A DNA stretch of 64,000 bases from Acinetobacter populi (lineage in GTDB: Bacteria > Pseudomonadota > Gammaproteobacteria > Pseudomonadales > Moraxellaceae): assembly GCF_002174125.1 (NCBI RefSeq), contig NZ_NEXX01000005.1:62001-126000 (forward strand). The letters run 5' to 3'. The position numbers were made by a program, and so were the translations under genes. Position 1 is the first letter of the stretch. Each line of letters starts with the position of its first letter. Positions 1 through 64,000 of this stretch are shown here, in pieces. Under the pieces are notes generated by a model. It saw nothing but the letters and a program-made list of their open reading frames with translations, searched no databases and was not told the DNA's origin.

Positions 1-596
1 TCCTTCAGCTGTGCCCTAAGATCTGCCTTGGCCAAAGCCTCACAACAATTGGCATAACCTGCGGCGCTGCCAGCTTCCAAGTCATTGGCTAAACGCTGTA
101 CCACGCCTGCATTGCTCTGAATAAAAGACTCAGTAAACCAGCGTAATGCCGCGGTGGAGGCAATCGGATGCAACCCCTGTTCACGCACCAGTGCGGCACG
201 ATCTTGCCATGCCTGTTGCTGCCCGATCTTTGCAGCGGTATTACAGACCATCACACGGTAAAAACGTTCTGGGTGTTGGATGGCAAGCCACTGACCTGTC
301 AATCCACCCATCGAAATGCCACAGAAAAAAGCTTTTTCTATCTTTAAATGATCCAGTAGATCGATTACATCCTGTCCCAAATCTGCAAGCGTATAGGGAG
401 GATTTGGTGTCGAAGATGCACCATGACCACGTGTATCATAACAAATGATAAAATAATCCTGTTGTAACACGTCATATTGCGACTGCCACATTCGGTAATT
501 GGTGCCAAGCGAATTGGAGAAAATCAGCGCAGGCTTGGCAGGATCGCCAAAAGTTTCATAATTCAATGCAACATTTTTTAATTGTGCAATTGGCAT
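1..596 (-). CDS. catD: 3-oxoadipate enol-lactonase, partial (3' end outside window)
   Basis: Hydrolyses 3-oxoadipate enol-lactone to 3-oxoadipate in the cytoplasm, in the catechol branch of the beta-ketoadipate pathway. About 198 codons are visible from the ATG at 594-596 and the gene runs off the left edge. It is an alpha/beta hydrolase. The N-terminal strand leads to an oxyanion-hole segment (SNSLGTN), followed by DTRGHG and the nucleophile elbow GISMGG with the catalytic Ser. The Asp and His of the triad lie outside the window or near its edge. It is the last gene of catBCIJFD and starts 20 bp after catF. The paralogue PcaD is nearly identical in Acinetobacter, but the cat context settles the name. 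Confidence 0.93.
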   Translation of the reverse strand, partial: MPIAQLKNVALNYETFGDPAKPALIFSNSLGTNYRMWQSQYDVLQQDYFIICYDTRGHGASSTPNPPYTLADLGQDVIDLLDHLKIEKAFFCGISMGGLTGQWLAIQHPERFYRVMVCNTAAKIGQQQAWQDRAALVREQGLHPIASTAALRWFTESFIQSNAGVVQRLANDLEAGSAAGYANCCEALAKADLRAQLK

Positions 597-616
597 GGTC
601 TTGTATCCTTTAAATA

Positions 617-1855
617 TTAAACTGAAACAATATGATCGACATCCACACGCTCAATGATCAATGCAATACCTTGACCAACCCCAATACACATCGAACACAA
701 ACCATATTTCCCACCCGTCTGTTCCAGCTGGTTTAAGGCAGTAATGACCAGTCTGGCACCCGAAGCACCTAATGGATGACCTAATGCAATCGCACCGCCA
801 TTGGGATTGACCTTGTCACTATAATCCGCTAAACCTAAATCACGGGTCACTGCCAAGGCCTGTGCTGCAAAGGCTTCATTCAGCTCAATCACATCCATTT
901 GTTCTAATGTTAAATTAGCCTGTTTTAGTAACTTTTTGATTGCAGGTGCAGGGGCAAATCCCATAATCCGTGGTTCTACACCCACTGTTGTTGCTGCAAC
1001 AATGCGTGCTCTTGGTGTTAAGCCATAATGTTGTACTGCATGATCAGAAGCAATTAATACCGCTGCTGCACCATCATTAATCCCGGATGCATTGCCCGCA
1101 GTCACTGTACCGTCGGCTTTAACCACACCTTTGAGTTTGCTTAAACCTTCCAATGTCGTTGAAGCGCGTGGATGCTCATCAGTGTCAATCACGATGGCAT
1201 CGCCTTTACGCTGTGCAATCGTGACCGGGATAATTTCTTGTTTAAAATAACCTTTGGCTTGTGCTGCTGCTGTGCGTTGTTGACTGTTTAAGGCAAACAA
1301 GTCCTGATCGGCACGATTAATCTGAAATTGCTCTGCTACATTCTCAGCAGTTTGTGGCATGGTATCTACACCATACAATTCTTTTAGCTTTGGATTGATA
1401 AAACGCCAACCCATGGTGGTGTCTTCAATCTTTTGGCTACGTCCATAAGCACTGTCTGATTTACCCATCACATAAGGCGCACGGCTCATGCTTTCAACAC
1501 CACCAGCAATCATTAAATCTGCTTCACCTGCCTTGATGGTACGAGCAGCAATTGCAATAGCATCCAGTGATGACCCACATAAACGATTAATGGTGGTTGC
1601 CGGCACCTGATACGGTAAACCTGCCAATAAAGCTGACATGCGTCCAACATTACGATTGTCTTCACCGGCCTGATTGGCACAGCCATAAATGACATCATCC
1701 ACCTGTTGCCAATCGACTTGTGGATTACGCGCAATCAATGCCTGAATTGGAATGGCACCCAGATCATCGGCACGTACTGGGGCAAGTCCACCGGCATAAC
1801 GGCCAAATGGGGTACGAATGGCATCGATAATATAGGCATTTTTTAATGTAGACAT
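617..1855 (-). CDS. catF: 3-oxoadipyl-CoA thiolase
   Basis: Cleaves 3-oxoadipyl-CoA with CoA to succinyl-CoA and acetyl-CoA, the last step of the pathway. It is a 412-residue thiolase. The nucleophilic Cys lies in RLCGSS, followed by NEAFAAQA, the catalytic His in GHPLGASG and the second Cys in CSMCIGVG, all in normal positions for the family. An in-frame ATG lies 45 bp further upstream. I chose the start at 1855 because it has an AAGGAAA ribosome site 6 nt away and its protein begins like other PcaF/CatF proteins. It lies between catJ and catD in the operon. A close paralogue lies at 43808-45016. Confidence 0.95.
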   Translation of the reverse strand: MSTLKNAYIIDAIRTPFGRYAGGLAPVRADDLGAIPIQALIARNPQVDWQQVDDVIYGCANQAGEDNRNVGRMSALLAGLPYQVPATTINRLCGSSLDAIAIAARTIKAGEADLMIAGGVESMSRAPYVMGKSDSAYGRSQKIEDTTMGWRFINPKLKELYGVDTMPQTAENVAEQFQINRADQDLFALNSQQRTAAAQAKGYFKQEIIPVTIAQRKGDAIVIDTDEHPRASTTLEGLSKLKGVVKADGTVTAGNASGINDGAAAVLIASDHAVQHYGLTPRARIVAATTVGVEPRIMGFAPAPAIKKLLKQANLTLEQMDVIELNEAFAAQALAVTRDLGLADYSDKVNPNGGAIALGHPLGASGARLVITALNQLEQTGGKYGLCSMCIGVGQGIALIIERVDVDHIVSV

Positions 1856-1865
1856 GCTGTTTTCC

Positions 1866-2534
1866 TTAACCTTGTGTCGTATTAAGCTGTGTCGCATCAA
1901 TCAGCGTCGCACCAGTCAATGACTGTAATTCGTCAAAGCTTAATCCTTCAACTTTTTCAATCACTTTTAAGCCATCACTTGTCACATCAATCACACACAA
2001 ATCAGTATAGATACGATCCACGCATTTTAGACCTGTTGCAGGATAGCTGAGTTCCTTAACAATCTTGGCTTCACCTTTTTTGGTGACATGATCAGTGGTG
2101 ATAAACACTTTTTTGGCACCCACGGCCAGATCCATGGCACCACCGACCGCAGGAATAGCGTCTTTGGCTCCAGTATGCCAATTAGCCAGATCACCATTTT
2201 CAGCAATCTGGAATGCACCTAATACTGCAATATCCAAGTGTCCACCGCGCATCATGGCAAAGGAATCACCATGATGGAAAAAACAACCACCTTGTAACAT
2301 GGTGACATATTCTTTGCCGGCATTGATCAGTTCCGGATCTTCCTCACCTTTGGCTGGTGGTGGACCAAAAGCCAGCAACCCATTTTCGGAATGTAAAAAC
2401 ACATCTTTATCGGACGGTAAATAACTGGCAATTTTGGTGGGTAAACCAATACCGAGATTGACATAAGCACCGTCTGGAATATCTTGTGCCACACGCTCAG
2501 CAATTTGATCACGGGTCAGTTTGGTATAGCTCAT
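1866..2534 (-). CDS. catJ: 3-oxoadipate CoA-transferase subunit B
   Basis: Beta subunit of succinyl-CoA:3-oxoadipate CoA-transferase, which activates 3-oxoadipate to its CoA thioester. At 222 residues it has the normal length. The sequence SENG near residues 49-52 carries the Glu that forms the enzyme-CoA intermediate, and glycine-rich stretches (GGAMDLAVGAKK) are typical of the SctB fold. It starts 2 bp after the end of catI, so the two subunits are probably translationally coupled, and catF follows after 10 bp. It is almost identical to the protein at 45080-45736. Confidence 0.95.
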   Translation of the reverse strand: MSYTKLTRDQIAERVAQDIPDGAYVNLGIGLPTKIASYLPSDKDVFLHSENGLLAFGPPPAKGEEDPELINAGKEYVTMLQGGCFFHHGDSFAMMRGGHLDIAVLGAFQIAENGDLANWHTGAKDAIPAVGGAMDLAVGAKKVFITTDHVTKKGEAKIVKELSYPATGLKCVDRIYTDLCVIDVTSDGLKVIEKVEGLSFDELQSLTGATLIDATQLNTTQG

Positions 2535-2536
2535 TT

Positions 2537-3220
2537 TTATTCTCCTTGACCTTGTGATGTACCCACAGCCACCACATGTTGTACAAAAATACCCGGGGTA
2601 ATGATATGTTCCGGATCAAGTGCCCCCAGTTCTACCACTTCTGAGACCTGAGCAATGGTAATATCAGCAGCCATCGCCATAATCGGACCAAAATTCCGTG
2701 CCGATTTACGGTAAACTAGATTGCCCCAGCGATCACCTTGTTGTGCCTTGATCAGGGCAAAGTCTGCTTTGATTGGATATTCCAGTACATAATCTTTGCC
2801 ATCAATATGACGGGTTTCCTTACCTTCAGCCAATAATGTACCAAAGCCGGTTGGGGTAAATACTGCACCCAATCCCATACCAGCAGCTTGAATACGGCAG
2901 GCCAGATTGCCTTGCGGTACTAATTCAAGCTCGATCTTGCCGGCATGATAGAGTTCATCAAATACCCAAGAATCGGATTGACGTGGAAAAGAACAAATGA
3001 TTTTACGGACTGCACCGGTTTTTAACAGTTTGGCCAGACCATAGTCGCCATTACCGGCATTATTATTAACGATCACCAGATCCTTGACACCCAATTCGAT
3101 TAAACCATCGATCAATTCGGCGGGTTGTCCTGCTGTGCCAAAGCCACCTATCATGATGGTTGATCCATCTTTTATCTGGGACAATACTTCCGAAAGAGAA
3201 GCTTGGCTTTTATCAATCAT
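2537..3220 (-). CDS. catI: 3-oxoadipate CoA-transferase subunit A
   Basis: Alpha subunit of 3-oxoadipate CoA-transferase, working with CatJ. It has 227 residues and the usual CoA-transferase N-terminus. The glycine loop GGFGTAGQPAEL (from about residue 25) contributes the CoA-binding and oxyanion site. It is followed by the VNNNAGNG segment and a conserved YRKSARNF segment before the C-terminal helix. It is third in catBCIJFD, after an 85-bp gap from catC that contains a small hairpin (3259-3282). A second copy, about 4 residues shorter, lies at 45756-46427. Confidence 0.95.
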   Translation of the reverse strand: MIDKSQASLSEVLSQIKDGSTIMIGGFGTAGQPAELIDGLIELGVKDLVIVNNNAGNGDYGLAKLLKTGAVRKIICSFPRQSDSWVFDELYHAGKIELELVPQGNLACRIQAAGMGLGAVFTPTGFGTLLAEGKETRHIDGKDYVLEYPIKADFALIKAQQGDRWGNLVYRKSARNFGPIMAMAADITIAQVSEVVELGALDPEHIITPGIFVQHVVAVGTSQGQGE

Positions 3221-3258
3221 GGCATCAACCTTTGGATCTTAATCAATATAGATAAGGT

Positions 3259-3282
3259 ATTGATATAGAAATTTATATCAAT
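3259..3282. repeat. Intercistronic hairpin between catC and catI
   Basis: Nine-base perfect inverted repeat (ATTGATATA / TATATCAAT) with a 6-base loop, in the only sizeable gap of the cat operon. It is AU-rich and has no following T run on the coding strand, so it is more likely an mRNA processing or stability element than a full terminator. It could also be chance in AT-rich DNA. Confidence 0.35.
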
Positions 3283-3305
3283 GTTATACACTATGCAGTA
3301 AACAC

Positions 3306-3596
3306 TTAACGATCATCTTCACGAATAGATGAGGGGTGGCGGTTTAATGCCATCACCTCAATTTTCATATAAGGATAGAGTGGCAAGCCTTGTAAAATAT
3401 TATGCAATTCTTCATTGCTCTCAACATCAAAAATACTGATATTGGAATATTGCCCGGTAATACGCCAAATATGTCGCCATTTACCCTGACGTTGCAAATC
3501 CTGTGAGTAGGCTTTTTCGACCGCCTTAATCTGATTGCCCTGTTCGGCTGGTAGATCAACAGGTAAATGCACATCCATACGAACCTGAAATAACAT
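3306..3596 (-). CDS. catC: Muconolactone delta-isomerase
   Basis: Isomerises muconolactone to 3-oxoadipate enol-lactone, between CatB and CatD. At 96 residues it has exactly the family length. It begins MLFQVRMDVHLP and carries the typical ending with the RHPSS motif. It is a small cytoplasmic protein that forms decamers in characterised homologues. It starts 17 bp after the end of catB in the same operon. The start is unambiguous, with an AAGGAG-type ribosome site just upstream. Confidence 0.96.
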   Translation of the reverse strand: MLFQVRMDVHLPVDLPAEQGNQIKAVEKAYSQDLQRQGKWRHIWRITGQYSNISIFDVESNEELHNILQGLPLYPYMKIEVMALNRHPSSIREDDR

Positions 3597-3613
3597 CTCT
3601 TACTCCTTATCTA

Positions 3614-4726
3614 TTAATGGCGACGCAACTGCTCAATTTTATCTTCGTCAATTTCAATTCCTAGCCCCGGTCCTTGTGGTACCACCAGTTCAAAGTTCTC
3701 ATATTGCAAAGGGGTTTTGAGGATATCTTGGGTCAACAGTAACGGGCCAAACAATTCTGTACCAAATTCCAGCGTTTCAAAGGTACTAAAAGCATGTGCC
3801 GAGGCAATACTACCGACTGGTCCTTCCAGCATTGTGCCGCCATATAGGCTAATCCCCGCCATACGGGCAATTTTCGCCACGTCACAGGCCTCAATTAATC
3901 CGCCTGACTGCTCAACTTTCACAGCAAATACATCTGCGCCATGTTGCTTGGCGATACGATAGGCACTATCAGGGCCAGTCAATACTTCATCAGCCATGAT
4001 GGCTACTGCAAAACGTGCAGTCAAGCGTGCCAGTGCGTCGGTATTTTCAATGGCACATGGCTGTTCGACCAGATCAATGCCACCATCTTGTAACTGTTGA
4101 ATACCTTGGATACATTCCAATTCCGACCATGCACGATTGACATCAACCCGTATACTGATATCCACTCCCAAGGCTTTTTTAATCGCAATCACATGATCGA
4201 CATCGTGCTGTAGCGTGTTAGAACCGATCTTGAGTTTAAAGATATTATGACGTTTTAATTCGATCATCTTTTTTGCTTCGGCGATATCTTTTTCGGTATC
4301 GCCTGATGCCAGTGTCCACAATACAGGCAGGCGGTCACGTAGACGCCCACCCAGCACTTCGCTTAATGGTATGCCCAGCCGTTTGGTCTGAATATCCAGT
4401 AATGCAGTTTGGATGGCACATTTGGCAAAACGATTACCATTGATACTTTTACGAATCAGTTTTAAAGTCTGTGCAACATTGAGAGGGGTTTTAATTGACA
4501 ATAATAATGGGGCAAAATAAGTGTCGATATTGGTTTTGACACTTTCTGGGCTTTCCTCGCCATAATTCAAACCGCCGATGGTGGTTGCCTCACCCCAGCC
4601 GACCACACCATCTTCTGCCGTGACTTTAACCAACACCAGTGTTTGGGTTTGCATAGTGGTCACAGAAAGCTTGTGGGGGCGGATGGTTGGTATATCCACT
4701 AAAATAGTTTCCACCGTTTTATACAT
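3614..4726 (-). CDS. catB: Muconate cycloisomerase
   Basis: Converts cis,cis-muconate to muconolactone, using Mn2+. It is a 370-residue enolase-superfamily enzyme. The catalytic K-x-K pair is K164/K166, the metal ligands are about D195, E221 and D246, and the general acid/base Lys is about K270 (VKVEQSGG). All active-site residues are present. It is the first gene of the cat operon, transcribed divergently from catM across a 103-bp region that contains a perfect CatM-type site. In the family, transcription is induced by cis,cis-muconate through CatM, and the same logic is expected here. Confidence 0.96.
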   Translation of the reverse strand: MYKTVETILVDIPTIRPHKLSVTTMQTQTLVLVKVTAEDGVVGWGEATTIGGLNYGEESPESVKTNIDTYFAPLLLSIKTPLNVAQTLKLIRKSINGNRFAKCAIQTALLDIQTKRLGIPLSEVLGGRLRDRLPVLWTLASGDTEKDIAEAKKMIELKRHNIFKLKIGSNTLQHDVDHVIAIKKALGVDISIRVDVNRAWSELECIQGIQQLQDGGIDLVEQPCAIENTDALARLTARFAVAIMADEVLTGPDSAYRIAKQHGADVFAVKVEQSGGLIEACDVAKIARMAGISLYGGTMLEGPVGSIASAHAFSTFETLEFGTELFGPLLLTQDILKTPLQYENFELVVPQGPGLGIEIDEDKIEQLRRH

Positions 4727-4810
4727 CGTTCCATCTTCTTTCAGTAAATGCTATTTACATACCTTAAATTAATGAGATAATGAAAACGATAAACTATTCG
4801 GTATTTTTAC

Positions 4811-4825
4811 ATACTAAAAAGGTAT
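4811..4825. promoter_or_regulatory. CatM operator in the catB-catM divergent region
   Basis: Perfect ATAC-N7-GTAT (ATAC at 4811-4814, GTAT at 4822-4825), the dyad recognised by CatM/BenM LysR regulators. It ends 4 bp before the catM start codon and lies about 85 bp upstream of catB, so it can serve activation of catB and autorepression of catM. A second, imperfect GTAT/ATAC pair overlaps it to the left (4800-4814). The same motif recurs upstream of catA at 9836-9850. Confidence 0.8.
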
Positions 4826-4829
4826 ATAA

Positions 4830-5741
<912 letters not shown>

Positions 5742-5784
5742 AATATTCACGAAAAGTTTGTTTAGATATTTTATGTATGATAAT

Positions 5785-7317
5785 TCACTGTTTTTGCCTT
5801 AAACTGGAAGCAATTTCATTTAAGGCTTTGCTATAGCGCAAGATCACATGCTTAAGCTGCTCAATATCCTTTTCAATGCTTTTCAAATGATGTTCACATT
5901 GATCAACTAATTCGGTTGTATAGTCTTTTATCGTTTCATTAATCTGACAAGAGAGTTCGGCATAAAGTCGATCATGTACGACCATGCCTGAAATAGTTTC
6001 ATAGCCAATCTGTGCATGCGGTTTAAGCTGGATTTTATGACGCATCTCTACACGATAATCTGCCAAATGCTGCTGTACTTGTTGGGCACACGCCTCTTCC
6101 AGCCATTGAGTAATCGTTGCATATATCGTATTCACTGCCTGTGTTATAGCATGCTGCTCAAGCAGCTGCGGAAGTTCAGGCACGACCTTGCGCCAAATGC
6201 CTTCTGCAATATGACGGTGCTGTTGCTGCAATGCTGTTTGTGCATGATTAAGGGTTGCTTGTAATTGATCAGATAGAGGTACTATATCCTGTATAAATGT
6301 TTCAAGCACTTGTTCTTGTAGATGATGTAAAAATATCTCTGCCGGTTTACGCTGCTTATAATGCAAAGCAGGCTCAATCATCTGCAACAGTGCAGTGAAT
6401 AAACACTCAAAACCTGCCTCAATCATGGTCTGCTCATCCATTCCGGTTTGACGTGCCATCTGCGTCGACACCGATACAGGTTGCTTTAACAGCTGCACAT
6501 CAAGCGCCATTTCTCGCAGCTTATCTTGGGCACGGACATACACATCGGCTTCTTGAAGCGCGCGTTGTGATGGATGCTTATTACACAATACTGTGCAGAT
6601 TTCACCATCGACCTCATCTTCTTCAATCTGATCGCTTCTGGTGATAATCGGAAACAAAGGTTTATGGCGTTTTAGCTCCCGTGCCAAAGTCTCTAATTCC
6701 TGTACTTGTCCCGGTGAAGTCGAGCTACTTAACCATAACACACCATCAGCACTATCAATAAAACGCTGTGTCAATGCTGCATTCTCGACTGTAGCAGAAT
6801 GCAAACCCGGTGTATCCAACAGTACTAGTCGTTCTCCTAAGCATACGCCCTGCAATTGCGCTGTGGTTTCAGTTGCACCCTCACGTAATAGCATGTCTGT
6901 ATAATGAATTTGCTCTGCCTGAATATAAAAATAACGTACCGTTTGCCCTTGTAAACGAAAACATTCCGCCAAGAGGTTGCATAGCGAACTTTTACCTGCA
7001 TTAAATTTGCCAAATACCAATAACATGACTTTATCAGTGAAGGCATCGGCTAAAGACTGGGTGGCACTTAGCTCAGTCCATTTAATTTCCCAAAGCTGAA
7101 TCTGCTCTGCAATCTGCCTTTTCAGCAAAGTAATCTGCTCTGCCAAAGCAAATGTAGTCTGTAAAGCTTCCACCTTAAATTCTATGCTGGTTAATGCGAT
7201 GGCAAAGTCGTTACACCATTGCTGCATCTGGTCCAGAATAGATTTTAGATCGCCTTCTAATGCAGTGATCTGTTTAGTTCGTTCAATAAAATGCTGTAAT
7301 TGTCGGCCATTGGTCAT
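5785..7317 (-). CDS. Dynamin-like GTPase (second of a tandem pair)
   Basis: A 510-residue predicted GTPase of the bacterial dynamin type. The P-loop is GKFNAGKS (103-110), the G3 motif DTPG (168-171) and the G4 motif TRSD (226-229). A long helical, Gln-rich region follows (about 300-505), with no obvious transmembrane segment. It overlaps the upstream GTPase gene by 4 bp (ATGA), so the two are very probably co-translated. Characterised bacterial dynamins often act as adjacent pairs on membranes. The precise role here is unknown, and its place between catM and catA may be incidental. Confidence 0.8.
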   Translation of the reverse strand: MTNGRQLQHFIERTKQITALEGDLKSILDQMQQWCNDFAIALTSIEFKVEALQTTFALAEQITLLKRQIAEQIQLWEIKWTELSATQSLADAFTDKVMLLVFGKFNAGKSSLCNLLAECFRLQGQTVRYFYIQAEQIHYTDMLLREGATETTAQLQGVCLGERLVLLDTPGLHSATVENAALTQRFIDSADGVLWLSSSTSPGQVQELETLARELKRHKPLFPIITRSDQIEEDEVDGEICTVLCNKHPSQRALQEADVYVRAQDKLREMALDVQLLKQPVSVSTQMARQTGMDEQTMIEAGFECLFTALLQMIEPALHYKQRKPAEIFLHHLQEQVLETFIQDIVPLSDQLQATLNHAQTALQQQHRHIAEGIWRKVVPELPQLLEQHAITQAVNTIYATITQWLEEACAQQVQQHLADYRVEMRHKIQLKPHAQIGYETISGMVVHDRLYAELSCQINETIKDYTTELVDQCEHHLKSIEKDIEQLKHVILRYSKALNEIASSLRQKQ

Positions 7318-8573
7318 GCCACTTCCTCCAGCATTTTTAATGCAATTTGTGCCTGTACAATATTGGCAAGCTGCTCTGCTACCTGTTGCAATTGTTTGAC
7401 CAACGCCTGACGTCCTGCCGATTTTTCAAAATAAAAAGCAAATTCTCGTTGCAATCGTTCACGTTCGATATCGGTATAAAAGATGCTACGCAAATGATCA
7501 CGGAATTTAACCGAGATGCCCAATACTGCAACGATGACAGTATCTAGACTTTTGACACTGGTTTGCTGATTTTCCGGTAATCCTACCACCCCATGACGGA
7601 TCAAATGGCTATTGATATCAATACAGGCACGAGAATAGGCAATCTGTACTTTGGCGCGTTGCTGCTTGCCTGCCGTGACTTTATACATAGTGGCAAATGA
7701 ATCAGGAACCAATGCTTCATCCAGACCGATAATATCCAGAATTGGTTGTAAATCCTCACGTATTTTATCCAGTACCTTTACTAGGCCTTGGTCAAAGTCT
7801 TGGCGTTGTTGTTGCTGTGTTTGTTGTAACTGTTGCTGTAAACTGTCTCGCTCGGTTTTCAATTGGCTTAACTGTTGCTGCATTTCTGCAAGTAATTGAC
7901 TTTTTTCATGCTGCCGTGCCGCAGGTACCTGACTGATCGCATATTGCAGTGCCTGACTTAATGCCACAATACCGCTTTTTTCCACCAGTAACGGTTTTGA
8001 GTTTTCCACACCTTGCCGATGACGCGTTGCCGATACAGGCAATATATTTAAACCGGAAACTTGGCTGGCAATTGACTGTTTGATATGCTCCAGAGTCACC
8101 TGATCGGGCATTTGATCAATCTGGGTTAAAACCAATAAGGTCTGGCGTTGGCTATAGCGAAAATCACTGACTAACTGTTGTAACAATTGCTGTTCGGCGG
8201 CATCCAATTCACCTTCACGTACTGAATGTACAAAAAGACGGATATCTGCTTGTGTCCATACCGCATCAAAGGCATAGTCATCATCTACTGTAGCAACATC
8301 GGCATCCAGCCCTGGGGCATCCAACCAGCACACCTCATGATGGATATATTCTGCAAGGCTAATGGTTTCTCGCTTATCGGCAACAGAGAAAATATCATGC
8401 CCTATCAGCTCATTGAGTAATCGGCTTTTACCATGATTATATTTACCAATCACCGTGATGGTTGGATATGTGACAGACAATATTAACCTGCGCAATCTTG
8501 CCAAGTCAGTTACCCGATCAGGTAGCACGGCAATAATATCGTGAGCAACCTCATCAAATGTTTGAATATCCAT
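7314..8573 (-). CDS. Dynamin-like GTPase (first of a tandem pair)
   Basis: A 419-residue GTPase with G1 GKYNHGKS (43-50), G3 DAPG (85-88) and G4 TQID (150-153). A strongly Gln-rich coiled coil follows (about 225-275), then a C-terminal helical domain. I start it at the ATG at 8573 rather than the in-frame ATG at 8597, because the AGGGAAGAGAG ribosome site lies between the two. It shares a 4-bp stop/start overlap with the second GTPase. Together they look like a heteromeric membrane-remodelling or stress GTPase pair, as inferred from family and context. No link to aromatic catabolism is visible in the sequence. Confidence 0.8.
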   Translation of the reverse strand: MDIQTFDEVAHDIIAVLPDRVTDLARLRRLILSVTYPTITVIGKYNHGKSRLLNELIGHDIFSVADKRETISLAEYIHHEVCWLDAPGLDADVATVDDDYAFDAVWTQADIRLFVHSVREGELDAAEQQLLQQLVSDFRYSQRQTLLVLTQIDQMPDQVTLEHIKQSIASQVSGLNILPVSATRHRQGVENSKPLLVEKSGIVALSQALQYAISQVPAARQHEKSQLLAEMQQQLSQLKTERDSLQQQLQQTQQQQRQDFDQGLVKVLDKIREDLQPILDIIGLDEALVPDSFATMYKVTAGKQQRAKVQIAYSRACIDINSHLIRHGVVGLPENQQTSVKSLDTVIVAVLGISVKFRDHLRSIFYTDIERERLQREFAFYFEKSAGRQALVKQLQQVAEQLANIVQAQIALKMLEEVA

Positions 8574-8656
8574 CTTGCTTCTCTCTTCCCTGCACATAAA
8601 ATCAGGCCAGCGATCCTACCAGCCTGAATTTTGACTTTTAAATGAATGTTCTGGTT

Positions 8657-9592
8657 TTAAACAGCAAGACGTGGACGATCTACAACCTGATTATCCACAC
8701 CTTCTACCAAACGAGTCAGTTTCAAATCAAATATCATTTCAGCAAATGGACCTTCAACATCATTGGCTTTAATTGCTTCAGGATCAGTATGCTCTACCGC
8801 TTCAATCACCAAACCTTCACGTGTTGCGTAAGCAAAGTCATCATAGGTATAGGGATCACCCGCAACATTAATTTGCGTCGTCAATTTACGATGGCCATCC
8901 GCTGAAACGAAATAATGGATATGTGCAGGACGGTTACCATGACGACCTAATTGGTTAAGCAACTGCTGCGTCGGACCTTCAGGTGGACAACCATAGCCTG
9001 CCGGCAAAATTGTACGCACACGGTACTGACCATTTTCATCAGTGATAATACTGCGACGCATATTAAATGCTTTTTGCTCGCCTGTCGGATCAAAGTGCGA
9101 ATAAAACCCTTTGGTATTGGCATGCCAGATTTCTACTTTTGCATTAGGCAATGGATTACCATCTGCATCATAAATTGTACCGTGTAGAATTAAAGTATGA
9201 CCATTTGGATCGCTACCATCATCCATACGTGCATAACCCACCAATTCTGGTGCACCCGCAACATACAAAGGCCCTTCAATGGTACGGGGTGTACTATTTT
9301 CAATGCCGAGTGCTGCATCTTCGGCATCCATACGTAGATCTAGGTAGTGGTCAAAGCCCAATCCCGGTGAAAGCAATCCTGCTTCCTGATTTGTACCGAG
9401 TTGATTAAGATAGGCAACCCCTGCCCAATATTCGTCAGAAGTGATATTTAGATCTTCAATGGCTTTATATAAATCTGAAAGAAAACGATGAATAATCTGC
9501 TTAACACGTGGATTACCGCCTTCTTGTTCCAAACCACTGGCTAGACGTAGAAAATCTTGCACTTCCTGAGTATCGAATATTTTAATATCCAT
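8657..9592 (-). CDS. catA: Catechol 1,2-dioxygenase
   Basis: Intradiol cleavage of catechol to cis,cis-muconate with non-haem Fe(III). It has 311 residues when started at the ATG at 9592, which has a good AAGGAGAAAG ribosome site. An in-frame ATG exists 75 bp upstream, but the chosen start puts the iron ligands at Y164, Y200, H224 and H226, exactly the A. baylyi CatA numbering. The N-terminal helical dimerisation domain (1-100) is intact. It is monocistronic, with a CatM site about 245 bp upstream. It joins the phenol and salicylate routes to the cat operon. Confidence 0.97.
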   Translation of the reverse strand: MDIKIFDTQEVQDFLRLASGLEQEGGNPRVKQIIHRFLSDLYKAIEDLNITSDEYWAGVAYLNQLGTNQEAGLLSPGLGFDHYLDLRMDAEDAALGIENSTPRTIEGPLYVAGAPELVGYARMDDGSDPNGHTLILHGTIYDADGNPLPNAKVEIWHANTKGFYSHFDPTGEQKAFNMRRSIITDENGQYRVRTILPAGYGCPPEGPTQQLLNQLGRHGNRPAHIHYFVSADGHRKLTTQINVAGDPYTYDDFAYATREGLVIEAVEHTDPEAIKANDVEGPFAEMIFDLKLTRLVEGVDNQVVDRPRLAV

Positions 9593-9835
9593 GGCTTTCT
9601 CCTTGAAATCGCCAAAATAAATAGATGACTGACATTCATTGTTAGCCATAATCACATGCCACTTCACAATTCAGCATTATCATTTTCACGGCTGGATACC
9701 TATCATTATTGGGTCGTCTTACCGTGCTCATGATAACAATGCAATATTTCTGTGATTCCTGCTTGTATACGTTCCATAGTTCTAAACTTTATCTGAAACG
9801 CTTTGTTTATCCAATTCTAAAAAGAGTATGTTTTC

Positions 9836-9850
9836 ATACTTTTTAGGTAT
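9836..9850. promoter_or_regulatory. CatM operator upstream of catA
   Basis: Perfect ATAC-N7-GTAT (9836-9839 and 9847-9850), preceded by another GTAT at 9826-9829. It is the same dyad as at catB, with the spacer TTTTTAG being the reverse complement of AT-rich spacers found at CatM sites. It lies 244 bp from the catA ATG, which implies a long leader or a distant promoter. Confidence 0.72.
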
Positions 9851-10276
9851 GTTAAATTATTATTATAATTGGGTGCCTGTAAAAATATAACTGAACCAAA
9901 ATCCTATTTAACTTAAGCCAAAATAAAATAAAATTTATATAATTTTCAAATTCTTGAACATTAAAAATTTAACATTAAAAAATATCAAGTTAAAATCTAT
10001 TGCTTATCTACTTAACAGCACGAACATAGCCATTGTTATCATAAAAGGAATATTTATGAGGTAAAATAGATAAATTTATGGATAAAAAACTTAGAAAACA
10101 AGAATAGATTTAGAATCTAAAACACATTTTTCAGATGTCTTACTGAAAGAATCAGGTTATTCCATTTCTTCATATATTTATTTAACAGACTAACTCTCGA
10201 GTTGTTTTTTTATTGATACAGTAAGTATCGGCTGACTAATTTATTACAACTTCAATTTATAATACTTACAATTTCT

Positions 10277-10326
10277 ATTTAGTCTCTACTCATGATGAGG
10301 AACATGGATAGAGACAGAGACTAAAT
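10277..10326 (-). terminator. Hairpin after the mphX-like gene
   Basis: Eleven-base perfect inverted repeat (ATTTAGTCTCT at 10277 / AGAGACTAAAT ending 10326) with a 28-base loop, 26 bp past the stop codon of the mphX-like gene. The poly-A/T tract at 10333-10342 sits before the stem on the coding strand, so this is a probable but atypical terminator. Confidence 0.45.
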
Positions 10327-10351
10327 AAAATACAGTTTTTTTTTTATCTTA

Positions 10352-11302
10352 TTAAAATGCCCAAACCAATTTTAGCCAGGCAGTATCCCCTTTGGGACGG
10401 TTTTCCACTTTGGTTTCAGCGAGATATTTGGCTTCCAGTGACCATCCTTTCTGCTGATAATGAATTGCCGGTCCTACGGCAACACTTTTGCCACGAAATC
10501 CGATATCGACATTATCCTGTTGGTCATCACTCATCTGCCTGAATACATAGCCCTGCACCGCGAAATTAATATCAGGCAATATCTGATATCCGACACTATA
10601 ATCTGCCGAGAAATACTGCCCAGACTGATAGTTGGTATCGTCATTTTCGGCATTAAAGCTATAGGCCATCTTGGTTGAAACATCCCATCCGGCATGATTG
10701 TAACTATAAGCCACAATTGGTCGAAAGGTATAGTAATTTTTGCCAATATTCGCAATGCGGTCGGCGTCATATTCACCTGTCGGTAAGATGCTTTCCAAAG
10801 CTGCAATCCAGTGATGATTGCCTTGATGCCAGCCTAACATCGGTGCAACCATCATATCGCCAATACCAGTACGGTGATCGCGCTCACCTGCCATTTGCAC
10901 ACGCAGATTAACTAGTGGCAAAATTCCATAAAAACCCAGCTCACCCCCTAAAATTTTATGATCTGTCATCCATACCACACGTGGTACTACGGCATGCACA
11001 TCCAGATCAAAATCGGGAATCAACGCTTTACCTTTTGCATCAAGAAATTCTGTCGCACGATACTGCTGATAATAGCCCAAAAAATATAAACCTGCCGGTG
11101 GCAAGGCCCCTGCCATTATGCCCTCTGCACCATGTGGAAATGAGTCAGCTCCGCTTTCAGTGGCAAAAGCCGAACCTGAACAGATACCTACCATAAGTGT
11201 ACATATCAAGTAAAATTTATTTCTACGGATTAGTTGATTTAGCTGTTGTGTGTCGATTTTTTGCTTATTGACTTGCTGTTTTTTCAATTTTAGCCGCTTC
11301 AT
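10352..11302 (-). CDS. Outer-membrane barrel-like protein of the phenol-degradation PF13557 family (mphX position)
   Basis: A 316-residue protein with a basic N-terminus and a hydrophobic segment ending GSAFATES, which reads as a signal peptide cleaved near residue 49. Alternating beta strands follow, ending in WLKLVWAF, a C-terminal aromatic typical of outer-membrane barrels. It matches my knowledge of the family annotated as involved in meta-pathway phenol degradation. It follows mopP in the same direction, the place of mphX in A. calcoaceticus PHEA-2, which was reported to lower phenol hydroxylase expression. Whether this protein is a porin, a regulator or both cannot be told from sequence. 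A good AAGGA site supports the start. Confidence 0.75.
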   Translation of the reverse strand: MKRLKLKKQQVNKQKIDTQQLNQLIRRNKFYLICTLMVGICSGSAFATESGADSFPHGAEGIMAGALPPAGLYFLGYYQQYRATEFLDAKGKALIPDFDLDVHAVVPRVVWMTDHKILGGELGFYGILPLVNLRVQMAGERDHRTGIGDMMVAPMLGWHQGNHHWIAALESILPTGEYDADRIANIGKNYYTFRPIVAYSYNHAGWDVSTKMAYSFNAENDDTNYQSGQYFSADYSVGYQILPDINFAVQGYVFRQMSDDQQDNVDIGFRGKSVAVGPAIHYQQKGWSLEAKYLAETKVENRPKGDTAWLKLVWAF

Positions 11303-11324
11303 ATCTTATGTCCTTAATAATGGA

Positions 11325-11432
11325 TTAGACCTGAATAGAATTCCAATCCTCGGAATTCGACATATACTTAAACGCAGTAATCTGATGAAAATGCTTCATC
11401 AAAAAACTGGACGCTTAAAAGTTCAGGTCTAA
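11325..11432. repeat. Nested inverted repeats between mopP and the mphX-like gene
   Basis: An outer 11-base pair of arms (TTAGACCTGAA at 11325-11335, TTCAGGTCTAA at 11422-11432) encloses two smaller hairpins: GAATTCC/GGAATTC (11338-11358) and TGATGAA/TTCATCA (11383-11401). The whole can fold into a branched RNA. It probably processes or attenuates the transcript between phenol hydroxylase and the next gene. No U-run terminator is evident. Confidence 0.55.
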
Positions 11433-11458
11433 ATTTAATGTTTTTAAATCCAAACTGA

Positions 11459-12520
11459 TCAAATGTGCCTAAACAATGCCGAACGCGATTGGCCTTTTGC
11501 ACCATCGGCAGCGCTCAGAAAGCGTTCGGTGTGGATGTCCCGTTCAAACAAACGGCTTTGCATCAGTGTGGAAATTGCTGCATCAATCATGGGTGGCGGC
11601 CCACATAGATAAGCCTTATGCCCGGTACAGCGCTGCTCAAAATAATCGGCAACTGCCTCATGCACATAGCCGGTAAAACCTGTCCATTCATCATCCGCTT
11701 TTGGTGCATTCAAGGCAGGAATATAGCGAAAATTGGAATACTGCTTGACCAAATCCTCAAATAGCTCGCGATGATACAGTTCGGCAACATCCCTTGCTCC
11801 CTGGAACAGGTAAATGGTACGGGTATCGCCAGATTGCAGCAGATCCAGAATCATTGACTGCGGGCTGGACAGTCCTGAACCGCCTGCAATAAAAATCACA
11901 TCCTGCATATCAGACTTACGTACAAAAAATTGTCCATACGGTCCTGAAAGTTGTAATTCATCTCCAACCGAAAGCTGTTCATGTACATAGCTGGTTGCCA
12001 CACCGCCCTGTACATGACGGATATGCAATTCAATAATGCCAGTTTCATTCGGTGAATTTGCAATTGAAAAAGCCCGTGTGCCATCAATGTCAGGCAATTG
12101 CAGGTTGATATATTGCCCTGCCTGAAACTGCATCGGACGGTCGATCTGCAAACGAATGCCCTTGATGGTCGGAGAAAGATCACTAATCGACAGCACAGCG
12201 GCCTGATAATCCTCAATCAGATAGCCAAGAAAGTCTGGGTCTTCATCCACATCTGCTTCAATCACCATATCCGACTCAGGCTTGCAGCAACAGGCCAAGA
12301 CCTTCTGCTCCTCCCGTTCGATGTCCATCAGCGCAAAAGGTGAAGCCTCGCCGACATCGTAAAATCCATCTGTCACCTGTACCTTGCAGGTTCCACATGT
12401 GCCATGACCACAAGCAAAGGGTAACCAAACTCCCTGACGCAATGCTGCATCAAGAATGGTTTGATCTTCGGCGACCTCAATGATGGTGCCGATCGGTTCA
12501 ATCGTAACCTGATAGCTCAT
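11459..12520 (-). CDS. mopP: Phenol hydroxylase reductase component (P5)
   Basis: Electron-transfer subunit of multicomponent phenol hydroxylase, passing electrons from NADH through FAD and a [2Fe-2S] centre to the oxygenase. It has 353 residues. The plant-type ferredoxin domain (1-90) has ligands C37, C42, C45 and one of C77-C79. It is followed by an FAD domain with the RAFS motif and a NAD-binding domain with GGSGLSSP. The length and domain order are those of DmpP. It is the last gene of mopKLMNOP, 14 bp after mopO. Confidence 0.95.
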   Translation of the reverse strand: MSYQVTIEPIGTIIEVAEDQTILDAALRQGVWLPFACGHGTCGTCKVQVTDGFYDVGEASPFALMDIEREEQKVLACCCKPESDMVIEADVDEDPDFLGYLIEDYQAAVLSISDLSPTIKGIRLQIDRPMQFQAGQYINLQLPDIDGTRAFSIANSPNETGIIELHIRHVQGGVATSYVHEQLSVGDELQLSGPYGQFFVRKSDMQDVIFIAGGSGLSSPQSMILDLLQSGDTRTIYLFQGARDVAELYHRELFEDLVKQYSNFRYIPALNAPKADDEWTGFTGYVHEAVADYFEQRCTGHKAYLCGPPPMIDAAISTLMQSRLFERDIHTERFLSAADGAKGQSRSALFRHI

Positions 12521-12534
12521 TTCATACCTCCTGA

Positions 12535-12897
12535 TTAGACATAGGCATTGTTATAGCCATTTAAACCTGATGTCGAAAAGCGTAACAGTGACTTATGACC
12601 AAAGCCCAGTTCTGCCAAAGTGGCATCTGGCTGAAGTTTGAGTTCTTTTCGATCAAGTTGAAATTCTGCTTTCTGCCAGTTAATCACATTAAATTCAGGG
12701 TGCTGTGAGAAGCCTGCTGGCATTAATGTTTCCAAAAGATGTTGAAATGTGACCTGTGGTGAAATTAAAAAAGCTTTGGCAGAGCAAAATAAAGTGTGAT
12801 GATCCCAACCAATGTAGATCAAAATATTGTCACCATAGTTGGCCTGTGTATCTCTGGGGCTAAAGTTGTAATTTTCAGTAATAGCACGTACTGGCAT
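12535..12897 (-). CDS. mopO: Phenol hydroxylase P4 subunit
   Basis: Gamma subunit of the phenol hydroxylase oxygenase. It has 120 residues starting MPVRAITENYNF, close to the 119 residues of DmpO. The ATG at 12897 has an AGGAG site and fits the family start better than an upstream in-frame ATG at 12945. No enzyme motif is expected, since the subunit is structural in the (alpha-beta-gamma)2 oxygenase. A 148-bp gap with a hairpin separates it from mopN, unlike the tight spacing elsewhere in the operon. Confidence 0.93.
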   Translation of the reverse strand: MPVRAITENYNFSPRDTQANYGDNILIYIGWDHHTLFCSAKAFLISPQVTFQHLLETLMPAGFSQHPEFNVINWQKAEFQLDRKELKLQPDATLAELGFGHKSLLRFSTSGLNGYNNAYV

Positions 12898-12995
12898 GTC
12901 TAATTCTCCTATTTTTGGATATTTGCATTGCTTTCTTCCCTGCAAATAGCCGAGATATCCTTGATGTCTCTAAGGACATATTTTTTCACAATTTC

Positions 12996-13022
12996 ATCAA
13001 TACAGACTCATCTCGTATTGAT
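12996..13022. repeat. Intercistronic hairpin between mopN and mopO
   Basis: Eight-base perfect inverted repeat (ATCAATAC / GTATTGAT, 11-base loop) just after the mopN stop codon, followed on the coding strand by a second imperfect fold around 12950-12982 (ATATCCTT / AAGGACATAT). It is a likely mRNA stability or processing element. Confidence 0.45.
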
Positions 13023-13045
13023 ATATTTGCGTTATACAAGCTGGT

Positions 13046-14572
13046 TTAGGCGCTTTGACCTTTCCATTTTTTCCACAGTTGCTGGTCAGGTGAGCCTTCA
13101 ATGTCCAGATTATCCTCACCTGCACGAATGTGGTAATACTCTTTCAGAATAGTTTCGAGGTCTGGACCACCACAGTTGCCTTGTAGAATCTGATTGACAG
13201 GCAGCCATGCCTGTACATATTTTTCAGGTTCACGGCAGAAAATATCGTGACAACCATCTGAACACATGTGATAACGTTCGCCGTTATAAATTGCATCCCG
13301 ATAACTGAACATGGACTGATCGCCATCCATTTCGGTAAACGTCATCGGAATCTGACAAATTTGGCAAAGCTGTGGTAAACCATCCGAATAGAAACGTTTC
13401 CCTTCGGCTTCTAATTTACGTGCCAACTCCCAACGCGGACGGTAGTAACGATCAAAAGTATCTGGATATTTTTCCGATAACCAGTCCATTTCCTCATCAG
13501 TCGGGATCCATGTATGGAAGCCTGCTGCATGACCAAAGTTGTAGAAGATCCACCAAGCCTGATGCGAAACATGTTCTTTTTCCTTAAGAATAACGTCGCT
13601 ATATTTCGGCATACGAATACCGTAGCGGCTTAAATCCTTAAATAATGCACCACCAGCTTCTTCAAAGTAGGTTTCCCAAGCTTCTTTCCATGACATCACT
13701 TTATTTGGTAACATATAGTCCATCATCATGCCAACAATTGATAGTAACCGGGTTCCACGCCAGAACCACTTATCAATCCATTCCTGTACAATTGGCACAT
13801 TGTCCTCATGCTGCTCGAGCAGAAACTTGACGATTTCCAGCCCTAAAGTCATATGGCGTGCTTCATCCGATTGCGCACTAAAGCCAAACGTCACTGTGGC
13901 CATATCACCGTTATAGGCTGCACCCGACATAAATGGTACAAACAGTAAGTTTGTCAACACATACTCAAAGGCAAAGCTAATCGCCAACAAAAACTCGAAT
14001 GGTCCTGCCGAACGTGCATCCTCAAAGAAAGACTTAGGTACAGACAAATACCAGACACGATCATGCATGTGTGCCCAATCATGGAAACCATTGAAAAACT
14101 TGTTGTAATGACTCATGGCATGAATCTGGGTCTGCACATGACGCAGTTCATCAATAGATTGCATCTGTGAAGCAATGCGAGCCCCAATTCCACCAAACTG
14201 ACGACCCACGTGTGCATAACCCTGATAGGCTTGATATTCCAATGGGGTCACTGCCGTCAAAAACAGCTTGATGGCATTAAGATAGCGTTCATTGGTGACA
14301 TTCAATTGTCCATTGTTCTGTGCAAAAGCATCAAAAATTGCATACAATTTTTTCTCTTTTTCCGACTGATATTTCCAGTACGCATCCATAGTCAGGCGAA
14401 ATGGATCTTCCCACTTCGACCAATCCGTAATTTTGATGCCTTCGAATTCTTCATAAGGAAAGGCATCTTTACGATCTGCATACGAGAACTCCCAATCCAA
14501 ATCGCGAGTCAGCATACGATAGCGATCTTTGGCATTGAGTTTTTTACTTGGTTTTTTAACTTGACTATTCAT
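13046..14572 (-). CDS. mopN: Phenol hydroxylase large oxygenase subunit (P3)
   Basis: Catalytic alpha subunit that hydroxylates phenol to catechol at a carboxylate-bridged di-iron centre. It has about 508 residues from the ATG at 14572, which has AAGGA 7 nt upstream. Another in-frame ATG lies at 14590. Two ExxH iron-ligand motifs are visible (DELRH and DEARH), one in each half of the four-helix bundle. A C-terminal YHS-type zinc-finger region with paired Cys (CQICQIP, CSDGCHDIFC) lies at about 410-470, as in DmpN. All ligands are present. It is fourth in the operon. Confidence 0.96.
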   Translation of the reverse strand: MNSQVKKPSKKLNAKDRYRMLTRDLDWEFSYADRKDAFPYEEFEGIKITDWSKWEDPFRLTMDAYWKYQSEKEKKLYAIFDAFAQNNGQLNVTNERYLNAIKLFLTAVTPLEYQAYQGYAHVGRQFGGIGARIASQMQSIDELRHVQTQIHAMSHYNKFFNGFHDWAHMHDRVWYLSVPKSFFEDARSAGPFEFLLAISFAFEYVLTNLLFVPFMSGAAYNGDMATVTFGFSAQSDEARHMTLGLEIVKFLLEQHEDNVPIVQEWIDKWFWRGTRLLSIVGMMMDYMLPNKVMSWKEAWETYFEEAGGALFKDLSRYGIRMPKYSDVILKEKEHVSHQAWWIFYNFGHAAGFHTWIPTDEEMDWLSEKYPDTFDRYYRPRWELARKLEAEGKRFYSDGLPQLCQICQIPMTFTEMDGDQSMFSYRDAIYNGERYHMCSDGCHDIFCREPEKYVQAWLPVNQILQGNCGGPDLETILKEYYHIRAGEDNLDIEGSPDQQLWKKWKGQSA

Positions 14573-14638
14573 CCTGAAATCCTTGTTCATTATTTGTTAT
14601 CTAGGTCTTTAATCCTAAAAATAGGATTGAGAAATAGG

Positions 14639-14905
14639 TTAATTCCATTTCAATCTGAAACTGTCATCATCTTCTTCTACGTTTCCGCCCAATGTGATCA
14701 TGTTCAGTTGCAGGGATTGAATATCCCAGTCTTGTCCGAGTTTTTCTGCCACGGTTTCAGCATGAATCACCAGTTCGCCATCACTTTCAATCCGAATCAT
14801 GGCAGGCAGATACTGAATTGTCGCTTCAGGGTTATCCTGTTCAATCGCCTCGACGATATAGCGTGAGGTGTCATTGTCCTGTAGTGCTAAATAAACTTTT
14901 GACAT
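14639..14905 (-). CDS. mopM: Phenol hydroxylase regulatory (coupling) subunit P2
   Basis: Small cofactorless effector protein that binds the oxygenase and couples oxygen activation to hydroxylation. At 88 residues it has the normal DmpM/MmoB-like length, beginning MSKVYLALQDND. It lies between mopL (22 bp upstream) and mopN. An apparent 218-residue frame on the opposite strand covering this gene and the 5' part of mopN is only a shadow. Confidence 0.94.
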   Translation of the reverse strand: MSKVYLALQDNDTSRYIVEAIEQDNPEATIQYLPAMIRIESDGELVIHAETVAEKLGQDWDIQSLQLNMITLGGNVEEDDDSFRLKWN

Positions 14906-14927
14906 GTGTTGCTCTCCCTGAAATCCC

Positions 14928-15923
14928 TTAAACCAAATTGAGTATCAAACCTGCACGTTTACAGCGTTCAGCAATCAAGATCATTCCACTGTCAACATTG
15001 CTCTGTTCCAATCCCACATTAGCCCATGCTTCAAATGCAGATTTGACCTGTGGCAACAGTTCTCCTATCCATTCATGAATTAAGGCTTTATTGTGTTCCG
15101 ACTCAACTACCGCTGTCTTGAGCACACTATCCGACCATTTGCGTAAGTCACTATTACACTCCTGCATAAACTCGGTCAGCATCGCCACATCACGTCCGTG
15201 ATGCTGTACTAACCATTGATCCAGCTCACTATAAACTAGAGCCTGCAACATGCTATCGATCAATAAAGTTTGCAATAGATACAACTTAAACCAATCCTGT
15301 TCAGTCAGACTCACCTCACATAAGCGACGTAAAGGCTGCCACGCTGCATCATTCATCCAATGCTTTTTAGCCTGATCCAGAGCCTGGGCAGAATTGTTAT
15401 CAATGATTAAACCGATACGAGACAAATACTGCGCCATACCCAAACGATCCATCGCCGCAAAGATACAGGCCTGTGTAATCACCGTACCGTAACCATAAGC
15501 ACTGCCCGACATCATATGTAAATTGGCGGTTTGCTCGACATAGCGAAATGGCAGTAATGCCGTGATGATTTTCTGTTTAACTTCATCACTCAAGTTATCG
15601 ACCAAACCGCGCTTTTCAAAAAAAGCATAATTATTTTCACTACTGTCCTGTAGACGTGCCCGATGTTGTACATATGCGCCATAATAAAACTGACGAGGAT
15701 CTTTAAAGGCATACCAGTCCTGCATCACCAGTGCGGTATAGGTTTTATCGTTCAAAGTTTTATCTGGCTTCCATAATGGGCGATAATGAAAATTGGCTTC
15801 GCCCTGAATATCAAAACTGACCTCCTGATAACGTGTAGCAGGCTTATTGCCAAAACGACGCTCGATATAGGCGTAAGTCTGGCGAACGGGCTGAACGCTT
15901 GAGGTTTTAATTTCTAAAGTCAT
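14928..15923 (-). CDS. mopL: Phenol hydroxylase P1 oxygenase subunit
   Basis: Beta subunit of the phenol hydroxylase oxygenase. It has 331 residues and a ferritin-like helical fold related to the alpha subunit, but without the paired ExxH iron ligands, as expected for the non-catalytic beta chain. The length matches DmpL. The start at 15923 follows mopK by 18 bp. It supports the alpha subunit structurally. Confidence 0.94.
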   Translation of the reverse strand: MTLEIKTSSVQPVRQTYAYIERRFGNKPATRYQEVSFDIQGEANFHYRPLWKPDKTLNDKTYTALVMQDWYAFKDPRQFYYGAYVQHRARLQDSSENNYAFFEKRGLVDNLSDEVKQKIITALLPFRYVEQTANLHMMSGSAYGYGTVITQACIFAAMDRLGMAQYLSRIGLIIDNNSAQALDQAKKHWMNDAAWQPLRRLCEVSLTEQDWFKLYLLQTLLIDSMLQALVYSELDQWLVQHHGRDVAMLTEFMQECNSDLRKWSDSVLKTAVVESEHNKALIHEWIGELLPQVKSAFEAWANVGLEQSNVDSGMILIAERCKRAGLILNLV

Positions 15924-15941
15924 GCTTATCTCCGTATCGAC

Positions 15942-16235
15942 TTAAGAGTGATCATCTTGATCAGAATGGTAGCGTGCCTGACGCACGAGAGTCGGCTCTA
16001 TGCCATAACGCCATTTATCTTCCAAAGCATCATTAAGTTGCTGTTGTTGCTCAGTCATTTCGACCACCTGATTGATCTGGCAAAAATCCACAAATGCTTG
16101 TTGTGGCAAAACCAGCTCTACAAACAGTGTGGGATCGTTAATAGCGAAGTCGAATTCGACAAACTTGGCATGACGATCCCCTGTTACCCGAATGTATTTG
16201 GTAAAACCGGCATTCAAAGAAGTAAAGTCACTCAT
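15942..16235 (-). CDS. mopK: Phenol hydroxylase P0 assembly subunit
   Basis: First gene of the phenol hydroxylase operon, 97 residues, of the DmpK type. DmpK is needed in vivo for phenol growth and is thought to help iron loading of the oxygenase. It is not part of the final enzyme. It carries the typical N-terminal segment TKYIRVTGDRHAKFVEFDFA. A sigma-54 promoter candidate lies about 80 bp upstream and two activator sites about 180-225 bp upstream. Confidence 0.92.
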   Translation of the reverse strand: MSDFTSLNAGFTKYIRVTGDRHAKFVEFDFAINDPTLFVELVLPQQAFVDFCQINQVVEMTEQQQQLNDALEDKWRYGIEPTLVRQARYHSDQDDHS

Positions 16236-16311
16236 GTTGGCTGTCCCTGATTTTGATAAAATTGCTTTAAAGAAAAATCTTTACATTGCGATCCTGCATC
16301 ATCAGATATAA

Positions 16312-16327
16312 ATCAAAACTTATGCCA
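16312..16327 (-). promoter_or_regulatory. Sigma-54 (-24/-12) promoter of the mop operon
   Basis: Read on the minus strand the sequence is TGGCATAAGTTTTGAT. It has the TGGCA -24 element and a TTGAT -12 element at the canonical 16-base layout. The -12 GC is degenerate (GA). The predicted transcription start is about 65 bp before mopK. MopR sites lie upstream at the right distance. Confidence 0.65.
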
Positions 16328-16410
16328 ACAATTAAATATTTATAATTTTCAATTAATTAAATTATTCACAGTATTTTTAGAGAAGATCTTATCTACTCCG
16401 AGGGAGGTAA

Positions 16411-16430
16411 ATTTCAGCAATTGATGAAAT
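16411..16430. promoter_or_regulatory. MopR upstream activating site 1
   Basis: Near-perfect palindrome ATTTCAGCAATTGATGAAAT centred on AATT, closely resembling the TTGATCAATTGATCAA type of site used by XylR/DmpR-family activators. It is centred about 95 bp upstream of the -24 element and lies between the divergent mop operon and mopR. Confidence 0.8.
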
Positions 16431-16443
16431 ACCAGATGGTGTG

Positions 16444-16463
16444 ATTTCAGCAATTGATGAATA
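16444..16463. promoter_or_regulatory. MopR upstream activating site 2
   Basis: Second copy of the site, sharing its first 18 bases with site 1. The copies are offset by exactly 33 bp, about three helical turns, so bound MopR dimers would lie on the same DNA face. Paired, helically phased sites are usual for DmpR/XylR promoters. Confidence 0.8.
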
Positions 16464-16619
16464 TGTCGGTAATCTCTGATGCAACGTTAAAACATCATAT
16501 AGAGCCACATTTCAAGTATACCTTTTGAGTATATAATTATGCCTTTGATCTCCTGACTTTAGTGCCATAAATGCGCTACACTGCCCGTAGACAGTCATCA
16601 CCTGGGATGGGAATTGACC

Positions 16620-18320
16620 ATGCTACACGCCAAGGATACACGGCTATTTAAACCTCGTCTGGAACAACATAAAGATATTCAGGACTTGCTGGATCATATC
16701 CAGTTTGATGCCAAACATGGTCAAATCTGGTTTGAAGAAAACCGTATGCTGCTATTACATACCAGCATCATGGGTTATCTGCGTAAAGACCTCTATCAAA
16801 TGCTCGGACACGAGCGTACCAAACATTTTTTTATTCGCTGCGGCTATCAGGCCGGTATGAAAGATGCCGAAATTACCAGCAAACTACGTCCTAACATGAC
16901 CGCTGAAGAAGCCTTTATGGCTGGTCCGCAGATGCACGGCATTCGAGGTATGGTACAGGTGGAAGTCAACACCTTGAAGCTGTGTCATGAAACTGGCAGC
17001 TTTTATGCCGATTTTAACTGGCTGCATTCTTTTGAATCTGAAGTGCATTTAAATGAGTTTGGCACTTCTGATGAGCCTGCCTGCTGGATGCTACTCGGCT
17101 ATGCCTGTGGTTATAGCAGCTTTGTCATGGGCCAGACCATCATCTATCAGGAAACCAAATGCACTGCCAAAGGTGATGAGCATTGCCAGATTATCGGCAA
17201 ACCGTTGACCACCTGGGAGAATGCTGATGAGCTAATTCGCTTTATGTCGCCTGATCCTGTAGCTGACCAAATTATTGCTTTACAGGCAGAATTGAAAACC
17301 TTAAAGCAGAATATCTATACCTCTTCAGAATCTGACTACACCATGTTTAATTCTGTAGGTGAATCGACTGCTTACAGACAAGTATGTGAACTACTAAAAA
17401 AGTCGGCAGGCAGTAAGGTAGTAGTGCTGTTACAGGGTGAAACAGGCGTTGGTAAAGAAGCGTTTGCTCGTGGTATCCACCAGGCCAGTCAGCGCAAACA
17501 TGCGGCATTTGTGGCAGTCAACTGCGCCAGCATTCCGCCCGATCTCATCGAAGCTGAACTGTTCGGGGTAGAAAAAGGTGCCTATACCGGTGCGACCCAA
17601 TCACGTATGGGCAAATTTGAACGTGCGCATGGCGGTACCATTTTTCTGGATGAAGTGATTGAGCTATCACCTCGGGCGCAAGCTGCACTACTACGCATTT
17701 TGCAGGAAGGTGAGTTTGAACGTGTCGGTGATTATCAGACCCGCCGTATTGATGTACGGGTGGTGGCTGCTACTAATGAGGACTTATTTGATGCCGTACA
17801 ACAGGGGCGTTTTCGTGCGGACTTATTCTACCGACTTAATATTTTTCCTGTGATGATTCCGCCGCTACGTGAACGCCGTGATGATATCCCACTATTGGTC
17901 AAACACTTTCTTAAACGCTTTGAAAGTATCTATGATAAGACCATTAAAGGACTGAGTGATAAGGCGTTGAGCTACCTGATGAGCCATGACTGGCCGGGCA
18001 ATATTCGTGAACTGGAAAATCTTCTGGAACGTGCCACCTTGCTCACTGAGCATCAACAGGAAATCAAGCTAAGTAACCTCATACCGCAGTACCAACTGAA
18101 TCAGGAACAAAACCTGGATGTCAATACCGTGACTGCCGCCAACCAACAACATATGATTGAGCAACTACTGGATCAAAACTTTTCTCTTGAGCAATTTGAA
18201 CAAGATATGATTCAAACAGCTTTATCACGTAGCCAGAATAATGTATCCGAAGCCGCACGGCTACTTGGTATTAGTCGAGCCACGCTGGATTATCGTTTAA
18301 AGAAATATACCCTGATATGA
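16620..18320 (+). CDS. mopR: Phenol-responsive sigma-54 activator
   Basis: NtrC-family activator of the phenol hydroxylase operon. It has 566 residues from the ATG at 16620. A TTG lies in frame 6 bp earlier. The chosen start reproduces published MopR numbering: phenol-contacting H106 and W134 and zinc ligands C155, E178, C181 and C189 are all in place. The N-terminal sensor (about 1-210) is followed by a linker and an AAA+ domain with Walker A GETGVGKE (273-280) and the sigma-54 contact loop GAYTGA (320-325). It ends with a Fis-type helix-turn-helix (NVSEAARLLGIS). Divergent from mopK, so direct activation of that promoter is expected. Confidence 0.96.
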   Translation: MLHAKDTRLFKPRLEQHKDIQDLLDHIQFDAKHGQIWFEENRMLLLHTSIMGYLRKDLYQMLGHERTKHFFIRCGYQAGMKDAEITSKLRPNMTAEEAFMAGPQMHGIRGMVQVEVNTLKLCHETGSFYADFNWLHSFESEVHLNEFGTSDEPACWMLLGYACGYSSFVMGQTIIYQETKCTAKGDEHCQIIGKPLTTWENADELIRFMSPDPVADQIIALQAELKTLKQNIYTSSESDYTMFNSVGESTAYRQVCELLKKSAGSKVVVLLQGETGVGKEAFARGIHQASQRKHAAFVAVNCASIPPDLIEAELFGVEKGAYTGATQSRMGKFERAHGGTIFLDEVIELSPRAQAALLRILQEGEFERVGDYQTRRIDVRVVAATNEDLFDAVQQGRFRADLFYRLNIFPVMIPPLRERRDDIPLLVKHFLKRFESIYDKTIKGLSDKALSYLMSHDWPGNIRELENLLERATLLTEHQQEIKLSNLIPQYQLNQEQNLDVNTVTAANQQHMIEQLLDQNFSLEQFEQDMIQTALSRSQNNVSEAARLLGISRATLDYRLKKYTLI

Positions 18321-18381
18321 GGATTCAAGTATGAACCTAAACTTATATAACCTAAACAAGCAATAGACTTAAAAAGGAAGA

Positions 18382-18431
18382 GGACTAGAGCCATGAGTTA
18401 AGTTACCACACCAAACTCATAACTCTAGTCC
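18382..18431. repeat. Long imperfect inverted repeat next to a transposase remnant
   Basis: Arms GGACTAGAG-CC-ATGAGTT (18382-18399) and AACTCAT-AA-CTCTAGTCC (18414-18431) pair at 16 of 18 positions around a 14-base loop. It immediately precedes the start of the IS982-like transposase remnant. It may be the mopR terminator or part of the mobile element's left end. There is no U run. Confidence 0.5.
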
Positions 18432-18433
18432 TT

Positions 18434-18745
18434 ATGATTGATAGTACCCAATTATTCTGTGCCATTGATGAGTTTTTCAGAAATTTGAATCAACTTACTA
18501 AAAATTTCTTAAACAAAGACCTCAGCGCTTAAGAATCCGAAACACACAACTGTGCATTTCCGAAATTATATTCATTACGATTTGGTATAAATTTTCTCAT
18601 TTCAATAATTCCAAGGCATTCTTTACAGCTTTAAAACACCATAACTATCCTCTATTTGAGCATCTTCCATGTTATCAGTGAATAGTTCATCTTATTCAAT
18701 TACATCAACTCGCATTCAGACTATCTTCTGAATACTCGTGATTTA
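18434..18745 (+). pseudogene. IS982-like transposase remnant
   Basis: Begins ATG with MIDSTQLFCAIDEFF, stops after 32 codons, then continues in the +1 frame with RIRNTQLCISEII, a WYKFSHFNNSKAFFTALK segment and LFEHLPCYQ, a second stop, and IVHLIQLHQLAFRL. The spaced FCxIDxFF, SEI and LPCYQR-like blocks are the N-terminal signature of IS982-family transposases. The DDE catalytic region is missing. It is a frameshifted, truncated relic. It adjoins the broken cytochrome bd gene and may mark the deletion that removed that gene. Confidence 0.65.
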
Positions 18746-18856
18746 TCAATATGCTAATTTAAGTAACAACCTAAAAAAGCCTGCAATCATCAGTAAACTA
18801 AATAAACCACCGGGCCACAACCAAGTAAAGCATTGTTTTTTGTTAAATTTTAATAG

Positions 18857-19063
18857 CTATATTCTTTTAGTGATAACCATCACCTGTTCTAAATTTATCC
18901 CGAAATACCCAATAGGACATGGCAGTATATGCAACCATTTCCATTCCAGTACGGCCAAAAAACTTGCTAGGCCAATCGAAATGGCTGGGAAAATGATATG
19001 GAATGAAACTGTGAAAGTAAACTGTATTCTTGCGAGTTCTAAAGCCGTCAGCCCTAAATTCAT
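18857..19063 (-). pseudogene. Truncated cytochrome bd-type quinol oxidase subunit I
   Basis: Encodes 68 residues. The N-terminal part (ELARIQFTFTVSFHIIFPA then ISIGLASFLAVLE) is the first transmembrane helix of the bd oxidase subunit I family, including the His that ligates haem b595. After about residue 42 the sequence degenerates and stops, where intact proteins exceed 450 residues. It has a strong ribosome site (AAGGAGG) and starts 13 bp after the TauE gene, so it was the fourth gene of the sulfide operon. The loss looks like a deletion linked to the neighbouring transposase relic. Confidence 0.75.
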
Positions 19064-19076
19064 AAGACCTCCTTAC

Positions 19077-19859
19077 TTAAACAAATAATGCGGAAAAAAT
19101 TAAATAGACAGCAATAACCGTAACCGCTGTGGCAAATATTTTTTGTACCGTTTGTACTGGAATCAAGGTGATGATACAACGTCCGATTAACATGCCAATA
19201 ACACACGCCAAGACAAAACTAAATGTGACTTCAAGAGGGTAGTGAAACCCGTCTAATACATGAATCGAGATACTTAAACCACCTATTAAAAAAATAATCA
19301 TTAGTGATGTGGCAACAATACTGTACATGTCTAAATTGGTGATTTTGCGTAGTGCAGGCACAATTACAAAACCGCCACCAACACCCAGTAACCCTGTCAA
19401 TAAACCTGCTATCACGCCCAGTCCACCCAGTATTGAGGCAGTTTTAATATTCCAGATAAAACGCCCTGTCGAGGGACTGACCTTACAAGGGGGATTTTCA
19501 AAATCATTGACTTTATTAAAGAAAATACGATAAGCCACAATCAGCATCACTACTGCGAAAACCAGTGTTAGCCAGATTGGTTCAACAATATGAGATAGGT
19601 GTACACCATAGCGTGCAGATGGAATACTAATTAAGGCAATCCAGATAGCAGCTCGATAACGGACTATCTTGTTAAATAAGCCCTGAACGGTACCAATCAG
19701 GGCTGCCAAAGTAATGGCAAATAACCCAACTGGTGCAGCCTGTGCCACTGTCCAGCCTTGACTTGCCATCAGTGCAGGAACGGCCAGAATCCCGCCACCA
19801 GCTCCTGTCAAGCCAAGCAAGCAACCAATCGCTAAACCCTCTATGACTAGTAAAAACAT
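19077..19859 (-). CDS. TauE/SafE family sulfite/anion exporter
   Basis: A 260-residue inner-membrane protein with about eight hydrophobic segments in two repeated halves. Each half has a glycine-rich motif (GLTGAGGGILAVPAL near residue 18 and GLLGVGGGFVIVPAL near 160), diagnostic of TauE/SafE. Family members export sulfite, sulfoacetate or related anions. In this operon with persulfide dioxygenase (which makes sulfite) and sulfide:quinone reductase, sulfite export is the likely role. It follows the SQR fusion gene with about a 100-bp gap. Confidence 0.88.
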   Translation of the reverse strand: MFLLVIEGLAIGCLLGLTGAGGGILAVPALMASQGWTVAQAAPVGLFAITLAALIGTVQGLFNKIVRYRAAIWIALISIPSARYGVHLSHIVEPIWLTLVFAVVMLIVAYRIFFNKVNDFENPPCKVSPSTGRFIWNIKTASILGGLGVIAGLLTGLLGVGGGFVIVPALRKITNLDMYSIVATSLMIIFLIGGLSISIHVLDGFHYPLEVTFSFVLACVIGMLIGRCIITLIPVQTVQKIFATAVTVIAVYLIFSALFV

Positions 19860-19960
19860 ACCGTGAACCGCCTTTTATCTCATACCGAATCATTTTTTAA
19901 AGGCAAAAAAACCCCACAACCATCTTCCAGAAAAGATAGGTTATTGATGTATAAAATGAT

Positions 19961-21628
19961 TTAGTCAGTCTTGAATTTAGGTTTAACCAACCATTCATGC
20001 CCTTTAAGCATACCGTCCCAGTAAATAGGCGGTAAAATTTGTTCCTTTAATAGCCATGCCATACGAGATGGTCTTTCTCCATCTAGAAACCATTTAGGGA
20101 AACTCGGTAACAGTTTGCCGCCATAGCCAAATTCAGCCAGTACAATTTTGCCTCGCTCTACGGTGAGTGGGCATGAACCATAACCGTCATAATGAGCAAA
20201 TTGTTCGCTGCCTTTTAGATATTGCAGCACGTTAACCGCAACAATCGGTGCTTGTTTCCGTGCGGCTGCGGCAGTTTTGGCATTTGGGGCATTCATCACA
20301 TCACCCAAAGCAAAAATATCAGGATATTTGGGGTTGCTATGCTGTAAGGTATCTTGATTGACATCCAACCAACCTGCGGCATCGACTAAAGAACTGGCAC
20401 GAATAAAGTCAGGCGCTTGCTGTGGTGGTACAACATGCAACATATCAAATTCTGTTGCCATGATCGATTTGCTTTCACCTGTTGTGACCTGAAACCATGC
20501 CCGTTTTTGCTGACCATCAACCTTAATGAGTTGATGATTAAAATTGAGATTGATACCGTATTGTGCAACGTATTCCATCAATGCAGGCACATAGGCGGCC
20601 ACGCCAAATAACACTGCACCTGTATTATAGAAATCAATCTGAATATCTTTCAGTACACTCTGTTTCTGCCAGTGATCTGCCGATAAATACATGGCTTTTT
20701 GTGGCGCACCGGCACATTTAATGGGCATGGGTGGCTGGGTAAATAAAGCTTTACCTTTATTCAGATTCTGTACAAGTTGCCATGTATAAGGAGCAAGGTC
20801 ATAACGGTAATTTGATGTGACACCATTTTTCCCCAGTGTCTCCACCAATCCCTCTATACCATGCCAATTGAGTTTTAGTCCTGAACAAATCACCAGAGCA
20901 TTATAACTTAGAGGTTTACACCCTTCTAAAATCACCTGTTTATTTTCAGGGTCAAAAGCAGCAACGGCATGCTGAATCCATTTGACTTTTTGTGGGATTA
21001 ATTTACGCATCTGACGTGCAGTTTTTTCTGGTGAAAAAATACCACCGCCCACCATCGTCCAACCAGGTTGATAATAATGGATATCGGCAGGGTCAATGAT
21101 GGCAATATCCAAATCAGCCTGACGTGATAATAGGCTTGCAGCAACGGAAATTCCTGCTGCTCCTGCACCAACAATCACCACCGTATATTTTCCAGTACTA
21201 CTTTGTGGATTTGCCTGTTTTAACACACGGGGAACAATACCCTGTAAGTTATAACCCAACGTTTTTGCAGTGAGTAAAGTCTGTTCAAGATTCTGCTCAC
21301 GTCCTTGCGATAATGCCCAGAGTGTAATTGAGCGTGTACCTGTGCGGCAAAATGCCAATAACGGTTTTTTGGCATTTTGATACATCATTCTAAATGCCTG
21401 TGCCTGCTCATCCGTTACCTGACCACTGGTGACAGGCAAATATTCAACGGTTATGCCCTGTTGTTCTGCTGCCTGTTGAATTTCGATAATATTGGGCTGA
21501 TCTGCTCCCTCGCCATCAGGTCGATTACATATAATGGTTTTGACTCCTTGTACTGCAATCGCTCTCACATCCTGTGCGGTAATCTGTTCCGAAACTAGAA
21601 ACTCAGCATTGAGCTGTTTAAGTTGCAT
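19961..21628 (-). CDS. DUF442 phosphatase-like domain fused to sulfide:quinone oxidoreductase
   Basis: A 555-residue fusion. Residues 1-110 form a DUF442 (TIGR01244-type) domain with the Cys-x4-Arg loop CRTGTRS (94-100). From about 147 a flavoprotein begins with VVIVGAGAAGIS and continues as a type II SQR, with redox-type cysteines in MPIKCAGAPQK and GYGSCPLT and a C-terminal hydrophobic amphipathic tail for membrane contact. SQR oxidises sulfide to persulfide and reduces quinone. It is co-transcribed with the persulfide dioxygenase 12 bp upstream. The start is supported by AAGGAGA. The biochemical partner role of DUF442 is inferred to be sulfur transfer. Confidence 0.88.
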   Translation of the reverse strand: MQLKQLNAEFLVSEQITAQDVRAIAVQGVKTIICNRPDGEGADQPNIIEIQQAAEQQGITVEYLPVTSGQVTDEQAQAFRMMYQNAKKPLLAFCRTGTRSITLWALSQGREQNLEQTLLTAKTLGYNLQGIVPRVLKQANPQSSTGKYTVVIVGAGAAGISVAASLLSRQADLDIAIIDPADIHYYQPGWTMVGGGIFSPEKTARQMRKLIPQKVKWIQHAVAAFDPENKQVILEGCKPLSYNALVICSGLKLNWHGIEGLVETLGKNGVTSNYRYDLAPYTWQLVQNLNKGKALFTQPPMPIKCAGAPQKAMYLSADHWQKQSVLKDIQIDFYNTGAVLFGVAAYVPALMEYVAQYGINLNFNHQLIKVDGQQKRAWFQVTTGESKSIMATEFDMLHVVPPQQAPDFIRASSLVDAAGWLDVNQDTLQHSNPKYPDIFALGDVMNAPNAKTAAAARKQAPIVAVNVLQYLKGSEQFAHYDGYGSCPLTVERGKIVLAEFGYGGKLLPSFPKWFLDGERPSRMAWLLKEQILPPIYWDGMLKGHEWLVKPKFKTD

Positions 21629-21640
21629 GACATTATCTCC

Positions 21641-22324
21641 TTATTTGCCACAGGCTTTATTGGCAGGTAAAGCAATATCAATTTTCTTTGGATAAGGTAA
21701 ATTTAGCTTCTGCATAATGTCGATAAATTCCTGTTTGCTTCGTCCATTGCCTAAACGTGCATTATGTAAACGTTCTTGTCCAACTGTTGAAGACAGTCCG
21801 CCGTTGTAATCATGGCCTGGGTAAACAATAGTTTCATCGGGCAAAGAAAAAATTTGTTGATGAATACTGTCATATAAGGTTGCAGCATTACCCTCCTGAA
21901 AATCAGTGCGACCACAGCCATCTATCAGTAAGGCATCACCTGTAAATACCATGCCCTCGACCACATAACTGGTACAGGCATTGGTATGCCCAGGGGTATA
22001 ACGGGCTTCAACTAAAATATCGCCAATCCGAATTGCACTTTTATCAGTGATAAAAATATCACCACATGCTACCCCAGAATTGCGATGTAACACCGTTTTA
22101 CAACCGAATTTTTCCCTTAACTGATTGGCAGCCGTCACATGGTCAGCATGAACATGGGTATCTAAGCTATATGCCAAAGTTAAGTTCTTTACTGCCAATA
22201 GCTGGGCATAATGTTCAATCTCGGAAACCACAGGGTCAATCAATACAGCTTCCCGTGTATCCTCACAGGCTAATAAATAGGTATATGTCGAACTTTCCTT
22301 TTCAAAAAATTGATGAAATATCAT
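21641..22324 (-). CDS. Persulfide dioxygenase-like metallo-beta-lactamase-fold protein
   Basis: A 227-residue ETHE1/Blh-type protein that oxidises glutathione persulfide to sulfite in characterised relatives. Visible motifs are the metal-binding THVHADHVTAA, GHTNACTS, the metal-ligand Asp in TGDALLIDGCGRTDF and the final YPGHDY. These are distinctive for the persulfide dioxygenase subgroup, which uses a single Fe(II). First gene of the sulfide operon, preceded by an excellent sigma-54 promoter. Glyoxalase II is an alternative family member, but the CGRTDF segment and operon favour persulfide chemistry. Confidence 0.88.
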   Translation of the reverse strand: MIFHQFFEKESSTYTYLLACEDTREAVLIDPVVSEIEHYAQLLAVKNLTLAYSLDTHVHADHVTAANQLREKFGCKTVLHRNSGVACGDIFITDKSAIRIGDILVEARYTPGHTNACTSYVVEGMVFTGDALLIDGCGRTDFQEGNAATLYDSIHQQIFSLPDETIVYPGHDYNGGLSSTVGQERLHNARLGNGRSKQEFIDIMQKLNLPYPKKIDIALPANKACGK

Positions 22325-22364
22325 AGGTATTTTTCTCGAATCAAATCAGCTTATATTCTAATTT

Positions 22365-22380
22365 TGCAAATACAATGCCA
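22365..22380 (-). promoter_or_regulatory. Sigma-54 promoter of the sulfide oxidation operon
   Basis: On the minus strand TGGCATTGTATTTGCA, a near-perfect -24/-12 promoter (TGGCA...TTGCA, GG and GC 10 bases apart). The predicted start is about 30 bp before the persulfide dioxygenase ATG. The adjacent sigma-54 activator gene and palindrome at 22478-22501 complete the circuit. Confidence 0.85.
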
Positions 22381-22477
22381 ATTTTATCTTTTAATTTTAT
22401 ATACAGTAAAATCAATTAAATATATTCGTTTTACTTATCCTGGTATTTCAATCAACTTATTTTTGTTTCATAATTTG

Positions 22478-22501
22478 TTTCAAATGTTGCAACAAATGAA
22501 A
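22478..22501. promoter_or_regulatory. Palindromic activator site for the sulfide regulator
   Basis: 24-base dyad with half-sites TTTCAAATGTTG and CAACAAATGAAA, matching at 10 of 12 positions. It is centred about 110 bp upstream of the sigma-54 promoter and ends 6 bp before the activator's own ATG, so binding could both activate the operon and limit the regulator's own expression. Confidence 0.7.
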
Positions 22502-22507
22502 TAATAC

Positions 22508-23494
22508 ATGAAACACCAGCCACAAAAAATCGAATGCAGCCCTATACAACTAGAATTAAGTCAAAAATTTCATAGTTGCTCCAAAGAAATGCGGCATATG
22601 TATTCAATTATTGAAAAAGTAGCGGTGACTGAATTTCCTGTCTTGGTTCGTGGAGAATCTGGTAGCGGTAAAGAGTTGGTTGCCCAAGCCATCCACCATT
22701 ACAGTCAGCGTAAGAATGAGGTTTTTATTGCCATTAACTGTGCTGCACTCAATGCCAATATTCTGGAAAGTGAACTGTTTGGACATGTTAAAGGGGCATT
22801 TACAGGGGCAATTAGAGAACATAAAGGCGTATTTGAACGTGCGGCAGGTGGCACATTATTTTTAGATGAAATTGCCGAAATTCCACTGGAATTACAAGCC
22901 AAGTTATTGCGTATTCTGGAAACAGGTGAATTTACCCCAATGGGTGGGGAAAAATCTATTAAATCTGATGTGCGTATTATTACCGCAACCCATCGGGCAC
23001 TAAGAGAAGAAGCTCGACTGGGGCATTTTCGACAGGATTTACTCTATCGCTTACGGGTGATTCCGATTTTTATCCCCCCTTTACGTGAGCGTAAACAGGA
23101 TATTCCTCTCATTGCCGAGGCAATTTTAAAAGAACAGCAAGACAGTGTAAAAACCAGCCCTAGACTTACACAGCAGGCGATCAACGTATTGACAAATTAT
23201 GACTGGCCTGGCAATGTACGAGAACTTAAAAATACGCTGCTCTATGCACTTACCATGGCAAATGGGCAATCCCATATTGACGTCACAGACTTACCAGATG
23301 AAATCAGTCATACCCAGTACCACAGTGACTATATCACCTCATTAAAGCAATCCCCACAAAGAGGAAAGTTAAAAAAAGACACCGTGCAAAAGATGTTATT
23401 CAAATATCAGTATGATTTCACCCTAACAGCTCAAGCACTGGGTATCAGCAGAACTACATTATGGCGCTATCGCAAGTTATTTAATTTATCCTGA
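22508..23494 (+). CDS. Short FisR-like sigma-54 activator of sulfide genes
   Basis: A 328-residue NtrC-type activator. The AAA+ domain begins almost at once, with Walker A GESGSGKE (about 54-61) and GAFTGA (about 97-102), and a Fis-type helix-turn-helix ends the protein ([20 protein letters not shown]). Characterised FisR proteins sense sulfane sulfur through cysteines in an N-terminal receiver domain. Here only about 30 residues precede the ATPase, with C10 and C24 as the only candidate sensors there. Divergent from the sulfide operon, which has a sigma-54 promoter. Sulfide control is inferred from context. Confidence 0.82.
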
Positions 23495-23531
23495 AAATTG
23501 ACCATTTATCATTATAAAAAATGGTCAATTT
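23495..23531. terminator. Bidirectional terminator between the FisR-like gene and the SDR relic
   Basis: Thirteen-base perfect inverted repeat (AAATTGACCATTT / AAATGGTCAATTT) with an 11-base loop, starting at the last base pair of the FisR-like stop codon. A/T-rich flanks on both sides allow function for both converging genes. Confidence 0.75.
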
Positions 23532-23563
23532 CATCTAAGATTATAATGTTATGCAGCGCGTTA

Positions 23564-24300
23564 TTATTGTGAAGTATAAGAGCCATCAACAGTATATTGA
23601 CTACCTGTCACAAAAGAAGCTTCATCAGATAACAGAAATGCCACTACTTGAGCAACTTCTTCTGGTTTACCCAAACGACCAATTGGATGAAGTTTCACTA
23701 ATTCTGATTCCTCAAATTCTCCAATTAATGGGGTTTGTATATACCCAGGATGAACTGAATTAATACGTATACCTTGATCAGCATACTCCAATGACGCGGT
23801 CTTTGTCAGACCAGTCACACCATGCTTAGCTGCAACATATCCTGAAATATTTTTTGTCCCGACCAAACCTAAGATAGATGCGGTATTAACAATTGCACCA
23901 CCGCCTAATTTAAGCATTGCTGGAATCTGATAATGTAGTCCATAGAAAACAGCATTCAAATTAATATCTATCACTCTGCGCCAAGCCTCTATACTCAGCT
24001 CAGCAATCGGATTGACTTCACCTAAAATACCCGCATTATTAAATGCAGAGCCCCAAAGCTTTCCACCGCAAACTCAACAGCTTATTTCATTTCCTTTGGA
24101 TGAGATGTATCTGTTTTATTCGCAACAGCATGACCGCCAGCAGCCATAGTTTCAGCTGCGACTTTCTCAGCCGCATCAAAATTAATATCTGAAACAACAA
24201 CTTTTGCCCCTTGCTCAGCAAGAAGCAGCACTGTGCTTCGCCCAATGCCCGAACCTGCACCTGTAACTAAAGCCACTTTATTATTAAAACGTGTTGACAT
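23564..24300 (-). pseudogene. Broken short-chain dehydrogenase/reductase
   Basis: Two parts of one SDR. The N-terminal part (24082-24300) has the NAD motif TGAGSGIG and ends at a premature TAA after HPKEMK. The next codons continue in frame (AVEFAVESFGAL), then a short deletion shifts the frame just before NNAGILG. The remainder (to 23564) contains the active-site YVAAKHG and a normal C-terminus (VDGSYTSQ). It resembles glucose/3-oxoacyl-type SDRs of about 250 residues. The catalytic residues are present, but the protein cannot be made whole. Confidence 0.85.
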
Positions 24301-24365
24301 CTTAAACCTCTCTTCTTTATAAAATGAGCATATTAGCCATACTCGCGCTTGAACCGTTTTATGTC

Positions 24366-24998
24366 CTACTTCTTCACTTGAATTGCAAATTGAATTACAT
24401 GGTATTTTCCGTTATGTAACTTGCCTTCGTAACGTTCCTGCTCTCCCACATAAAAATGATAGAAATGATCATTTTTAAATACCGAAAAAATCAACATTGG
24501 GTCGTATAAATAATTGATATCTTTAGGACCACCAGTTTGATAATGGATTTGCTCTTTGAAATAAAACTCTCCAATAAACCAACCATTGTCTGTCAATGAT
24601 TGACGAATCCCAGTGAGTACCTTAAATTGCGTATTTTCATCAAAATGCCCATACACACACATCACATTTTGATAACGTTCTCTTGGTCATTCGACATCAC
24701 TGAGATCAATATTTCTAAGTGTAAAATCAAATCCAGCGTCTTGAGCTTTTGCAGACAAGTGTTGCAAAGCAACTTTTGAATAATCCCATATTTCTGCCGA
24801 AATTGAATCATTTTGCTGTCTTGCTTTATCCGCCAAATAAAGGATATTCCGCCCTTCACCCTCTGCGATAGCAAGAGTTTTTCCCACAATTGGAACCTGA
24901 TCTGCTATCTGTTGAATAAAATGATTGGGCGAAATGCCATACAGATCCTGTGTTTGCGAATAAAGGCTATGCCAATGCTGATTCAGATCGCTTTCCAA
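24366..24998 (-). pseudogene. Class I SAM methyltransferase (TehB-like) with an in-frame stop
   Basis: A 211-codon frame interrupted by one TGA at 24687-24689. On both sides the same frame reads as one methyltransferase: IAEGEGRN (SAM loop, motif I) and RNIDLSDVE before the stop, PRERYQNV and VYGHFDENTQFKVL after it. The stop most likely replaces a Trp codon. The start would be TTG at 24998, right after the AhpD-like gene. Small SAM methyltransferases of this kind detoxify thiols or tellurite, which would fit the sulfur context. A sequencing error is possible. Confidence 0.8.
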
Positions 24999-25010
24999 TG
25001 ATCGAAAAAA

Positions 25011-25346
25011 TTAGGCTGTGAATTCTTTAAATGCTTCCAATGCATTCGCTGCATACATCAATGAGGGACCGCCCCCCATATAAACTGCAACCCCAAGCAC
25101 TTCTTCCAATTCTTGTAATGTCATCCCCATTTTGACTAGGGTTCTGACATGAAAACCTATGCATCCATCACATCGTGCTGCAACACCAATAGCTAAAGCA
25201 ATCAATTCCTTAGTTTTAGGATCAATAACACCTTCACGCATTGCAACTTGTGACAATTGATTAAAACTTTTCATTAAATCAGGAGAATCCTGCGCTAATG
25301 TCTTTAAGTTTCCTGAAATATTTTGAGTTAATTCTTTGTACTTCAT
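25011..25346 (-). CDS. AhpD-like carboxymuconolactone decarboxylase-family protein
   Basis: A 111-residue protein with the redox pair C-x-x-C in ARCDGCIGFHV (about residues 59-62) and the conserved His three residues on, the peroxidase signature of AhpD-like proteins. It is therefore more likely a disulfide/peroxide-handling protein than a true carboxymuconolactone decarboxylase. It lies between the rhodanese gene and the damaged methyltransferase in the same direction. The substrate is unknown. Confidence 0.82.
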   Translation of the reverse strand: MKYKELTQNISGNLKTLAQDSPDLMKSFNQLSQVAMREGVIDPKTKELIALAIGVAARCDGCIGFHVRTLVKMGMTLQELEEVLGVAVYMGGGPSLMYAANALEAFKEFTA

Positions 25347-25401
25347 GATTTTCTCACTTGAATGTCCATAAACTTAGATTAGACTTAAAATAGAAATCTA
25401 G

Positions 25402-25797
25402 TTATTTCTCTACTGGATAACCCTGCTCTAGCCATGCTTGGAATCCACCCTGAACAGATTTCACCTGAGTAAAACCCATATTCTGTAAAGTATCTGTAGC
25501 CAGAGCTGATCGGCCACCCGTCCCACAAATCAAATAAATCGGCTGATCCTTCAAATGCTCAAGCGCTTGGGCAGTATCACAGTGATGACTGGCGAACGGG
25601 TGCTGATGAATACGCATTTCTAAAACCCCACGTGGATAGTTCACAGCGCGATCAATAGCCGCTGCTTGAAACTCTTCGGGCTCGCGCACATCGATGAGAA
25701 TTGTTTTATGGTTTTTCATGGCTTCAAATAAGTCTGCGACAGTCACTTCTTGAATTCGGTTTTTTGCCATTGAAATTAATTGCTCTGCTGTTTTCAT
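25402..25797 (-). CDS. Rhodanese-domain sulfurtransferase
   Basis: A 131-residue single-domain rhodanese. The signature IDVREPEEFQ lies near residue 35 and the active-site loop CGTGGRSALA near 90, with the persulfide-forming Cys. It would move sulfane sulfur to thiols or cyanide. It follows the truncated YeeE-like gene in the same direction, an arrangement seen in sulfide-responsive operons. It has a strong ribosome site (GGTGAAGGG) and its own frame is intact, although its neighbours are broken. Confidence 0.88.
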   Translation of the reverse strand: MKTAEQLISMAKNRIQEVTVADLFEAMKNHKTILIDVREPEEFQAAAIDRAVNYPRGVLEMRIHQHPFASHHCDTAQALEHLKDQPIYLICGTGGRSALATDTLQNMGFTQVKSVQGGFQAWLEQGYPVEK

Positions 25798-25880
25798 TAC
25801 CCTTCACCTCTTCCGATCTATAAAAATCTGGTCTCTGATTAAATATTCATATCTTTAAAATACAGTTTTAAAATTTGGCC

Positions 25881-26153
25881 CTAAGCGACTAAAAAGCCTG
25901 CAATGATCATCATCAGAGGGCTTGCATTTAGTTCAATTTCTGGCTGAACAAATAATCTATAAATAAACGGTGTGATAATTAAACCAGATAAAAACCAAAT
26001 TTCTGATGTTTTAAAAATTATTTGCGGGTTTAAAACTTGCCCAATAAGTCCGCTAATACCTGCGATACGACCATGTACGAAAAGGTAACCAACCACAGCA
26101 ACACCAAGCAATAATCCACCTAAAAATGAAATGAGATAGTCATACATGGACAT
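25881..26153 (-). pseudogene. Truncated YeeE/YedE-family sulfur transporter
   Basis: 90 residues with three hydrophobic segments, starting MSMYDYLISFLGG, including the loop HGRIAGISGLIGQVL typical of small YeeE/YedE proteins. The frame stops after IIAGFLVA, exactly where intact members (about 135-145 residues) continue into the conserved GCTSGHGxCG thiosulfate/sulfur motif. That second half is absent, so the protein is probably non-functional. A 53-bp palindrome overlaps its start codon. Confidence 0.75.
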
Positions 26154-26201
26154 TAATATTATATAATAATGTATTTTATATTTTTATATAATATTAATGT
26201 C
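26149..26201. promoter_or_regulatory. 18-bp perfect inverted repeat over the YeeE-like start
   Basis: Arms 26149-26166 and 26184-26201 are exact reverse complements (GACATTAATATTATATAA and its complement) separated by 17 bases. The arms carry AATATTATAT blocks like the AT-rich operators of ArsR-type sulfide repressors (BigR/SqrR group). No such repressor gene is in the window. It could equally act as a hairpin. Confidence 0.6.
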
Positions 26202-26316
26202 TATTCAAGCATTCGCTTTATTTCTTTGTATAGTTAGATCATGAAAAAATACATACAAGTTAAGGCTATGATGTTATTTTACCAGTCCTGCATCTTTTTT
26301 TAAAGTTTGAGTCTGT

Positions 26317-27546
26317 ATGCAATCAACTTCTTTTCAAAAATTATCTCGTTCAACTTTATTATTTCCACTGGCATTAGTGGTCTTCGAATTTGCAGTCTAT
26401 ATTTGTAATGATTTAATTCAGCCTGCGATGTTGAGCATTACACAGGATTTTGGTGTAAGTTCGACATGGGCACCTTCCTCTATGTCTTTTTACTTATTGG
26501 GCGGTGCCTGTATTGCATGGTTACTCGGTCCTTTATCAGATCGTTTAGGGCGTAAACGTGTGTTACTGGCAGGGGTCATGTTTTTTACCATTTGCTGCCT
26601 GCTCATTTTACTTACGCAGAATATACAGCAGTTTCTGACTTTACGCTTATTGCAGGGAATGGGATTATCGGTAATTAGTGCTGTGGGCTATGCTGCCATT
26701 CAGGAAATTTTTACCGAACGTGATGCGATTAAAGTCATGGCATTGATGGCTAATATTTCTCTTTTAGCACCTTTGCTTGGTCCTATATTGGGTGCATTTT
26801 TAATTGATTATGTTTCTTGGCATTGGGGGTTTGTAGCGATTGCCAGTTTATCATTTTTAAGCTGGTTTGGTCTAAAAAGCAAAATGCCTGAACAGCAACA
26901 AAAACCGATAAAACAACCTTTTATCTATTTATTTAAGGATTTTAAAAAAATATATTTTGATCGGAATTTTTTGGGATTAACCCTTGCTTTACCAATCATT
27001 GCCGTGCCTTTAATGCTTTGGGTTGCTTTATCCCCAGTCATATTGGTTAAGGCATTGGGTTTTAGCAGTATGCAATATGGTTTGGCGCAGTTCCCGATCT
27101 TCTTTGCCCTTATTGCGGGTAATATTGTCTTGCTTAAGGTGATTGATCGCTTTCCTTTAGGAAAAACTGCGTTAATTGGTGTGCCGATCATGTTCTTGGG
27201 GGCATTGTTTCTGCTCTTTGGTGCGATCTCGAATATTTATTTGGTGCCTTGTTTATTGATCGGTATGACATTGATTAGTTTTGGAGAAGGCTTTAGTTTT
27301 TCGGTCATGTATCGTTTTGCCTTGATGTCTTCCAATATCAGTAAAGGTACGGTGGCCGCAGCAGTTTCCATGTTCTTAATGTTTAGCTTTTTTATTATCA
27401 TCGAATTGGTACGGGTGTTATATATGCATTTTCATATCCCTGCTTTTGCATGGGCATGTTTTTGCTTGATCGGATTATGGTTTATTTGTCCTCAAGTGAT
27501 GTTAAAACGTATCATGCAACAGCGTTTAAATGCGAAGCAATTTTAG
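26317..27546 (+). CDS. craA: MFS drug efflux pump, CraA/MdfA type
   Basis: A 409-residue, 12-helix proton/drug antiporter of the inner membrane. The first helix carries E24 and D32 in the spacing of the functional MdfA residues E26 and D34, followed by IQPAML and the loop motif GPLSDRLGRKRV. The whole N-half resembles A. baumannii CraA, which exports chloramphenicol. The gene stands alone and faces away from the YeeE-like gene. The exact drug range cannot be read from sequence. Confidence 0.85.
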   Translation: MQSTSFQKLSRSTLLFPLALVVFEFAVYICNDLIQPAMLSITQDFGVSSTWAPSSMSFYLLGGACIAWLLGPLSDRLGRKRVLLAGVMFFTICCLLILLTQNIQQFLTLRLLQGMGLSVISAVGYAAIQEIFTERDAIKVMALMANISLLAPLLGPILGAFLIDYVSWHWGFVAIASLSFLSWFGLKSKMPEQQQKPIKQPFIYLFKDFKKIYFDRNFLGLTLALPIIAVPLMLWVALSPVILVKALGFSSMQYGLAQFPIFFALIAGNIVLLKVIDRFPLGKTALIGVPIMFLGALFLLFGAISNIYLVPCLLIGMTLISFGEGFSFSVMYRFALMSSNISKGTVAAAVSMFLMFSFFIIIELVRVLYMHFHIPAFAWACFCLIGLWFICPQVMLKRIMQQRLNAKQF

Positions 27547-27599
27547 TTTTGATTTTTAAATACTCATTATTAATGATAAAAAGAAGATCATAATTGATA

Positions 27600-27980
27600 G
27601 ACAGGCATAGTGAAATATACGCAGCAACACGTTTCATCAAGAAATCATTCGAGCAGTTTGGCATGATGAACAAATAGCTGCTGGTTATCTCACGAGGTGG
27701 AGCAAGTACAAAAATTCATCTTGCAATTAAGGCGAATGGATATCTGATTAATTCTAAAGTCGCTGGCTAAAGTTCCCCCCAGTCAAACACAGACCAACCG
27801 ATCCAACTAACTAGTTCATCATGCAAATTACTGGGTTGCTGATAAAGGCTATAATTCGGAGTGAATAAGGGAATGGGCTTGACAGCAGAAAATGATTCCC
27901 GTTACTTAGACAAATTAAGACATTTGGTTAAAAATGCATTTGCAAGCTTAAAACACTCTCGGATTATCGCCGCTTGATTA
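27600..27980 (+). pseudogene. IS5-family transposase relic
   Basis: Scattered pieces of a transposase on the plus strand. SRGGASTKIHLAIKANG lies at about 27690, DKGYNSE (second catalytic Asp region) at about 27848 and RHLVKNAFASLKHSRIIAA at about 27921. These are in changing frames with several stops, and no terminal repeats are recognised. The blocks are typical of IS5-type DDE transposases (RGG.STKIHL, DKGYD, RHxVENxFxxLK). It fills the gap between craA and cadA and marks an old insertion. Confidence 0.7.
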
Positions 27981-28058
27981 GACAAATGAGCTCGTAGTTA
28001 TCTCTATACTACATATGAAATATATTTTATTTGGTGTAATGCTAAATGAGAATGCATC

Positions 28059-30050
28059 CTAAAATCTCATACGTTGAATCCGAATTGCATTCATAATTGC
28101 CAATAAAGATACACCCACATCCGCAAATACAGCTTCCCACATCGTTGCAACCCCACCTGCGCCCAAAATCAAGACAATGGCCTTGACTGCGAATGCCAAA
28201 GTAATATTTTGCCAGACAATTTTTTTGGTCTGTTTTCCAATATGAATTGCAACTGGAATTTTTGATGGTTTATCATCTTGAATGACGATATCCGCAGTTT
28301 CAATCGTTGCATCACTGCCCAATCCACCCATTGCGATGCCAACATCGCTCAACGCCACGACTGGTGCATCATTGACACCATCTCCCACAAATGCCACAGT
28401 TTCGTTTCTGGCTTTAATATCCTTGACCTTTGCCACTTTATCTTCTGGTAACAAGTCACCAAAAGCATGATCAATACCCAATTGTCTAGCCACATGCTGC
28501 ACAACGGTATTTTTATCCCCACTTAACATGGTGGTTTGGACATGTAATGCTTTTAGTTGGTCAATTGTACTTTGGGCATCGGCTTTGATTTCATCGGCAA
28601 TCGTAATATATCCGACAAACTGATTGTCATAGGCAACTGCAATCGTAGTATAGATGATGGAGGCAGGGTCAATATCATAATCAACATCAAACTTTTTCAT
28701 GAGTTTAAAATTGCCGACCAATAATATTTTATCTTCGACGGTCGCTTTTAAACCATGCCCTGCAATTTCTTCGGCTTCTTTCAATACAAAATCTAAAGTC
28801 AGTTCACCAACATGTTGATGAATCGCTGTCGCCACAGGATGAGTACTGAGTTTTTCTAAAGCACTGACCATTTGCAACATATGTGTTTGATCAATATTTC
28901 TATTAAATACCACGTCCTGTACTTTAAATACACCTTCTGTCATGGTGCCTGTTTTATCCATCACTACATTCTGAATATTGGCCAAAGTGTCTAAAAAGCT
29001 ACTGCCCTTGACCAAAATACCGTTACGACTTGCTGCACCAATCCCACCAAAATACCCTAGCGGAATCGAAATCACCAATGCACATGGACATGAAATTACG
29101 AGGAAAACCAGCGCACGATATAACCATTCACTAAATTGATAATTCTGGACAAAGAAATATGGCAGCAAACTAATTGCGATTGCCAAGAGCACCACGATCG
29201 GCGTATAAATTCGGGCAAATTTACGAATAAATAATTCCGTCGGTGCTTTTTGCGTAGTGGCATTTTGCACCATTTCTAGAATTTTACTGAGTTTACTATC
29301 GCTATAAGCCGTCGTGACTTCAATTTCTGTCACAGTATTTAGGTTTATCATACCGGCCAATACAGCATCACCTTGATATTTGGTATCAGGTTTACTTTCA
29401 CCGGTTAAAGCAGCCGTGTTAAAAGCGCCATTTTTCGAACGTAAAATCCCATCCAGACCAACTTTTTCACCCACTTTAAGCTGTAAAAGATCACCAATTT
29501 GTGCCTGTGCTGCGGGAATTGTCTGCACCTTGCCATCTTGAATTCGATTAACCTGATCAGGACGTTGATCAAGTAAAGCCTTGATATTATTTTGCGCACG
29601 AGAAACTGCGATGGTTTGAAAGATTTCGCCTACCGCATAAAACAACATCACAGCAACAGCTTCAGGATATTCGCCAATTGCAAAGGCGCCAACAGTAGCA
29701 ATACCCATCAATAAAAATTCTGAAAAAACATCACCGTTTTGGATACTCTCTACAGCTTCCTTAAGCACTGGCAATCCAACTGGCAAATACGCCACAATAT
29801 AAAACATGCTACGGATCCAGCCACTAAACCAAGTAGGCTGCACAAAATGATCTAGAATTAATGAGGTGGCCAGTAAAATAAATGAAACTAACACAGGTAA
29901 AAATAATTTAAATACACCACCGTCTTGTTGTAATTCATGATGATGCCCATGTGCATCACCATCTTCGCAGTGTGGCGATGGTTTTTTGAAGTCGACTTCG
30001 GGTTCACAACAACAGTTCTGCTTCTTCTCGTGTTCGTGATGCTGGTGCAT
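28059..30050 (-). CDS. cadA: P1B-type heavy-metal ATPase (Zn/Cd/Pb export)
   Basis: A 663-residue inner-membrane ATPase exporting divalent metals. In order it has a His/Cys-rich N-terminus (HQHHEHEKK, CCCE, HGHHH) instead of a folded HMA domain, membrane helices, the actuator TGES, the ion-binding SCPCAL motif, the phosphorylation site DKTGTMT and the hinge GDGVNDAP. CPC plus DKTGT identify the Zn2+/Cd2+/Pb2+ group. It lies 170 bp downstream of czcA in the same direction and complements czcCBA by moving cytoplasmic metal to the periplasm. Confidence 0.93.
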   Translation of the reverse strand: MHQHHEHEKKQNCCCEPEVDFKKPSPHCEDGDAHGHHHELQQDGGVFKLFLPVLVSFILLATSLILDHFVQPTWFSGWIRSMFYIVAYLPVGLPVLKEAVESIQNGDVFSEFLLMGIATVGAFAIGEYPEAVAVMLFYAVGEIFQTIAVSRAQNNIKALLDQRPDQVNRIQDGKVQTIPAAQAQIGDLLQLKVGEKVGLDGILRSKNGAFNTAALTGESKPDTKYQGDAVLAGMINLNTVTEIEVTTAYSDSKLSKILEMVQNATTQKAPTELFIRKFARIYTPIVVLLAIAISLLPYFFVQNYQFSEWLYRALVFLVISCPCALVISIPLGYFGGIGAASRNGILVKGSSFLDTLANIQNVVMDKTGTMTEGVFKVQDVVFNRNIDQTHMLQMVSALEKLSTHPVATAIHQHVGELTLDFVLKEAEEIAGHGLKATVEDKILLVGNFKLMKKFDVDYDIDPASIIYTTIAVAYDNQFVGYITIADEIKADAQSTIDQLKALHVQTTMLSGDKNTVVQHVARQLGIDHAFGDLLPEDKVAKVKDIKARNETVAFVGDGVNDAPVVALSDVGIAMGGLGSDATIETADIVIQDDKPSKIPVAIHIGKQTKKIVWQNITLAFAVKAIVLILGAGGVATMWEAVFADVGVSLLAIMNAIRIQRMRF

Positions 30051-30168
30051 TTCTATACCTTATCCTTGAATCCATCCTACTGTCATATGTAGAACAATGG
30101 ACTCATCTATATTTGTTCATTAAATAAATATAAAGCAAGTAGCGGAAATCCCGGCCAACCATAATGAC

Positions 30169-30209
30169 TCAATCTGTTTCAATCCATACTCGTGACTAAA
30201 ACAGATTGA
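30169..30209. terminator. Hairpin between czcA and cadA
   Basis: Eleven-base perfect inverted repeat (TCAATCTGTTT / AAACAGATTGA) with a 19-base loop, 10 bp after the czcA stop codon. It lacks a clear U tract, so termination may be partial, allowing some read-through into cadA. Confidence 0.5.
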
Positions 30210-30219
30210 CTTCTGTCGT

Positions 30220-33200
30220 TTATGTTGCTTTTTTTGCTTTAGATTGATTCATCCAGCGATAGATCACAGGCAATAGAATCAATGTCAACAATGTTGACGA
30301 TATAATCCCGCCAATCACCACCGTTGCAAGTGGACGTTGGACTTCTGAACCTGTCCCTGTTGCCAATGCCATCGGTACAAAACCAAACGAGGCCACACAC
30401 GCAGTCATTAACACTGGACGTAAACGTAAAATTGCACCTTGCCAGGTTGCATAATGCAAATCATAACGTTCACGTAATTCTTTAATAAAGGTCAACATCA
30501 CCAAACCATTTAATACCGCCACACCTGATAAGGCAATAAAGCCAACGCCTGCCGACATCGAAAGCGGAATATCACGTAGCCATAACGCCAGCAAACCACC
30601 TGACAGCGCAAACGGCACACCACTAAATACCAAGATACTGTCCTTAAAGCGATGAAATACCGCCATCAATAAGCTGAAAATCATGATCAACGCCAAAGGA
30701 ATCACAATTTGCATGCGTGCTTTGGCCGATGCCAGATTTTCAAATTGACCGCCATATCCGAGCCAATAACCGCTTGGCAAACTTTGCTGTGCCAAAGTGT
30801 CCTGCATCTCGGCAACAAAAGAACCTAAATCACGATCACGTACATTTGCCGAAACAACGACACGACGTTTACCATCTTCACGACTGACCTGATTTAGACC
30901 CAAGATAGTGTCAACCGTGGCAATATCTTGTAGTTGAATTAAACCACCATTCGGCAATTGAACCGGTAACATCGCCAATTGTTGCGGATTACGCATGTCA
31001 TCACTTAAACGAATGACAAAATCAAAACGGCGATCCCCTTGTAGGATTTGCCCAACACTTTGTCCACCGATACTTGCTGCAACCAGATCCTGAACGTCGC
31101 GTACCGATATGCCATATTGTGCTGCCAAGGCATGATTGACATCGACATTCAACAACGGTAAACCATCAGTTTGTTCGATTTTAACCTCGCTGGCACCGGG
31201 AATCGAACGTAATGTTTGCGCAATTTTTTCCGCTTCCTGATTGAGGACCTGTACATCATCACCAAAAATCTTGACGCCGACATCACTACGAATACCCGAA
31301 ATTAATTCGTTGAAGCGCAGTTCAATCGGCTGAGAAAACTCGCTGTTATTGCCGGGAATGATATTGACGAATGCCAACATGCGACTGCGCAACTGGTCGA
31401 TGGTTTCTTTTGGATTAGGCCACTCTGCCCGAGGTTTAAGCAAAACCACACCATCCGAAATATTCGGTGGCATCACATCGGTTGCCACTTCGGCCGTGCC
31501 TGTCCGGGCAAATACGGCTTTAATTTCCGGAAAAGCTTGAAGTAGCTGTTTTTCTACACTTTCCTGAATACGTAATGATTCCTCAATCCCTGTACTGGGT
31601 GCACGCATCAACTGTATGGCAAAATCCCCTTCACTTAAGGTCGGTGAAAATTCGCTGCCTATGCGGGTGCTGAGCAATCCTGTCAGAATCAAAATACCCA
31701 GAGCAATCGACACCACTAGATATTTAGAGGCATAGGCCCAGTCCAGCACATGTGCATAGCCAGTTTTGAGCTTTTGCATCCAGCGACTTTCTTTTTCCTT
31801 CACTTCTCCTGTGACAAATAATGCCACAGCCGCAGGTACAAACGTGACGGATAAAATGATTGCACCAAGCAATGCCAAAACCACTGCAATGGCCATCGGA
31901 TGGAATAATTTTGCCTCGACACCGGATAACGCAAAAATCGGTAAATACACCACCATAATGATGATCTGACCAAAAATCAGTGGGCGACGTGCCTGTTTTG
32001 CTGCCAAAAACACTTCGCTAAAGCGTTCGGAGCGTGTCAGGATACGTCCTTTGTGTTGTTGTGCCTCCGCCAAGCGTCGAATACAGTTTTCAACAATCAC
32101 CACTGCACCATCGATGATAATCCCGAAATCAAGTGCTCCTAGACTCATCAAATTTGCACTGACTTTTTGTTCTGCCATACCCGCCAGCGTAAACAGCATA
32201 GATAACGGAATAATGCATGCCGTAATCAAGGCAGCACGAAAGTTACCCAAAAACATAAACAGAATAATAATAACCAGAATCGCCCCTTCGATCAGATTTT
32301 TTGCCACGGTTTTGATGGCTTTATCGACCAGATCACTACGGTTATAAACCATTTCAATCTCTACGCCTTTGGGTAAAGTTTTCTGAATTTCTTTAACTTT
32401 CACATCAATGGCGTGTGCAACAGTTTTACTGTTTTCACCCATCATCATCATGGCGATCCCAAGGACTGTTTCTTCACCATTATAGGTTGCACCACCAGTA
32501 CGCAAATCATGTCCTATCGACACCTGAGCCACATCTGCCACACGAATTGGCAGACCATTTTTGGTCGTGACATTAACATTTTCAATGTCTTGTATTGAAT
32601 TTAACGTACCCGGTACACGCACGGTAAGCTGCTGACCATTTTCCTCGATAAAGCCTGCGCCACGGTTTTCATTATTATTGCTCAGAACCTCCTGCAAGCT
32701 TGACAATGGAATTTGTAATTGCTGCAAATGATTTAAATCAGGCGCAACCACAAAGGTTTTATTATAGCCACCAATACTATTGACTTCGGCCACACCTTTG
32801 ACCCGCTGTAACTGCGGACGCACTATCCAATCCTGAATTTCACGTAAATCCATTGCAGTATAGGCTGTACCATCTGCTTTTTTGGCATTCGGCTGTGCTT
32901 TAATCACCCATTGGTAGATCTCACCCAAGCCTGTGGAAATAGGCGACATTTGTGGTTCAATCGCATCAGGCAATTCGCTTTTAGCCTCCTGCAAACGCTG
33001 ACTAATCAGTTGTCTTGCCCAATATATATCTGTGCCATCTTTAAAAATAATGGTCACTTGCGACAAACCATAACGGGAAATTGAACGCGTTTGTTCTAAA
33101 TTGGGCATACCCGACATGGCATTTTCAATCGGATAGGTAATGCGCTGTTCAACTTCCAAGGCAGTAAAGCCATTGGCCTGACTGTTAATTTGCACTTGAA

Positions 33201-33375
33201 CATTGGTAATATCCGGCACTGCATCAATCGCCAGATTTTTATAAGCACAAATCCCGACACCAATCCAGGCCACCACAAACAACATCACCCAAATGGCATT
33301 CTGAATGGAGAACTGAATCAGTCGATCGAATAAGCCTTCGGCTGGAGGCAGATTGAGCTGTTCTTTAGTGTCCAT
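30220..33375 (-). CDS. czcA: CzcA-type heavy-metal RND efflux pump
   Basis: A 1051-residue proton-driven inner-membrane transporter of the HME-RND family for Co2+/Zn2+/Cd2+. It has twelve predicted helices and two large periplasmic loops. The fourth helix holds DFGIIIDGAVVIVEN, with the paired acidic residues of the proton path typical of CzcA-type pumps. The length is normal. It overlaps the end of czcB by 11 bp, so translation is coupled. It works with CzcB and CzcC as a tripartite exporter. Confidence 0.95.
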   Translation of the reverse strand: MDTKEQLNLPPAEGLFDRLIQFSIQNAIWVMLFVVAWIGVGICAYKNLAIDAVPDITNVQVQINSQANGFTALEVEQRITYPIENAMSGMPNLEQTRSISRYGLSQVTIIFKDGTDIYWARQLISQRLQEAKSELPDAIEPQMSPISTGLGEIYQWVIKAQPNAKKADGTAYTAMDLREIQDWIVRPQLQRVKGVAEVNSIGGYNKTFVVAPDLNHLQQLQIPLSSLQEVLSNNNENRGAGFIEENGQQLTVRVPGTLNSIQDIENVNVTTKNGLPIRVADVAQVSIGHDLRTGGATYNGEETVLGIAMMMMGENSKTVAHAIDVKVKEIQKTLPKGVEIEMVYNRSDLVDKAIKTVAKNLIEGAILVIIILFMFLGNFRAALITACIIPLSMLFTLAGMAEQKVSANLMSLGALDFGIIIDGAVVIVENCIRRLAEAQQHKGRILTRSERFSEVFLAAKQARRPLIFGQIIIMVVYLPIFALSGVEAKLFHPMAIAVVLALLGAIILSVTFVPAAVALFVTGEVKEKESRWMQKLKTGYAHVLDWAYASKYLVVSIALGILILTGLLSTRIGSEFSPTLSEGDFAIQLMRAPSTGIEESLRIQESVEKQLLQAFPEIKAVFARTGTAEVATDVMPPNISDGVVLLKPRAEWPNPKETIDQLRSRMLAFVNIIPGNNSEFSQPIELRFNELISGIRSDVGVKIFGDDVQVLNQEAEKIAQTLRSIPGASEVKIEQTDGLPLLNVDVNHALAAQYGISVRDVQDLVAASIGGQSVGQILQGDRRFDFVIRLSDDMRNPQQLAMLPVQLPNGGLIQLQDIATVDTILGLNQVSREDGKRRVVVSANVRDRDLGSFVAEMQDTLAQQSLPSGYWLGYGGQFENLASAKARMQIVIPLALIMIFSLLMAVFHRFKDSILVFSGVPFALSGGLLALWLRDIPLSMSAGVGFIALSGVAVLNGLVMLTFIKELRERYDLHYATWQGAILRLRPVLMTACVASFGFVPMALATGTGSEVQRPLATVVIGGIISSTLLTLILLPVIYRWMNQSKAKKAT

Positions 33376-34600
33376 GTTCAGCTTCCCCTTTTTCCATTTC
33401 AGACTTCATCAGGAAACTGCCTTGGCTGATATAACGCTGGTTTTCGGTCAATCCGGATTTAATTTCTACCCATTGCCCATCACTGGAATAATCACCTAAA
33501 ACCACAGCGGTTGGCGTCACATGAATCTTGTCCTGTTCTTGCTGTGCCACAAAAACCACTGGTTTACCATCAATGTCCTGAATTGCCTGCTTATTGACAC
33601 GCAATACCGATGCAGATGTGCCACGATTTAGCGCAACATTCACCATGAGGTTTGGACGTAATTCCTGTGCAGGTGTAATCACCTTGGCACGTACCACCAA
33701 ACGACCCGTTAGCGCATCTGCTTCGGTCGTTAATGCCTGTACAACAGCTTTAAACTGATTGTTGCTTTGTAAGGATTTAAACTGAATTTCCTGATTTGGC
33801 ATGACATTCATTTGAGCATCATTGGGTAAAGTAAATTCCAGCCAAAGTTGATCAAGCTGATCAATCACAAATAATTGTTTATCTGAACTGACTTGCTCAC
33901 CGACCACAATGTCTTTACTACTGATCACACCGCCAAGTGGTGCAGTCAATACATATCGTCCATTGCTGCCACTTGATGCACCCAGTGCATTTAAACGACT
34001 TCTTGCTGCCTGTACCTGAATTTGTGCTTGACGATAAGCATTATAAGCACGTTGATAATCTTGACGTGCCGAAATTCCCTGCTCATACAATTGTTTTTCA
34101 CGTTGATAATCTTGTTGTGCCAAAGTCAAACTTTCTTGGGCAATACTTAAATTGGCTTGCTGATCAACCAGATCGGGAATAAACAAAGTTGCTAAAGCCT
34201 GCCCTTGTTTTACCGTCTGTCCCAATGCTACAGATACGCGATCAACACGACCTGCAAACGTAGAGGTGACATGCGCTTGTTGATCGCTATTTGCAACCAG
34301 TCTGGCCGGAAATGAAGCTGTTTGTACAACTGTACCCCTCTCCGTTGTCGCAAGTTTCACCCCAAATTCAAGCAATTGTTTGGCAGAAAATTCAAATTCA
34401 CTCTCTTCGCCATGTCCTTCCTCCGCATGCCCTTCTTCAGCGTGACTGTCCGCGCCTTCCATATGTCCAGCCTCGCCATGTTCATGTTCCGCAGATACGC
34501 CTTTGTCTTTGCTTGATACAATCCATGTGCCCAAAACTGCGACCACAACAATAACCAATGCCACCCAGAACCATTGCGATTTTTTTTGATGATCTGACAT
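33365..34600 (-). CDS. czcB: Periplasmic adaptor of the Czc efflux complex
   Basis: A 411-residue membrane-fusion protein. An N-terminal membrane anchor (about 9-30) is followed by a His/Glu/Asp-rich segment (about 38-70, with repeated HAEEGH units) that could bind metal. A long alpha-hairpin coiled coil (about 150-210), a lipoyl-like half and a beta-barrel domain follow. It links CzcA to CzcC. Its start overlaps the czcC stop (TAATG). Confidence 0.93.
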   Translation of the reverse strand: MSDHQKKSQWFWVALVIVVVAVLGTWIVSSKDKGVSAEHEHGEAGHMEGADSHAEEGHAEEGHGEESEFEFSAKQLLEFGVKLATTERGTVVQTASFPARLVANSDQQAHVTSTFAGRVDRVSVALGQTVKQGQALATLFIPDLVDQQANLSIAQESLTLAQQDYQREKQLYEQGISARQDYQRAYNAYRQAQIQVQAARSRLNALGASSGSNGRYVLTAPLGGVISSKDIVVGEQVSSDKQLFVIDQLDQLWLEFTLPNDAQMNVMPNQEIQFKSLQSNNQFKAVVQALTTEADALTGRLVVRAKVITPAQELRPNLMVNVALNRGTSASVLRVNKQAIQDIDGKPVVFVAQQEQDKIHVTPTAVVLGDYSSDGQWVEIKSGLTENQRYISQGSFLMKSEMEKGEAEHGH

Positions 34601-35961
34601 TATTCTGCTCCTAGCACGGTATTAAGTTGTTGCGTGGTTTGCCATAAATTTTGGTTGATTTGCATGATGGCATCAGGTGAGGTAATTACACTTGAGTCAA
34701 TACCGAAAGCTAAGCTTTTAGCGTCGAATGATGTTTGCCATGCTCGTTTGAGTATCTGTATCTTATTTAAGCGTTGTTGCTGCAATTGCTGACTCGCTTG
34801 TTGCACATCAGTAATTGAATATTTCCCGACCTTAAAACCCAGTAAGGTTTTTTGATAAACCTCTTCTGATAAGGGAATTTGCTGATCATTGATCAAATCG
34901 TATTGCTGCTTTAGACCTGTCAATTCGGTGAGCAAGGTATCAAGTTGTGCCTGATTCTGTGTTTGATAAAAGCTTTTTTGCTTATCCAACAATGCCTGTT
35001 TTGCTGTAATAATGTGCTGTGAATATTGATTACGATTAAACATATTCATTGGAATTTCCACACCCAGTATCATTTGGTTTTCACGCTCACTGACACCAGC
35101 AGTTTGACTACGTGCCACACCTAAAGACACAGTCGGATTCGGACGATTGACAACTTTTAAATATTGCGCTTGGGCCTCTTGACGCTGTTGCTGCAATGCC
35201 AGATTTTGTTGATAAAAGTTATTAGCTTGGGCATCTTGTACAAATTGTAAAGTATCGTAGGGCCAACTTTTTTGCACAAAATTTACATCAAAATTGCTTT
35301 GCGTTGCGCCCCATAAATTTGCCAATTGTTTTTTAGCAATATTTAATGCCAGTTCAATTTGCTGGGTAGCCCGTTGATTTTCAATATGTGTCACGAGGAC
35401 ACGATCTTGGTCTAATTTTGAGATACTGCCTGCCTGATAACGTAATTTTGCCGCATCAAGTGTGGCTTGACTGGTTGCCAATTGGCTTTGACTCAGCTTC
35501 AACTCTTCTTGCTGCAATGCGATCTGTGACCATAGATATTCAACAGCAAGGGCAATTTCTGCTGCATATAAGGTCTTGGCAATCTTAATCTGTGACATTT
35601 CAACCTGTGCAAGTTGTTTTAAGGCACGGCGTTGTCCGAACACATCGAGTTGCTGACTCACACGCATCTCAAGTTCACGATCCTGATTGCCACCAAAACC
35701 TTGTTGTGTAACTGATACACTAGGATTTGCCCACAATTGACTTTGCTTAAGCCGAGCACTGGCAATCTCTTGTTGTGTCGCAAAACTATCAACTTGCTGT
35801 TGGTAGACAATCACCTTTTCCAGCGTTTGCTGAAAGTTTAAAGATGTATTTGCCCACAACCCTGAAGAAAAACCCAGCCCTGACATTGCAAGTATAATAT
35901 TCGCTTGCAGCATGAGCGATAAACTGCGCGAACGATGCACAAAGGCATTCTTTTTAAACAT
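34600..35961 (-). CDS. czcC: Outer-membrane channel of the Czc efflux complex
   Basis: A 453-residue TolC-family outer-membrane factor with a signal peptide cleaved near GLWA-NTS (residue 37) and two repeats of long, Gln-rich helices typical of the trans-periplasmic barrel. A strong AGGTGGG ribosome site precedes the start. It is the first structural gene of czcCBA, 47 bp after the czcI-like gene. It forms the exit duct for metals pumped by CzcA. Confidence 0.93.
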   Translation of the reverse strand: MFKKNAFVHRSRSLSLMLQANIILAMSGLGFSSGLWANTSLNFQQTLEKVIVYQQQVDSFATQQEIASARLKQSQLWANPSVSVTQQGFGGNQDRELEMRVSQQLDVFGQRRALKQLAQVEMSQIKIAKTLYAAEIALAVEYLWSQIALQQEELKLSQSQLATSQATLDAAKLRYQAGSISKLDQDRVLVTHIENQRATQQIELALNIAKKQLANLWGATQSNFDVNFVQKSWPYDTLQFVQDAQANNFYQQNLALQQQRQEAQAQYLKVVNRPNPTVSLGVARSQTAGVSERENQMILGVEIPMNMFNRNQYSQHIITAKQALLDKQKSFYQTQNQAQLDTLLTELTGLKQQYDLINDQQIPLSEEVYQKTLLGFKVGKYSITDVQQASQQLQQQRLNKIQILKRAWQTSFDAKSLAFGIDSSVITSPDAIMQINQNLWQTTQQLNTVLGAE

Positions 35962-36008
35962 TATATTCCCACCTTTTAAAAATTAGAAAGTGGCGGGATT
36001 TTTTTTGG

Positions 36009-36413
36009 CTACCCCACCAATAGCGGGGGGAATAAAGGAGGAGGATTTTGTCCTGTTAAATCAGGTGATTGATAAAGGTTTGACCATAGATAATTTTGTT
36101 TTCGTACCAAGCTAAATTGTTCTGCCCGCATCAACTCAGAATGATGCTCTAAAATCACAATATGGGCAAAAGAAGGCAAATGATCAGCATGATCTTCAAG
36201 ATCAATTTGAGCATGCACCGAACGATTATCCTGTTTTGAAGCGTATTCAGGGTCTTGCTGACAAGAAGACAAAACTTGATGATGTCCAAAATGCTGGGTA
36301 TGTACAACGTGTTCTGTATTTTCGTGCACACAAAAAGCCGCTGCAATATTCCATAAACTTTGGAACATTAACAAGCTTGCTAAAATTGTGATAAAAACAG
36401 AAATTCGTTTCAA
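36009..36413 (-). CDS. czcI: CzcI-like periplasmic protein
   Basis: A 134-residue protein with an N-terminal signal segment (to about residue 27, ending AAAF), followed by a His-rich region (HTQHFGHHQ) and a PPPLFPPLL C-terminal tail. Small His-rich proteins at the head of czc operons are called CzcI and are proposed to modulate czc expression or handle metal in the periplasm. Low sequence conservation makes the symbol less certain than the position. Confidence 0.7.
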   Translation of the reverse strand: MKRISVFITILASLLMFQSLWNIAAAFCVHENTEHVVHTQHFGHHQVLSSCQQDPEYASKQDNRSVHAQIDLEDHADHLPSFAHIVILEHHSELMRAEQFSLVRKQNYLWSNLYQSPDLTGQNPPPLFPPLLVG

Positions 36414-36799
36414 ATAAAGCTACAGCCAAAACCATAATAGTCTAACGTTATAATATCATTCATAGCGTTTGTAAAGTGCAGTGTAGGCACTATCCATCAA
36501 TACTTTATATTAATCCTGATGCTACCAACAAACACTCACAACTATGACTCTCCATTTACTTATGACCATGGCCTAGGCCTAGCAAGGGAGGGAAAGCTTA
36601 GAAAAATAGTCATTGCTGTTTTTTTTCGGTAATTAAAGTCAATCGTGTACTCTCCGCCAACATTGAAGACTTGTATTATCTAAGGTGCTTTGCTAATATT
36701 TGTGGCAGACATTGCGCACATTCGAGCGCTTTGCGTAAGCGTTAACGTCAACCAACGCAGATCAGGGAGAAAAATCTCCCCATTTCTGTATGTGGTGTT
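36414..36799. other. Intergenic region between czcI and the CynX-type gene
   Basis: Divergent region of 386 bp. It contains a 10-bp perfect palindrome GGCCTAGGCC (36570-36579) and, just before the MFS gene, a small hairpin GGGAGA-AAAA-TCTCCC (36765-36780). No gene was found. The first may be a metal-regulator site for czc, but I recognise no known operator. Confidence 0.45.
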
Positions 36800-37999
36800 A
36801 TGACGATATCTACTTCTTCAGCCTCCAGCGCTAAATTTTCTGCTTCTTCTATTTTTCTCCTTGTTGGCATTCTGCTGATCGCGGCCAATCTGCGGGCGCC
36901 GATTACATCGCTGGGTCCAGTCCTGTCACTGTTACAGCAAGATTTCGGGTTTAATCTCACCCAGTCCGGTCTACTTAATGCGTTGCCTTTGCTATGTTTT
37001 GCAGTGCTATCTCCACTTGCACCCATGCTAAGTCGCAGTGTTGGACTCGAACGTGCCCTTTTCACAGCTTTGGCTGTCATTGCAATAGGCTGCTTCTTCC
37101 GTTCCGATGGTAGTGTTCCGGGTCTATGGCTGGGTACCACATGTATTGGTATTGGGATCGCTATTGCCAACGTTCTGGTGGTTCCGCTGGTAAAACGTGA
37201 TTTCCCCCAACATACAGCGCTATGCATTGGGTTGTATGCAGCAACAATGGCACTCATGGCGGCTATTGCCAGTGGTATCGCCGCTCCCTTGGCAGATTTG
37301 ACCGAATATGGCTGGCGTTTTTCCTTGGGAATCTGGTTTGTCCTTGCCCTTCTGGCACTGATGATCTGGTTACCACAGATAATACAACCTCGATCACAGA
37401 TTCTGTCTCCAAACGCTACTGGGAAAACGCATAGCTATATTTGGCGAAGTGCAATTGCCTGGCAAGTTTCGATATTCATGGCTTTACATACGCTGGTTTT
37501 CTATTCAGTAATTGACTGGTTTCCTAGCATCGTCAAAGAAGCTGGTATTGGGGCAACTCAGGCGGGAACTTATCTCTTTGCTTATCAGGCCATTGCTGTT
37601 GTCGCCAATTTGATGACCTCAATAGCAATCAAGCGATTTAACGATCAGCGTTTTCTTGGTTTTATATGTTCCATTGCCATCGCAATTGGAATGCTGGGAC
37701 TTTTACTGGTACCAACGCTTGCCTTTTGGTGGTTGCTGTGCGCAGGTATAGGTGCAGGTATGTCAATGGTCACCTGTCTGGCATTATTTGGATTACGCAC
37801 ACGAGATCATCATGAAGCCGGTGCACTATCTGGGATGGCACAATGTGTCGGATACGGATTAGGATCTATCGGTCCGTTTTTGACAGGTTGGTTACATGAC
37901 ATAAGTGGCAACTGGCAGGTTCCTTTATCGGTCTTATTAGTCGCCGCCTTGATACAAATTATCTTTGCTGTACTGGCAGGTCGTACTCGCTATGTCTAG
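36800..37999 (+). CDS. MFS transporter, CynX/NimT type
   Basis: A 399-residue, 12-helix inner-membrane protein. After a Ser-rich start it has the family opening LIAANLRAPITSLGPVL and the segment GIGIAIANVLVVPLVKRDFP, characteristic of the CynX/NimT group (cyanate and 2-nitroimidazole transporters). It stands alone, and its codon use looks more GC-rich than its neighbours, suggesting separate acquisition. The substrate is unknown. The start at 36800 lies 19 bp after a hairpin, and the ribosome site is weak. Confidence 0.8.
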   Translation: MTISTSSASSAKFSASSIFLLVGILLIAANLRAPITSLGPVLSLLQQDFGFNLTQSGLLNALPLLCFAVLSPLAPMLSRSVGLERALFTALAVIAIGCFFRSDGSVPGLWLGTTCIGIGIAIANVLVVPLVKRDFPQHTALCIGLYAATMALMAAIASGIAAPLADLTEYGWRFSLGIWFVLALLALMIWLPQIIQPRSQILSPNATGKTHSYIWRSAIAWQVSIFMALHTLVFYSVIDWFPSIVKEAGIGATQAGTYLFAYQAIAVVANLMTSIAIKRFNDQRFLGFICSIAIAIGMLGLLLVPTLAFWWLLCAGIGAGMSMVTCLALFGLRTRDHHEAGALSGMAQCVGYGLGSIGPFLTGWLHDISGNWQVPLSVLLVAALIQIIFAVLAGRTRYV

Positions 38000-38198
38000 C
38001 AAGATAGGATTAGGCAACATATGAATTTTTTATGCTTCTAAGTCAACCGAGCTACTTTCAGCAAAAAACCGTATTACATCTTAAAATATTTACAAACAAG
38101 TCCGCATGAGTAGTTGAAATTTTATAATACTAAAACAACTCATCAAGGAAAATGTGTTGTGGTCTTAATATCTCACAGTGATCTTAATTAATGTAAAT

Positions 38199-38231
38199 AA
38201 ATTTGGGCTGATAAGAATTTAGCCCAAATTT
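38199..38231. terminator. Hairpin terminator candidate
   Basis: Eleven-base stem with an 11-base loop, GC-containing at its top and flanked by A/T on both sides (AAATTT...AAATTT). It is suitable for either direction, 200 bp after the CynX-type gene. Confidence 0.5.
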
Positions 38232-38293
38232 AAACTAATAATCATTTTACAAAATATGGAACGATCAGCTCGGGTTCTGGCTGGCATAGATTG

Positions 38294-38326
38294 AGTACAG
38301 TATGTCTAAAAATGAGATACTGTACT
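38294..38326 (-). terminator. Hairpin terminator candidate after the alcohol dehydrogenase gene
   Basis: Ten-base perfect stem with a 13-base loop, 47 bp beyond the dehydrogenase stop codon. There is no strong U tract, so confidence is modest. Confidence 0.45.
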
Positions 38327-38372
38327 GATCATCAGGTATTAAAATAATTGTGTTTTAAGTCTAGTTAACCTT

Positions 38373-39473
38373 CTAACTAAACTGTTCGTCTATGACAACA
38401 ATTGGCTTAATTGTGATACCTGTTTTCGAGTCTTCAAATGCCTGATTAATTGCATTGAAGTCATAGAATTTGACCAGTTTATCAAAAGGGAATTTCCCTT
38501 CCTTATAATATTGAATGATTTTCGGGATATGTATTTGAGGCGTAGAATCTCCTTGTATGGTGCCGACAATCGTTTTACCTTCCATTAAAATATCATTGGT
38601 GAAATTTAAAGTAACGTCACCGCCCATACCAACAATGGAGATTTTCCCTGCAACTCTTAAGGCATCTATTGCATTTTTAATGACCACGGGAACACCTGTC
38701 GTCTCAATCGCATAATGAACACCGCCATCTGTAATTTTTTTGATTTCCTCGACTACATTTAGATTTTTACTATTTAAAGCATGCGTAGCGCCTAGCTCTT
38801 TGGCCAATTCAAGACGATTTTCATGGATATCTACCACGATAATATCTTTGAGTCCTAAAAGATTTGCGGCCATTACTGCACTTAGTCCTACGGCACCAGA
38901 TCCATAGATTGCGATGGAAGTTCCTGGCTCAGGATGTAGGCTATTCATCACAGTCCCACTACCTGTTTGTATCCCACAACCTAAAGGCCCTAATAATTTT
39001 AAATCAACATTTCTATCAACTTTTACAACATTATGTTTATTGGCTACAGCATAGGTGGCAAAAGAAGATTGTCCAAAGAAAGTTGAGTAAGCTTGACCAT
39101 CTTTATGCAGTCGATAAGTATGGTCCTGCATTTTCCCACCAAAATTAAGTTCAACCGTACGAACGCATAAATTGTGATGTCCAGTTAGACATTGAGAGCA
39201 AGCATTACAATAAGAATAGGATAAAACCACATGGTCTCCAACGCTTATATTGGTAACGGTAGAACCAACTTTCTCAACAATACCAGCACCTTCATGGCCT
39301 AATACTGCTGGGAACGGAGCGCCATTTCCTTTGATAGATTCCGCATCGGTGTGACAGATACCGGATGCGACGATTCTTATCAGTACTTCATCTTCTTTCG
39401 GTTCATCAATTTCGATGTCTTCAATAACCAAGGGAAGATTTTTTTCTTTCACAAGTGCAGCTTTGATTTTCAT
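38373..39473 (-). CDS. Zinc-dependent aryl-alcohol dehydrogenase (AreB/XylB-like)
   Basis: A 366-residue medium-chain alcohol dehydrogenase that oxidises an aromatic alcohol to the aldehyde with NAD+. The catalytic zinc site is SGICHTDAE with GHEGAG, the structural zinc Cys cluster is CNACSQC...LC (about 95-110), and the Rossmann motif is GSGAVGLS. The ATG at 39473 has an AAGGA site. An in-frame ATG 27 bp upstream is less likely. It is paired with an aldehyde dehydrogenase, as in areCB of A. baylyi, which act on benzyl alcohols. An areA esterase gene is not adjacent. Confidence 0.82.
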   Translation of the reverse strand: MKIKAALVKEKNLPLVIEDIEIDEPKEDEVLIRIVASGICHTDAESIKGNGAPFPAVLGHEGAGIVEKVGSTVTNISVGDHVVLSYSYCNACSQCLTGHHNLCVRTVELNFGGKMQDHTYRLHKDGQAYSTFFGQSSFATYAVANKHNVVKVDRNVDLKLLGPLGCGIQTGSGTVMNSLHPEPGTSIAIYGSGAVGLSAVMAANLLGLKDIIVVDIHENRLELAKELGATHALNSKNLNVVEEIKKITDGGVHYAIETTGVPVVIKNAIDALRVAGKISIVGMGGDVTLNFTNDILMEGKTIVGTIQGDSTPQIHIPKIIQYYKEGKFPFDKLVKFYDFNAINQAFEDSKTGITIKPIVVIDEQFS

Positions 39474-39539
39474 ATATTTTTCCTTAAACGTCGTTATCAT
39501 TTAGCATTTAGCCAAATAATATATTAATTCACTCAAATT

Positions 39540-40988
39540 TTATTTAATGTAACGAATTGAGTGCGGTTCCAGATAAGATTTCAATGTTTCATTAATATCC
39601 AGTTCCCGTCCAATACCACTTTGTTTAACGCCGCCAAATGGCATACCGAGTTGTAAGGAATCAAAACTATGACTATTAATGAAGGTACTACCCGCCTCTA
39701 TTTTTTTTGCAATTTCATAGGCAAGTTCAATATTGTCCGACCAAACGGATGAACATAGACCTTGCTCATTATCATTGGCATATTCAATCGCTTGTTCTAC
39801 AGTTTCATAGCCAATCAGTGGAATAATCGGTCCGAATTGTTCAAGTTGAACAATCTCTAATGAATTTTCCATGGTTTTAACTGCATGCGGTAAAATATAG
39901 TACCCTTGATCCCATTGTTCTGGATTGATTTTTTGTCCTAATTCTCGAACTTCACACTGATCAGATACTTTTGCATTTTCAATAAATTTTTGCACGATTG
40001 ACCACTGTTTTTTATTATTGAGTGGGCCAAAACTTGCTTCTGCATCTAAACCATGCCCAATCTTGTATTTATCCACTTCCTCACATAAAAGATCGAAATA
40101 AAGGTCAAGCTTATCTCTCGGTACATAGATACGCTTCACTGCAAAGCAAATTTGTCCACTTCGGGTAAAAACACCCTTTAATAACTTAGGAAGAATAGCT
40201 TTAAAATCAATATTTTCTAGGATTATTGCGGCATCATTTCCGCCCAGCTCAAGCGTGACGTCCTTGATCGATTGGGCTGCACTTGCCATAACGGCTGCAC
40301 CTGTTGCAGTTCCGCCAGTAAATGCAACTTTACGAACCAGTGGATGGCTGGTCATGAGGTTGCCAACATCTGCATCACCATGTACAACATTAATGACACC
40401 TTTTGGAAAAACTTCCGCTATTTTGGCCAATAACTGAGTCAATGCCAATGCGGCAAAAGGAGAAGGTTTTAATACGACTGTATTACCAGCCAATAATAGT
40501 GGCCCTAGTTTCATCATGGTTAATACAATCGGCATATTCCAAGGAACAATTGCAGAGATAACACCTTTAGGTCGTTTATGGATGCGGATCCATCCGGTGT
40601 CTTCCGCTATTTCTTTTGGAATCAAAATATCATGTGGTGCCTTAGCATACATACTCATCACACCAGAACCTAAATAAAAATCGGTTTCTGCTTCCCAAAG
40701 CATACCACCATGCTCTGACACCAATAATTCCTTTAACTTATCTTTTTGCTGAAAAATAAGCTCAGAAGCCTTTTTTAAAAGATCCTGTCTTTCTTGAATT
40801 GATGTATCTTTCCATTTTAAAAAAGCCTGATGAGCAGATTTGACGGCATTTTCCACATCATGTAGAGGGGTATTACTAATTGTGCCAATTTGATTGGTAG
40901 TATTTCCCGGATCATATACCGGTTGAAGCTGGTTGGACATAGGCAAAAATTCGCCATTGATAAAACCAGTAATATGAACTAGTGACAT
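39540..40988 (-). CDS. Aromatic aldehyde dehydrogenase (AreC-like)
   Basis: A 482-residue NAD(P)-dependent aldehyde dehydrogenase. The general-base Glu lies in ELGGNDAA and the catalytic Cys in SGQICFAVKR, with the C-terminal PFGGVKQSGIGRE segment present. It most resembles benzaldehyde or salicylaldehyde dehydrogenases and, with the following alcohol dehydrogenase (66 bp gap), would take benzyl-type alcohols to benzoates. A strong AAGGAG site precedes the start. It is divergent from a LysR gene that probably controls it. If the substrate is salicyl alcohol, the product would feed salA in this window. Confidence 0.82.
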   Translation of the reverse strand: MSLVHITGFINGEFLPMSNQLQPVYDPGNTTNQIGTISNTPLHDVENAVKSAHQAFLKWKDTSIQERQDLLKKASELIFQQKDKLKELLVSEHGGMLWEAETDFYLGSGVMSMYAKAPHDILIPKEIAEDTGWIRIHKRPKGVISAIVPWNMPIVLTMMKLGPLLLAGNTVVLKPSPFAALALTQLLAKIAEVFPKGVINVVHGDADVGNLMTSHPLVRKVAFTGGTATGAAVMASAAQSIKDVTLELGGNDAAIILENIDFKAILPKLLKGVFTRSGQICFAVKRIYVPRDKLDLYFDLLCEEVDKYKIGHGLDAEASFGPLNNKKQWSIVQKFIENAKVSDQCEVRELGQKINPEQWDQGYYILPHAVKTMENSLEIVQLEQFGPIIPLIGYETVEQAIEYANDNEQGLCSSVWSDNIELAYEIAKKIEAGSTFINSHSFDSLQLGMPFGGVKQSGIGRELDINETLKSYLEPHSIRYIK

Positions 40989-41053
40989 ATGCAGTTCTCC
41001 TTGAAGGCACTCAAATCCATTCCGTAATGTATAGATAAATTTTAATATCTAAA

Positions 41054-41085
41054 AATTCAAAATTAAGCACTCTATATTTTGAATT
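41054..41085. promoter_or_regulatory. Dyad between the aldehyde dehydrogenase and LysR genes
   Basis: Perfect 10-base inverted repeat AATTCAAAAT / ATTTTGAATT with a 12-base spacer, midway in the 169-bp divergent region. Position and form suit a LysR-type operator. The inner TTCAAAA...TTTTGAA half-sites are the likely contacts. Confidence 0.55.
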
Positions 41086-41157
41086 AAGATAATAATAATC
41101 ATATTAATGAAGATAAAGTAGGCTAAAATGAGAGCTTATGTTTCATAAGGTGAAAGT

Positions 41158-42060
41158 ATGAGTACTTATGATAAAGTGAGTGATTTAGAGTTTTTTTTAA
41201 AAATTGTAGAAGCTGGCTCCTTAACGCGTGCTGCAATATTAATGGAAAGTTCTTTACCGTCTATGAGTCGCCGTTTGTCACAATTGGAGCAGCGACTAGG
41301 GGTGAAACTGATTGACCGCAATGCTCGACGTTTTAAACTGACTGAGAAAGGTCAATACTTTCTGGAACAAACTCAGCAAATTGTTTTGCTGATTGAGAAT
41401 ATGGAAAACACTTTACAAAGTGAACAAGATTTTCTCACCGGGAAATTACGCATTGGTTCACTGAATCAATTTGGAAAACAACACCTTGCAGGCTGGATTA
41501 CAGAGTTTGCAGAACAATATCCTTATCTAAAAATAGAATTATTGTTGTCCGATTCCAGAGTAGACTTAATGGAGCAAGAACTTGATTTTTCCTTTCAAAT
41601 TGAAGTGCCCTTAGAAGCAGATTATTTTTCGCTTCCCATCATTCGGGGTCAAAAGATCTATTGTGCTTCTCCTGAATATTTTCAAAAATTTGGAAAGCCA
41701 GAAAATCCGCATCATTTGACTGATCATCAATGCCTTTGCTTAATTAGAAATCGACATACATTTAATGACTGGCCGTTTATGGATTCTGGCAAAAATACCG
41801 TCATAAAAGTTACACCTCACTTAACCAGCAATAGCAGTGAAATCATACATAAATGGGCATTGGATGGAATGGGTATAGCATATAAATTGAATTGGGATAT
41901 TCGGGAGGATCTAGCCTCGGGAACACTCATTGAATGTTTGGATAAATTTAATCCACTGCATAAGAATTTATATATGGTATATCTAAGGAATAATTATACG
42001 CAACCAAAATTTAGATATTTTATTGATTTTATAATGAAAAAAATTAAGATTAAAGATTAA
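41158..42060 (+). CDS. LysR-type regulator, probable control of aryl-alcohol genes
   Basis: A 300-residue LysR protein with an N-terminal winged helix-turn-helix (about 20-40, SLTRAAILMESSLPSMSRR) and a C-terminal effector domain (about 92-295). It belongs to the CrgA/DhcR-like branch, judging from RRLSQLEQRLGVKLIDRNAR. It has a good AAGGTGAAAG ribosome site. Divergent from the aldehyde and alcohol dehydrogenase genes, which it probably regulates. The effector is unknown. Confidence 0.85.
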   Translation: MSTYDKVSDLEFFLKIVEAGSLTRAAILMESSLPSMSRRLSQLEQRLGVKLIDRNARRFKLTEKGQYFLEQTQQIVLLIENMENTLQSEQDFLTGKLRIGSLNQFGKQHLAGWITEFAEQYPYLKIELLLSDSRVDLMEQELDFSFQIEVPLEADYFSLPIIRGQKIYCASPEYFQKFGKPENPHHLTDHQCLCLIRNRHTFNDWPFMDSGKNTVIKVTPHLTSNSSEIIHKWALDGMGIAYKLNWDIREDLASGTLIECLDKFNPLHKNLYMVYLRNNYTQPKFRYFIDFIMKKIKIKD

Positions 42061-42688
42061 TTTTTATTAATCAATAAGCAAATTACTGGTTAAGAAAAAA
42101 TTATTATAGACTTTCGATATCTTTATCAATCCGATGGATCTAAATATCTTTAGATTCTAATTATATACATATTTAATGATGATAAAGAGCAATAATATAC
42201 GGTCTAAATTTTTACCGAAAAACATTTATGTTCATTTCATAGATTAAGTTACCTAATATCTTTGTGATATATTAAATTCAAATTACCACATAATTTATTT
42301 TAGATTTTTCTTATCATATCATCTTCACTTAGAAAACATAAAAAAATTTATATTCTCATAATAAACTTAATAGATCAAATACTGAAATACCGTTTTAAAT
42401 AATTCAGACTAATATTACATTAAATTCATATATAAAAAAATAAAATTAAAAATCCGAGCAAACAGTTAAGATATTTTACAAATTAAAATATAAACAACTT
42501 TCTAATGAGCACTTCTTTCTATGAGATTATGACTAGATAAATCAGGAGTAATATATGCCTAAAATTTTGATAACTATTCAGTATGATTATATAGAAATAT
42601 ATAAATTTTTAGTAGTAAAAATTAAATATATTTTTTTAAAAAACAATTGTAATATATCTGGGATGCTTAAAAAATCTTAGGTAAGATA
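42061..42688. other. AT-rich gap upstream of the second LysR gene
   Basis: 628 bp of strongly AT-rich DNA. The only item with signals is a 41-codon frame with an AGGAG site just before the LysR gene (42555-42680). No repeat, RNA gene or relic of a known gene was recognised in the remainder. Confidence 0.5.
42555..42680 (+). CDS. Possible small leader ORF before LysR gene
   Basis: A 41-residue frame starting MPKILITIQYDY, with AGGAG placed 6 nt before its ATG and a stop 8 bp before the LysR ATG. It is rich in Ile, Lys and Tyr and has no recognised family. The well-placed ribosome site and tight spacing suggest translational coupling, but a chance frame in AT-rich DNA is possible. Confidence 0.3.
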   Translation: MPKILITIQYDYIEIYKFLVVKIKYIFLKNNCNISGMLKKS

Positions 42689-43639
42689 ATGGACAAATTA
42701 CAATGCATGGAAGCATTTGTACGAGTTGCTGAAAGTGGTAGTTTTATTAAAGCTGCCGAACAACTAGGAGTAACTCGTTCAGTGATTACCGCCAGAATTC
42801 AACAATTAGAAAAATTCGTGGATTCCCCTCTTTTCTTTAGAAGTACACGCTCTGTTCGTCTTTCAGACATTGGTCTAACCTATTACAAAGAATGTGCCGA
42901 TCTGATCAACAAATTTGAATTTTTGGCTAATCAGATGTCAAATTCTAAATCAGCACTACATGGGAAATTAAGAATTCTAATGGCACCCGGTTTTGCAATT
43001 GACTATTTTGGAAAATATTTGACTGTATTTCTAGAAAGATTTCCTAATATCGATATGGATATAGAGGTATATGACAAAATTATAGACCCTATTTCATCAG
43101 GATTTGATGTGGTATTTCAAATGTTTCCACCACATAGCGAAAACCTAATCGATCGAAAAATTTTTTATGTCAATAGAGTAATTTGTGCAACACCACAGTT
43201 TATTGAGAAATTTGGTAAACCGAACCACCCTAATGAACTTCAAAATTTTTCTCTAGGATATTATTCAGGTTACCCTTCCCGAAATAAGCTGCAATTTTTA
43301 ATAAATGACAAATTCGAAGATATTCATTTAAATGCCAAAGTTCAATCATCTTCTATTCATTTACTGCGTGATTTTACTTTAAATCATGGAGGAATTGGTT
43401 GTCTACCTACATTAGTTGCACAAGAAAGTATATTTAATGGAAAACTCATAACTCTTCTTAAAAATTTCCCCTTATCTAATTATAGTTTACGAGCCGTATT
43501 TCCATCAAACTCTAAAAATATATCCAAGATTAGGGGTTTAATTGATTTTTTAGTTGAACAATTAGATATAATCCCTGATTGGGATATCAGACTAATTGAA
43601 AAAAATCATATTTCGGAACAAATCAAATACTTTCAATAA
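42689..43639 (+). CDS. LysR-type regulator beside the hydroquinone regulon
   Basis: A 316-residue LysR-family protein with a helix-turn-helix at about 18-38 (SFIKAAEQLGVTRSVITAR) and a divergent effector domain. Its gene converges on the second thiolase operon. As the nearest unassigned regulator to the hap operon, it is a candidate for the protein that reads the shared 23-bp operator at 46509 and 52687. This is inference, and the LysR at 41158 is the alternative. It is more AT-rich than the surrounding catabolic genes. Confidence 0.83.
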   Translation: MDKLQCMEAFVRVAESGSFIKAAEQLGVTRSVITARIQQLEKFVDSPLFFRSTRSVRLSDIGLTYYKECADLINKFEFLANQMSNSKSALHGKLRILMAPGFAIDYFGKYLTVFLERFPNIDMDIEVYDKIIDPISSGFDVVFQMFPPHSENLIDRKIFYVNRVICATPQFIEKFGKPNHPNELQNFSLGYYSGYPSRNKLQFLINDKFEDIHLNAKVQSSSIHLLRDFTLNHGGIGCLPTLVAQESIFNGKLITLLKNFPLSNYSLRAVFPSNSKNISKIRGLIDFLVEQLDIIPDWDIRLIEKNHISEQIKYFQ

Positions 43640-43807
43640 TAAATGAAAGCATTCAATTTTTTGGACTGAATAATTTTGTCATGCTCGACTTGATCAATGC
43701 GTGAGTAGTATTACTATGCAAGTGTTTCACAAGATTAACCATATGAAGTTTGTAAACAATGGAACTCACATCCGTTATTATGATGAAAAATCAATTTTTA
43801 ACGCTGT

Positions 43808-45016
43808 CTAATAAACACGCTCGATAATCAGTGCAATACCCTGTCCAACCCCTATACACATTGAACATAAGGCATAACGTCCGTCACATTGTTCGAGTTG
43901 ATTTAACGCTGTAGTGACCAGTCTTGCACCTGATGCACCGAGTGGATGCCCCAATGCTATCGCTCCACCGTTCGGATTTACCTTCTCACTGTTATCTGCC
44001 AAACCTAAATCCCGAGTAGTGGCTAAAGCCTGTGCAGCAAAAGCTTCATTCAACTCAATCACGTCCATCTGTGCTAAGGTCAAATCGACCTGTTTCAATA
44101 CTTTTTTAATTGCCAGTGCTGGTGCAAAGCCCATAATTCTTGGTTCGATGCCTACTGCTATTGATGCAATAATCTTGGCACGAGGTTTTAGACTATATAC
44201 TTGAATCGCTTCATTAGAGGCAATCAAAAGTGCTGCTGCACCATCGTTAATACCTGACGAATTACCTGCTGTTACTGTACCATTGACTTTGACCACAGGT
44301 TTAAGTTTACTTAAAGCTTCAAGTGTGGTTGAAGCACGTGGATGCTCATCGGTATCAATGATTACTGGATCTCCCTTAGATTGCGGAATTTCAACTGCCA
44401 CGATTTCCTTGCTAAAAAAGCCTTTGACTTGTGCACTTGCAGTACGTTGTTGACTGGTCAAGGCAAACTGATCCTGATCAGCGCGGTTCACATTAAACTG
44501 TTCTGCTACATTCTCGGCAGTCTGTGGCATTGTATCCACACCGTACAATGCTTTGAGTTTAGGATTGATAAAACGCCATCCCATGGTGGTGTCTTCGATT
44601 TTCTGGCTACGACTATAGGCACTTTCCGCTTTCCCCATCACAATAGGTGCGCGGCTCATACTTTCTACGCCGCCAGCAATTATTAGGTGAGCCTCACCTG
44701 ATTTAATGGCACGTGCAGCAATCGCAATTGCATCTAAAGATGAACCACATAAACGGTTAATGGTGGTAGCTGGTACTTGATATGGTAAACCTGCCAAAAG
44801 TGCAGACATGCGTGCGACATTGCGATTGTCTTCGCCCGCTTGATTGGCACAGCCATAGATCACATCATCAAGCTGTTGCCAGTTCACTGCCGGATTTCGT
44901 GCAATCAGGGCTTTAATCGGTATTGCACCTAAGTCATCGGCGCGTACTTGTGCAAGACTACCAGCATAACGGCCAAATGGTGTACGGATTGCATCAATAA
45001 TATAAGCATTTTGCAT
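43808..45016 (-). CDS. 3-oxoadipyl-CoA thiolase, second copy
   Basis: A 402-residue thiolase nearly identical to CatF in this window, with the same catalytic blocks (RLCGSS, GHPLGASG, CSMCIGVG). It cleaves 3-oxoadipyl-CoA to succinyl-CoA and acetyl-CoA. It follows the CoA-transferase pair with a 63-bp gap. There are no cat or pca lactone genes beside it. Its operator is shared with the hydroquinone operon, so it probably serves maleylacetate-derived 3-oxoadipate. Confidence 0.94.
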   Translation of the reverse strand: MQNAYIIDAIRTPFGRYAGSLAQVRADDLGAIPIKALIARNPAVNWQQLDDVIYGCANQAGEDNRNVARMSALLAGLPYQVPATTINRLCGSSLDAIAIAARAIKSGEAHLIIAGGVESMSRAPIVMGKAESAYSRSQKIEDTTMGWRFINPKLKALYGVDTMPQTAENVAEQFNVNRADQDQFALTSQQRTASAQVKGFFSKEIVAVEIPQSKGDPVIIDTDEHPRASTTLEALSKLKPVVKVNGTVTAGNSSGINDGAAALLIASNEAIQVYSLKPRAKIIASIAVGIEPRIMGFAPALAIKKVLKQVDLTLAQMDVIELNEAFAAQALATTRDLGLADNSEKVNPNGGAIALGHPLGASGARLVTTALNQLEQCDGRYALCSMCIGVGQGIALIIERVY

Positions 45017-45079
45017 AATTCATTTTATCCTTTTGTTTCATCTTTTAATGAGAAAAAATTCCTTTTAAAAAAAGCACGA

Positions 45080-45736
45080 TTATAGTGATTCCGTTGCATC
45101 CACTAACATAGCACCTGTTAGTGTCTGTAACTCTTCAAAGCTTAAACCTTCCAGCTTTTCAATCACTTTTAATCCAGTAGCAGTCACATCAATGATACAT
45201 AAGTCGGTATAAATACGGTCTACACAACATTTACCTGTTAGAGGATAAGTCAGTTCTTTAACGATTTTTGGTTCACCTTGTTTAGTGACATGATCGGTAG
45301 TAACAAATACTTTTTTGGCACCCACAGCTAAATCCATCGCCCCTCCGACTGCAGGAATGGCATCAGATGCACCAGTATGCCAATTAGCAAGATCACCATT
45401 TTCTGCAACTTGAAAAGCCCCAAGCACAGCAATATCAATATGTCCTCCTCGCATCATGGCAAATGAATCGCCATGATGGAAAAACACCCCACCTGGTAGC
45501 ATAGTCACAAATTCTTTGCCAGCATTGATCAATTCGGGATCTTCTTCACCTTTGTTTGGTGGTGGACCAAATGCTAATACACCATTTTCAGAATGAAGAA
45601 AAACGTCTTTGTCAGAGGGTAAATAACTGGCGATTTTGGTGGGTAAACCAATGCCTAGATTAACATAGGCTCCATCTGGAATATCTTGTGCCACACGCTG
45701 GGCAATTTGATCACGGCTGAGTTTTTGGTAGCTCAT
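45080..45736 (-). CDS. 3-oxoadipate CoA-transferase subunit B, second copy
   Basis: 218 residues starting MSYQKLSRDQIAQRV, very similar to CatJ, with the catalytic-Glu motif SENG. The ATG at 45736 has an AGGA site. An ATG 15 bp further upstream overlaps that site and is unlikely. It pairs with the A subunit 19 bp upstream. The two copies of this operon lie in the same orientation about 43 kb apart. Confidence 0.94.
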   Translation of the reverse strand: MSYQKLSRDQIAQRVAQDIPDGAYVNLGIGLPTKIASYLPSDKDVFLHSENGVLAFGPPPNKGEEDPELINAGKEFVTMLPGGVFFHHGDSFAMMRGGHIDIAVLGAFQVAENGDLANWHTGASDAIPAVGGAMDLAVGAKKVFVTTDHVTKQGEPKIVKELTYPLTGKCCVDRIYTDLCIIDVTATGLKVIEKLEGLSFEELQTLTGAMLVDATESL

Positions 45737-45755
45737 GGTTTTTTTCCTCATTGTC

Positions 45756-46427
45756 TTATTGTGCGGGTTTTATTTGTACAACGTGTTGGACAAAGATACC
45801 CGGGGTAATAATGTGTTCAGGATCTAGTTCTCCTAACTCAACCACTTCAGAAACCTGTGCAATGGTAATTGTGGCAGCCATTGCCATAATTGGACCGAAA
45901 TTGCGGGCAGATTTACGATAAACCAGATTGCCCCAACGATCACCCTTAGCAGCTTTGATCAAGGCAAAATCTGCTTTAATCGGATACTCCAGAATGTAAT
46001 CTTTACCATCGATATGACGGCCTTCTTTACCTCCGGCAAGCAAAGTACCAAAGCCAGTTGGGGTAAATACTGCACCTAATCCCATTCCGGCAGCCTGAAT
46101 ACGACACGCCAAATTACCTTGTGGGACTAGTTCTAGTTCAACTTTTCCCGCACGATACAATGCATCAAACACATAAGAATCTGACTGACGAGGAAAAGAG
46201 CAGATGATTTTTTTAACCGAACCTGCCTTAAGAAGTTTAGCTAGCCCATAGTTACCATTTCCGGCATTATTATTAACAATAATCAGTTCCTTAATGCCCA
46301 GCTCAATCAGACCATCTATCAGTTCAGCAGGTTGTCCAGCGCTACCAAAGCCACCAATCATGATAGTGGAACCATCTTTAATCTGAGACAATACCTCTCT
46401 AAAAGAAGCATTCGTTTTATCGATCAT
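45756..46427 (-). CDS. 3-oxoadipate CoA-transferase subunit A, second copy
   Basis: A 223-residue alpha subunit, close to CatI, with the glycine loop GGFGSAGQPAEL and the YRKSARNF block. First gene of the second CoA-transferase/thiolase operon, 82 bp after the 23-bp inverted-repeat operator and divergent from a SnoaL-like gene. It activates 3-oxoadipate using succinyl-CoA. Confidence 0.94.
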   Translation of the reverse strand: MIDKTNASFREVLSQIKDGSTIMIGGFGSAGQPAELIDGLIELGIKELIIVNNNAGNGNYGLAKLLKAGSVKKIICSFPRQSDSYVFDALYRAGKVELELVPQGNLACRIQAAGMGLGAVFTPTGFGTLLAGGKEGRHIDGKDYILEYPIKADFALIKAAKGDRWGNLVYRKSARNFGPIMAMAATITIAQVSEVVELGELDPEHIITPGIFVQHVVQIKPAQ

Positions 46428-46508
46428 AATTCATCCATTATTTATAAACTCCTTTAAGACTATTGTATTGTGTTCACTTATATAAATTAGCAGCTAAACC
46501 ACAAAAAC

Positions 46509-46531
46509 AATGTTCAGTAATTTAGAACAAT
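46509..46531. promoter_or_regulatory. Shared 23-bp operator, copy at the second CoA-transferase operon
   Basis: Inverted repeat AATGTTC-N9-GAACAAT containing a T-N11-A LysR core (TTC-N9-GAA). It ends 82 bp upstream of the CoA-transferase A start. It matches the hap operon copy (52687-52709) at 18 of 23 positions, with both arms identical. Confidence 0.75.
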
Positions 46532-46589
46532 CAATCACATTCAAACTGAGTATGATAAAAGGTGGAATTTAGTAAAAAGAGTCAAAGAC

Positions 46590-46949
46590 ATGGAAGCCCA
46601 AGTTCGTAAAATGGAAAAAAACCGATTTAATAGCTTAATTAATAAACAATATGATCATTTTGCTGCTATCTGTGATCAAAATTTACGTTACGTGCATACC
46701 AGCGGAGCAGTTGATGATTTGTCATCTTTTATGAACAAATTGCAGGCTGGTTATTATGATTATCAACAGATTGATTACGATATTGTTAATGTGATCGAAA
46801 TGCAGGATTGCATCATTGTGGTTGCCAATTTTCATGCCAATTTACTGGTCGATCAAAAACCTCGTACTTTACAAAATCGGGCACTATCAATCTGGAAGAA
46901 AGAGCAGGAACAACTGAAGTTAATGATCTATCAAGCGACTCCCTTTTAA
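46590..46949 (+). CDS. SnoaL/NTF2-like protein
   Basis: A 119-residue protein with the compact alpha+beta pattern of the NTF2/DUF4440 superfamily (ENRF.SLINKQYDHFAAIC-type opening, then YVHTSG, and alternating strands to the end). Such proteins can be isomerases, dehydratases or small-ligand binders. Divergent from the second CoA-transferase operon and downstream of the shared operator, so it may belong to the hydroquinone regulon. No specific activity can be assigned. Confidence 0.7.
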   Translation: MEAQVRKMEKNRFNSLINKQYDHFAAICDQNLRYVHTSGAVDDLSSFMNKLQAGYYDYQQIDYDIVNVIEMQDCIIVVANFHANLLVDQKPRTLQNRALSIWKKEQEQLKLMIYQATPF

Positions 46950-47135
46950 CGCCTAGGACTGTCAAGTTTAATGTGATATATCGTGCTGCAAATGCAGGAA
47001 TCTAGAGTATTCATGTCGATTTTTTCCTGCATATTCCCCATACAGGATACTCGCTTTACCAAACTGGATTTCTCAGAGTATGAAAAATCCAATTCTGGAG
47101 AATTTGACGACCCTGCTTAATGCCTGACATATGAC

Positions 47136-47163
47136 AAAAAGTTAGCGTGTTCTATACGCTAAC
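47136..47163 (-). terminator. Intrinsic terminator of the hap operon
   Basis: On the minus strand an 8-base GC-containing stem GTTAGCGT-N7-ACGCTAAC followed directly by TTTTT. The stem overlaps the stop codon of the ferredoxin gene. Classic rho-independent structure closing hapCDEFGH. Confidence 0.88.
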
Positions 47164-47494
47164 CTTTGAAAAAGACAACGCCTTCATTTATCTCGATCTG
47201 TATCGCAGTCAATGAATGTCCTTTACAAGGACCATCTACACATTCTCCGGTACGAATATCAAACATGGCGGAATGATGTGCACACATAATCAACTGGTTT
47301 TCATAAGTACTAAATATTCCAGGTTTGTAATCCAATTGAACTGAAAAATGCGGACAGACATTTTCATAGGCATAAAAGCCGTCCTGGCCTTTAATCACCA
47401 CAATACTTTTTTTCTGATCTTCCGGATGTTCTACCCGAAGGCAGATATTTTGCTGGAAATCTTTCTGCTCACAGAGTTGGATCGGAGTCACCAT
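47159..47494 (-). CDS. hapH: Rieske-type [2Fe-2S] ferredoxin
   Basis: A 111-residue Rieske ferredoxin with both ligand pairs, CPH (about residue 42) and CAHH (about 70). It lacks a membrane anchor and is cytoplasmic. It is the last gene of the operon and begins 2 bp after hapG. In the P. fluorescens ACB hap cluster a ferredoxin gene (hapH) holds this place. Its likely use is to reduce (reactivate) the iron of the ring-cleaving dioxygenases, as small ferredoxins do elsewhere. Confidence 0.82.
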   Translation of the reverse strand: MVTPIQLCEQKDFQQNICLRVEHPEDQKKSIVVIKGQDGFYAYENVCPHFSVQLDYKPGIFSTYENQLIMCAHHSAMFDIRTGECVDGPCKGHSLTAIQIEINEGVVFFKG

Positions 47495-47496
47495 CT

Positions 47497-48348
47497 TCAG
47501 CTCTCCGAAAGAACAAAATCATATTCTATTAAATAATAGTCCCGATCAAGACCATATAAGGTTTTACTTTGATCGTCAGGCTGTTTTAGTTGATGGCGAA
47601 CAATCAAACGATCTTTTACACCAAATACCGCATCATTTTCCAAATATTTATCATTTTCTAGAAAGATATGCGTCACCAATGATTGATAACCTTCAGCAAC
47701 AATCTTGAAATGAATATGGGCAGGTCGCCAGAATGTGCGTTTGGCATAGCTCAAAAGCTTCCCAACAGTACCATCTGACGGAATCTGATAACTAACAGGT
47801 AAAATAGACTTTATCGCATAAGCACCATTCCCTTGGCTGACAAATACGCCACGTAAATTATCGATTTGTTGTTCGGGATCTTGACCGGAATACATCCCAT
47901 TATCTGCGGTTTGCCAGACATCAACATATGCATTGGCAATGGCTTCACCTCGTAAATTACTAATTTTTCCTTTAATTAATAAAGGAATAGATAGTTCTTC
48001 ATCTTCCATCACAATACTATCGGCATACTGCCTTACAGGCATATTTTCAACAAAGAATGGGCCAAAAACGGTTGACGGCGTTTGTATTTCATTCTTTTGA
48101 TGATTAATTTCATCGACTAACATGGAAATACCTAACACATCAGAGAGCAAAATATATTCCTGCCGCTGTTCATGACAAAGCTGACCTGTCTGGGTTAAAA
48201 ACTGGATAGCCTGCAACCATTCAGTTTCTGTCAGTTGCACTTCCTGAACATAGTCGTGCAATTTTTGCACCAGTGTTGTGATTAAAGTGCGGTGACGTGC
48301 GTCAGAGATACATTGAAAGCTCTGAACTGCTTGTATTGTCACACTCAT
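47497..48348 (-). CDS. hapG: Hydroxyquinol 1,2-dioxygenase-like intradiol enzyme
   Basis: A 283-residue intradiol dioxygenase. The Fe(III) ligands are visible as Tyr in GMYSGQ, Tyr in PVSYQIP and His-x-His in RPAHIHFK. It is closer to hydroxyquinol than to catechol dioxygenases (short N-terminal helical domain, GPFFVENMP). Cleaves hydroxyquinol to maleylacetate. The start at 48348 has AAGGAATTT. An ATG 42 bp upstream is less likely. In hap/pnp clusters this enzyme sits beside the hydroquinone pathway and may handle hydroxyquinol formed in a side branch. Confidence 0.88.
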   Translation of the reverse strand: MSVTIQAVQSFQCISDARHRTLITTLVQKLHDYVQEVQLTETEWLQAIQFLTQTGQLCHEQRQEYILLSDVLGISMLVDEINHQKNEIQTPSTVFGPFFVENMPVRQYADSIVMEDEELSIPLLIKGKISNLRGEAIANAYVDVWQTADNGMYSGQDPEQQIDNLRGVFVSQGNGAYAIKSILPVSYQIPSDGTVGKLLSYAKRTFWRPAHIHFKIVAEGYQSLVTHIFLENDKYLENDAVFGVKDRLIVRHQLKQPDDQSKTLYGLDRDYYLIEYDFVLSES

Positions 48349-48430
48349 AATAAATTCCTTTTTCTGGTATGACTTAGCTATTCGTAGCAAATAAGGACTA
48401 CGATAGGGTATGTCTTTTCTTCATCACGGG

Positions 48431-49510
48431 CTATTTATCCTCAACGGGCGGCAATCCTTGATAAGCTTTGGATAAAAGATCTAATAACTCTTCATAGTCA
48501 TAATCACGAGGGTTGTAATAGGGATTGTCGCAAACAATGCGGGCAACTTCTGAAGGTCCTTGTTCTGGCAAACCAATATCTTTAAGTGCTAAAGGGATAT
48601 TTAAAGACTGATTTAAATGGTAGATAGCCAAACCAACGTGTTCACGATTACTTACCCCCAAAGCGTCTCCTAGACGATCCATAGCTTCAATATCTGCATT
48701 ACGGTTGTAATGTATTGAATATGCCAATGTAATCGCATGTGCCTGAGCATGTGGCAAGTCAAATGTACCGCCTAAGGTATGACAAATTTTATGGTGAATC
48801 GCCATACCAACTGAACCTAAGCAAATTCCGGCCAGCCAAGCCCCATATGTCGCCTGTTTACGGGCAGTTAAGTCATCAGGATTTTTAACAATCTGTGGTA
48901 ATGCCTGACTTAAAGATTTAACTGCCTCTATTGCCAGCATGCTAATAATAGGATTCTTGTCTTTTGCATATAAAGCCTCTATTGCATGCGCCATAGCATT
49001 CATACCTGAACTTGCAGAAATAGTCGCAGGTAGCGTTAAACTCAATTCTGGATCATAAATGACAACTTTTGGTAAAACCTTTAAATCTTTGCCTGTTGTT
49101 TTTATTTTATTCTCTGTCAGTCCATATACGGTTGTCATCTCACTGCCCGCATATGTTGTCGGAATTGCAACAATAGGGAGATCCGTTTTAAGCGCAATCG
49201 CTTTGGCCAAACCAATAGTCGAACCACCGCCCAATGCCAAACAACAATCTGCTTTTTTTTCAATCGCTACCTCAATTGCTTTATTTGCCACCTCTACAGG
49301 TACATGCATTACTGCTTTAGGATAAACGTCACATACCAAAGAACCGAGTTGCTGTGCCAGTTTCACCCCGTCCTCCTCTTGTTCTGGGGTAGTAATTACC
49401 AGAACAGAAGTAAAACCTTTTTCCTGCAAAATGGTTTTAATCCTGTTTGACTCACCAACACCAAAATACACCTCAATCGGCAAAGCAAAATAATGAAAAT
49501 CTTTTATCAT
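48431..49510 (-). CDS. hapF: Maleylacetate reductase
   Basis: A 359-residue NAD(P)H-dependent enzyme that reduces maleylacetate to 3-oxoadipate. It is an iron-alcohol-dehydrogenase-fold protein with the GGGSTIGLAKA nucleotide loop, the AIPTTYAGSEMT segment and HKICHTLGG with HAQAHA, all hallmarks of maleylacetate reductases. It overlaps the aldehyde dehydrogenase gene by 4 bp (ATGA). Its product feeds the second CoA-transferase and thiolase set. Confidence 0.93.
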   Translation of the reverse strand: MIKDFHYFALPIEVYFGVGESNRIKTILQEKGFTSVLVITTPEQEEDGVKLAQQLGSLVCDVYPKAVMHVPVEVANKAIEVAIEKKADCCLALGGGSTIGLAKAIALKTDLPIVAIPTTYAGSEMTTVYGLTENKIKTTGKDLKVLPKVVIYDPELSLTLPATISASSGMNAMAHAIEALYAKDKNPIISMLAIEAVKSLSQALPQIVKNPDDLTARKQATYGAWLAGICLGSVGMAIHHKICHTLGGTFDLPHAQAHAITLAYSIHYNRNADIEAMDRLGDALGVSNREHVGLAIYHLNQSLNIPLALKDIGLPEQGPSEVARIVCDNPYYNPRDYDYEELLDLLSKAYQGLPPVEDK

Positions 49511-51039
49511 GAGTCATCTCGTTTAAAATGCGGTGGAATTTGAGCATCAACATTTACCCATACCGATTTCACCTCGGTATAATCATGAATCGCTTCAAAG
49601 CCCATCTCACGGCCATACCCCGATTTACCCACACCACCAAAAGGACTTCCTGGACTGACACGCTTATAGCTATTAATCCAGCACATTCCAGCTTTAATTT
49701 TTTTGGCAAAACTATGCGCTCTTTGCAAATTATTGGTCCATAAACCACTTCCCAGACCATATTCTGTATTATTCGCAATTTGTAATGCTTCCTTGTCATC
49801 TTTAAAACGTAAAACCGTCACAAAAGGTCCGAAGACTTCTTCTTGAGCAACTCGATCATCAGATTTGGCTTCAACAATAGTAGGTAAAACGTAATAACCA
49901 TGTTTCAGGCTATCGTCATTTGGTACAATACCGCCTGTTAGCACTTTACCGCCTTGTTCTAGCGCAATTTTGGCATAAGATAAAACTTTATCCCGATGGG
50001 CCTGTGATGTTAATGGGCCCATTTCAGTATCAGGATCCAATGGATCACCTAAACGTATACTTTTTGCTAAATCAATAAACTTTTCTAAAAACTGATCTGC
50101 AATACTTTCATGTAAAACTAGACGAGATCCTGCAATACAGGCCTGTCCTTGATTATGAAAAATTGCCCATGCAGCACCATTTACCGCAGCCTCGATGTTG
50201 GCATCTTCAAAAACGATATTAGCCCCCTTCCCGCCAAGCTCCAGTTGTACTCGCTTTAAATTACCCGAAGATGCATTAACAATATTTCGTCCAGTCTGTG
50301 TGGAGCCAGTAAATGAAATCTTACCAATATCAGGGTGATCAGCCATGCGCTGGCCTGCCGTATGTCCATATCCCGGAACAATATTTACTACACCATCAGG
50401 AAAGCCAGCCTGTTTAATCAACTCAGCTATTTTTAAGGTTGATAGTGGTGTAATTTCTGAAGGCTTCATCACCACAACATTCCCTGCTGCCAATGCGGGA
50501 CCAAGTTTCCAGCTGGTAAACATTAACGGAAAGTTCCACGGTACAATTTGACCGACAATACCAATGGGTTCACGCAGAACATAGTTCAAAAAACCTTGTT
50601 CCACCGGGACCACACTACCTTCAATCTTATCTGCAATACCGCCAAAATAACGAAAACAGGCTGCTGTACGTGGCACATCCAGACGACGTGAATCGCGTAT
50701 TGGATGTCCTGTATCCAATGATTCCAGATATGCTAATTCTTCTAGATTTTCTTCAATTAAATCAGCTAACTTAAGCAATAATCTCCCTCGTTCTGCTGCT
50801 GAAGTTTCTAGCCATTTGGGTAATGCATTTTGTGCTGCAATGACTGCCACATCTACATCTTCTGCTTCTGCTGCGGCAATTTTGGTAATAATTTGACCAT
50901 TGGCAGGATTCAAAACATCTATCGTCCCACCATTAATTGCTGGAACAAATTTTCCATTGATAAATAACTGTGTGTTAATATTCATGCCTGCTATATTTTC
51001 AGCTGCAAGATTTTCTTTAAAATTTATGTGAGTATTCAT
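49507..51039 (-). CDS. hapE: 4-Hydroxymuconic semialdehyde dehydrogenase
   Basis: A 510-residue NAD-dependent aldehyde dehydrogenase. The Glu lies in ELGGKGAN, the catalytic Cys in NQGQACIAGSR, and the ending is SPFGGVGKSGYGREMG. By family alone it could be a betaine-aldehyde-like enzyme. The place between the HQ dioxygenase subunits and maleylacetate reductase points to oxidation of 4-hydroxymuconic semialdehyde to maleylacetate, as HapE/PnpE do. The ATG at 51039 has AAGG 7 nt upstream. An internal Met at residue 19 is the alternative. Confidence 0.87.
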   Translation of the reverse strand: MNTHINFKENLAAENIAGMNINTQLFINGKFVPAINGGTIDVLNPANGQIITKIAAAEAEDVDVAVIAAQNALPKWLETSAAERGRLLLKLADLIEENLEELAYLESLDTGHPIRDSRRLDVPRTAACFRYFGGIADKIEGSVVPVEQGFLNYVLREPIGIVGQIVPWNFPLMFTSWKLGPALAAGNVVVMKPSEITPLSTLKIAELIKQAGFPDGVVNIVPGYGHTAGQRMADHPDIGKISFTGSTQTGRNIVNASSGNLKRVQLELGGKGANIVFEDANIEAAVNGAAWAIFHNQGQACIAGSRLVLHESIADQFLEKFIDLAKSIRLGDPLDPDTEMGPLTSQAHRDKVLSYAKIALEQGGKVLTGGIVPNDDSLKHGYYVLPTIVEAKSDDRVAQEEVFGPFVTVLRFKDDKEALQIANNTEYGLGSGLWTNNLQRAHSFAKKIKAGMCWINSYKRVSPGSPFGGVGKSGYGREMGFEAIHDYTEVKSVWVNVDAQIPPHFKRDDS

Positions 51040-51093
51040 TATTGAACCTTAATGTTTTTAAGACTGACCAAACGATCAGCCTCTATTGATATT

Positions 51094-52098
51094 TTAAAAA
51101 TTTACTGGATAAGGTGGTAACTCACCTGAAGCATATTTCTCTGGTAAATCTGGCGTGGCATTTTCCCAAACCAAAAGTAAAGAACGCTTAGTTGAGTAGC
51201 CCTGATGACGAATATTTGCAGGCATTGCACATATATCACCTGGTTTCATAATAATTCTAGCTAATGGGCTACCATCATTCTTATCTGAAATATCCCAAGT
51301 AATTTCATCCGAGAACTGTAAAAACCATTCAACCCGGTCATTACCATGAATAATAGGTAAGATATATTCTTCAGTGGTCGGGCAAAATAAACTTTCTTTA
51401 CAAACTGACGTCACCGAGGGATTCCAAGTTACATCGGATCGAGACATATATTTAAAAACATTAAATGCACTCAATTCTCCCTCAAATCCACGCTCACAAT
51501 GCACAAGGGGTTCATCTTGAGGAACATCATGGAAATGGCGATTAACGGGCAAATCATCTCTTAAAGGGGAATCTCCATTCAAACCTGGCATACGCTTTGT
51601 AGAAATACGATAGCGATCAATAGCATCAACATTACTACCGTTTTTACGACCAAACGCACTACCAGTTTCTTCAGGTGCTGCAAAAGGATCAAAACCTTCA
51701 TTCACCCAATCATGTAAAATGGCTTTGAACGTTGCCATAATTTTAGGTGTTTCAAAATTCTCAACATAATCGACACCCGCTGCACTCAGTACACCATTAA
51801 ACGTTCCGGCGTACATGTCCACGCTACCATAATGATTTTGCGTACCAATTACATGATCAAAGTTAACCCAGCCATAGAAAAAACCCCATGCAACATCACG
51901 CATAATTGCACGTAAGAATGCATCTACGGACATTAAATGTGAGTGTTCTTGCCCTTTTGCAGTCCATGTGATTTTCGCAAAGTATTCATCGCGAGAAAAA
52001 AGGAAATTACCTAATTTAAAACCTTTGTAACCAGTTAAAGCATTTTCATCAAAAACTTCAACTAGTTCACTTGCAAAATTTTTATTCAAAGAGTTCAT
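51094..52098 (-). CDS. hapD: Hydroquinone 1,2-dioxygenase large subunit
   Basis: A 334-residue cupin-like protein matching the large (about 38 kDa) subunit of type II, Fe(II)-dependent hydroquinone dioxygenase (HapD/PnpD). It contains HxH-type and Glu metal-ligand candidates (VHCERGFEG, VNRHFHD) and a C-terminal cupin half (IIMKPGDICAMPANIRHQG). It cleaves hydroquinone to 4-hydroxymuconic semialdehyde together with HapC, whose gene ends 13 bp upstream. Strong AGGAG site. I recognise it by length, partner gene and operon order more than by a single motif. Confidence 0.83.
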   Translation of the reverse strand: MNSLNKNFASELVEVFDENALTGYKGFKLGNFLFSRDEYFAKITWTAKGQEHSHLMSVDAFLRAIMRDVAWGFFYGWVNFDHVIGTQNHYGSVDMYAGTFNGVLSAAGVDYVENFETPKIMATFKAILHDWVNEGFDPFAAPEETGSAFGRKNGSNVDAIDRYRISTKRMPGLNGDSPLRDDLPVNRHFHDVPQDEPLVHCERGFEGELSAFNVFKYMSRSDVTWNPSVTSVCKESLFCPTTEEYILPIIHGNDRVEWFLQFSDEITWDISDKNDGSPLARIIMKPGDICAMPANIRHQGYSTKRSLLLVWENATPDLPEKYASGELPPYPVNF

Positions 52099-52111
52099 CC
52101 TTTATCTCCTA

Positions 52112-52603
52112 TTATTTCAAGCAAATTTCGTCCCACTTTTCTAAAGAAAGTGGACCATGGATCGTTTGTAAAAGAAGTGTTGTGGGTTTCTGGCTATCAA
52201 ATCTATATGCGGTTCCGGCTGGTAAAATAGCTTGATGTCCCTCTTTTAAAACCACATATCCCATAGGTTGTCCATTTGGCTCAGATCCAGCCAATTGAGT
52301 TCCTTCTATTTGTATATCGACACTTTCATTTAATTTTAAAAAGTCAACTCGTACTTCACCATCCATTGAAATAACAAATTCGTCATGTGAGCAAGTAAAC
52401 CAACTTGATGTCCCTTCTGCTCTAATCGTCTCAATTACGAATTTTTGATTAATCCCTACAATCGTTTTATCATAGGGCTTTGCGTTTTTGGCAACTTCAA
52501 AAATATTAGAAAATACATAGTTTGAAGCTTTACCTTGTATAAGCTGGATATTTCCTTTTTCGTAGTTATCCAAACTTCCAAATTTGGTTGTATAAGTATT
52601 CAT
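52112..52603 (-). CDS. hapC: Hydroquinone 1,2-dioxygenase small subunit
   Basis: A 163-residue cupin-fold protein, the expected size of the 18-kDa HapC/PnpC subunit. Features are CSHDEFVISMDGEVRVDF (first cupin motif) and LKEGHQAILPAGTAYRF (second). The start at 52603 is supported by GCAGGA. An in-frame ATG at 52627 would put that site inside the gene. First gene of hapCDEFGH. A 23-bp operator lies 84 bp upstream. Confidence 0.83.
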   Translation of the reverse strand: MNTYTTKFGSLDNYEKGNIQLIQGKASNYVFSNIFEVAKNAKPYDKTIVGINQKFVIETIRAEGTSSWFTCSHDEFVISMDGEVRVDFLKLNESVDIQIEGTQLAGSEPNGQPMGYVVLKEGHQAILPAGTAYRFDSQKPTTLLLQTIHGPLSLEKWDEICLK

Positions 52604-52686
52604 TACTTTTTTCCTGCGAGTCTCCATGACATGTTTAGAAATTAAGTCAAACCTAAAAACTTAGCAATGGTTATTTTAACGACAAC

Positions 52687-52709
52687 AATGTTCGTTATTT
52701 GCGAACAAT
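52687..52709. promoter_or_regulatory. Shared 23-bp operator, copy at the hap operon
   Basis: Inverted repeat AATGTTC-N9-GAACAAT (inner TTCG...CGAA). It is placed 84 bp before the hapC ATG, almost the same distance as at the second CoA-transferase operon (82 bp). The T-N11-A core indicates a LysR-type regulator. Confidence 0.78.
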
Positions 52710-52986
52710 ATTTTTTATTATAAAATTCACAATAATAAAATATTAAAAACCACCTAAAAATATATTTAACACCTTAAATTTAAAATATAAAAACAACAAG
52801 CTTTAAATATATAAGATACTAATAATTATTAAATTATTTTTTACCAACATTTAATATTTAATATTTATGAAATCAAAAAATATTTAACACCATAGATTAA
52901 TAGCAATTATTAAGATATTATTTTTCTCATTTTTTACCTGCTTGACATGCTTATTTTATTCTTTAATTATGAATACTCGCATCATG

Positions 52987-53009
52987 ATTGAAGCAGATAT
53001 GCGAACAAT
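52987..53009. promoter_or_regulatory. Half-operator at the porin-MFS operon
   Basis: Right half identical to the hap operator (GCGAACAAT at 53001-53009), with a poorly matching left half. It lies 45 bp upstream of the porin start. Close to where a LysR activation subsite or promoter element would lie. Confidence 0.5.
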
Positions 53010-53053
53010 ATTAATAATTAGCTAATGGACAAGGTAGTCCAGTTGAGAACGAT

Positions 53054-54409
53054 ATGAAACATACTCTATTGACATTAGGTGTAATTGCAGCACCATTTTT
53101 ACTTTATGGCGTCCCTTCGTATGCGGATGAAAATCTGGCCCAAGGTTGGCTTTTTCATTCTGATGCTACCAAAGGTGAAAATATCACGATTACAGGTTGG
53201 GCACAGGCAAGCGTTGCTGACAGTAATCATGGCAAACAATTGGCACCAGCCACGGTATTTAGACATTCAGATGGCTTTACTCTCGATCAAATGGGAATTA
53301 TGGTCGAAAAAAAAATCAAGAGTAATTTAATTAGCCGTGTGGGCCCAATTCCAGTTGAAATGCCGAAAGATTTCGATTGGGGCTTTAATATTACAGCGAT
53401 GTATGGTGCGGATAACTTTTTTTTTCGAACGTATGGTTTAGATGATGATTGGTCGATTAATAAATTAGGTAATTTTGACCGTACGGATTATTACACAACC
53501 TTAACACAAGCCTACTTAGACTTTTATCTGCCTTATTTCAATGGAAGTAATTTGACAATTGGTTTATTTCATTCACCGCTTGGTCATGAAATAGGTTTTG
53601 CACTACCTAGTCCTGCACCAGCTAACTTTTATACACATACCTATAGTTTTGTACATGGACCAGCAAAACATACAGGTGTGCTATGGAGTAGCCATCTCCT
53701 AAATAATCCCACTACGTCAAAACTTTCCTATGAACTGGGCTTGGTTCGTGGATATAACAATTGGCAGGACATCCATAACAATTGGAGTTTAATTGCCAAC
53801 TTACGTTGGCGCAGTGCAGATTTTAAAACATGGGTAGATTTTGAGAATATTTATGGAAATAGTACAGATGATTCTGTTACCAGTTGTCTATGTGGATCAC
53901 CAATCCCAACCAGTTCTGCACTTGCCAGTGATAGTTCCTTAAAACGTTTTCAATCTTATTTAACTATTTCACACGATATTGATGAGAAAAATAGTTTAGC
54001 CATGGAAGCGTCTTATGGCTACCAAGAGAAGTCGTTATTTGCAGATATACTCAATCAAATACCAAGTACTTCTCTCTCAAATGGAGGTGTAGATGCCTCA
54101 TGGTCAGGCGTAAATTTAAGTTATAAGCATAAATTCAACACCCAACTTAGTACCTCTTTACGAGGAGAATATTTTGACACCGATGGCGTAAACGTAATGT
54201 TGCCTTATGCCGGCAAATACAAAGCCTTAACCAGCAATATTGCTTGGTCACCTGTTCCATATTTACGTTTACGTCCAGAAATTCGTTATGACTGGTATAC
54301 AGGAAAAGCCAAACCATTTGGTGCGGATAAAGATACCCCACCTCCTTTAACTCAAGGCCAATATGACAATCAATTTAGTTATTCAGTTGATTTGACCTTC
54401 TTTTTTTAA
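53054..54409 (+). CDS. Outer-membrane beta-barrel porin, OmpL-like (BBP2)
   Basis: 451 residues with a signal peptide (to about residue 24, cleaved after SYA) and alternating beta strands ending in SVDLTFFF, a classic C-terminal aromatic for barrel insertion. The sequence style (ITGWAQASV near the start, TQAYLDFYLP, FHSPLGHEIG) matches the putative beta-barrel porin-2 family. First gene of a four-gene operon with a transporter and two enzymes, so it probably lets the substrate through the outer membrane. Confidence 0.8.
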   Translation: MKHTLLTLGVIAAPFLLYGVPSYADENLAQGWLFHSDATKGENITITGWAQASVADSNHGKQLAPATVFRHSDGFTLDQMGIMVEKKIKSNLISRVGPIPVEMPKDFDWGFNITAMYGADNFFFRTYGLDDDWSINKLGNFDRTDYYTTLTQAYLDFYLPYFNGSNLTIGLFHSPLGHEIGFALPSPAPANFYTHTYSFVHGPAKHTGVLWSSHLLNNPTTSKLSYELGLVRGYNNWQDIHNNWSLIANLRWRSADFKTWVDFENIYGNSTDDSVTSCLCGSPIPTSSALASDSSLKRFQSYLTISHDIDEKNSLAMEASYGYQEKSLFADILNQIPSTSLSNGGVDASWSGVNLSYKHKFNTQLSTSLRGEYFDTDGVNVMLPYAGKYKALTSNIAWSPVPYLRLRPEIRYDWYTGKAKPFGADKDTPPPLTQGQYDNQFSYSVDLTFFF

Positions 54410-54435
54410 TCATGGATGAATCGGAAGAAATTAAT

Positions 54436-55725
54436 ATGAAACCACAGCAATGGGATACAAAATATGAATGGAAAGCGGTACTCCTCCTTTCATTAGGATT
54501 TGGTTTAGTCGGATTGGATCGATGGATTATTGCACCATTACTGCCATCAATTATGAGAGATCTTGACTTAAATTATACCGATATAGGTTTGATTTTTGGT
54601 GCATTAGGAATAACGTGGGGAATTTTTGCAATCCTAGCGGGAAATCTATCTGACCGTATTGGCCATCGAAAAATACTCATTCCATCTCTCATTATTTTTT
54701 CAATTGCATCTGGATTTTCCGGTACTGCGACTGGACTGATCAGCTTAATTTTTATAAGAGCCATTATGGGAGTATCTGAAGGTGCATTTTGTCCTACCAG
54801 TTTCGCCGCTACTGCAATAGCAGCAAAACCTTCACGTCGTGGGAGTCTGCAAGGCCTTCAGCAAAGTGGATTTGCCTTGTTGGGATTAGGCTTAGGTCCT
54901 ATTATTGCGACACAATTACTTCTGGTTGTTCCATCATGGCGCGAAGTGTTTTGGGTGGTTGCCATTCCAGGATTAATTTTAGCAGCCTTTATGTACTTCA
55001 TTATTAAAGAACCACAAGATACTCAAGGTGGGCAAGTTCTCTCAAATCATAATGAGATCAGTCATCAGAAAGAAAAGATACATTGGGGACAATTGCTTAG
55101 AACCAGAAACATATTGCTTAGCATGCTGGGTTTATTTTGTACCATGTCATGTGTTTTTGTAATTAGTGCCATGGTGCCACTTTATTTAGAAAACTATTTG
55201 AAATTAAATTCTCAAAGTATGGGAATCGTTGTATCAGCAATTGGTTTTGGTGGTTTTCTAGGTCAATTTTTACTCCCCACAATTTCTGATTGGATTGGTC
55301 GAAAAAAAGCTTCTTTTCTTGGCTTTCTAGGATCAACGATCTTTATTTATTTTTTCGCAAATTCAACTGCTGAAGTATCCACATTATTCATCTATTTATT
55401 CATTCTTTCATTCTTTAGCTTAGGATTAATAGCCTTACTGAGTGGTCCTATTGCCGCAGAATCCGCTCCGATTGGTCTAGTCGCCTCTTCTATTGGACTC
55501 GTTGTTGGAGCTGGAGAAATTTTTGGTGGAGGCGTAGCACCTTTCATATCAGGTTTAATTGCCGAAAATTACGGTATTCAAAATATTTTTTATTTAAGTC
55601 TGATTGGGACAATGACAGGGATGGTTATTAGTTTATTTATTAAAGAAACGGCGCCTCGACTAATACAAAAACATTTTTTAAACAATTCGGTACATAAAGT
55701 TAAAACTTCAGGAAGCAGCAAATGA
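54436..55725 (+). CDS. MFS transporter for an aromatic-type substrate
   Basis: 429 residues and 12 predicted helices. It has an MFS signature loop GNLSDRIGHRKI after helix 2 and a DRW motif in helix 1 (VGLDRWIIAPLLP), like anion:cation or aromatic acid symporters. I start it at 54436, where GGAAG precedes the ATG. The earlier ATG at 54412 has no ribosome site. It overlaps the hydrolase gene by 4 bp. The substrate is probably the compound processed by the next two enzymes. Confidence 0.85.
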   Translation: MKPQQWDTKYEWKAVLLLSLGFGLVGLDRWIIAPLLPSIMRDLDLNYTDIGLIFGALGITWGIFAILAGNLSDRIGHRKILIPSLIIFSIASGFSGTATGLISLIFIRAIMGVSEGAFCPTSFAATAIAAKPSRRGSLQGLQQSGFALLGLGLGPIIATQLLLVVPSWREVFWVVAIPGLILAAFMYFIIKEPQDTQGGQVLSNHNEISHQKEKIHWGQLLRTRNILLSMLGLFCTMSCVFVISAMVPLYLENYLKLNSQSMGIVVSAIGFGGFLGQFLLPTISDWIGRKKASFLGFLGSTIFIYFFANSTAEVSTLFIYLFILSFFSLGLIALLSGPIAAESAPIGLVASSIGLVVGAGEIFGGGVAPFISGLIAENYGIQNIFYLSLIGTMTGMVISLFIKETAPRLIQKHFLNNSVHKVKTSGSSK

Positions 55726-56711
55726 ACAGTCCAGTAACTATTCTCAAGCAAGGTCATTTTTGGACAGGTATTCAACGCCATAATACACCGCTTGGCACAA
55801 TTGCATATGGTGCAATGTCTGTTCAATATCAAATACCTCAAGAATTAAAATTCCCGTATCCAATTGTCTTTATTCACGGAGGAGGCGGACAAGGCTGTGA
55901 ATTTCTTTCTACGCCTGATGGACGCCCAGGATGGGCTCAATACTTTTTAAGACAAGGTTTTTCAACTTACATCATTGATCGGGCAGGTCATGGCAGATCA
56001 CCATTTTCAGAAGCTCTGGGTGAACCTGTTTCTCTATTAACGTATGAATTGGTTCAAGATTTATTTACTCAACCCAAATCACATATTGGAGGTGAATGGG
56101 CAAAGCTTGCAAAAAATTGGCCTGATAATAAAGAAGCTATTGATCAATTTATGGCTGGGGCCGGTCCAGTCATTGGAGCCTTGGCCGAAACTGAAAAATT
56201 TGCTCGTTTAGGTGGTGCAGAATTGCTTGATCAAATTGGTCCTTGTATCTTAGTCACCCATTCCATGGGAGGACCATGTGGATGGGTAATTGCGGATGAA
56301 CGCCCTGACTTGGTTAAAGCGATCATTAGTATCGAACCTTTAGGCCCACCATTTTCAGAACCCTTTCCTGGCTTAGGGGCACTTGAGTGGGGAATTACGG
56401 CAAGTCCTCTTCAATTTACCACATCAGCACCATCAGCTGACCAGATTTTAGACTCATTTCAAACAATTAATGCACTAGCAGAAATACCTATCGCAATTTT
56501 AACTGGGGAAGCATCTTTTATGAATGCCGCTGACCCACTTACGGTTGAATTCTTAAAACAACATGGTGCCTTAGTCGAACATGTCAAATTAGCTGAACAT
56601 GGCATGTACGGAAATGGCCACTTTATGATCGGAGAAACAAACAGTGATGAAATAGCTCAATTTGTAATTGATTTAATCAAAAGCAAATTACCGAATGAAT
56701 CGGAAAACTGA
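55722..56711 (+). CDS. Alpha/beta-fold hydrolase of the porin-MFS operon
   Basis: A 329-residue hydrolase. The oxyanion region is FIHGGGGQG, the strand-turn is DRAGHGRSP, the nucleophile elbow THSMGGP has the catalytic Ser, and a His lies in GNGHFMIGE near the C-terminus. No signal peptide, so it is cytoplasmic. It is co-translated with the transporter (4-bp overlap) and followed by the flavin monooxygenase. It probably frees a hydroxylated aromatic from an ester or amide, but the substrate cannot be read from sequence. Confidence 0.82.
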   Translation: MNSPVTILKQGHFWTGIQRHNTPLGTIAYGAMSVQYQIPQELKFPYPIVFIHGGGGQGCEFLSTPDGRPGWAQYFLRQGFSTYIIDRAGHGRSPFSEALGEPVSLLTYELVQDLFTQPKSHIGGEWAKLAKNWPDNKEAIDQFMAGAGPVIGALAETEKFARLGGAELLDQIGPCILVTHSMGGPCGWVIADERPDLVKAIISIEPLGPPFSEPFPGLGALEWGITASPLQFTTSAPSADQILDSFQTINALAEIPIAILTGEASFMNAADPLTVEFLKQHGALVEHVKLAEHGMYGNGHFMIGETNSDEIAQFVIDLIKSKLPNESEN

Positions 56712-56739
56712 TTTAGTTAATTTTAAAAAGGAATTTATT

Positions 56740-58053
56740 ATGAATTATGATACAGACGTACTCGTTGTTGGTTGTGGCCCTGTTGGGATCTTATGTGCGC
56801 TTGCTCTTGCACAAGAAAATCTGAAAGTCACGATTATTGAAATGTCACCAGAAATCATACCTGCACCTCGAGCCCCAGTTTATTTTCCTTCTACTATTTA
56901 TGCACTCGATAAATTAGGATTATTAACAGACTTAGAAAATATTGCATCAGTCGGCAAACAAATCTCTCAACACTTCCCGATTCTGAATAAAAAGGTAACA
57001 ATAAACCTGAATATTTTAGAGGGGTTATCTTATCCTTATACCCTACATATTGGTCAAGATAAACTGGCTGAATTAGGTATCAAACATGCAAAAAAACTAG
57101 GCGTTGAAATTCAATTTGGTCAAAAATTTATTAATTTCGAGGATGTTGAAGATGGTGTAATTTCAACCGTCGAGAATGCAGAAGGTCGCTTTGATATCAG
57201 GTCTAAATGGCTTATCGGAACAGATGGTGCAAGTTCATCCGTGCGGGAAAAAATGAATATTCATTTTGATGGAATGACTTGGCCAATTCGATTTGTCGCA
57301 GCAAATATTCACGCAAAACTTTACGATCATGGTTATAGTGCAACAAATTTTATAGCACGCCCAGAACATAATGGTGTCGTCGTTATTATTGATGAAAAAA
57401 CTGATTTGTGGCGTATAGCCTATTCAGAAAATGCAGATTTAGATCCAGAAAAAGTTGCAGAGCGCTTTGAAGAGAATTGTGCGCGTCCATTTATCCCCGA
57501 AGGTGCACAATATAAAATTTCTACCTTAAGACAATATAGATTACACCAACGAGCAGCTTCTACGTTTAGACAAGGTCATGTACTTTTAGCCGGTGATGCG
57601 GCGCATATTACCAGTCCAATTGGCGGCTTGGGCTTATCAGGGGGCATTTGGGATGCGATGATATTAGCAGATTTATTGGGTGCTATCTCTAGAAATGAGG
57701 AAAGTATTGATATATTAGATAAATATTCCGAAGAACGGCAACGTGTTTTTTGGGAAGTGGTTACCCCAGGAGCAAAGGAAAATTTGCGTGTAATTGGGGA
57801 AAAAAATATAGATCAACATCAACTGGATTGTGAGGCTGCTCAAGTTGCCGGAAATAATCCTGAAATAGGGGTTCGCGTATTACTTTTCTCTCATAAACTC
57901 ATTGGGGATACTTTACGTAAAAATTCACGCTGGAAAGATGCTAGTAAAATCAAGGGTGTTGATATGAATAAAATTGATGCTCAAATGGGCGATATTAAAA
58001 ATCGATTTGAGGAGGCAACATCTCAAATAAAATTAAAAGAAACGACCTCATAA
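56740..58053 (+). CDS. FAD-dependent aromatic monooxygenase of the porin-MFS operon
   Basis: A 437-residue class A flavoprotein hydroxylase (PF01494 type). It has GCGPVGI at the N-terminus for FAD, the DG-type motif TDGASSSVRE (about 160), and GDAAHITSPIGGLGLSGG (about 285) for FAD ribityl and pyrophosphate. The ATG at 56740 has AAGGAATTT, the same signal as hapG. An in-frame ATG at 56695 overlaps the hydrolase. Such enzymes use NAD(P)H without a separate reductase. Given the divergent hydroquinone operon, an oxidative step giving hydroquinone is the best guess. Confidence 0.85.
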   Translation: MNYDTDVLVVGCGPVGILCALALAQENLKVTIIEMSPEIIPAPRAPVYFPSTIYALDKLGLLTDLENIASVGKQISQHFPILNKKVTINLNILEGLSYPYTLHIGQDKLAELGIKHAKKLGVEIQFGQKFINFEDVEDGVISTVENAEGRFDIRSKWLIGTDGASSSVREKMNIHFDGMTWPIRFVAANIHAKLYDHGYSATNFIARPEHNGVVVIIDEKTDLWRIAYSENADLDPEKVAERFEENCARPFIPEGAQYKISTLRQYRLHQRAASTFRQGHVLLAGDAAHITSPIGGLGLSGGIWDAMILADLLGAISRNEESIDILDKYSEERQRVFWEVVTPGAKENLRVIGEKNIDQHQLDCEAAQVAGNNPEIGVRVLLFSHKLIGDTLRKNSRWKDASKIKGVDMNKIDAQMGDIKNRFEEATSQIKLKETTS

Positions 58054-58077
58054 CTCCAGATATCTTTAAAAATCACT

Positions 58078-58106
58078 GCAATATGTCGATTGTTTAGACA
58101 TATTGC
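58078..58106 (+). terminator. Terminator after the porin-MFS operon
   Basis: Ten-base perfect stem GCAATATGTC / GACATATTGC with a 9-base loop, 25 bp after the monooxygenase stop. It is followed by CCTATTAAAAATT without a U run, so termination efficiency is uncertain. Confidence 0.6.
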
Positions 58107-58125
58107 GGTCCTATTAAAAATTAGA

Positions 58126-58587
58126 TTAGGTGATGCTATCGAGTTTTTCATTCAATTTTTTCATGGCTTTTTCTGATGTAACAACCGTAAAATCGGTAAG
58201 TTTTTCTTTTAATGCAACATGATTTCCTTGTTTTAAAATATCATCGGCCTCGATATAGGTTGGACAATTGGCACCTTAAATGATTAATTTTGCCTTGATG
58301 TTTTGCGCTCTTTCAACAGTGACCCTCCCGTGCCGCAGGAATAAAAATATCCATGTCCGTGGGTCCAGAAATCATCATTACTGATGACCTGTACGCATTC
58401 AAGTCCTGCTACACCCGCAACTTGCTGTAAATAGTCCAGTAGTTTTGGAATATCAATACCTCAGGATAATCGATTTGTACCAGTATGGTCCTGAATACTC
58501 GTGATGATGGCACCGGCTTCCTGAAACAGTCGGGCAGCTTCACCGTCAACATTGCCCAAACCCTATACTGCTACTTTGGCGCCTAGA
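58126..58587 (-). pseudogene. Glu/Leu-type dehydrogenase relic with an unrelated tail
   Basis: Degraded coding sequence on the minus strand. GLGNVDGEAARLFQEAGA and IQDHTGT (NAD domain), GIDIPKLLDYLQQVAG, then frameshifted DIFIPAA and NIKAKLII-stop-GANCPT followed by EADDIL are recognisable as a Glu/Leu/Phe/Val dehydrogenase. At least three stops or shifts are present and both ends are missing. After DDIL the frame continues for about 35 codons (ending KLNEKLDSIT) with sequence that does not belong to that family. It occupies the gap between the monooxygenase and the salR-like gene. Confidence 0.72.
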
Positions 58588-58764
58588 ATGACAAATTGAT
58601 TTGATTAAATAAATTACAGATAATGACATCTATATTTTGATATCTACCTGAATATCTCAAAATAGCCTAAATCCTGCTCAAGTTGATAATATTTTTAAAA
58701 TCATCTACTTAAATGTAGTTTAGATTATAACCTAAGTTTAATTTTCAAATCCAATTCTATCTTT

Positions 58765-59658
58765 TTAAAGATACTGAAATATTTGCCAAACAGATTGAGC
58801 TAACCATTTTCTTGCGACAATATCATCACTGCGGTTAAACCAGTTTAGACTAACCTTAAAGGAATCCATCGTAAATGGAAGCTCAAACATTTGGACATTA
58901 TTGCTATGCTTCAAATAATGCTGAGCCGCGCGTGATGGTAGTGTCACCAACATATCGGAACACTGTAAAACACCTTGCAATACACTAAAATGTGGCACCT
59001 CCAAACGGATATGACGTTTTAAGTTCATGGTTTTGAGTGTCTGCTCAACCTGTATATGACCAGTCGAAGATTTAATCGCAATATGATCTTCCTGTAGATA
59101 TTGCTCTAGGCTTAGTTCTTTTTTTAATCTCGGATGATTGGCTCTGGAAATACAAACATATCGCTCCTCAAATACAGTTCGCGTTTCTATTTTTGACATC
59201 ATGGTTTTACTGCTATTAAAAACCGCCAAATCCAGAAAGCCATCAATTAACCATTGTTCGACTTTAGCAGATTCAATCTCTTCAATTTCAATTTTGATAT
59301 TTGGAGCTGCCTGCTGTAAAAAGGCAATTAAACTTGGTAAAAGACAAATTTCACCTACATCAGATAAACCAATTCGAAATGTTTTATGAGAAGTCTCTGG
59401 ATGAAATGCCTGAACTTCAGCAATTGCCGACTCAATATTAAAAATAGCTTGATGAAATATAGGATAAAGCTCATGAGCCATTTTGGTTGGCTCAACACCA
59501 CTACGTCTTCGAATAAACAGTACATCATTGAGCTGATCACGTAAACGATTCAAATTATAAGTGACCGATGGCTGGCTTAGATTTAACTTATCAGCTGCTT
59601 TACCAATATTACGAGACTCATAAATACAAACAAAAACCTTAATCAAACCTAAATCCAT
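58765..59658 (-). CDS. salR: NahR/SalR-like LysR regulator
   Basis: A 297-residue LysR protein of the NahR branch, with a helix-turn-helix at about 17-37 (NIGKAADKLNLSQPSVTYN). The effector domain has SDVGEICLLP, where NahR has a similar DIGEIYFMP, and RLEVPHFSVLQGVLQ, nearly the NahR version. NahR and SalR respond to salicylate. It lies downstream of the transporter gene in the salicylate module, in the same direction. Good AAGGAT ribosome site. Confidence 0.82.
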   Translation of the reverse strand: MDLGLIKVFVCIYESRNIGKAADKLNLSQPSVTYNLNRLRDQLNDVLFIRRRSGVEPTKMAHELYPIFHQAIFNIESAIAEVQAFHPETSHKTFRIGLSDVGEICLLPSLIAFLQQAAPNIKIEIEEIESAKVEQWLIDGFLDLAVFNSSKTMMSKIETRTVFEERYVCISRANHPRLKKELSLEQYLQEDHIAIKSSTGHIQVEQTLKTMNLKRHIRLEVPHFSVLQGVLQCSDMLVTLPSRAAQHYLKHSNNVQMFELPFTMDSFKVSLNWFNRSDDIVARKWLAQSVWQIFQYL

Positions 59659-59749
59659 GGCACTGATCCTTTATATTCTCTAAACAAAGACTTCATTTTC
59701 TTTATTTAAAGTCTAGTCTGTTTTATATGAATAACAAAGGGTTATTCTA

Positions 59750-61105
59750 TTATGTCACCTTTGAATCCAGTGCAATTCGCATAGATCGAATACAGATACT
59801 TATCGCTATCACACTCAACGTTGCAAGCAAACAAGGAATTGCAAGTGCAATAAAATTATATTCAATGGGTAGGTTCAGACTTAAAATCCAGCCACATAAA
59901 ATCGGACCAAGTATTGCACCAATCCGCCCAACACCCAACGCCATACCAATGCCAGTGCTGCGGATCGGCGATGGATAAAACTGCGCCATATGCGCAAGTA
60001 ATAAAATTTGTCCACCAATAGAAGCAGCCCCTGCAACGGCAACACAGAGATATAGAATTATCATCGGCAATGCATAGCTCAATAAGTAAAGTGATATTGC
60101 ACCGGCCAGAAACAATACACAAATCACCTTACCCAACTGAAAGCGATCAGCGAAATAACCGCCTCCAATTGCACCAGCCATACCACCCAAATTCAGTGCC
60201 AGTAGAAATACCAAACTCGTGGATAAATCATAGCCTGCTTCAACCATAAGTTTAGGAATCCAGTTGCCTAATGCATATACCAGCAGTAATGCCATAAATA
60301 CACTTAGCCAAAAAAAGATCGTCACTAACGCACGGTTTTCACTAAATAAAGCGAGCAAAGGACGAGAGGCAGCCTGTTGGTTCTCATGATTCAAGACAAT
60401 TTCGGTATGGCGATCTATCGTTTGTGCAGGTGCCAGTTGTTGCAACACACGGTGAACATCTTCCCATTTCTGTTGACGCACCAGATAATCAATCGACTCA
60501 GGCAAGTATTTCCAAATAAATGGTAATGAAATAAGCGGAATACCTGCCAAAATAAACATGATTTGCCAGCCAAATTGAGGAACCAACCACATACCCAAAA
60601 GTGCTGATCCCATACCACCAATTGCATAACCGCTAAACATCAATGAAACCAAGGTGGATCTTAGTTTTTTCGGTGCATATTCTGTCATTAAGGCAATCAC
60701 ATTGGGCATCACACCGCCCAAGCCCAGCCCTGCAACAAAGCGATAGATCGCAAACTCTTTTGGACTATTAGCAAAACCACATAATACGGTAAAAGCACTA
60801 AAAATTAGAACGCATAACATAATCAGGCGTTTACGACTAAACCCATAAGGCTCTAATTTATCTACGAGATTGCCAAACAGCATAGCACCAAACATCATGC
60901 CAAATAATGCAACACTGCCGAGTAGGCCCGCAGTCATACTATCCAGCTGCCAATGCTGCATCAGTTGTGGTAAGGCAACACCGTAAATTACCAAGTCATA
61001 TCCATCGAAAATAATAATCAGCGCACTCAACAAAATCACTCGCCAATGTAATGGCGTTAATCTTGCGTCATCAATCAGTTGATTCGCATTTAATTTTTCC
61101 ATCAT
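59750..61105 (-). CDS. Aromatic acid:H+ symporter (BenK/PcaK-like)
   Basis: About 451 residues and 12 predicted helices. The helix 1 motif FDGYDLVIYG and the loop motif GNLVDKLEPYGFSRKR mark the AAHS family, which imports benzoate, 4-hydroxybenzoate, muconate or salicylate. The ATG at 61105 has AAGGA 5 nt upstream. The frame could be read from 61120. It lies between salA and salR, so salicylate is the likely cargo. Confidence 0.86.
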   Translation of the reverse strand: MMEKLNANQLIDDARLTPLHWRVILLSALIIIFDGYDLVIYGVALPQLMQHWQLDSMTAGLLGSVALFGMMFGAMLFGNLVDKLEPYGFSRKRLIMLCVLIFSAFTVLCGFANSPKEFAIYRFVAGLGLGGVMPNVIALMTEYAPKKLRSTLVSLMFSGYAIGGMGSALLGMWLVPQFGWQIMFILAGIPLISLPFIWKYLPESIDYLVRQQKWEDVHRVLQQLAPAQTIDRHTEIVLNHENQQAASRPLLALFSENRALVTIFFWLSVFMALLLVYALGNWIPKLMVEAGYDLSTSLVFLLALNLGGMAGAIGGGYFADRFQLGKVICVLFLAGAISLYLLSYALPMIILYLCVAVAGAASIGGQILLLAHMAQFYPSPIRSTGIGMALGVGRIGAILGPILCGWILSLNLPIEYNFIALAIPCLLATLSVIAISICIRSMRIALDSKVT

Positions 61106-61151
61106 TGCTTTCCTTAGCAAATTGTGAATAAAACAAAAATCCTGTTAACTG

Positions 61152-62429
61152 TTAAATAGTCACTATCCCAAGTTGTTGTAATTGTTGTTGAGCATTGGCT
61201 AGATCTTGTTGCAGATCATGCTGCCATAACCAGTCAAAACGATGTTCAAGATGCTCACCGATTTGTGCAAAAGATGTATATTGTGATGAATAGCACTCGT
61301 AGATTTCACCAGACTCACGTGATGTTTTTTGTACAAGACAAGCCCGTTTTAAACGTGAATTTTGGTAAATTTCAGATACATCACCCAATTGGTCCACCTT
61401 TAAGTTTTTTTTAGCCAATAATCCTGCAAGAATTACTGCATCTTCCAAACCCTGCCCGGCTCCAGCCCCTTGATGAGGTAACATGGCATGTGCCGCATCT
61501 CCCATGAGAATGACACGTCCTGATACACTTTGATAAGTCGAAAGCTCTTCAATCTCATGTAAAGCCCAAATGGTTGGATGTTCAATCAAATCCAGTAACT
61601 TTTGGCAACTTTCGCTCCAATCAGAGAAATCAGCCAACATTTGTGCTTTATCAACAGGCCGTGTCCATGGGGTATCTGGCGGTAGTACGGTATCTTCTCG
61701 ATTTGAGCAAAAAGCAACAATATTAATCTGTTCGCCTTTTCTGATCGGAAAAGTCAAAATATGTTTGTCTTTCCCAAGCAGCATCTGCGGAATATCAGCC
61801 AAATCAGTATCACCCTGCATTTTCTGCAAGGCATCTTTAAATGAATGATACGAAATGATTCCACGATATGCCCATGTACCTGAGAAAACTGGTTTTACTT
61901 CAGGCAAACCATGAGTCTTTAATACATATTGGCGAACAACTGAACGAATACCATCGGCACCAATCAGATAATCACATTCATGATTACTTCCATCACTAAA
62001 ATGCAAAATGATATGATTGTCCCGCTCTTCAATAGATTCCAACCTTTTTGAAAAATGTACATTTTGTGCTGGCATGTGAGGAATAATCGCATCCAAGAAA
62101 TCCGCACGGTGTACCGAAGACTGACCTATACCCTCAGCAATCGAGGCAGATAAATATTCGTCAGTATAGCCATTACGCCATTGAAACCAGACATCCTGAA
62201 AAGGCGCAGCAACCGTATCTGCAATGGTATGATATTCTTTTGCTAAACCCAACAACTCAATCGCTTTAACTGCATTTGCACCAAAAGAAATACCTGCTCC
62301 AATTTCCGAAAACTGAGCAGCAGCTTCAAACATTTGTATATCTAAATGGGCATGCTTACTTAAATTACTCGCAAAAGCAAGACCAGCAATACCACCACCA
62401 ACCACGGCAATCCGAATACGTGTATTCAT
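61152..62429 (-). CDS. salA: Salicylate 1-monooxygenase
   Basis: A 425-residue FAD enzyme converting salicylate to catechol and CO2 with NADH. It is strikingly like NahG along its length: the GGGIAG FAD motif, SFGANAVKAIELLGL, GQSSVHRADFLDAI, the DG motif GADGIRSVVR and GDAAHAMLPHQGAGAGQG. All functional blocks are present. First gene of a unit with the transporter and salR-like genes. The product catechol goes to CatA, also in this window. Good AAGGAT site. Confidence 0.92.
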   Translation of the reverse strand: MNTRIRIAVVGGGIAGLAFASNLSKHAHLDIQMFEAAAQFSEIGAGISFGANAVKAIELLGLAKEYHTIADTVAAPFQDVWFQWRNGYTDEYLSASIAEGIGQSSVHRADFLDAIIPHMPAQNVHFSKRLESIEERDNHIILHFSDGSNHECDYLIGADGIRSVVRQYVLKTHGLPEVKPVFSGTWAYRGIISYHSFKDALQKMQGDTDLADIPQMLLGKDKHILTFPIRKGEQINIVAFCSNREDTVLPPDTPWTRPVDKAQMLADFSDWSESCQKLLDLIEHPTIWALHEIEELSTYQSVSGRVILMGDAAHAMLPHQGAGAGQGLEDAVILAGLLAKKNLKVDQLGDVSEIYQNSRLKRACLVQKTSRESGEIYECYSSQYTSFAQIGEHLEHRFDWLWQHDLQQDLANAQQQLQQLGIVTI

Positions 62430-62781
62430 GTGTTTTATCCTTAAACATCACTGTTATTTTCACATATTCATTTTTTAGAAATTATTTATTAAAGTCCAAT
62501 TAATATTTTTTCCATTAAGTTATTCAAAAATTAAATAACCCGAATTCCAATTAAAATAAAGCTTACAACAAGAGAAATTAAATAACATTCTCATTATTTA
62601 ATATTCAAGACAAATTTTCTACAAAGATATCACTTATTTAAAAAAATAGTTGTCTTTTTTTATCTTTACCATACCTTTAAAATATAAAAATATACCCGTC
62701 AAGTCTTTGACTCCACCCGATAAAGAAAATAATTTAATAAAACAGTCCTTCACAAATTGGAAGTAAAGGATAAATAAGACG
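62430..62781. other. Divergent region between salA and the porin gene
   Basis: 352 bp, AT-rich. It should hold both promoters and the SalR site. The only dyad noticed is GTCAA-GTCT-TTGAC (62698-62711), too short for a firm call. Nothing coding was seen. Confidence 0.4.
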
Positions 62782-64000
62782 ATGGAAGATTATTTTATGC
62801 CACATTTTAAAGTACAATATTTCGCTTTTCCCATATTATTCGTGCTGAGTAGCGCCACCAGTACCACACTCTTTGCCGCAAATGCTATAGCACCCATCGA
62901 AGATGAATGGAAATTCACCTTAAAAAATGCCTATATCAATCGTGATTATGATTATTCCAACCTCAAAGATACAGGAAGTTGGTCACAAGCTGCATCTTTA
63001 TTTCATACCTCAAAAATGCATGATACTCCGCTACAAATTTTCGATAAACCAATGACCATCGGAGTGGATGCTTCGGTACAATATGCGATACGTTTAAGCT
63101 CGGATAAACATATTGCCGATACCGTTTTACCATTTGATTCTCAAACACAATCTCAAGCCTCTGACTTTTTAAAATACGGTGCAACAATAAAACTTGGCTA
63201 TGATAAAACCTTGTTCAGTATCGGGGAACTGTGGCTAGATTTACCCGTCACCGCAGTTGATGCTAGTCGTCAGTTACTCACATCATATTGGGGAACCAAT
63301 TTAAAGTCACAGCTTACAGATCAACTCTATGCTGAAATTGGTCGAATAGAAAAAGTTTCTCCACGAAACCAAGAAGATTTTTATAAATTTTCTTTTACCT
63401 CCAATGGAGTAACCCAATACTCCGATGGCTTAAATTATATTGATTTACGCTACCAACTTAGCCCATCACTTAAAGGTGAATATTACTTTGGCAACTTAGA
63501 AAATTTATACAACAAACATTATGTCGGGCTGGAACATGCATGGAAACAGCCCAAGTTTGTACTTAGCTCTAAATTTAAATATTTCAATGCCAAAGATGAC
63601 GGCAATACCTTTGATATTAATGCTCAAAATATTGGTTTGCTGGAAACCCTAAAAATAAAAAATCACACTTTCGGTTTAGGTTACCAACAAATTATTGGAG
63701 AGTCAGCTTATCCTTTACCCGATGGTTTTTTGCCAGAGACTTATTTTATTAACTGGAATACGACCGGCTTCTTTAAAGAAGATGAAAAGTCCTACCATTT
63801 TATTTATGGGTATGATTTTAAAAACTATATATCTGGTTTAAATGCAATAGTGAAATATGTTTATGGCAATAGTTTTAAAACAGCTAGTGGAGAAAAAAAC
63901 AAAGAAAGCGAGTCTAACCTAATCATTAACTATGCATTTCAACAACCCTATTTAAAAGGGCTTGCTTTGCAATATATTCGTATTGATTACAAAATAAAGC
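62782..64000 (+). CDS. OprD-family outer-membrane porin, partial (3' end outside window)
   Basis: About 406 codons visible, continuing past the right edge. It has a signal peptide (about 1-33, ending LFAAN), then the OprD-type beginning (EDEWKFTLKNAYINRDYD), WSQAASLFHTS, and repeating amphipathic strands (YIDLRYQLSPSLKGEYYFG). OprD-type porins take up small aromatic or amino acids. Divergent from salA, like the porin gene beside sal genes in A. baylyi, so salicylate or its ester entry is plausible. ATG at 62782 has AAAGGA. A second ATG at 62797 is possible. Confidence 0.85.
   Translation, partial: MEDYFMPHFKVQYFAFPILFVLSSATSTTLFAANAIAPIEDEWKFTLKNAYINRDYDYSNLKDTGSWSQAASLFHTSKMHDTPLQIFDKPMTIGVDASVQYAIRLSSDKHIADTVLPFDSQTQSQASDFLKYGATIKLGYDKTLFSIGELWLDLPVTAVDASRQLLTSYWGTNLKSQLTDQLYAEIGRIEKVSPRNQEDFYKFSFTSNGVTQYSDGLNYIDLRYQLSPSLKGEYYFGNLENLYNKHYVGLEHAWKQPKFVLSSKFKYFNAKDDGNTFDINAQNIGLLETLKIKNHTFGLGYQQIIGESAYPLPDGFLPETYFINWNTTGFFKEDEKSYHFIYGYDFKNYISGLNAIVKYVYGNSFKTASGEKNKESESNLIINYAFQQPYLKGLALQYIRIDYKIK

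Follow-up and report, generated by a model that had tools for sequence, protein, structure and literature searches.

A candidate oxygenase–hydrolase pair for the conversion of para-hydroxyaryl ketones to hydroquinone beside the hap operon of Acinetobacter populi

A four-gene operon divergent from genes for hydroquinone ring cleavage in Acinetobacter populi consists of two modules, a porin and MFS transporter that form an uptake pair and a separate pair of a hydrolase and a class A FAD monooxygenase. The enzyme pair probably removes a side chain from para-hydroxyaryl substrates, with ketones the likeliest class; the fuller proposal, in which oxygenase and hydrolase together convert a para-hydroxyaryl ketone to hydroquinone that is fed to the hap operon, is given an even chance of being correct. 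We infer the substrate class, the ipso regiochemistry of this monooxygenase, the hydrolase step and the transport substrate. The whole stretch of 64,000 nucleotides analysed is referred to below as the window.

Operon organisation and the divergent hydroquinone genes

The tightly packed four-gene operon of the initial annotation, on the plus strand at 53054–58053, is real: it is borne out by open reading frames, by Pfam families (BBP2 porin, MFS_1, Abhydrolase_1 and FAD_binding_3, with the curated cut-off exceeded by all four proteins), and by a 2-base gap at the porin/MFS junction and a 4-base ATGA overlap at the MFS/hydrolase junction. Hydrolase and monooxygenase genes are 28 bases apart with the monooxygenase start at 56740, which is preceded by AAGGA; the alternative start at 56695 from the mechanical open reading frame list would overlap the hydrolase gene by 17 bases and lacks an AAGGA-type site. 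No published description of this gene set was found in a literature search at title and abstract level. The operon and its downstream flank comprise:

53054–54409, plus strand: BBP2-type outer-membrane porin (451 aa; PF07642, 149 bits)
54412–55725, plus strand: MFS importer-like transporter (437 aa; MFS_1, 199 bits)
55722–56711, plus strand: alpha/beta hydrolase, esterase-713/SulE family (329 aa; phmmer matches to 4q34, 1qlw and SulE chains)
56740–58053, plus strand: class A FAD monooxygenase, PnpA/HspB clade, third subclade (PF01494; sequence, model fold, trees)
58132–58429, minus strand: relics downstream of the monooxygenase, the end of a LysR gene and what we take to be a glutamate-dehydrogenase-like gene

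The relic region has 86% nucleotide identity with genome G014, where the LysR gene is intact and the monooxygenase is reduced to its 3′ end.

Divergence from a hydroquinone cleavage operon, also proposed at the outset, is confirmed by matches of HapC and HapD to the 4zxa subunits, and by sequence the divergent operon is a genuine hydroquinone 1,2-dioxygenase operon, with the following genes and surroundings:

52690–52706, no strand: inverted repeat GTTCG-N7-CGAAC between the divergent operons
52112–52627, minus strand: HapC, hydroquinone 1,2-dioxygenase small subunit (4zxa_A, 221 bits)
51094–52098, minus strand: HapD, hydroquinone 1,2-dioxygenase large subunit (PF18191; 4zxa_W, 586 bits)
49507–51039, minus strand: gamma-hydroxymuconic semialdehyde dehydrogenase (4go3, 870 bits)
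48431–49510, minus strand: iron-containing alcohol dehydrogenase, putative maleylacetate reductase (Fe-ADH Pfam family; position and relatives)
47497–48390, minus strand: hydroxyquinol 1,2-dioxygenase-type intradiol enzyme (3n9t, 293 bits; 1tmx, 188 bits)
47159–47494, minus strand: Rieske-type ferredoxin (PF00355; in five of five congener hap operons)
43808–46427, minus strand: CoA-transferase subunits and thiolase, predicted 3-oxoadipate end steps (PF01144 twice, Thiolase)
42689–43639, plus strand: LysR regulator (PF03466/PF00126; conserved near hap in two congeners)

The putative maleylacetate reductase matches plasmid genes annotated with that function at 46% and 52%, the intradiol enzyme matches 3n9t (there named PnpC) and the hydroxyquinol 1,2-dioxygenase 1tmx, and the LysR regulator matches its congener counterparts at 78% over 316 aa (G019) and 66% over 133 aa (G081). 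The inverted repeat, similar forms of which occur in three of the five congeners, is a possible operator common to both divergent operons, and is weak evidence on its own since 0.49 matches with at most one mismatch are expected by chance in the window. Two further candidates were set aside: an arylsulfatase route, PF00884 genes lying at the end of the hap operon in four of five congeners and two congener hap sulfatases having no tblastn match in this window; and IclR as the hap regulator here, its gene adjoining hap in two of five congeners and the window's genome offering no match better than 31%.

Two modules and recurrence of the enzyme pair

Gene content separates uptake genes from enzymes. 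Across the five congeners with a hydroquinone operon, an MFS gene (75–81% identical) is divergent from hapC in all five and porins (68% and 71% identical) adjoin hap in two, with the hydrolase and monooxygenase genes at none of the five loci; the reading of the operon as one four-gene set, made in the initial annotation, is therefore rejected, and the enzyme pair recurs elsewhere.

The pair was found at only one of 13 other hap loci surveyed, yet it recurs across phyla, in nicotine clusters, on a Massilia plasmid and in another gammaproteobacterium. On the Massilia plasmid, a p-cresol methylhydroxylase (PCMH)-type flavoprotein (592 bits to 1dii), cytochrome c and an SDR accompany the monooxygenase, the hydrolase and hapCD. 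In G212, which came up in a search with HapD that made no use of the pair, monooxygenase (42%) and hydrolase (41%) matches occur with hapCD, and their neighbours include a flavoprotein 32% identical to the Massilia PCMH, cytochrome c and a PQQ dehydrogenase. Four actinobacterial pair loci have an SDR and a P450 in common. Among the genome-contig matches listed, the hydrolase adjoins the monooxygenase at five of eight clade loci and at none of 72 others (Fisher 2.3e-6), the latter comprising 10 placed outside the clade by the first tree and 62 weaker matches counted without tree placement; with 21 of these 80 loci shorter than 20 kb, the count would overlook any hydrolase gene lying past the end of a contig. 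The hydrolase is lacking at clade loci L024, L031, L033, L034, L137 and L138.

Families of the monooxygenase and the hydrolase

The monooxygenase belongs to the PnpA/HspB clade, as a third subclade. Its nearest solved relatives are PnpA, p-nitrophenol 4-monooxygenase (258 bits, the best sequence match), and HspB (211 bits), and its model (pLDDT 89) matches the folds of HspB (Z 48.0) and PnpA (Z 47.8) ahead of the next relative, PHBH (Z 38.7). In trees the clade, window enzyme included, holds 22 rows with 100/100 support, and the window enzyme, on a long branch (1.07), sits in a separate 100/100 subclade outside both the HspB subclade and the PnpA subclade, which also takes in the KU-64 and Massilia enzymes; L002, L053 and L037, with long branches or odd composition, are included in the first tree and omitted from the second. 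The earlier statement that a different monooxygenase serves p-nitrophenol clusters is wrong at family level, where PnpA shares clade and fold, although the two fall in different subclades. Among the clade members compared, the characterised ones (PnpA, and HspB with its orthologues) attack the carbon para to the ring hydroxyl, displacing the substituent it bears, and by analogy with their regiochemistry the window enzyme is predicted to be an ipso (para-carbon) hydroxylase.

Sequence and modelled structure assign the hydrolase to the esterase-713/SulE family, members of which occupy ranks 1–13 among its fold matches (Z 22.7–23.4; next Z 18.4), in a model with a pLDDT of only 65.8 and residues 91–152 and 210–248 below 50. 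The predicted triad S181, E205 and H300 is intact, its three residues being conserved as Ser, Glu and His in all 20 aligned rows, and S181 lies in T-H-S-M-G, with no G-X-S-X-G motif; a Ser-Glu-His triad without that motif is described for the family (PMC10356948, in excerpt). SulE and esterase 713 share sequence, fold (Z ~23) and these active-site features with the window hydrolase; in the source excerpts they act on sulfonylurea and lotrafiban-intermediate esters, whereas the window hydrolase adjoins a ring hydroxylase. Monooxygenase-linked members are not convincingly grouped in the hydrolase tree (76 of 500 shuffles as low), and hydrolase relatives at all seven other plasmid sites examined have no such monooxygenase within ~6 kb.

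A proposed route to hydroquinone and its alternatives

In the proposed route, the porin and MFS transporter would import a para-hydroxyaryl compound carrying an oxidised side chain; the likeliest candidate is a ketone, either 4-hydroxyacetophenone-like or a keto acid. The FAD monooxygenase, with NAD(P)H and O2, would hydroxylate the acyl-bearing ring carbon in ipso fashion, and the acyl group would leave to water as a carboxylic acid, a loss that the esterase-713-type hydrolase would perform or speed, either by splitting a C–C bond of the ipso-hydroxylated dienone (retro-Claisen) or, given acyl migration to oxygen, by aryl ester hydrolysis. HapCD would cleave the resulting hydroquinone, leading to 3-oxoadipate and central metabolism. 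The ketone class is favoured because of the contexts of the pair, namely 6-hydroxy-3-succinoylpyridine (HSP) in nicotine clusters and PCMH-type and alcohol-oxidising neighbours; a search of the window's genome at E ≤ 1e-20 gave no PCMH homologue, so the ketone would need to be imported.

HspB, Hsh, NdpD and VppD, the HSP 3-monooxygenases of nicotine degradation, have clade and fold in common with the window enzyme, and on three plasmids the gene immediately downstream of an HspB-type gene encodes a homologous hydrolase. Their substrate is a para-hydroxy-type aryl ketone akin to that proposed here, although the subclades differ and the pyridine product enters the Hpo/Nfo/Ami/Iso steps, where the window route would use HapCD instead. 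HspB converts its hydroxypyridyl ketone to 2,5-dihydroxypyridine (2,5-DHP) and succinate, with ring oxygen from O2 and acid oxygen from water (review PMC6122326); the side-chain product has been debated, succinic semialdehyde having been given in an earlier report. The purified HSP hydroxylase yields 2,5-DHP without added hydrolase, so this relative has no strict requirement for it. NdpD without the rest of its cluster is active in Sphingomonas aquatilis, and inactive in E. coli crude extract and in P. putida KT2440.

In the 4-hydroxyacetophenone route of Pseudomonas fluorescens ACB, an esterase follows a Baeyer–Villiger monooxygenase, and the window pair would be the non-Baeyer–Villiger counterpart of those two enzymes. 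HapCD, the semialdehyde dehydrogenase and hydroquinone as ring-cleavage substrate are common to the ACB hap cluster and the window. The ACB Baeyer–Villiger enzyme makes 4-hydroxyphenyl acetate, according to a review, whereas the window encodes a monooxygenase of class A together with a hydrolase of the esterase-713 type; no BVMO-type Pfam match was found among the 20 proteins encoded at 39540–62429.

That an uptake-plus-attack set makes hydroquinone for the divergent operon, as initially suggested, is plausible. The suggested order, hydrolysis and then oxidation, fares less well: an imported ester, for example an alkyl 4-hydroxybenzoate, would be split and the monooxygenase would ipso-hydroxylate the phenol, for example decarboxylatively, a sequence of events we consider unlikely but worth retaining because the solved hydrolase relatives, SulE and esterase 713, are real carboxyl-ester hydrolases. 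The intact triad, and a 42% identical hydrolase in another aromatic cluster of congener G149 from which this monooxygenase is absent, are consistent with it; however, the genes adjoining the pair at several loci (PCMH-type flavoproteins, SDR, P450 and PQQ dehydrogenases), like HSP as substrate in the nicotine clusters, point to side-chain oxidation and not to a supply of esters, favouring oxidation first with hydrolysis after or together with it, and the groups displaced by characterised clade members are nitro or acyl. An amide-linked substrate, also envisaged earlier, has no specific support, and a paracetamol/amide route (review PMC6063337, in excerpt) was likewise rejected, given that the solved hydrolase relatives cleave carboxyl esters.

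Displacement of nitrite or halide from a nitrophenol- or halophenol-type substrate, giving benzoquinone for a quinone reductase encoded elsewhere and leaving the hydrolase unrelated to the step, appears improbable. PnpA is the best sequence match and joint best fold, hap-side genes match the similar hydroquinone ring-cleavage enzymes of the pnp pathway, and the Massilia locus pairs a PnpA-like enzyme (61%) with the hydrolase; yet the window monooxygenase falls outside the PnpA subclade, and its operon has a hydrolase and no PnpB-type quinone reductase, a Pfam scan finding none among the four operon and six hap proteins. By contrast, the KU-64 plasmid, with 88% PnpA homologues, carries WrbA, and an esterase-713-type hydrolase is absent from the stretch of it examined. 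Conversion of hydroquinone to hydroxyquinol for the hap intradiol enzyme, with the hydrolase acting on another substrate, would suit the hydroxyquinol 1,2-dioxygenase-type gene there but is very improbable, as that gene is present at all five congener hap loci, each without this monooxygenase, and known clade members are para-displacing.

The oxygenase–hydrolase route may also be one instance of a second widespread means of acyl removal, in which a class A flavin hydroxylase works with a dedicated esterase-713-type hydrolase cleaving an ipso-hydroxylated or ester intermediate, a generalisation advanced tentatively and with some doubt. If true, it would act in pathways for hydroquinone, hydroxyquinol and nicotine in different phyla and explain the so-far unassigned hydrolase gene beside HSP monooxygenases. 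The proposed route itself, if right, would lead from lignin-type 4-alkyl- and 4-acylphenols to hydroquinone without a Baeyer–Villiger step, would suggest a role for that hydrolase gene, and would supply a two-gene signature by which such pathways could be spotted in genomes. For the A. populi operon, the analysis sorts core uptake genes from substrate-specific attack genes.

The operon and the hydroquinone locus of the genus

The four open reading frames described in the initial annotation are present, co-directional and tightly joined, and Pfam searches assign their products and place them beside the divergent hap genes as follows:

47159-47494: small Rieske-type ferredoxin of the hap operon
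51094-52098, minus strand: HapD
52112-52627, minus strand: HapC
53054-54409, plus strand: BBP2 porin
54412-55725, plus strand: MFS_1 transporter
55722-56711, plus strand: alpha/beta hydrolase
56740-58053, plus strand: FAD_binding_3 monooxygenase

The divergent operon, as had been claimed, does encode a hydroquinone pathway: against solved hydroquinone dioxygenase, HapC scores 221 bits and HapD 586 bits; the aldehyde dehydrogenase matches gamma-hydroxymuconic semialdehyde dehydrogenase (870 bits); and the intradiol enzyme matches hydroxyquinol-type dioxygenases, with CoA-transferase and thiolase genes coming after the hap genes. The intergenic region that separates the two operons contains a GTTCG-N7-CGAAC repeat (52690-52706). 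Like repeats occur in the corresponding region of congeners G083, G081 (with a shorter spacer) and G019 (with shorter arms), and none in the hap-locus stretches read from G120 and G125; the repeat is a weak hint of possible shared control of both operons.

Of 175 genomes from the genus, HapD (PF18191) is present in six, one of them the window's own; the loci of the other five were compared as sequence stretches. All five encode hapCD, the dehydrogenase, reductase and intradiol enzyme, and a divergent MFS transporter 75–81% identical to that of the window; the porin occurs at two (G081, G019), and the hydrolase, or a monooxygenase of the window kind, at none of the stretches, the sole FAD_binding_3 relative in the G081 stretch being 24% identical. 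Because of this distribution, the MFS transporter and, in part, the porin are components of the hydroquinone locus of the genus, and the hydrolase and monooxygenase a substrate-specific addition. The four-gene set stands as to its genes and packing, but the system is of interest for a recurring monooxygenase–hydrolase pair more than for the set as such.

The Rieske-type ferredoxin, also retained in all five congener hap operons, is possibly a reactivation partner for the iron dioxygenase. In four of the five (L115–L117 and L119, from G125, G120, G081 and G083) a PF00884 sulfatase follows the ferredoxin and closes the operon, suggesting aryl sulfates as another source of hydroquinone; two of these sulfatases have no match in the window. 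An IclR gene separates the divergent operons in two of the five.

At E <= 1e-40, the hydrolase was found in two of the 175 genomes, its own and G149, where a 42% identical homologue (L120/L028) lies amid intradiol, maleylacetate-reductase-like, CoA-transferase and thiolase genes, a different aromatic cluster without a window-type monooxygenase. No second copy of the pair turned up when the 175 genomes were searched as DNA; the matches were confined to the hap-locus MFS gene, short pieces of relics downstream of the window operon, and a relic in G014, beside an intact LysR gene, of the 3' end of the monooxygenase (86% DNA identity). The downstream relics (58132-58429) are of a LysR and a glutamate-dehydrogenase-like gene. 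Decay at the two sites has taken different courses, since G014 keeps LysR and a monooxygenase relic, and the window is the mirror of this.

Elsewhere, at 3614-18320, Phenol_Hydrox-family genes stand with one for an XylR_N-type activator, one for an intradiol dioxygenase and one of muconate-lactonizing type, which marks the window as an aromatic-catabolism island. Inside this catabolic region, genes for a BLH phosphatase/pyridine-nucleotide-oxidoreductase, a metallo-beta-lactamase-type protein and TauE (19077-22324) resemble sulfide detoxification; LysR, MFS and second FAD_binding_3 monooxygenase genes on the opposite strand (58765-62429) form a putative salicylate-type cluster.

Identity and recurrence of the monooxygenase–hydrolase pair

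The best solved relatives of the monooxygenase are p-nitrophenol 4-monooxygenase (PnpA; 258 bits) and 6-hydroxy-3-succinoylpyridine (HSP) 3-monooxygenase (HspB; 211 bits), the next scoring 103 bits. Its AlphaFold model (pLDDT 89) superposes on HspB (Z 48.0, rmsd 1.6, 383 residues) and PnpA (Z 47.8, rmsd 2.0, 389 residues), the next fold relative being p-hydroxybenzoate hydroxylase (Z 38.7). In a tree from which three long or odd rows were left out, a 22-row PnpA/HspB clade (support 100/100) holds the window enzyme within a four-row subclade (100/100) apart from both, with Sphingobium EP60837, an Altererythrobacter metagenome-assembled genome (MAG) and G212, a genome of another family; three of the four members share a C-terminal SRWKD stretch. 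The view that p-nitrophenol clusters use a different monooxygenase is thus contradicted for the family, given bits, fold and clade, although the enzyme, in a separate subclade, is not PnpA itself.

By both sequence and model, the relatives of the hydrolase are esterase 713, 4q34 and SulE; the model is moderately confident (pLDDT 65.8; residues 91–152 and 210–248 below 50). Ser181, Glu205 and His300 align in all 20 family members compared, matching the same-type triad, without G-X-S-X-G, described for SulE in an excerpt of PMC10356948.

A monooxygenase search of genome_contigs kept 80 loci, 21 of them shorter than 20 kb, from at least 467 relatives. Among the matches listed, a hydrolase lies near the monooxygenase at five of eight PnpA/HspB-clade loci (L029, L030, L032, L035, L037) and at none of 72 non-clade loci, ten of which were placed by the tree (Fisher p 2.3e-6, made optimistic by relatedness). 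Counting against the pairing, clade loci L024, L031, L033, L034, L137 and L138 lack the hydrolase. Plasmids carrying the pair come from Massilia and from two Rhodococcus, and three further records combine it with HspB-type genes:

Sphingobium plasmid: HspB-type, ndp genes annotated
Shinella HZN7 plasmid: HspB-type, ndpC annotated
Aminobacter plasmid: HspB-type, nicotine-type by reading of neighbours, not annotation

On all three the hydrolase lies directly downstream of the monooxygenase; that of Shinella is absent from the plasmid gene table, yet open in the DNA. The available excerpt of PMC5343071 names no role for the hydrolase beside the ndp genes. In Agrobacterium S33, an excerpt of PMC5500553 lists a co-induced 'hypothetical protein' (log2 6.4) after the induced HSP hydroxylase, which, guessing from gene order, could be the homologous hydrolase.

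A search for HapD alone, which served to test the pair independently, found four loci among 368 other genomes (class sample) and four among 397 (phylum sample), the samples partly overlapping and sharing no hits. Compared as 11–20 kb stretches, one of the eight, in G212, has a monooxygenase (42%) and hydrolase (41%) adjoining hapCD, neither being found in the other seven; G212 was also the sole hydrolase match at E <= 1e-30 among 184 other class genomes. The combination of pair and hap, seen at one of 13 other hap loci surveyed (eight plus five congeners), is rare, and a chance origin where present is unlikely.

Other findings weigh against a joint role of the two enzymes. At all seven other plasmid places read, the hydrolase has no such monooxygenase within ~6 kb on each side; three of five annotated places carry an EthD-type gene, an LLM oxidoreductase gene is present at another, and the fifth, Sphingobium EP60837, has a clade monooxygenase ~38 kb off on the same plasmid. 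Grouping in the hydrolase tree shows no clear correspondence with monooxygenase linkage.

Predicted substrate and action of the pair

PCMH (p-cresol methylhydroxylase)-type, PQQ, SDR and P450 enzymes typically take a benzylic carbon to an alcohol and then a ketone, and such enzymes recur beside the pair. The Massilia plasmid orders a PCMH-type flavoprotein (592 bits to 1dii), cytochrome c and SDR upstream of monooxygenase, hydrolase and hapCD; G212 has a PCMH-related flavoprotein (32%, 237 bits to that of Massilia; one of three copies on the contig), cytochrome c and PQQ dehydrogenase; the Altererythrobacter MAG has an adjoining PQQ dehydrogenase; and four actinobacterial loci with the pair share both an SDR, 64–69% identical to the L030 protein, and a P450 (62–83%). 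In nicotine clusters the monooxygenase substrate is itself a hydroxypyridyl ketone. The common denominator of the informative contexts would be a para-hydroxyaryl ketone; neighbours at L035 and L037 are uninformative as to substrate. Against this reading, no PCMH homologue was found in the window's genome.

HspB yields 2,5-dihydroxypyridine (2,5-DHP) and succinate, the ring oxygen coming from O2 and the acid oxygen from water (excerpt of PMC6122326), which is compatible with ipso-hydroxylation and hydrolytic deacylation, or with an acyl shift to an ester and its hydrolysis. Either route would include a reaction that a serine hydrolase is suited to catalyse, and acyl loss in this manner would give hydroquinone directly, with no quinone reductase required. 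Nitro displacement comes with the quinone reductase PnpB (excerpt of PMC4879640); the KU-64 plasmid, whose PnpA homologues are 88% identical, carries a quinone reductase gene, whereas the four-gene operon has none. The hydrolase may only assist, or act otherwise, for example by opening an incoming ester, because purified HSP hydroxylase alone yields 2,5-DHP and the side-chain fate there was debated, succinic acid by mass versus succinic semialdehyde in an earlier report (both in an excerpt of PMC4108407). As excerpted from PMC5343071, NdpD without the rest of its cluster showed activity in one Sphingomonas host and none in an extract of E. coli or in KT2440, an ambiguous outcome. The window system is a real, coherent and partly understood variant of known hydroquinone-funnelling pathways.
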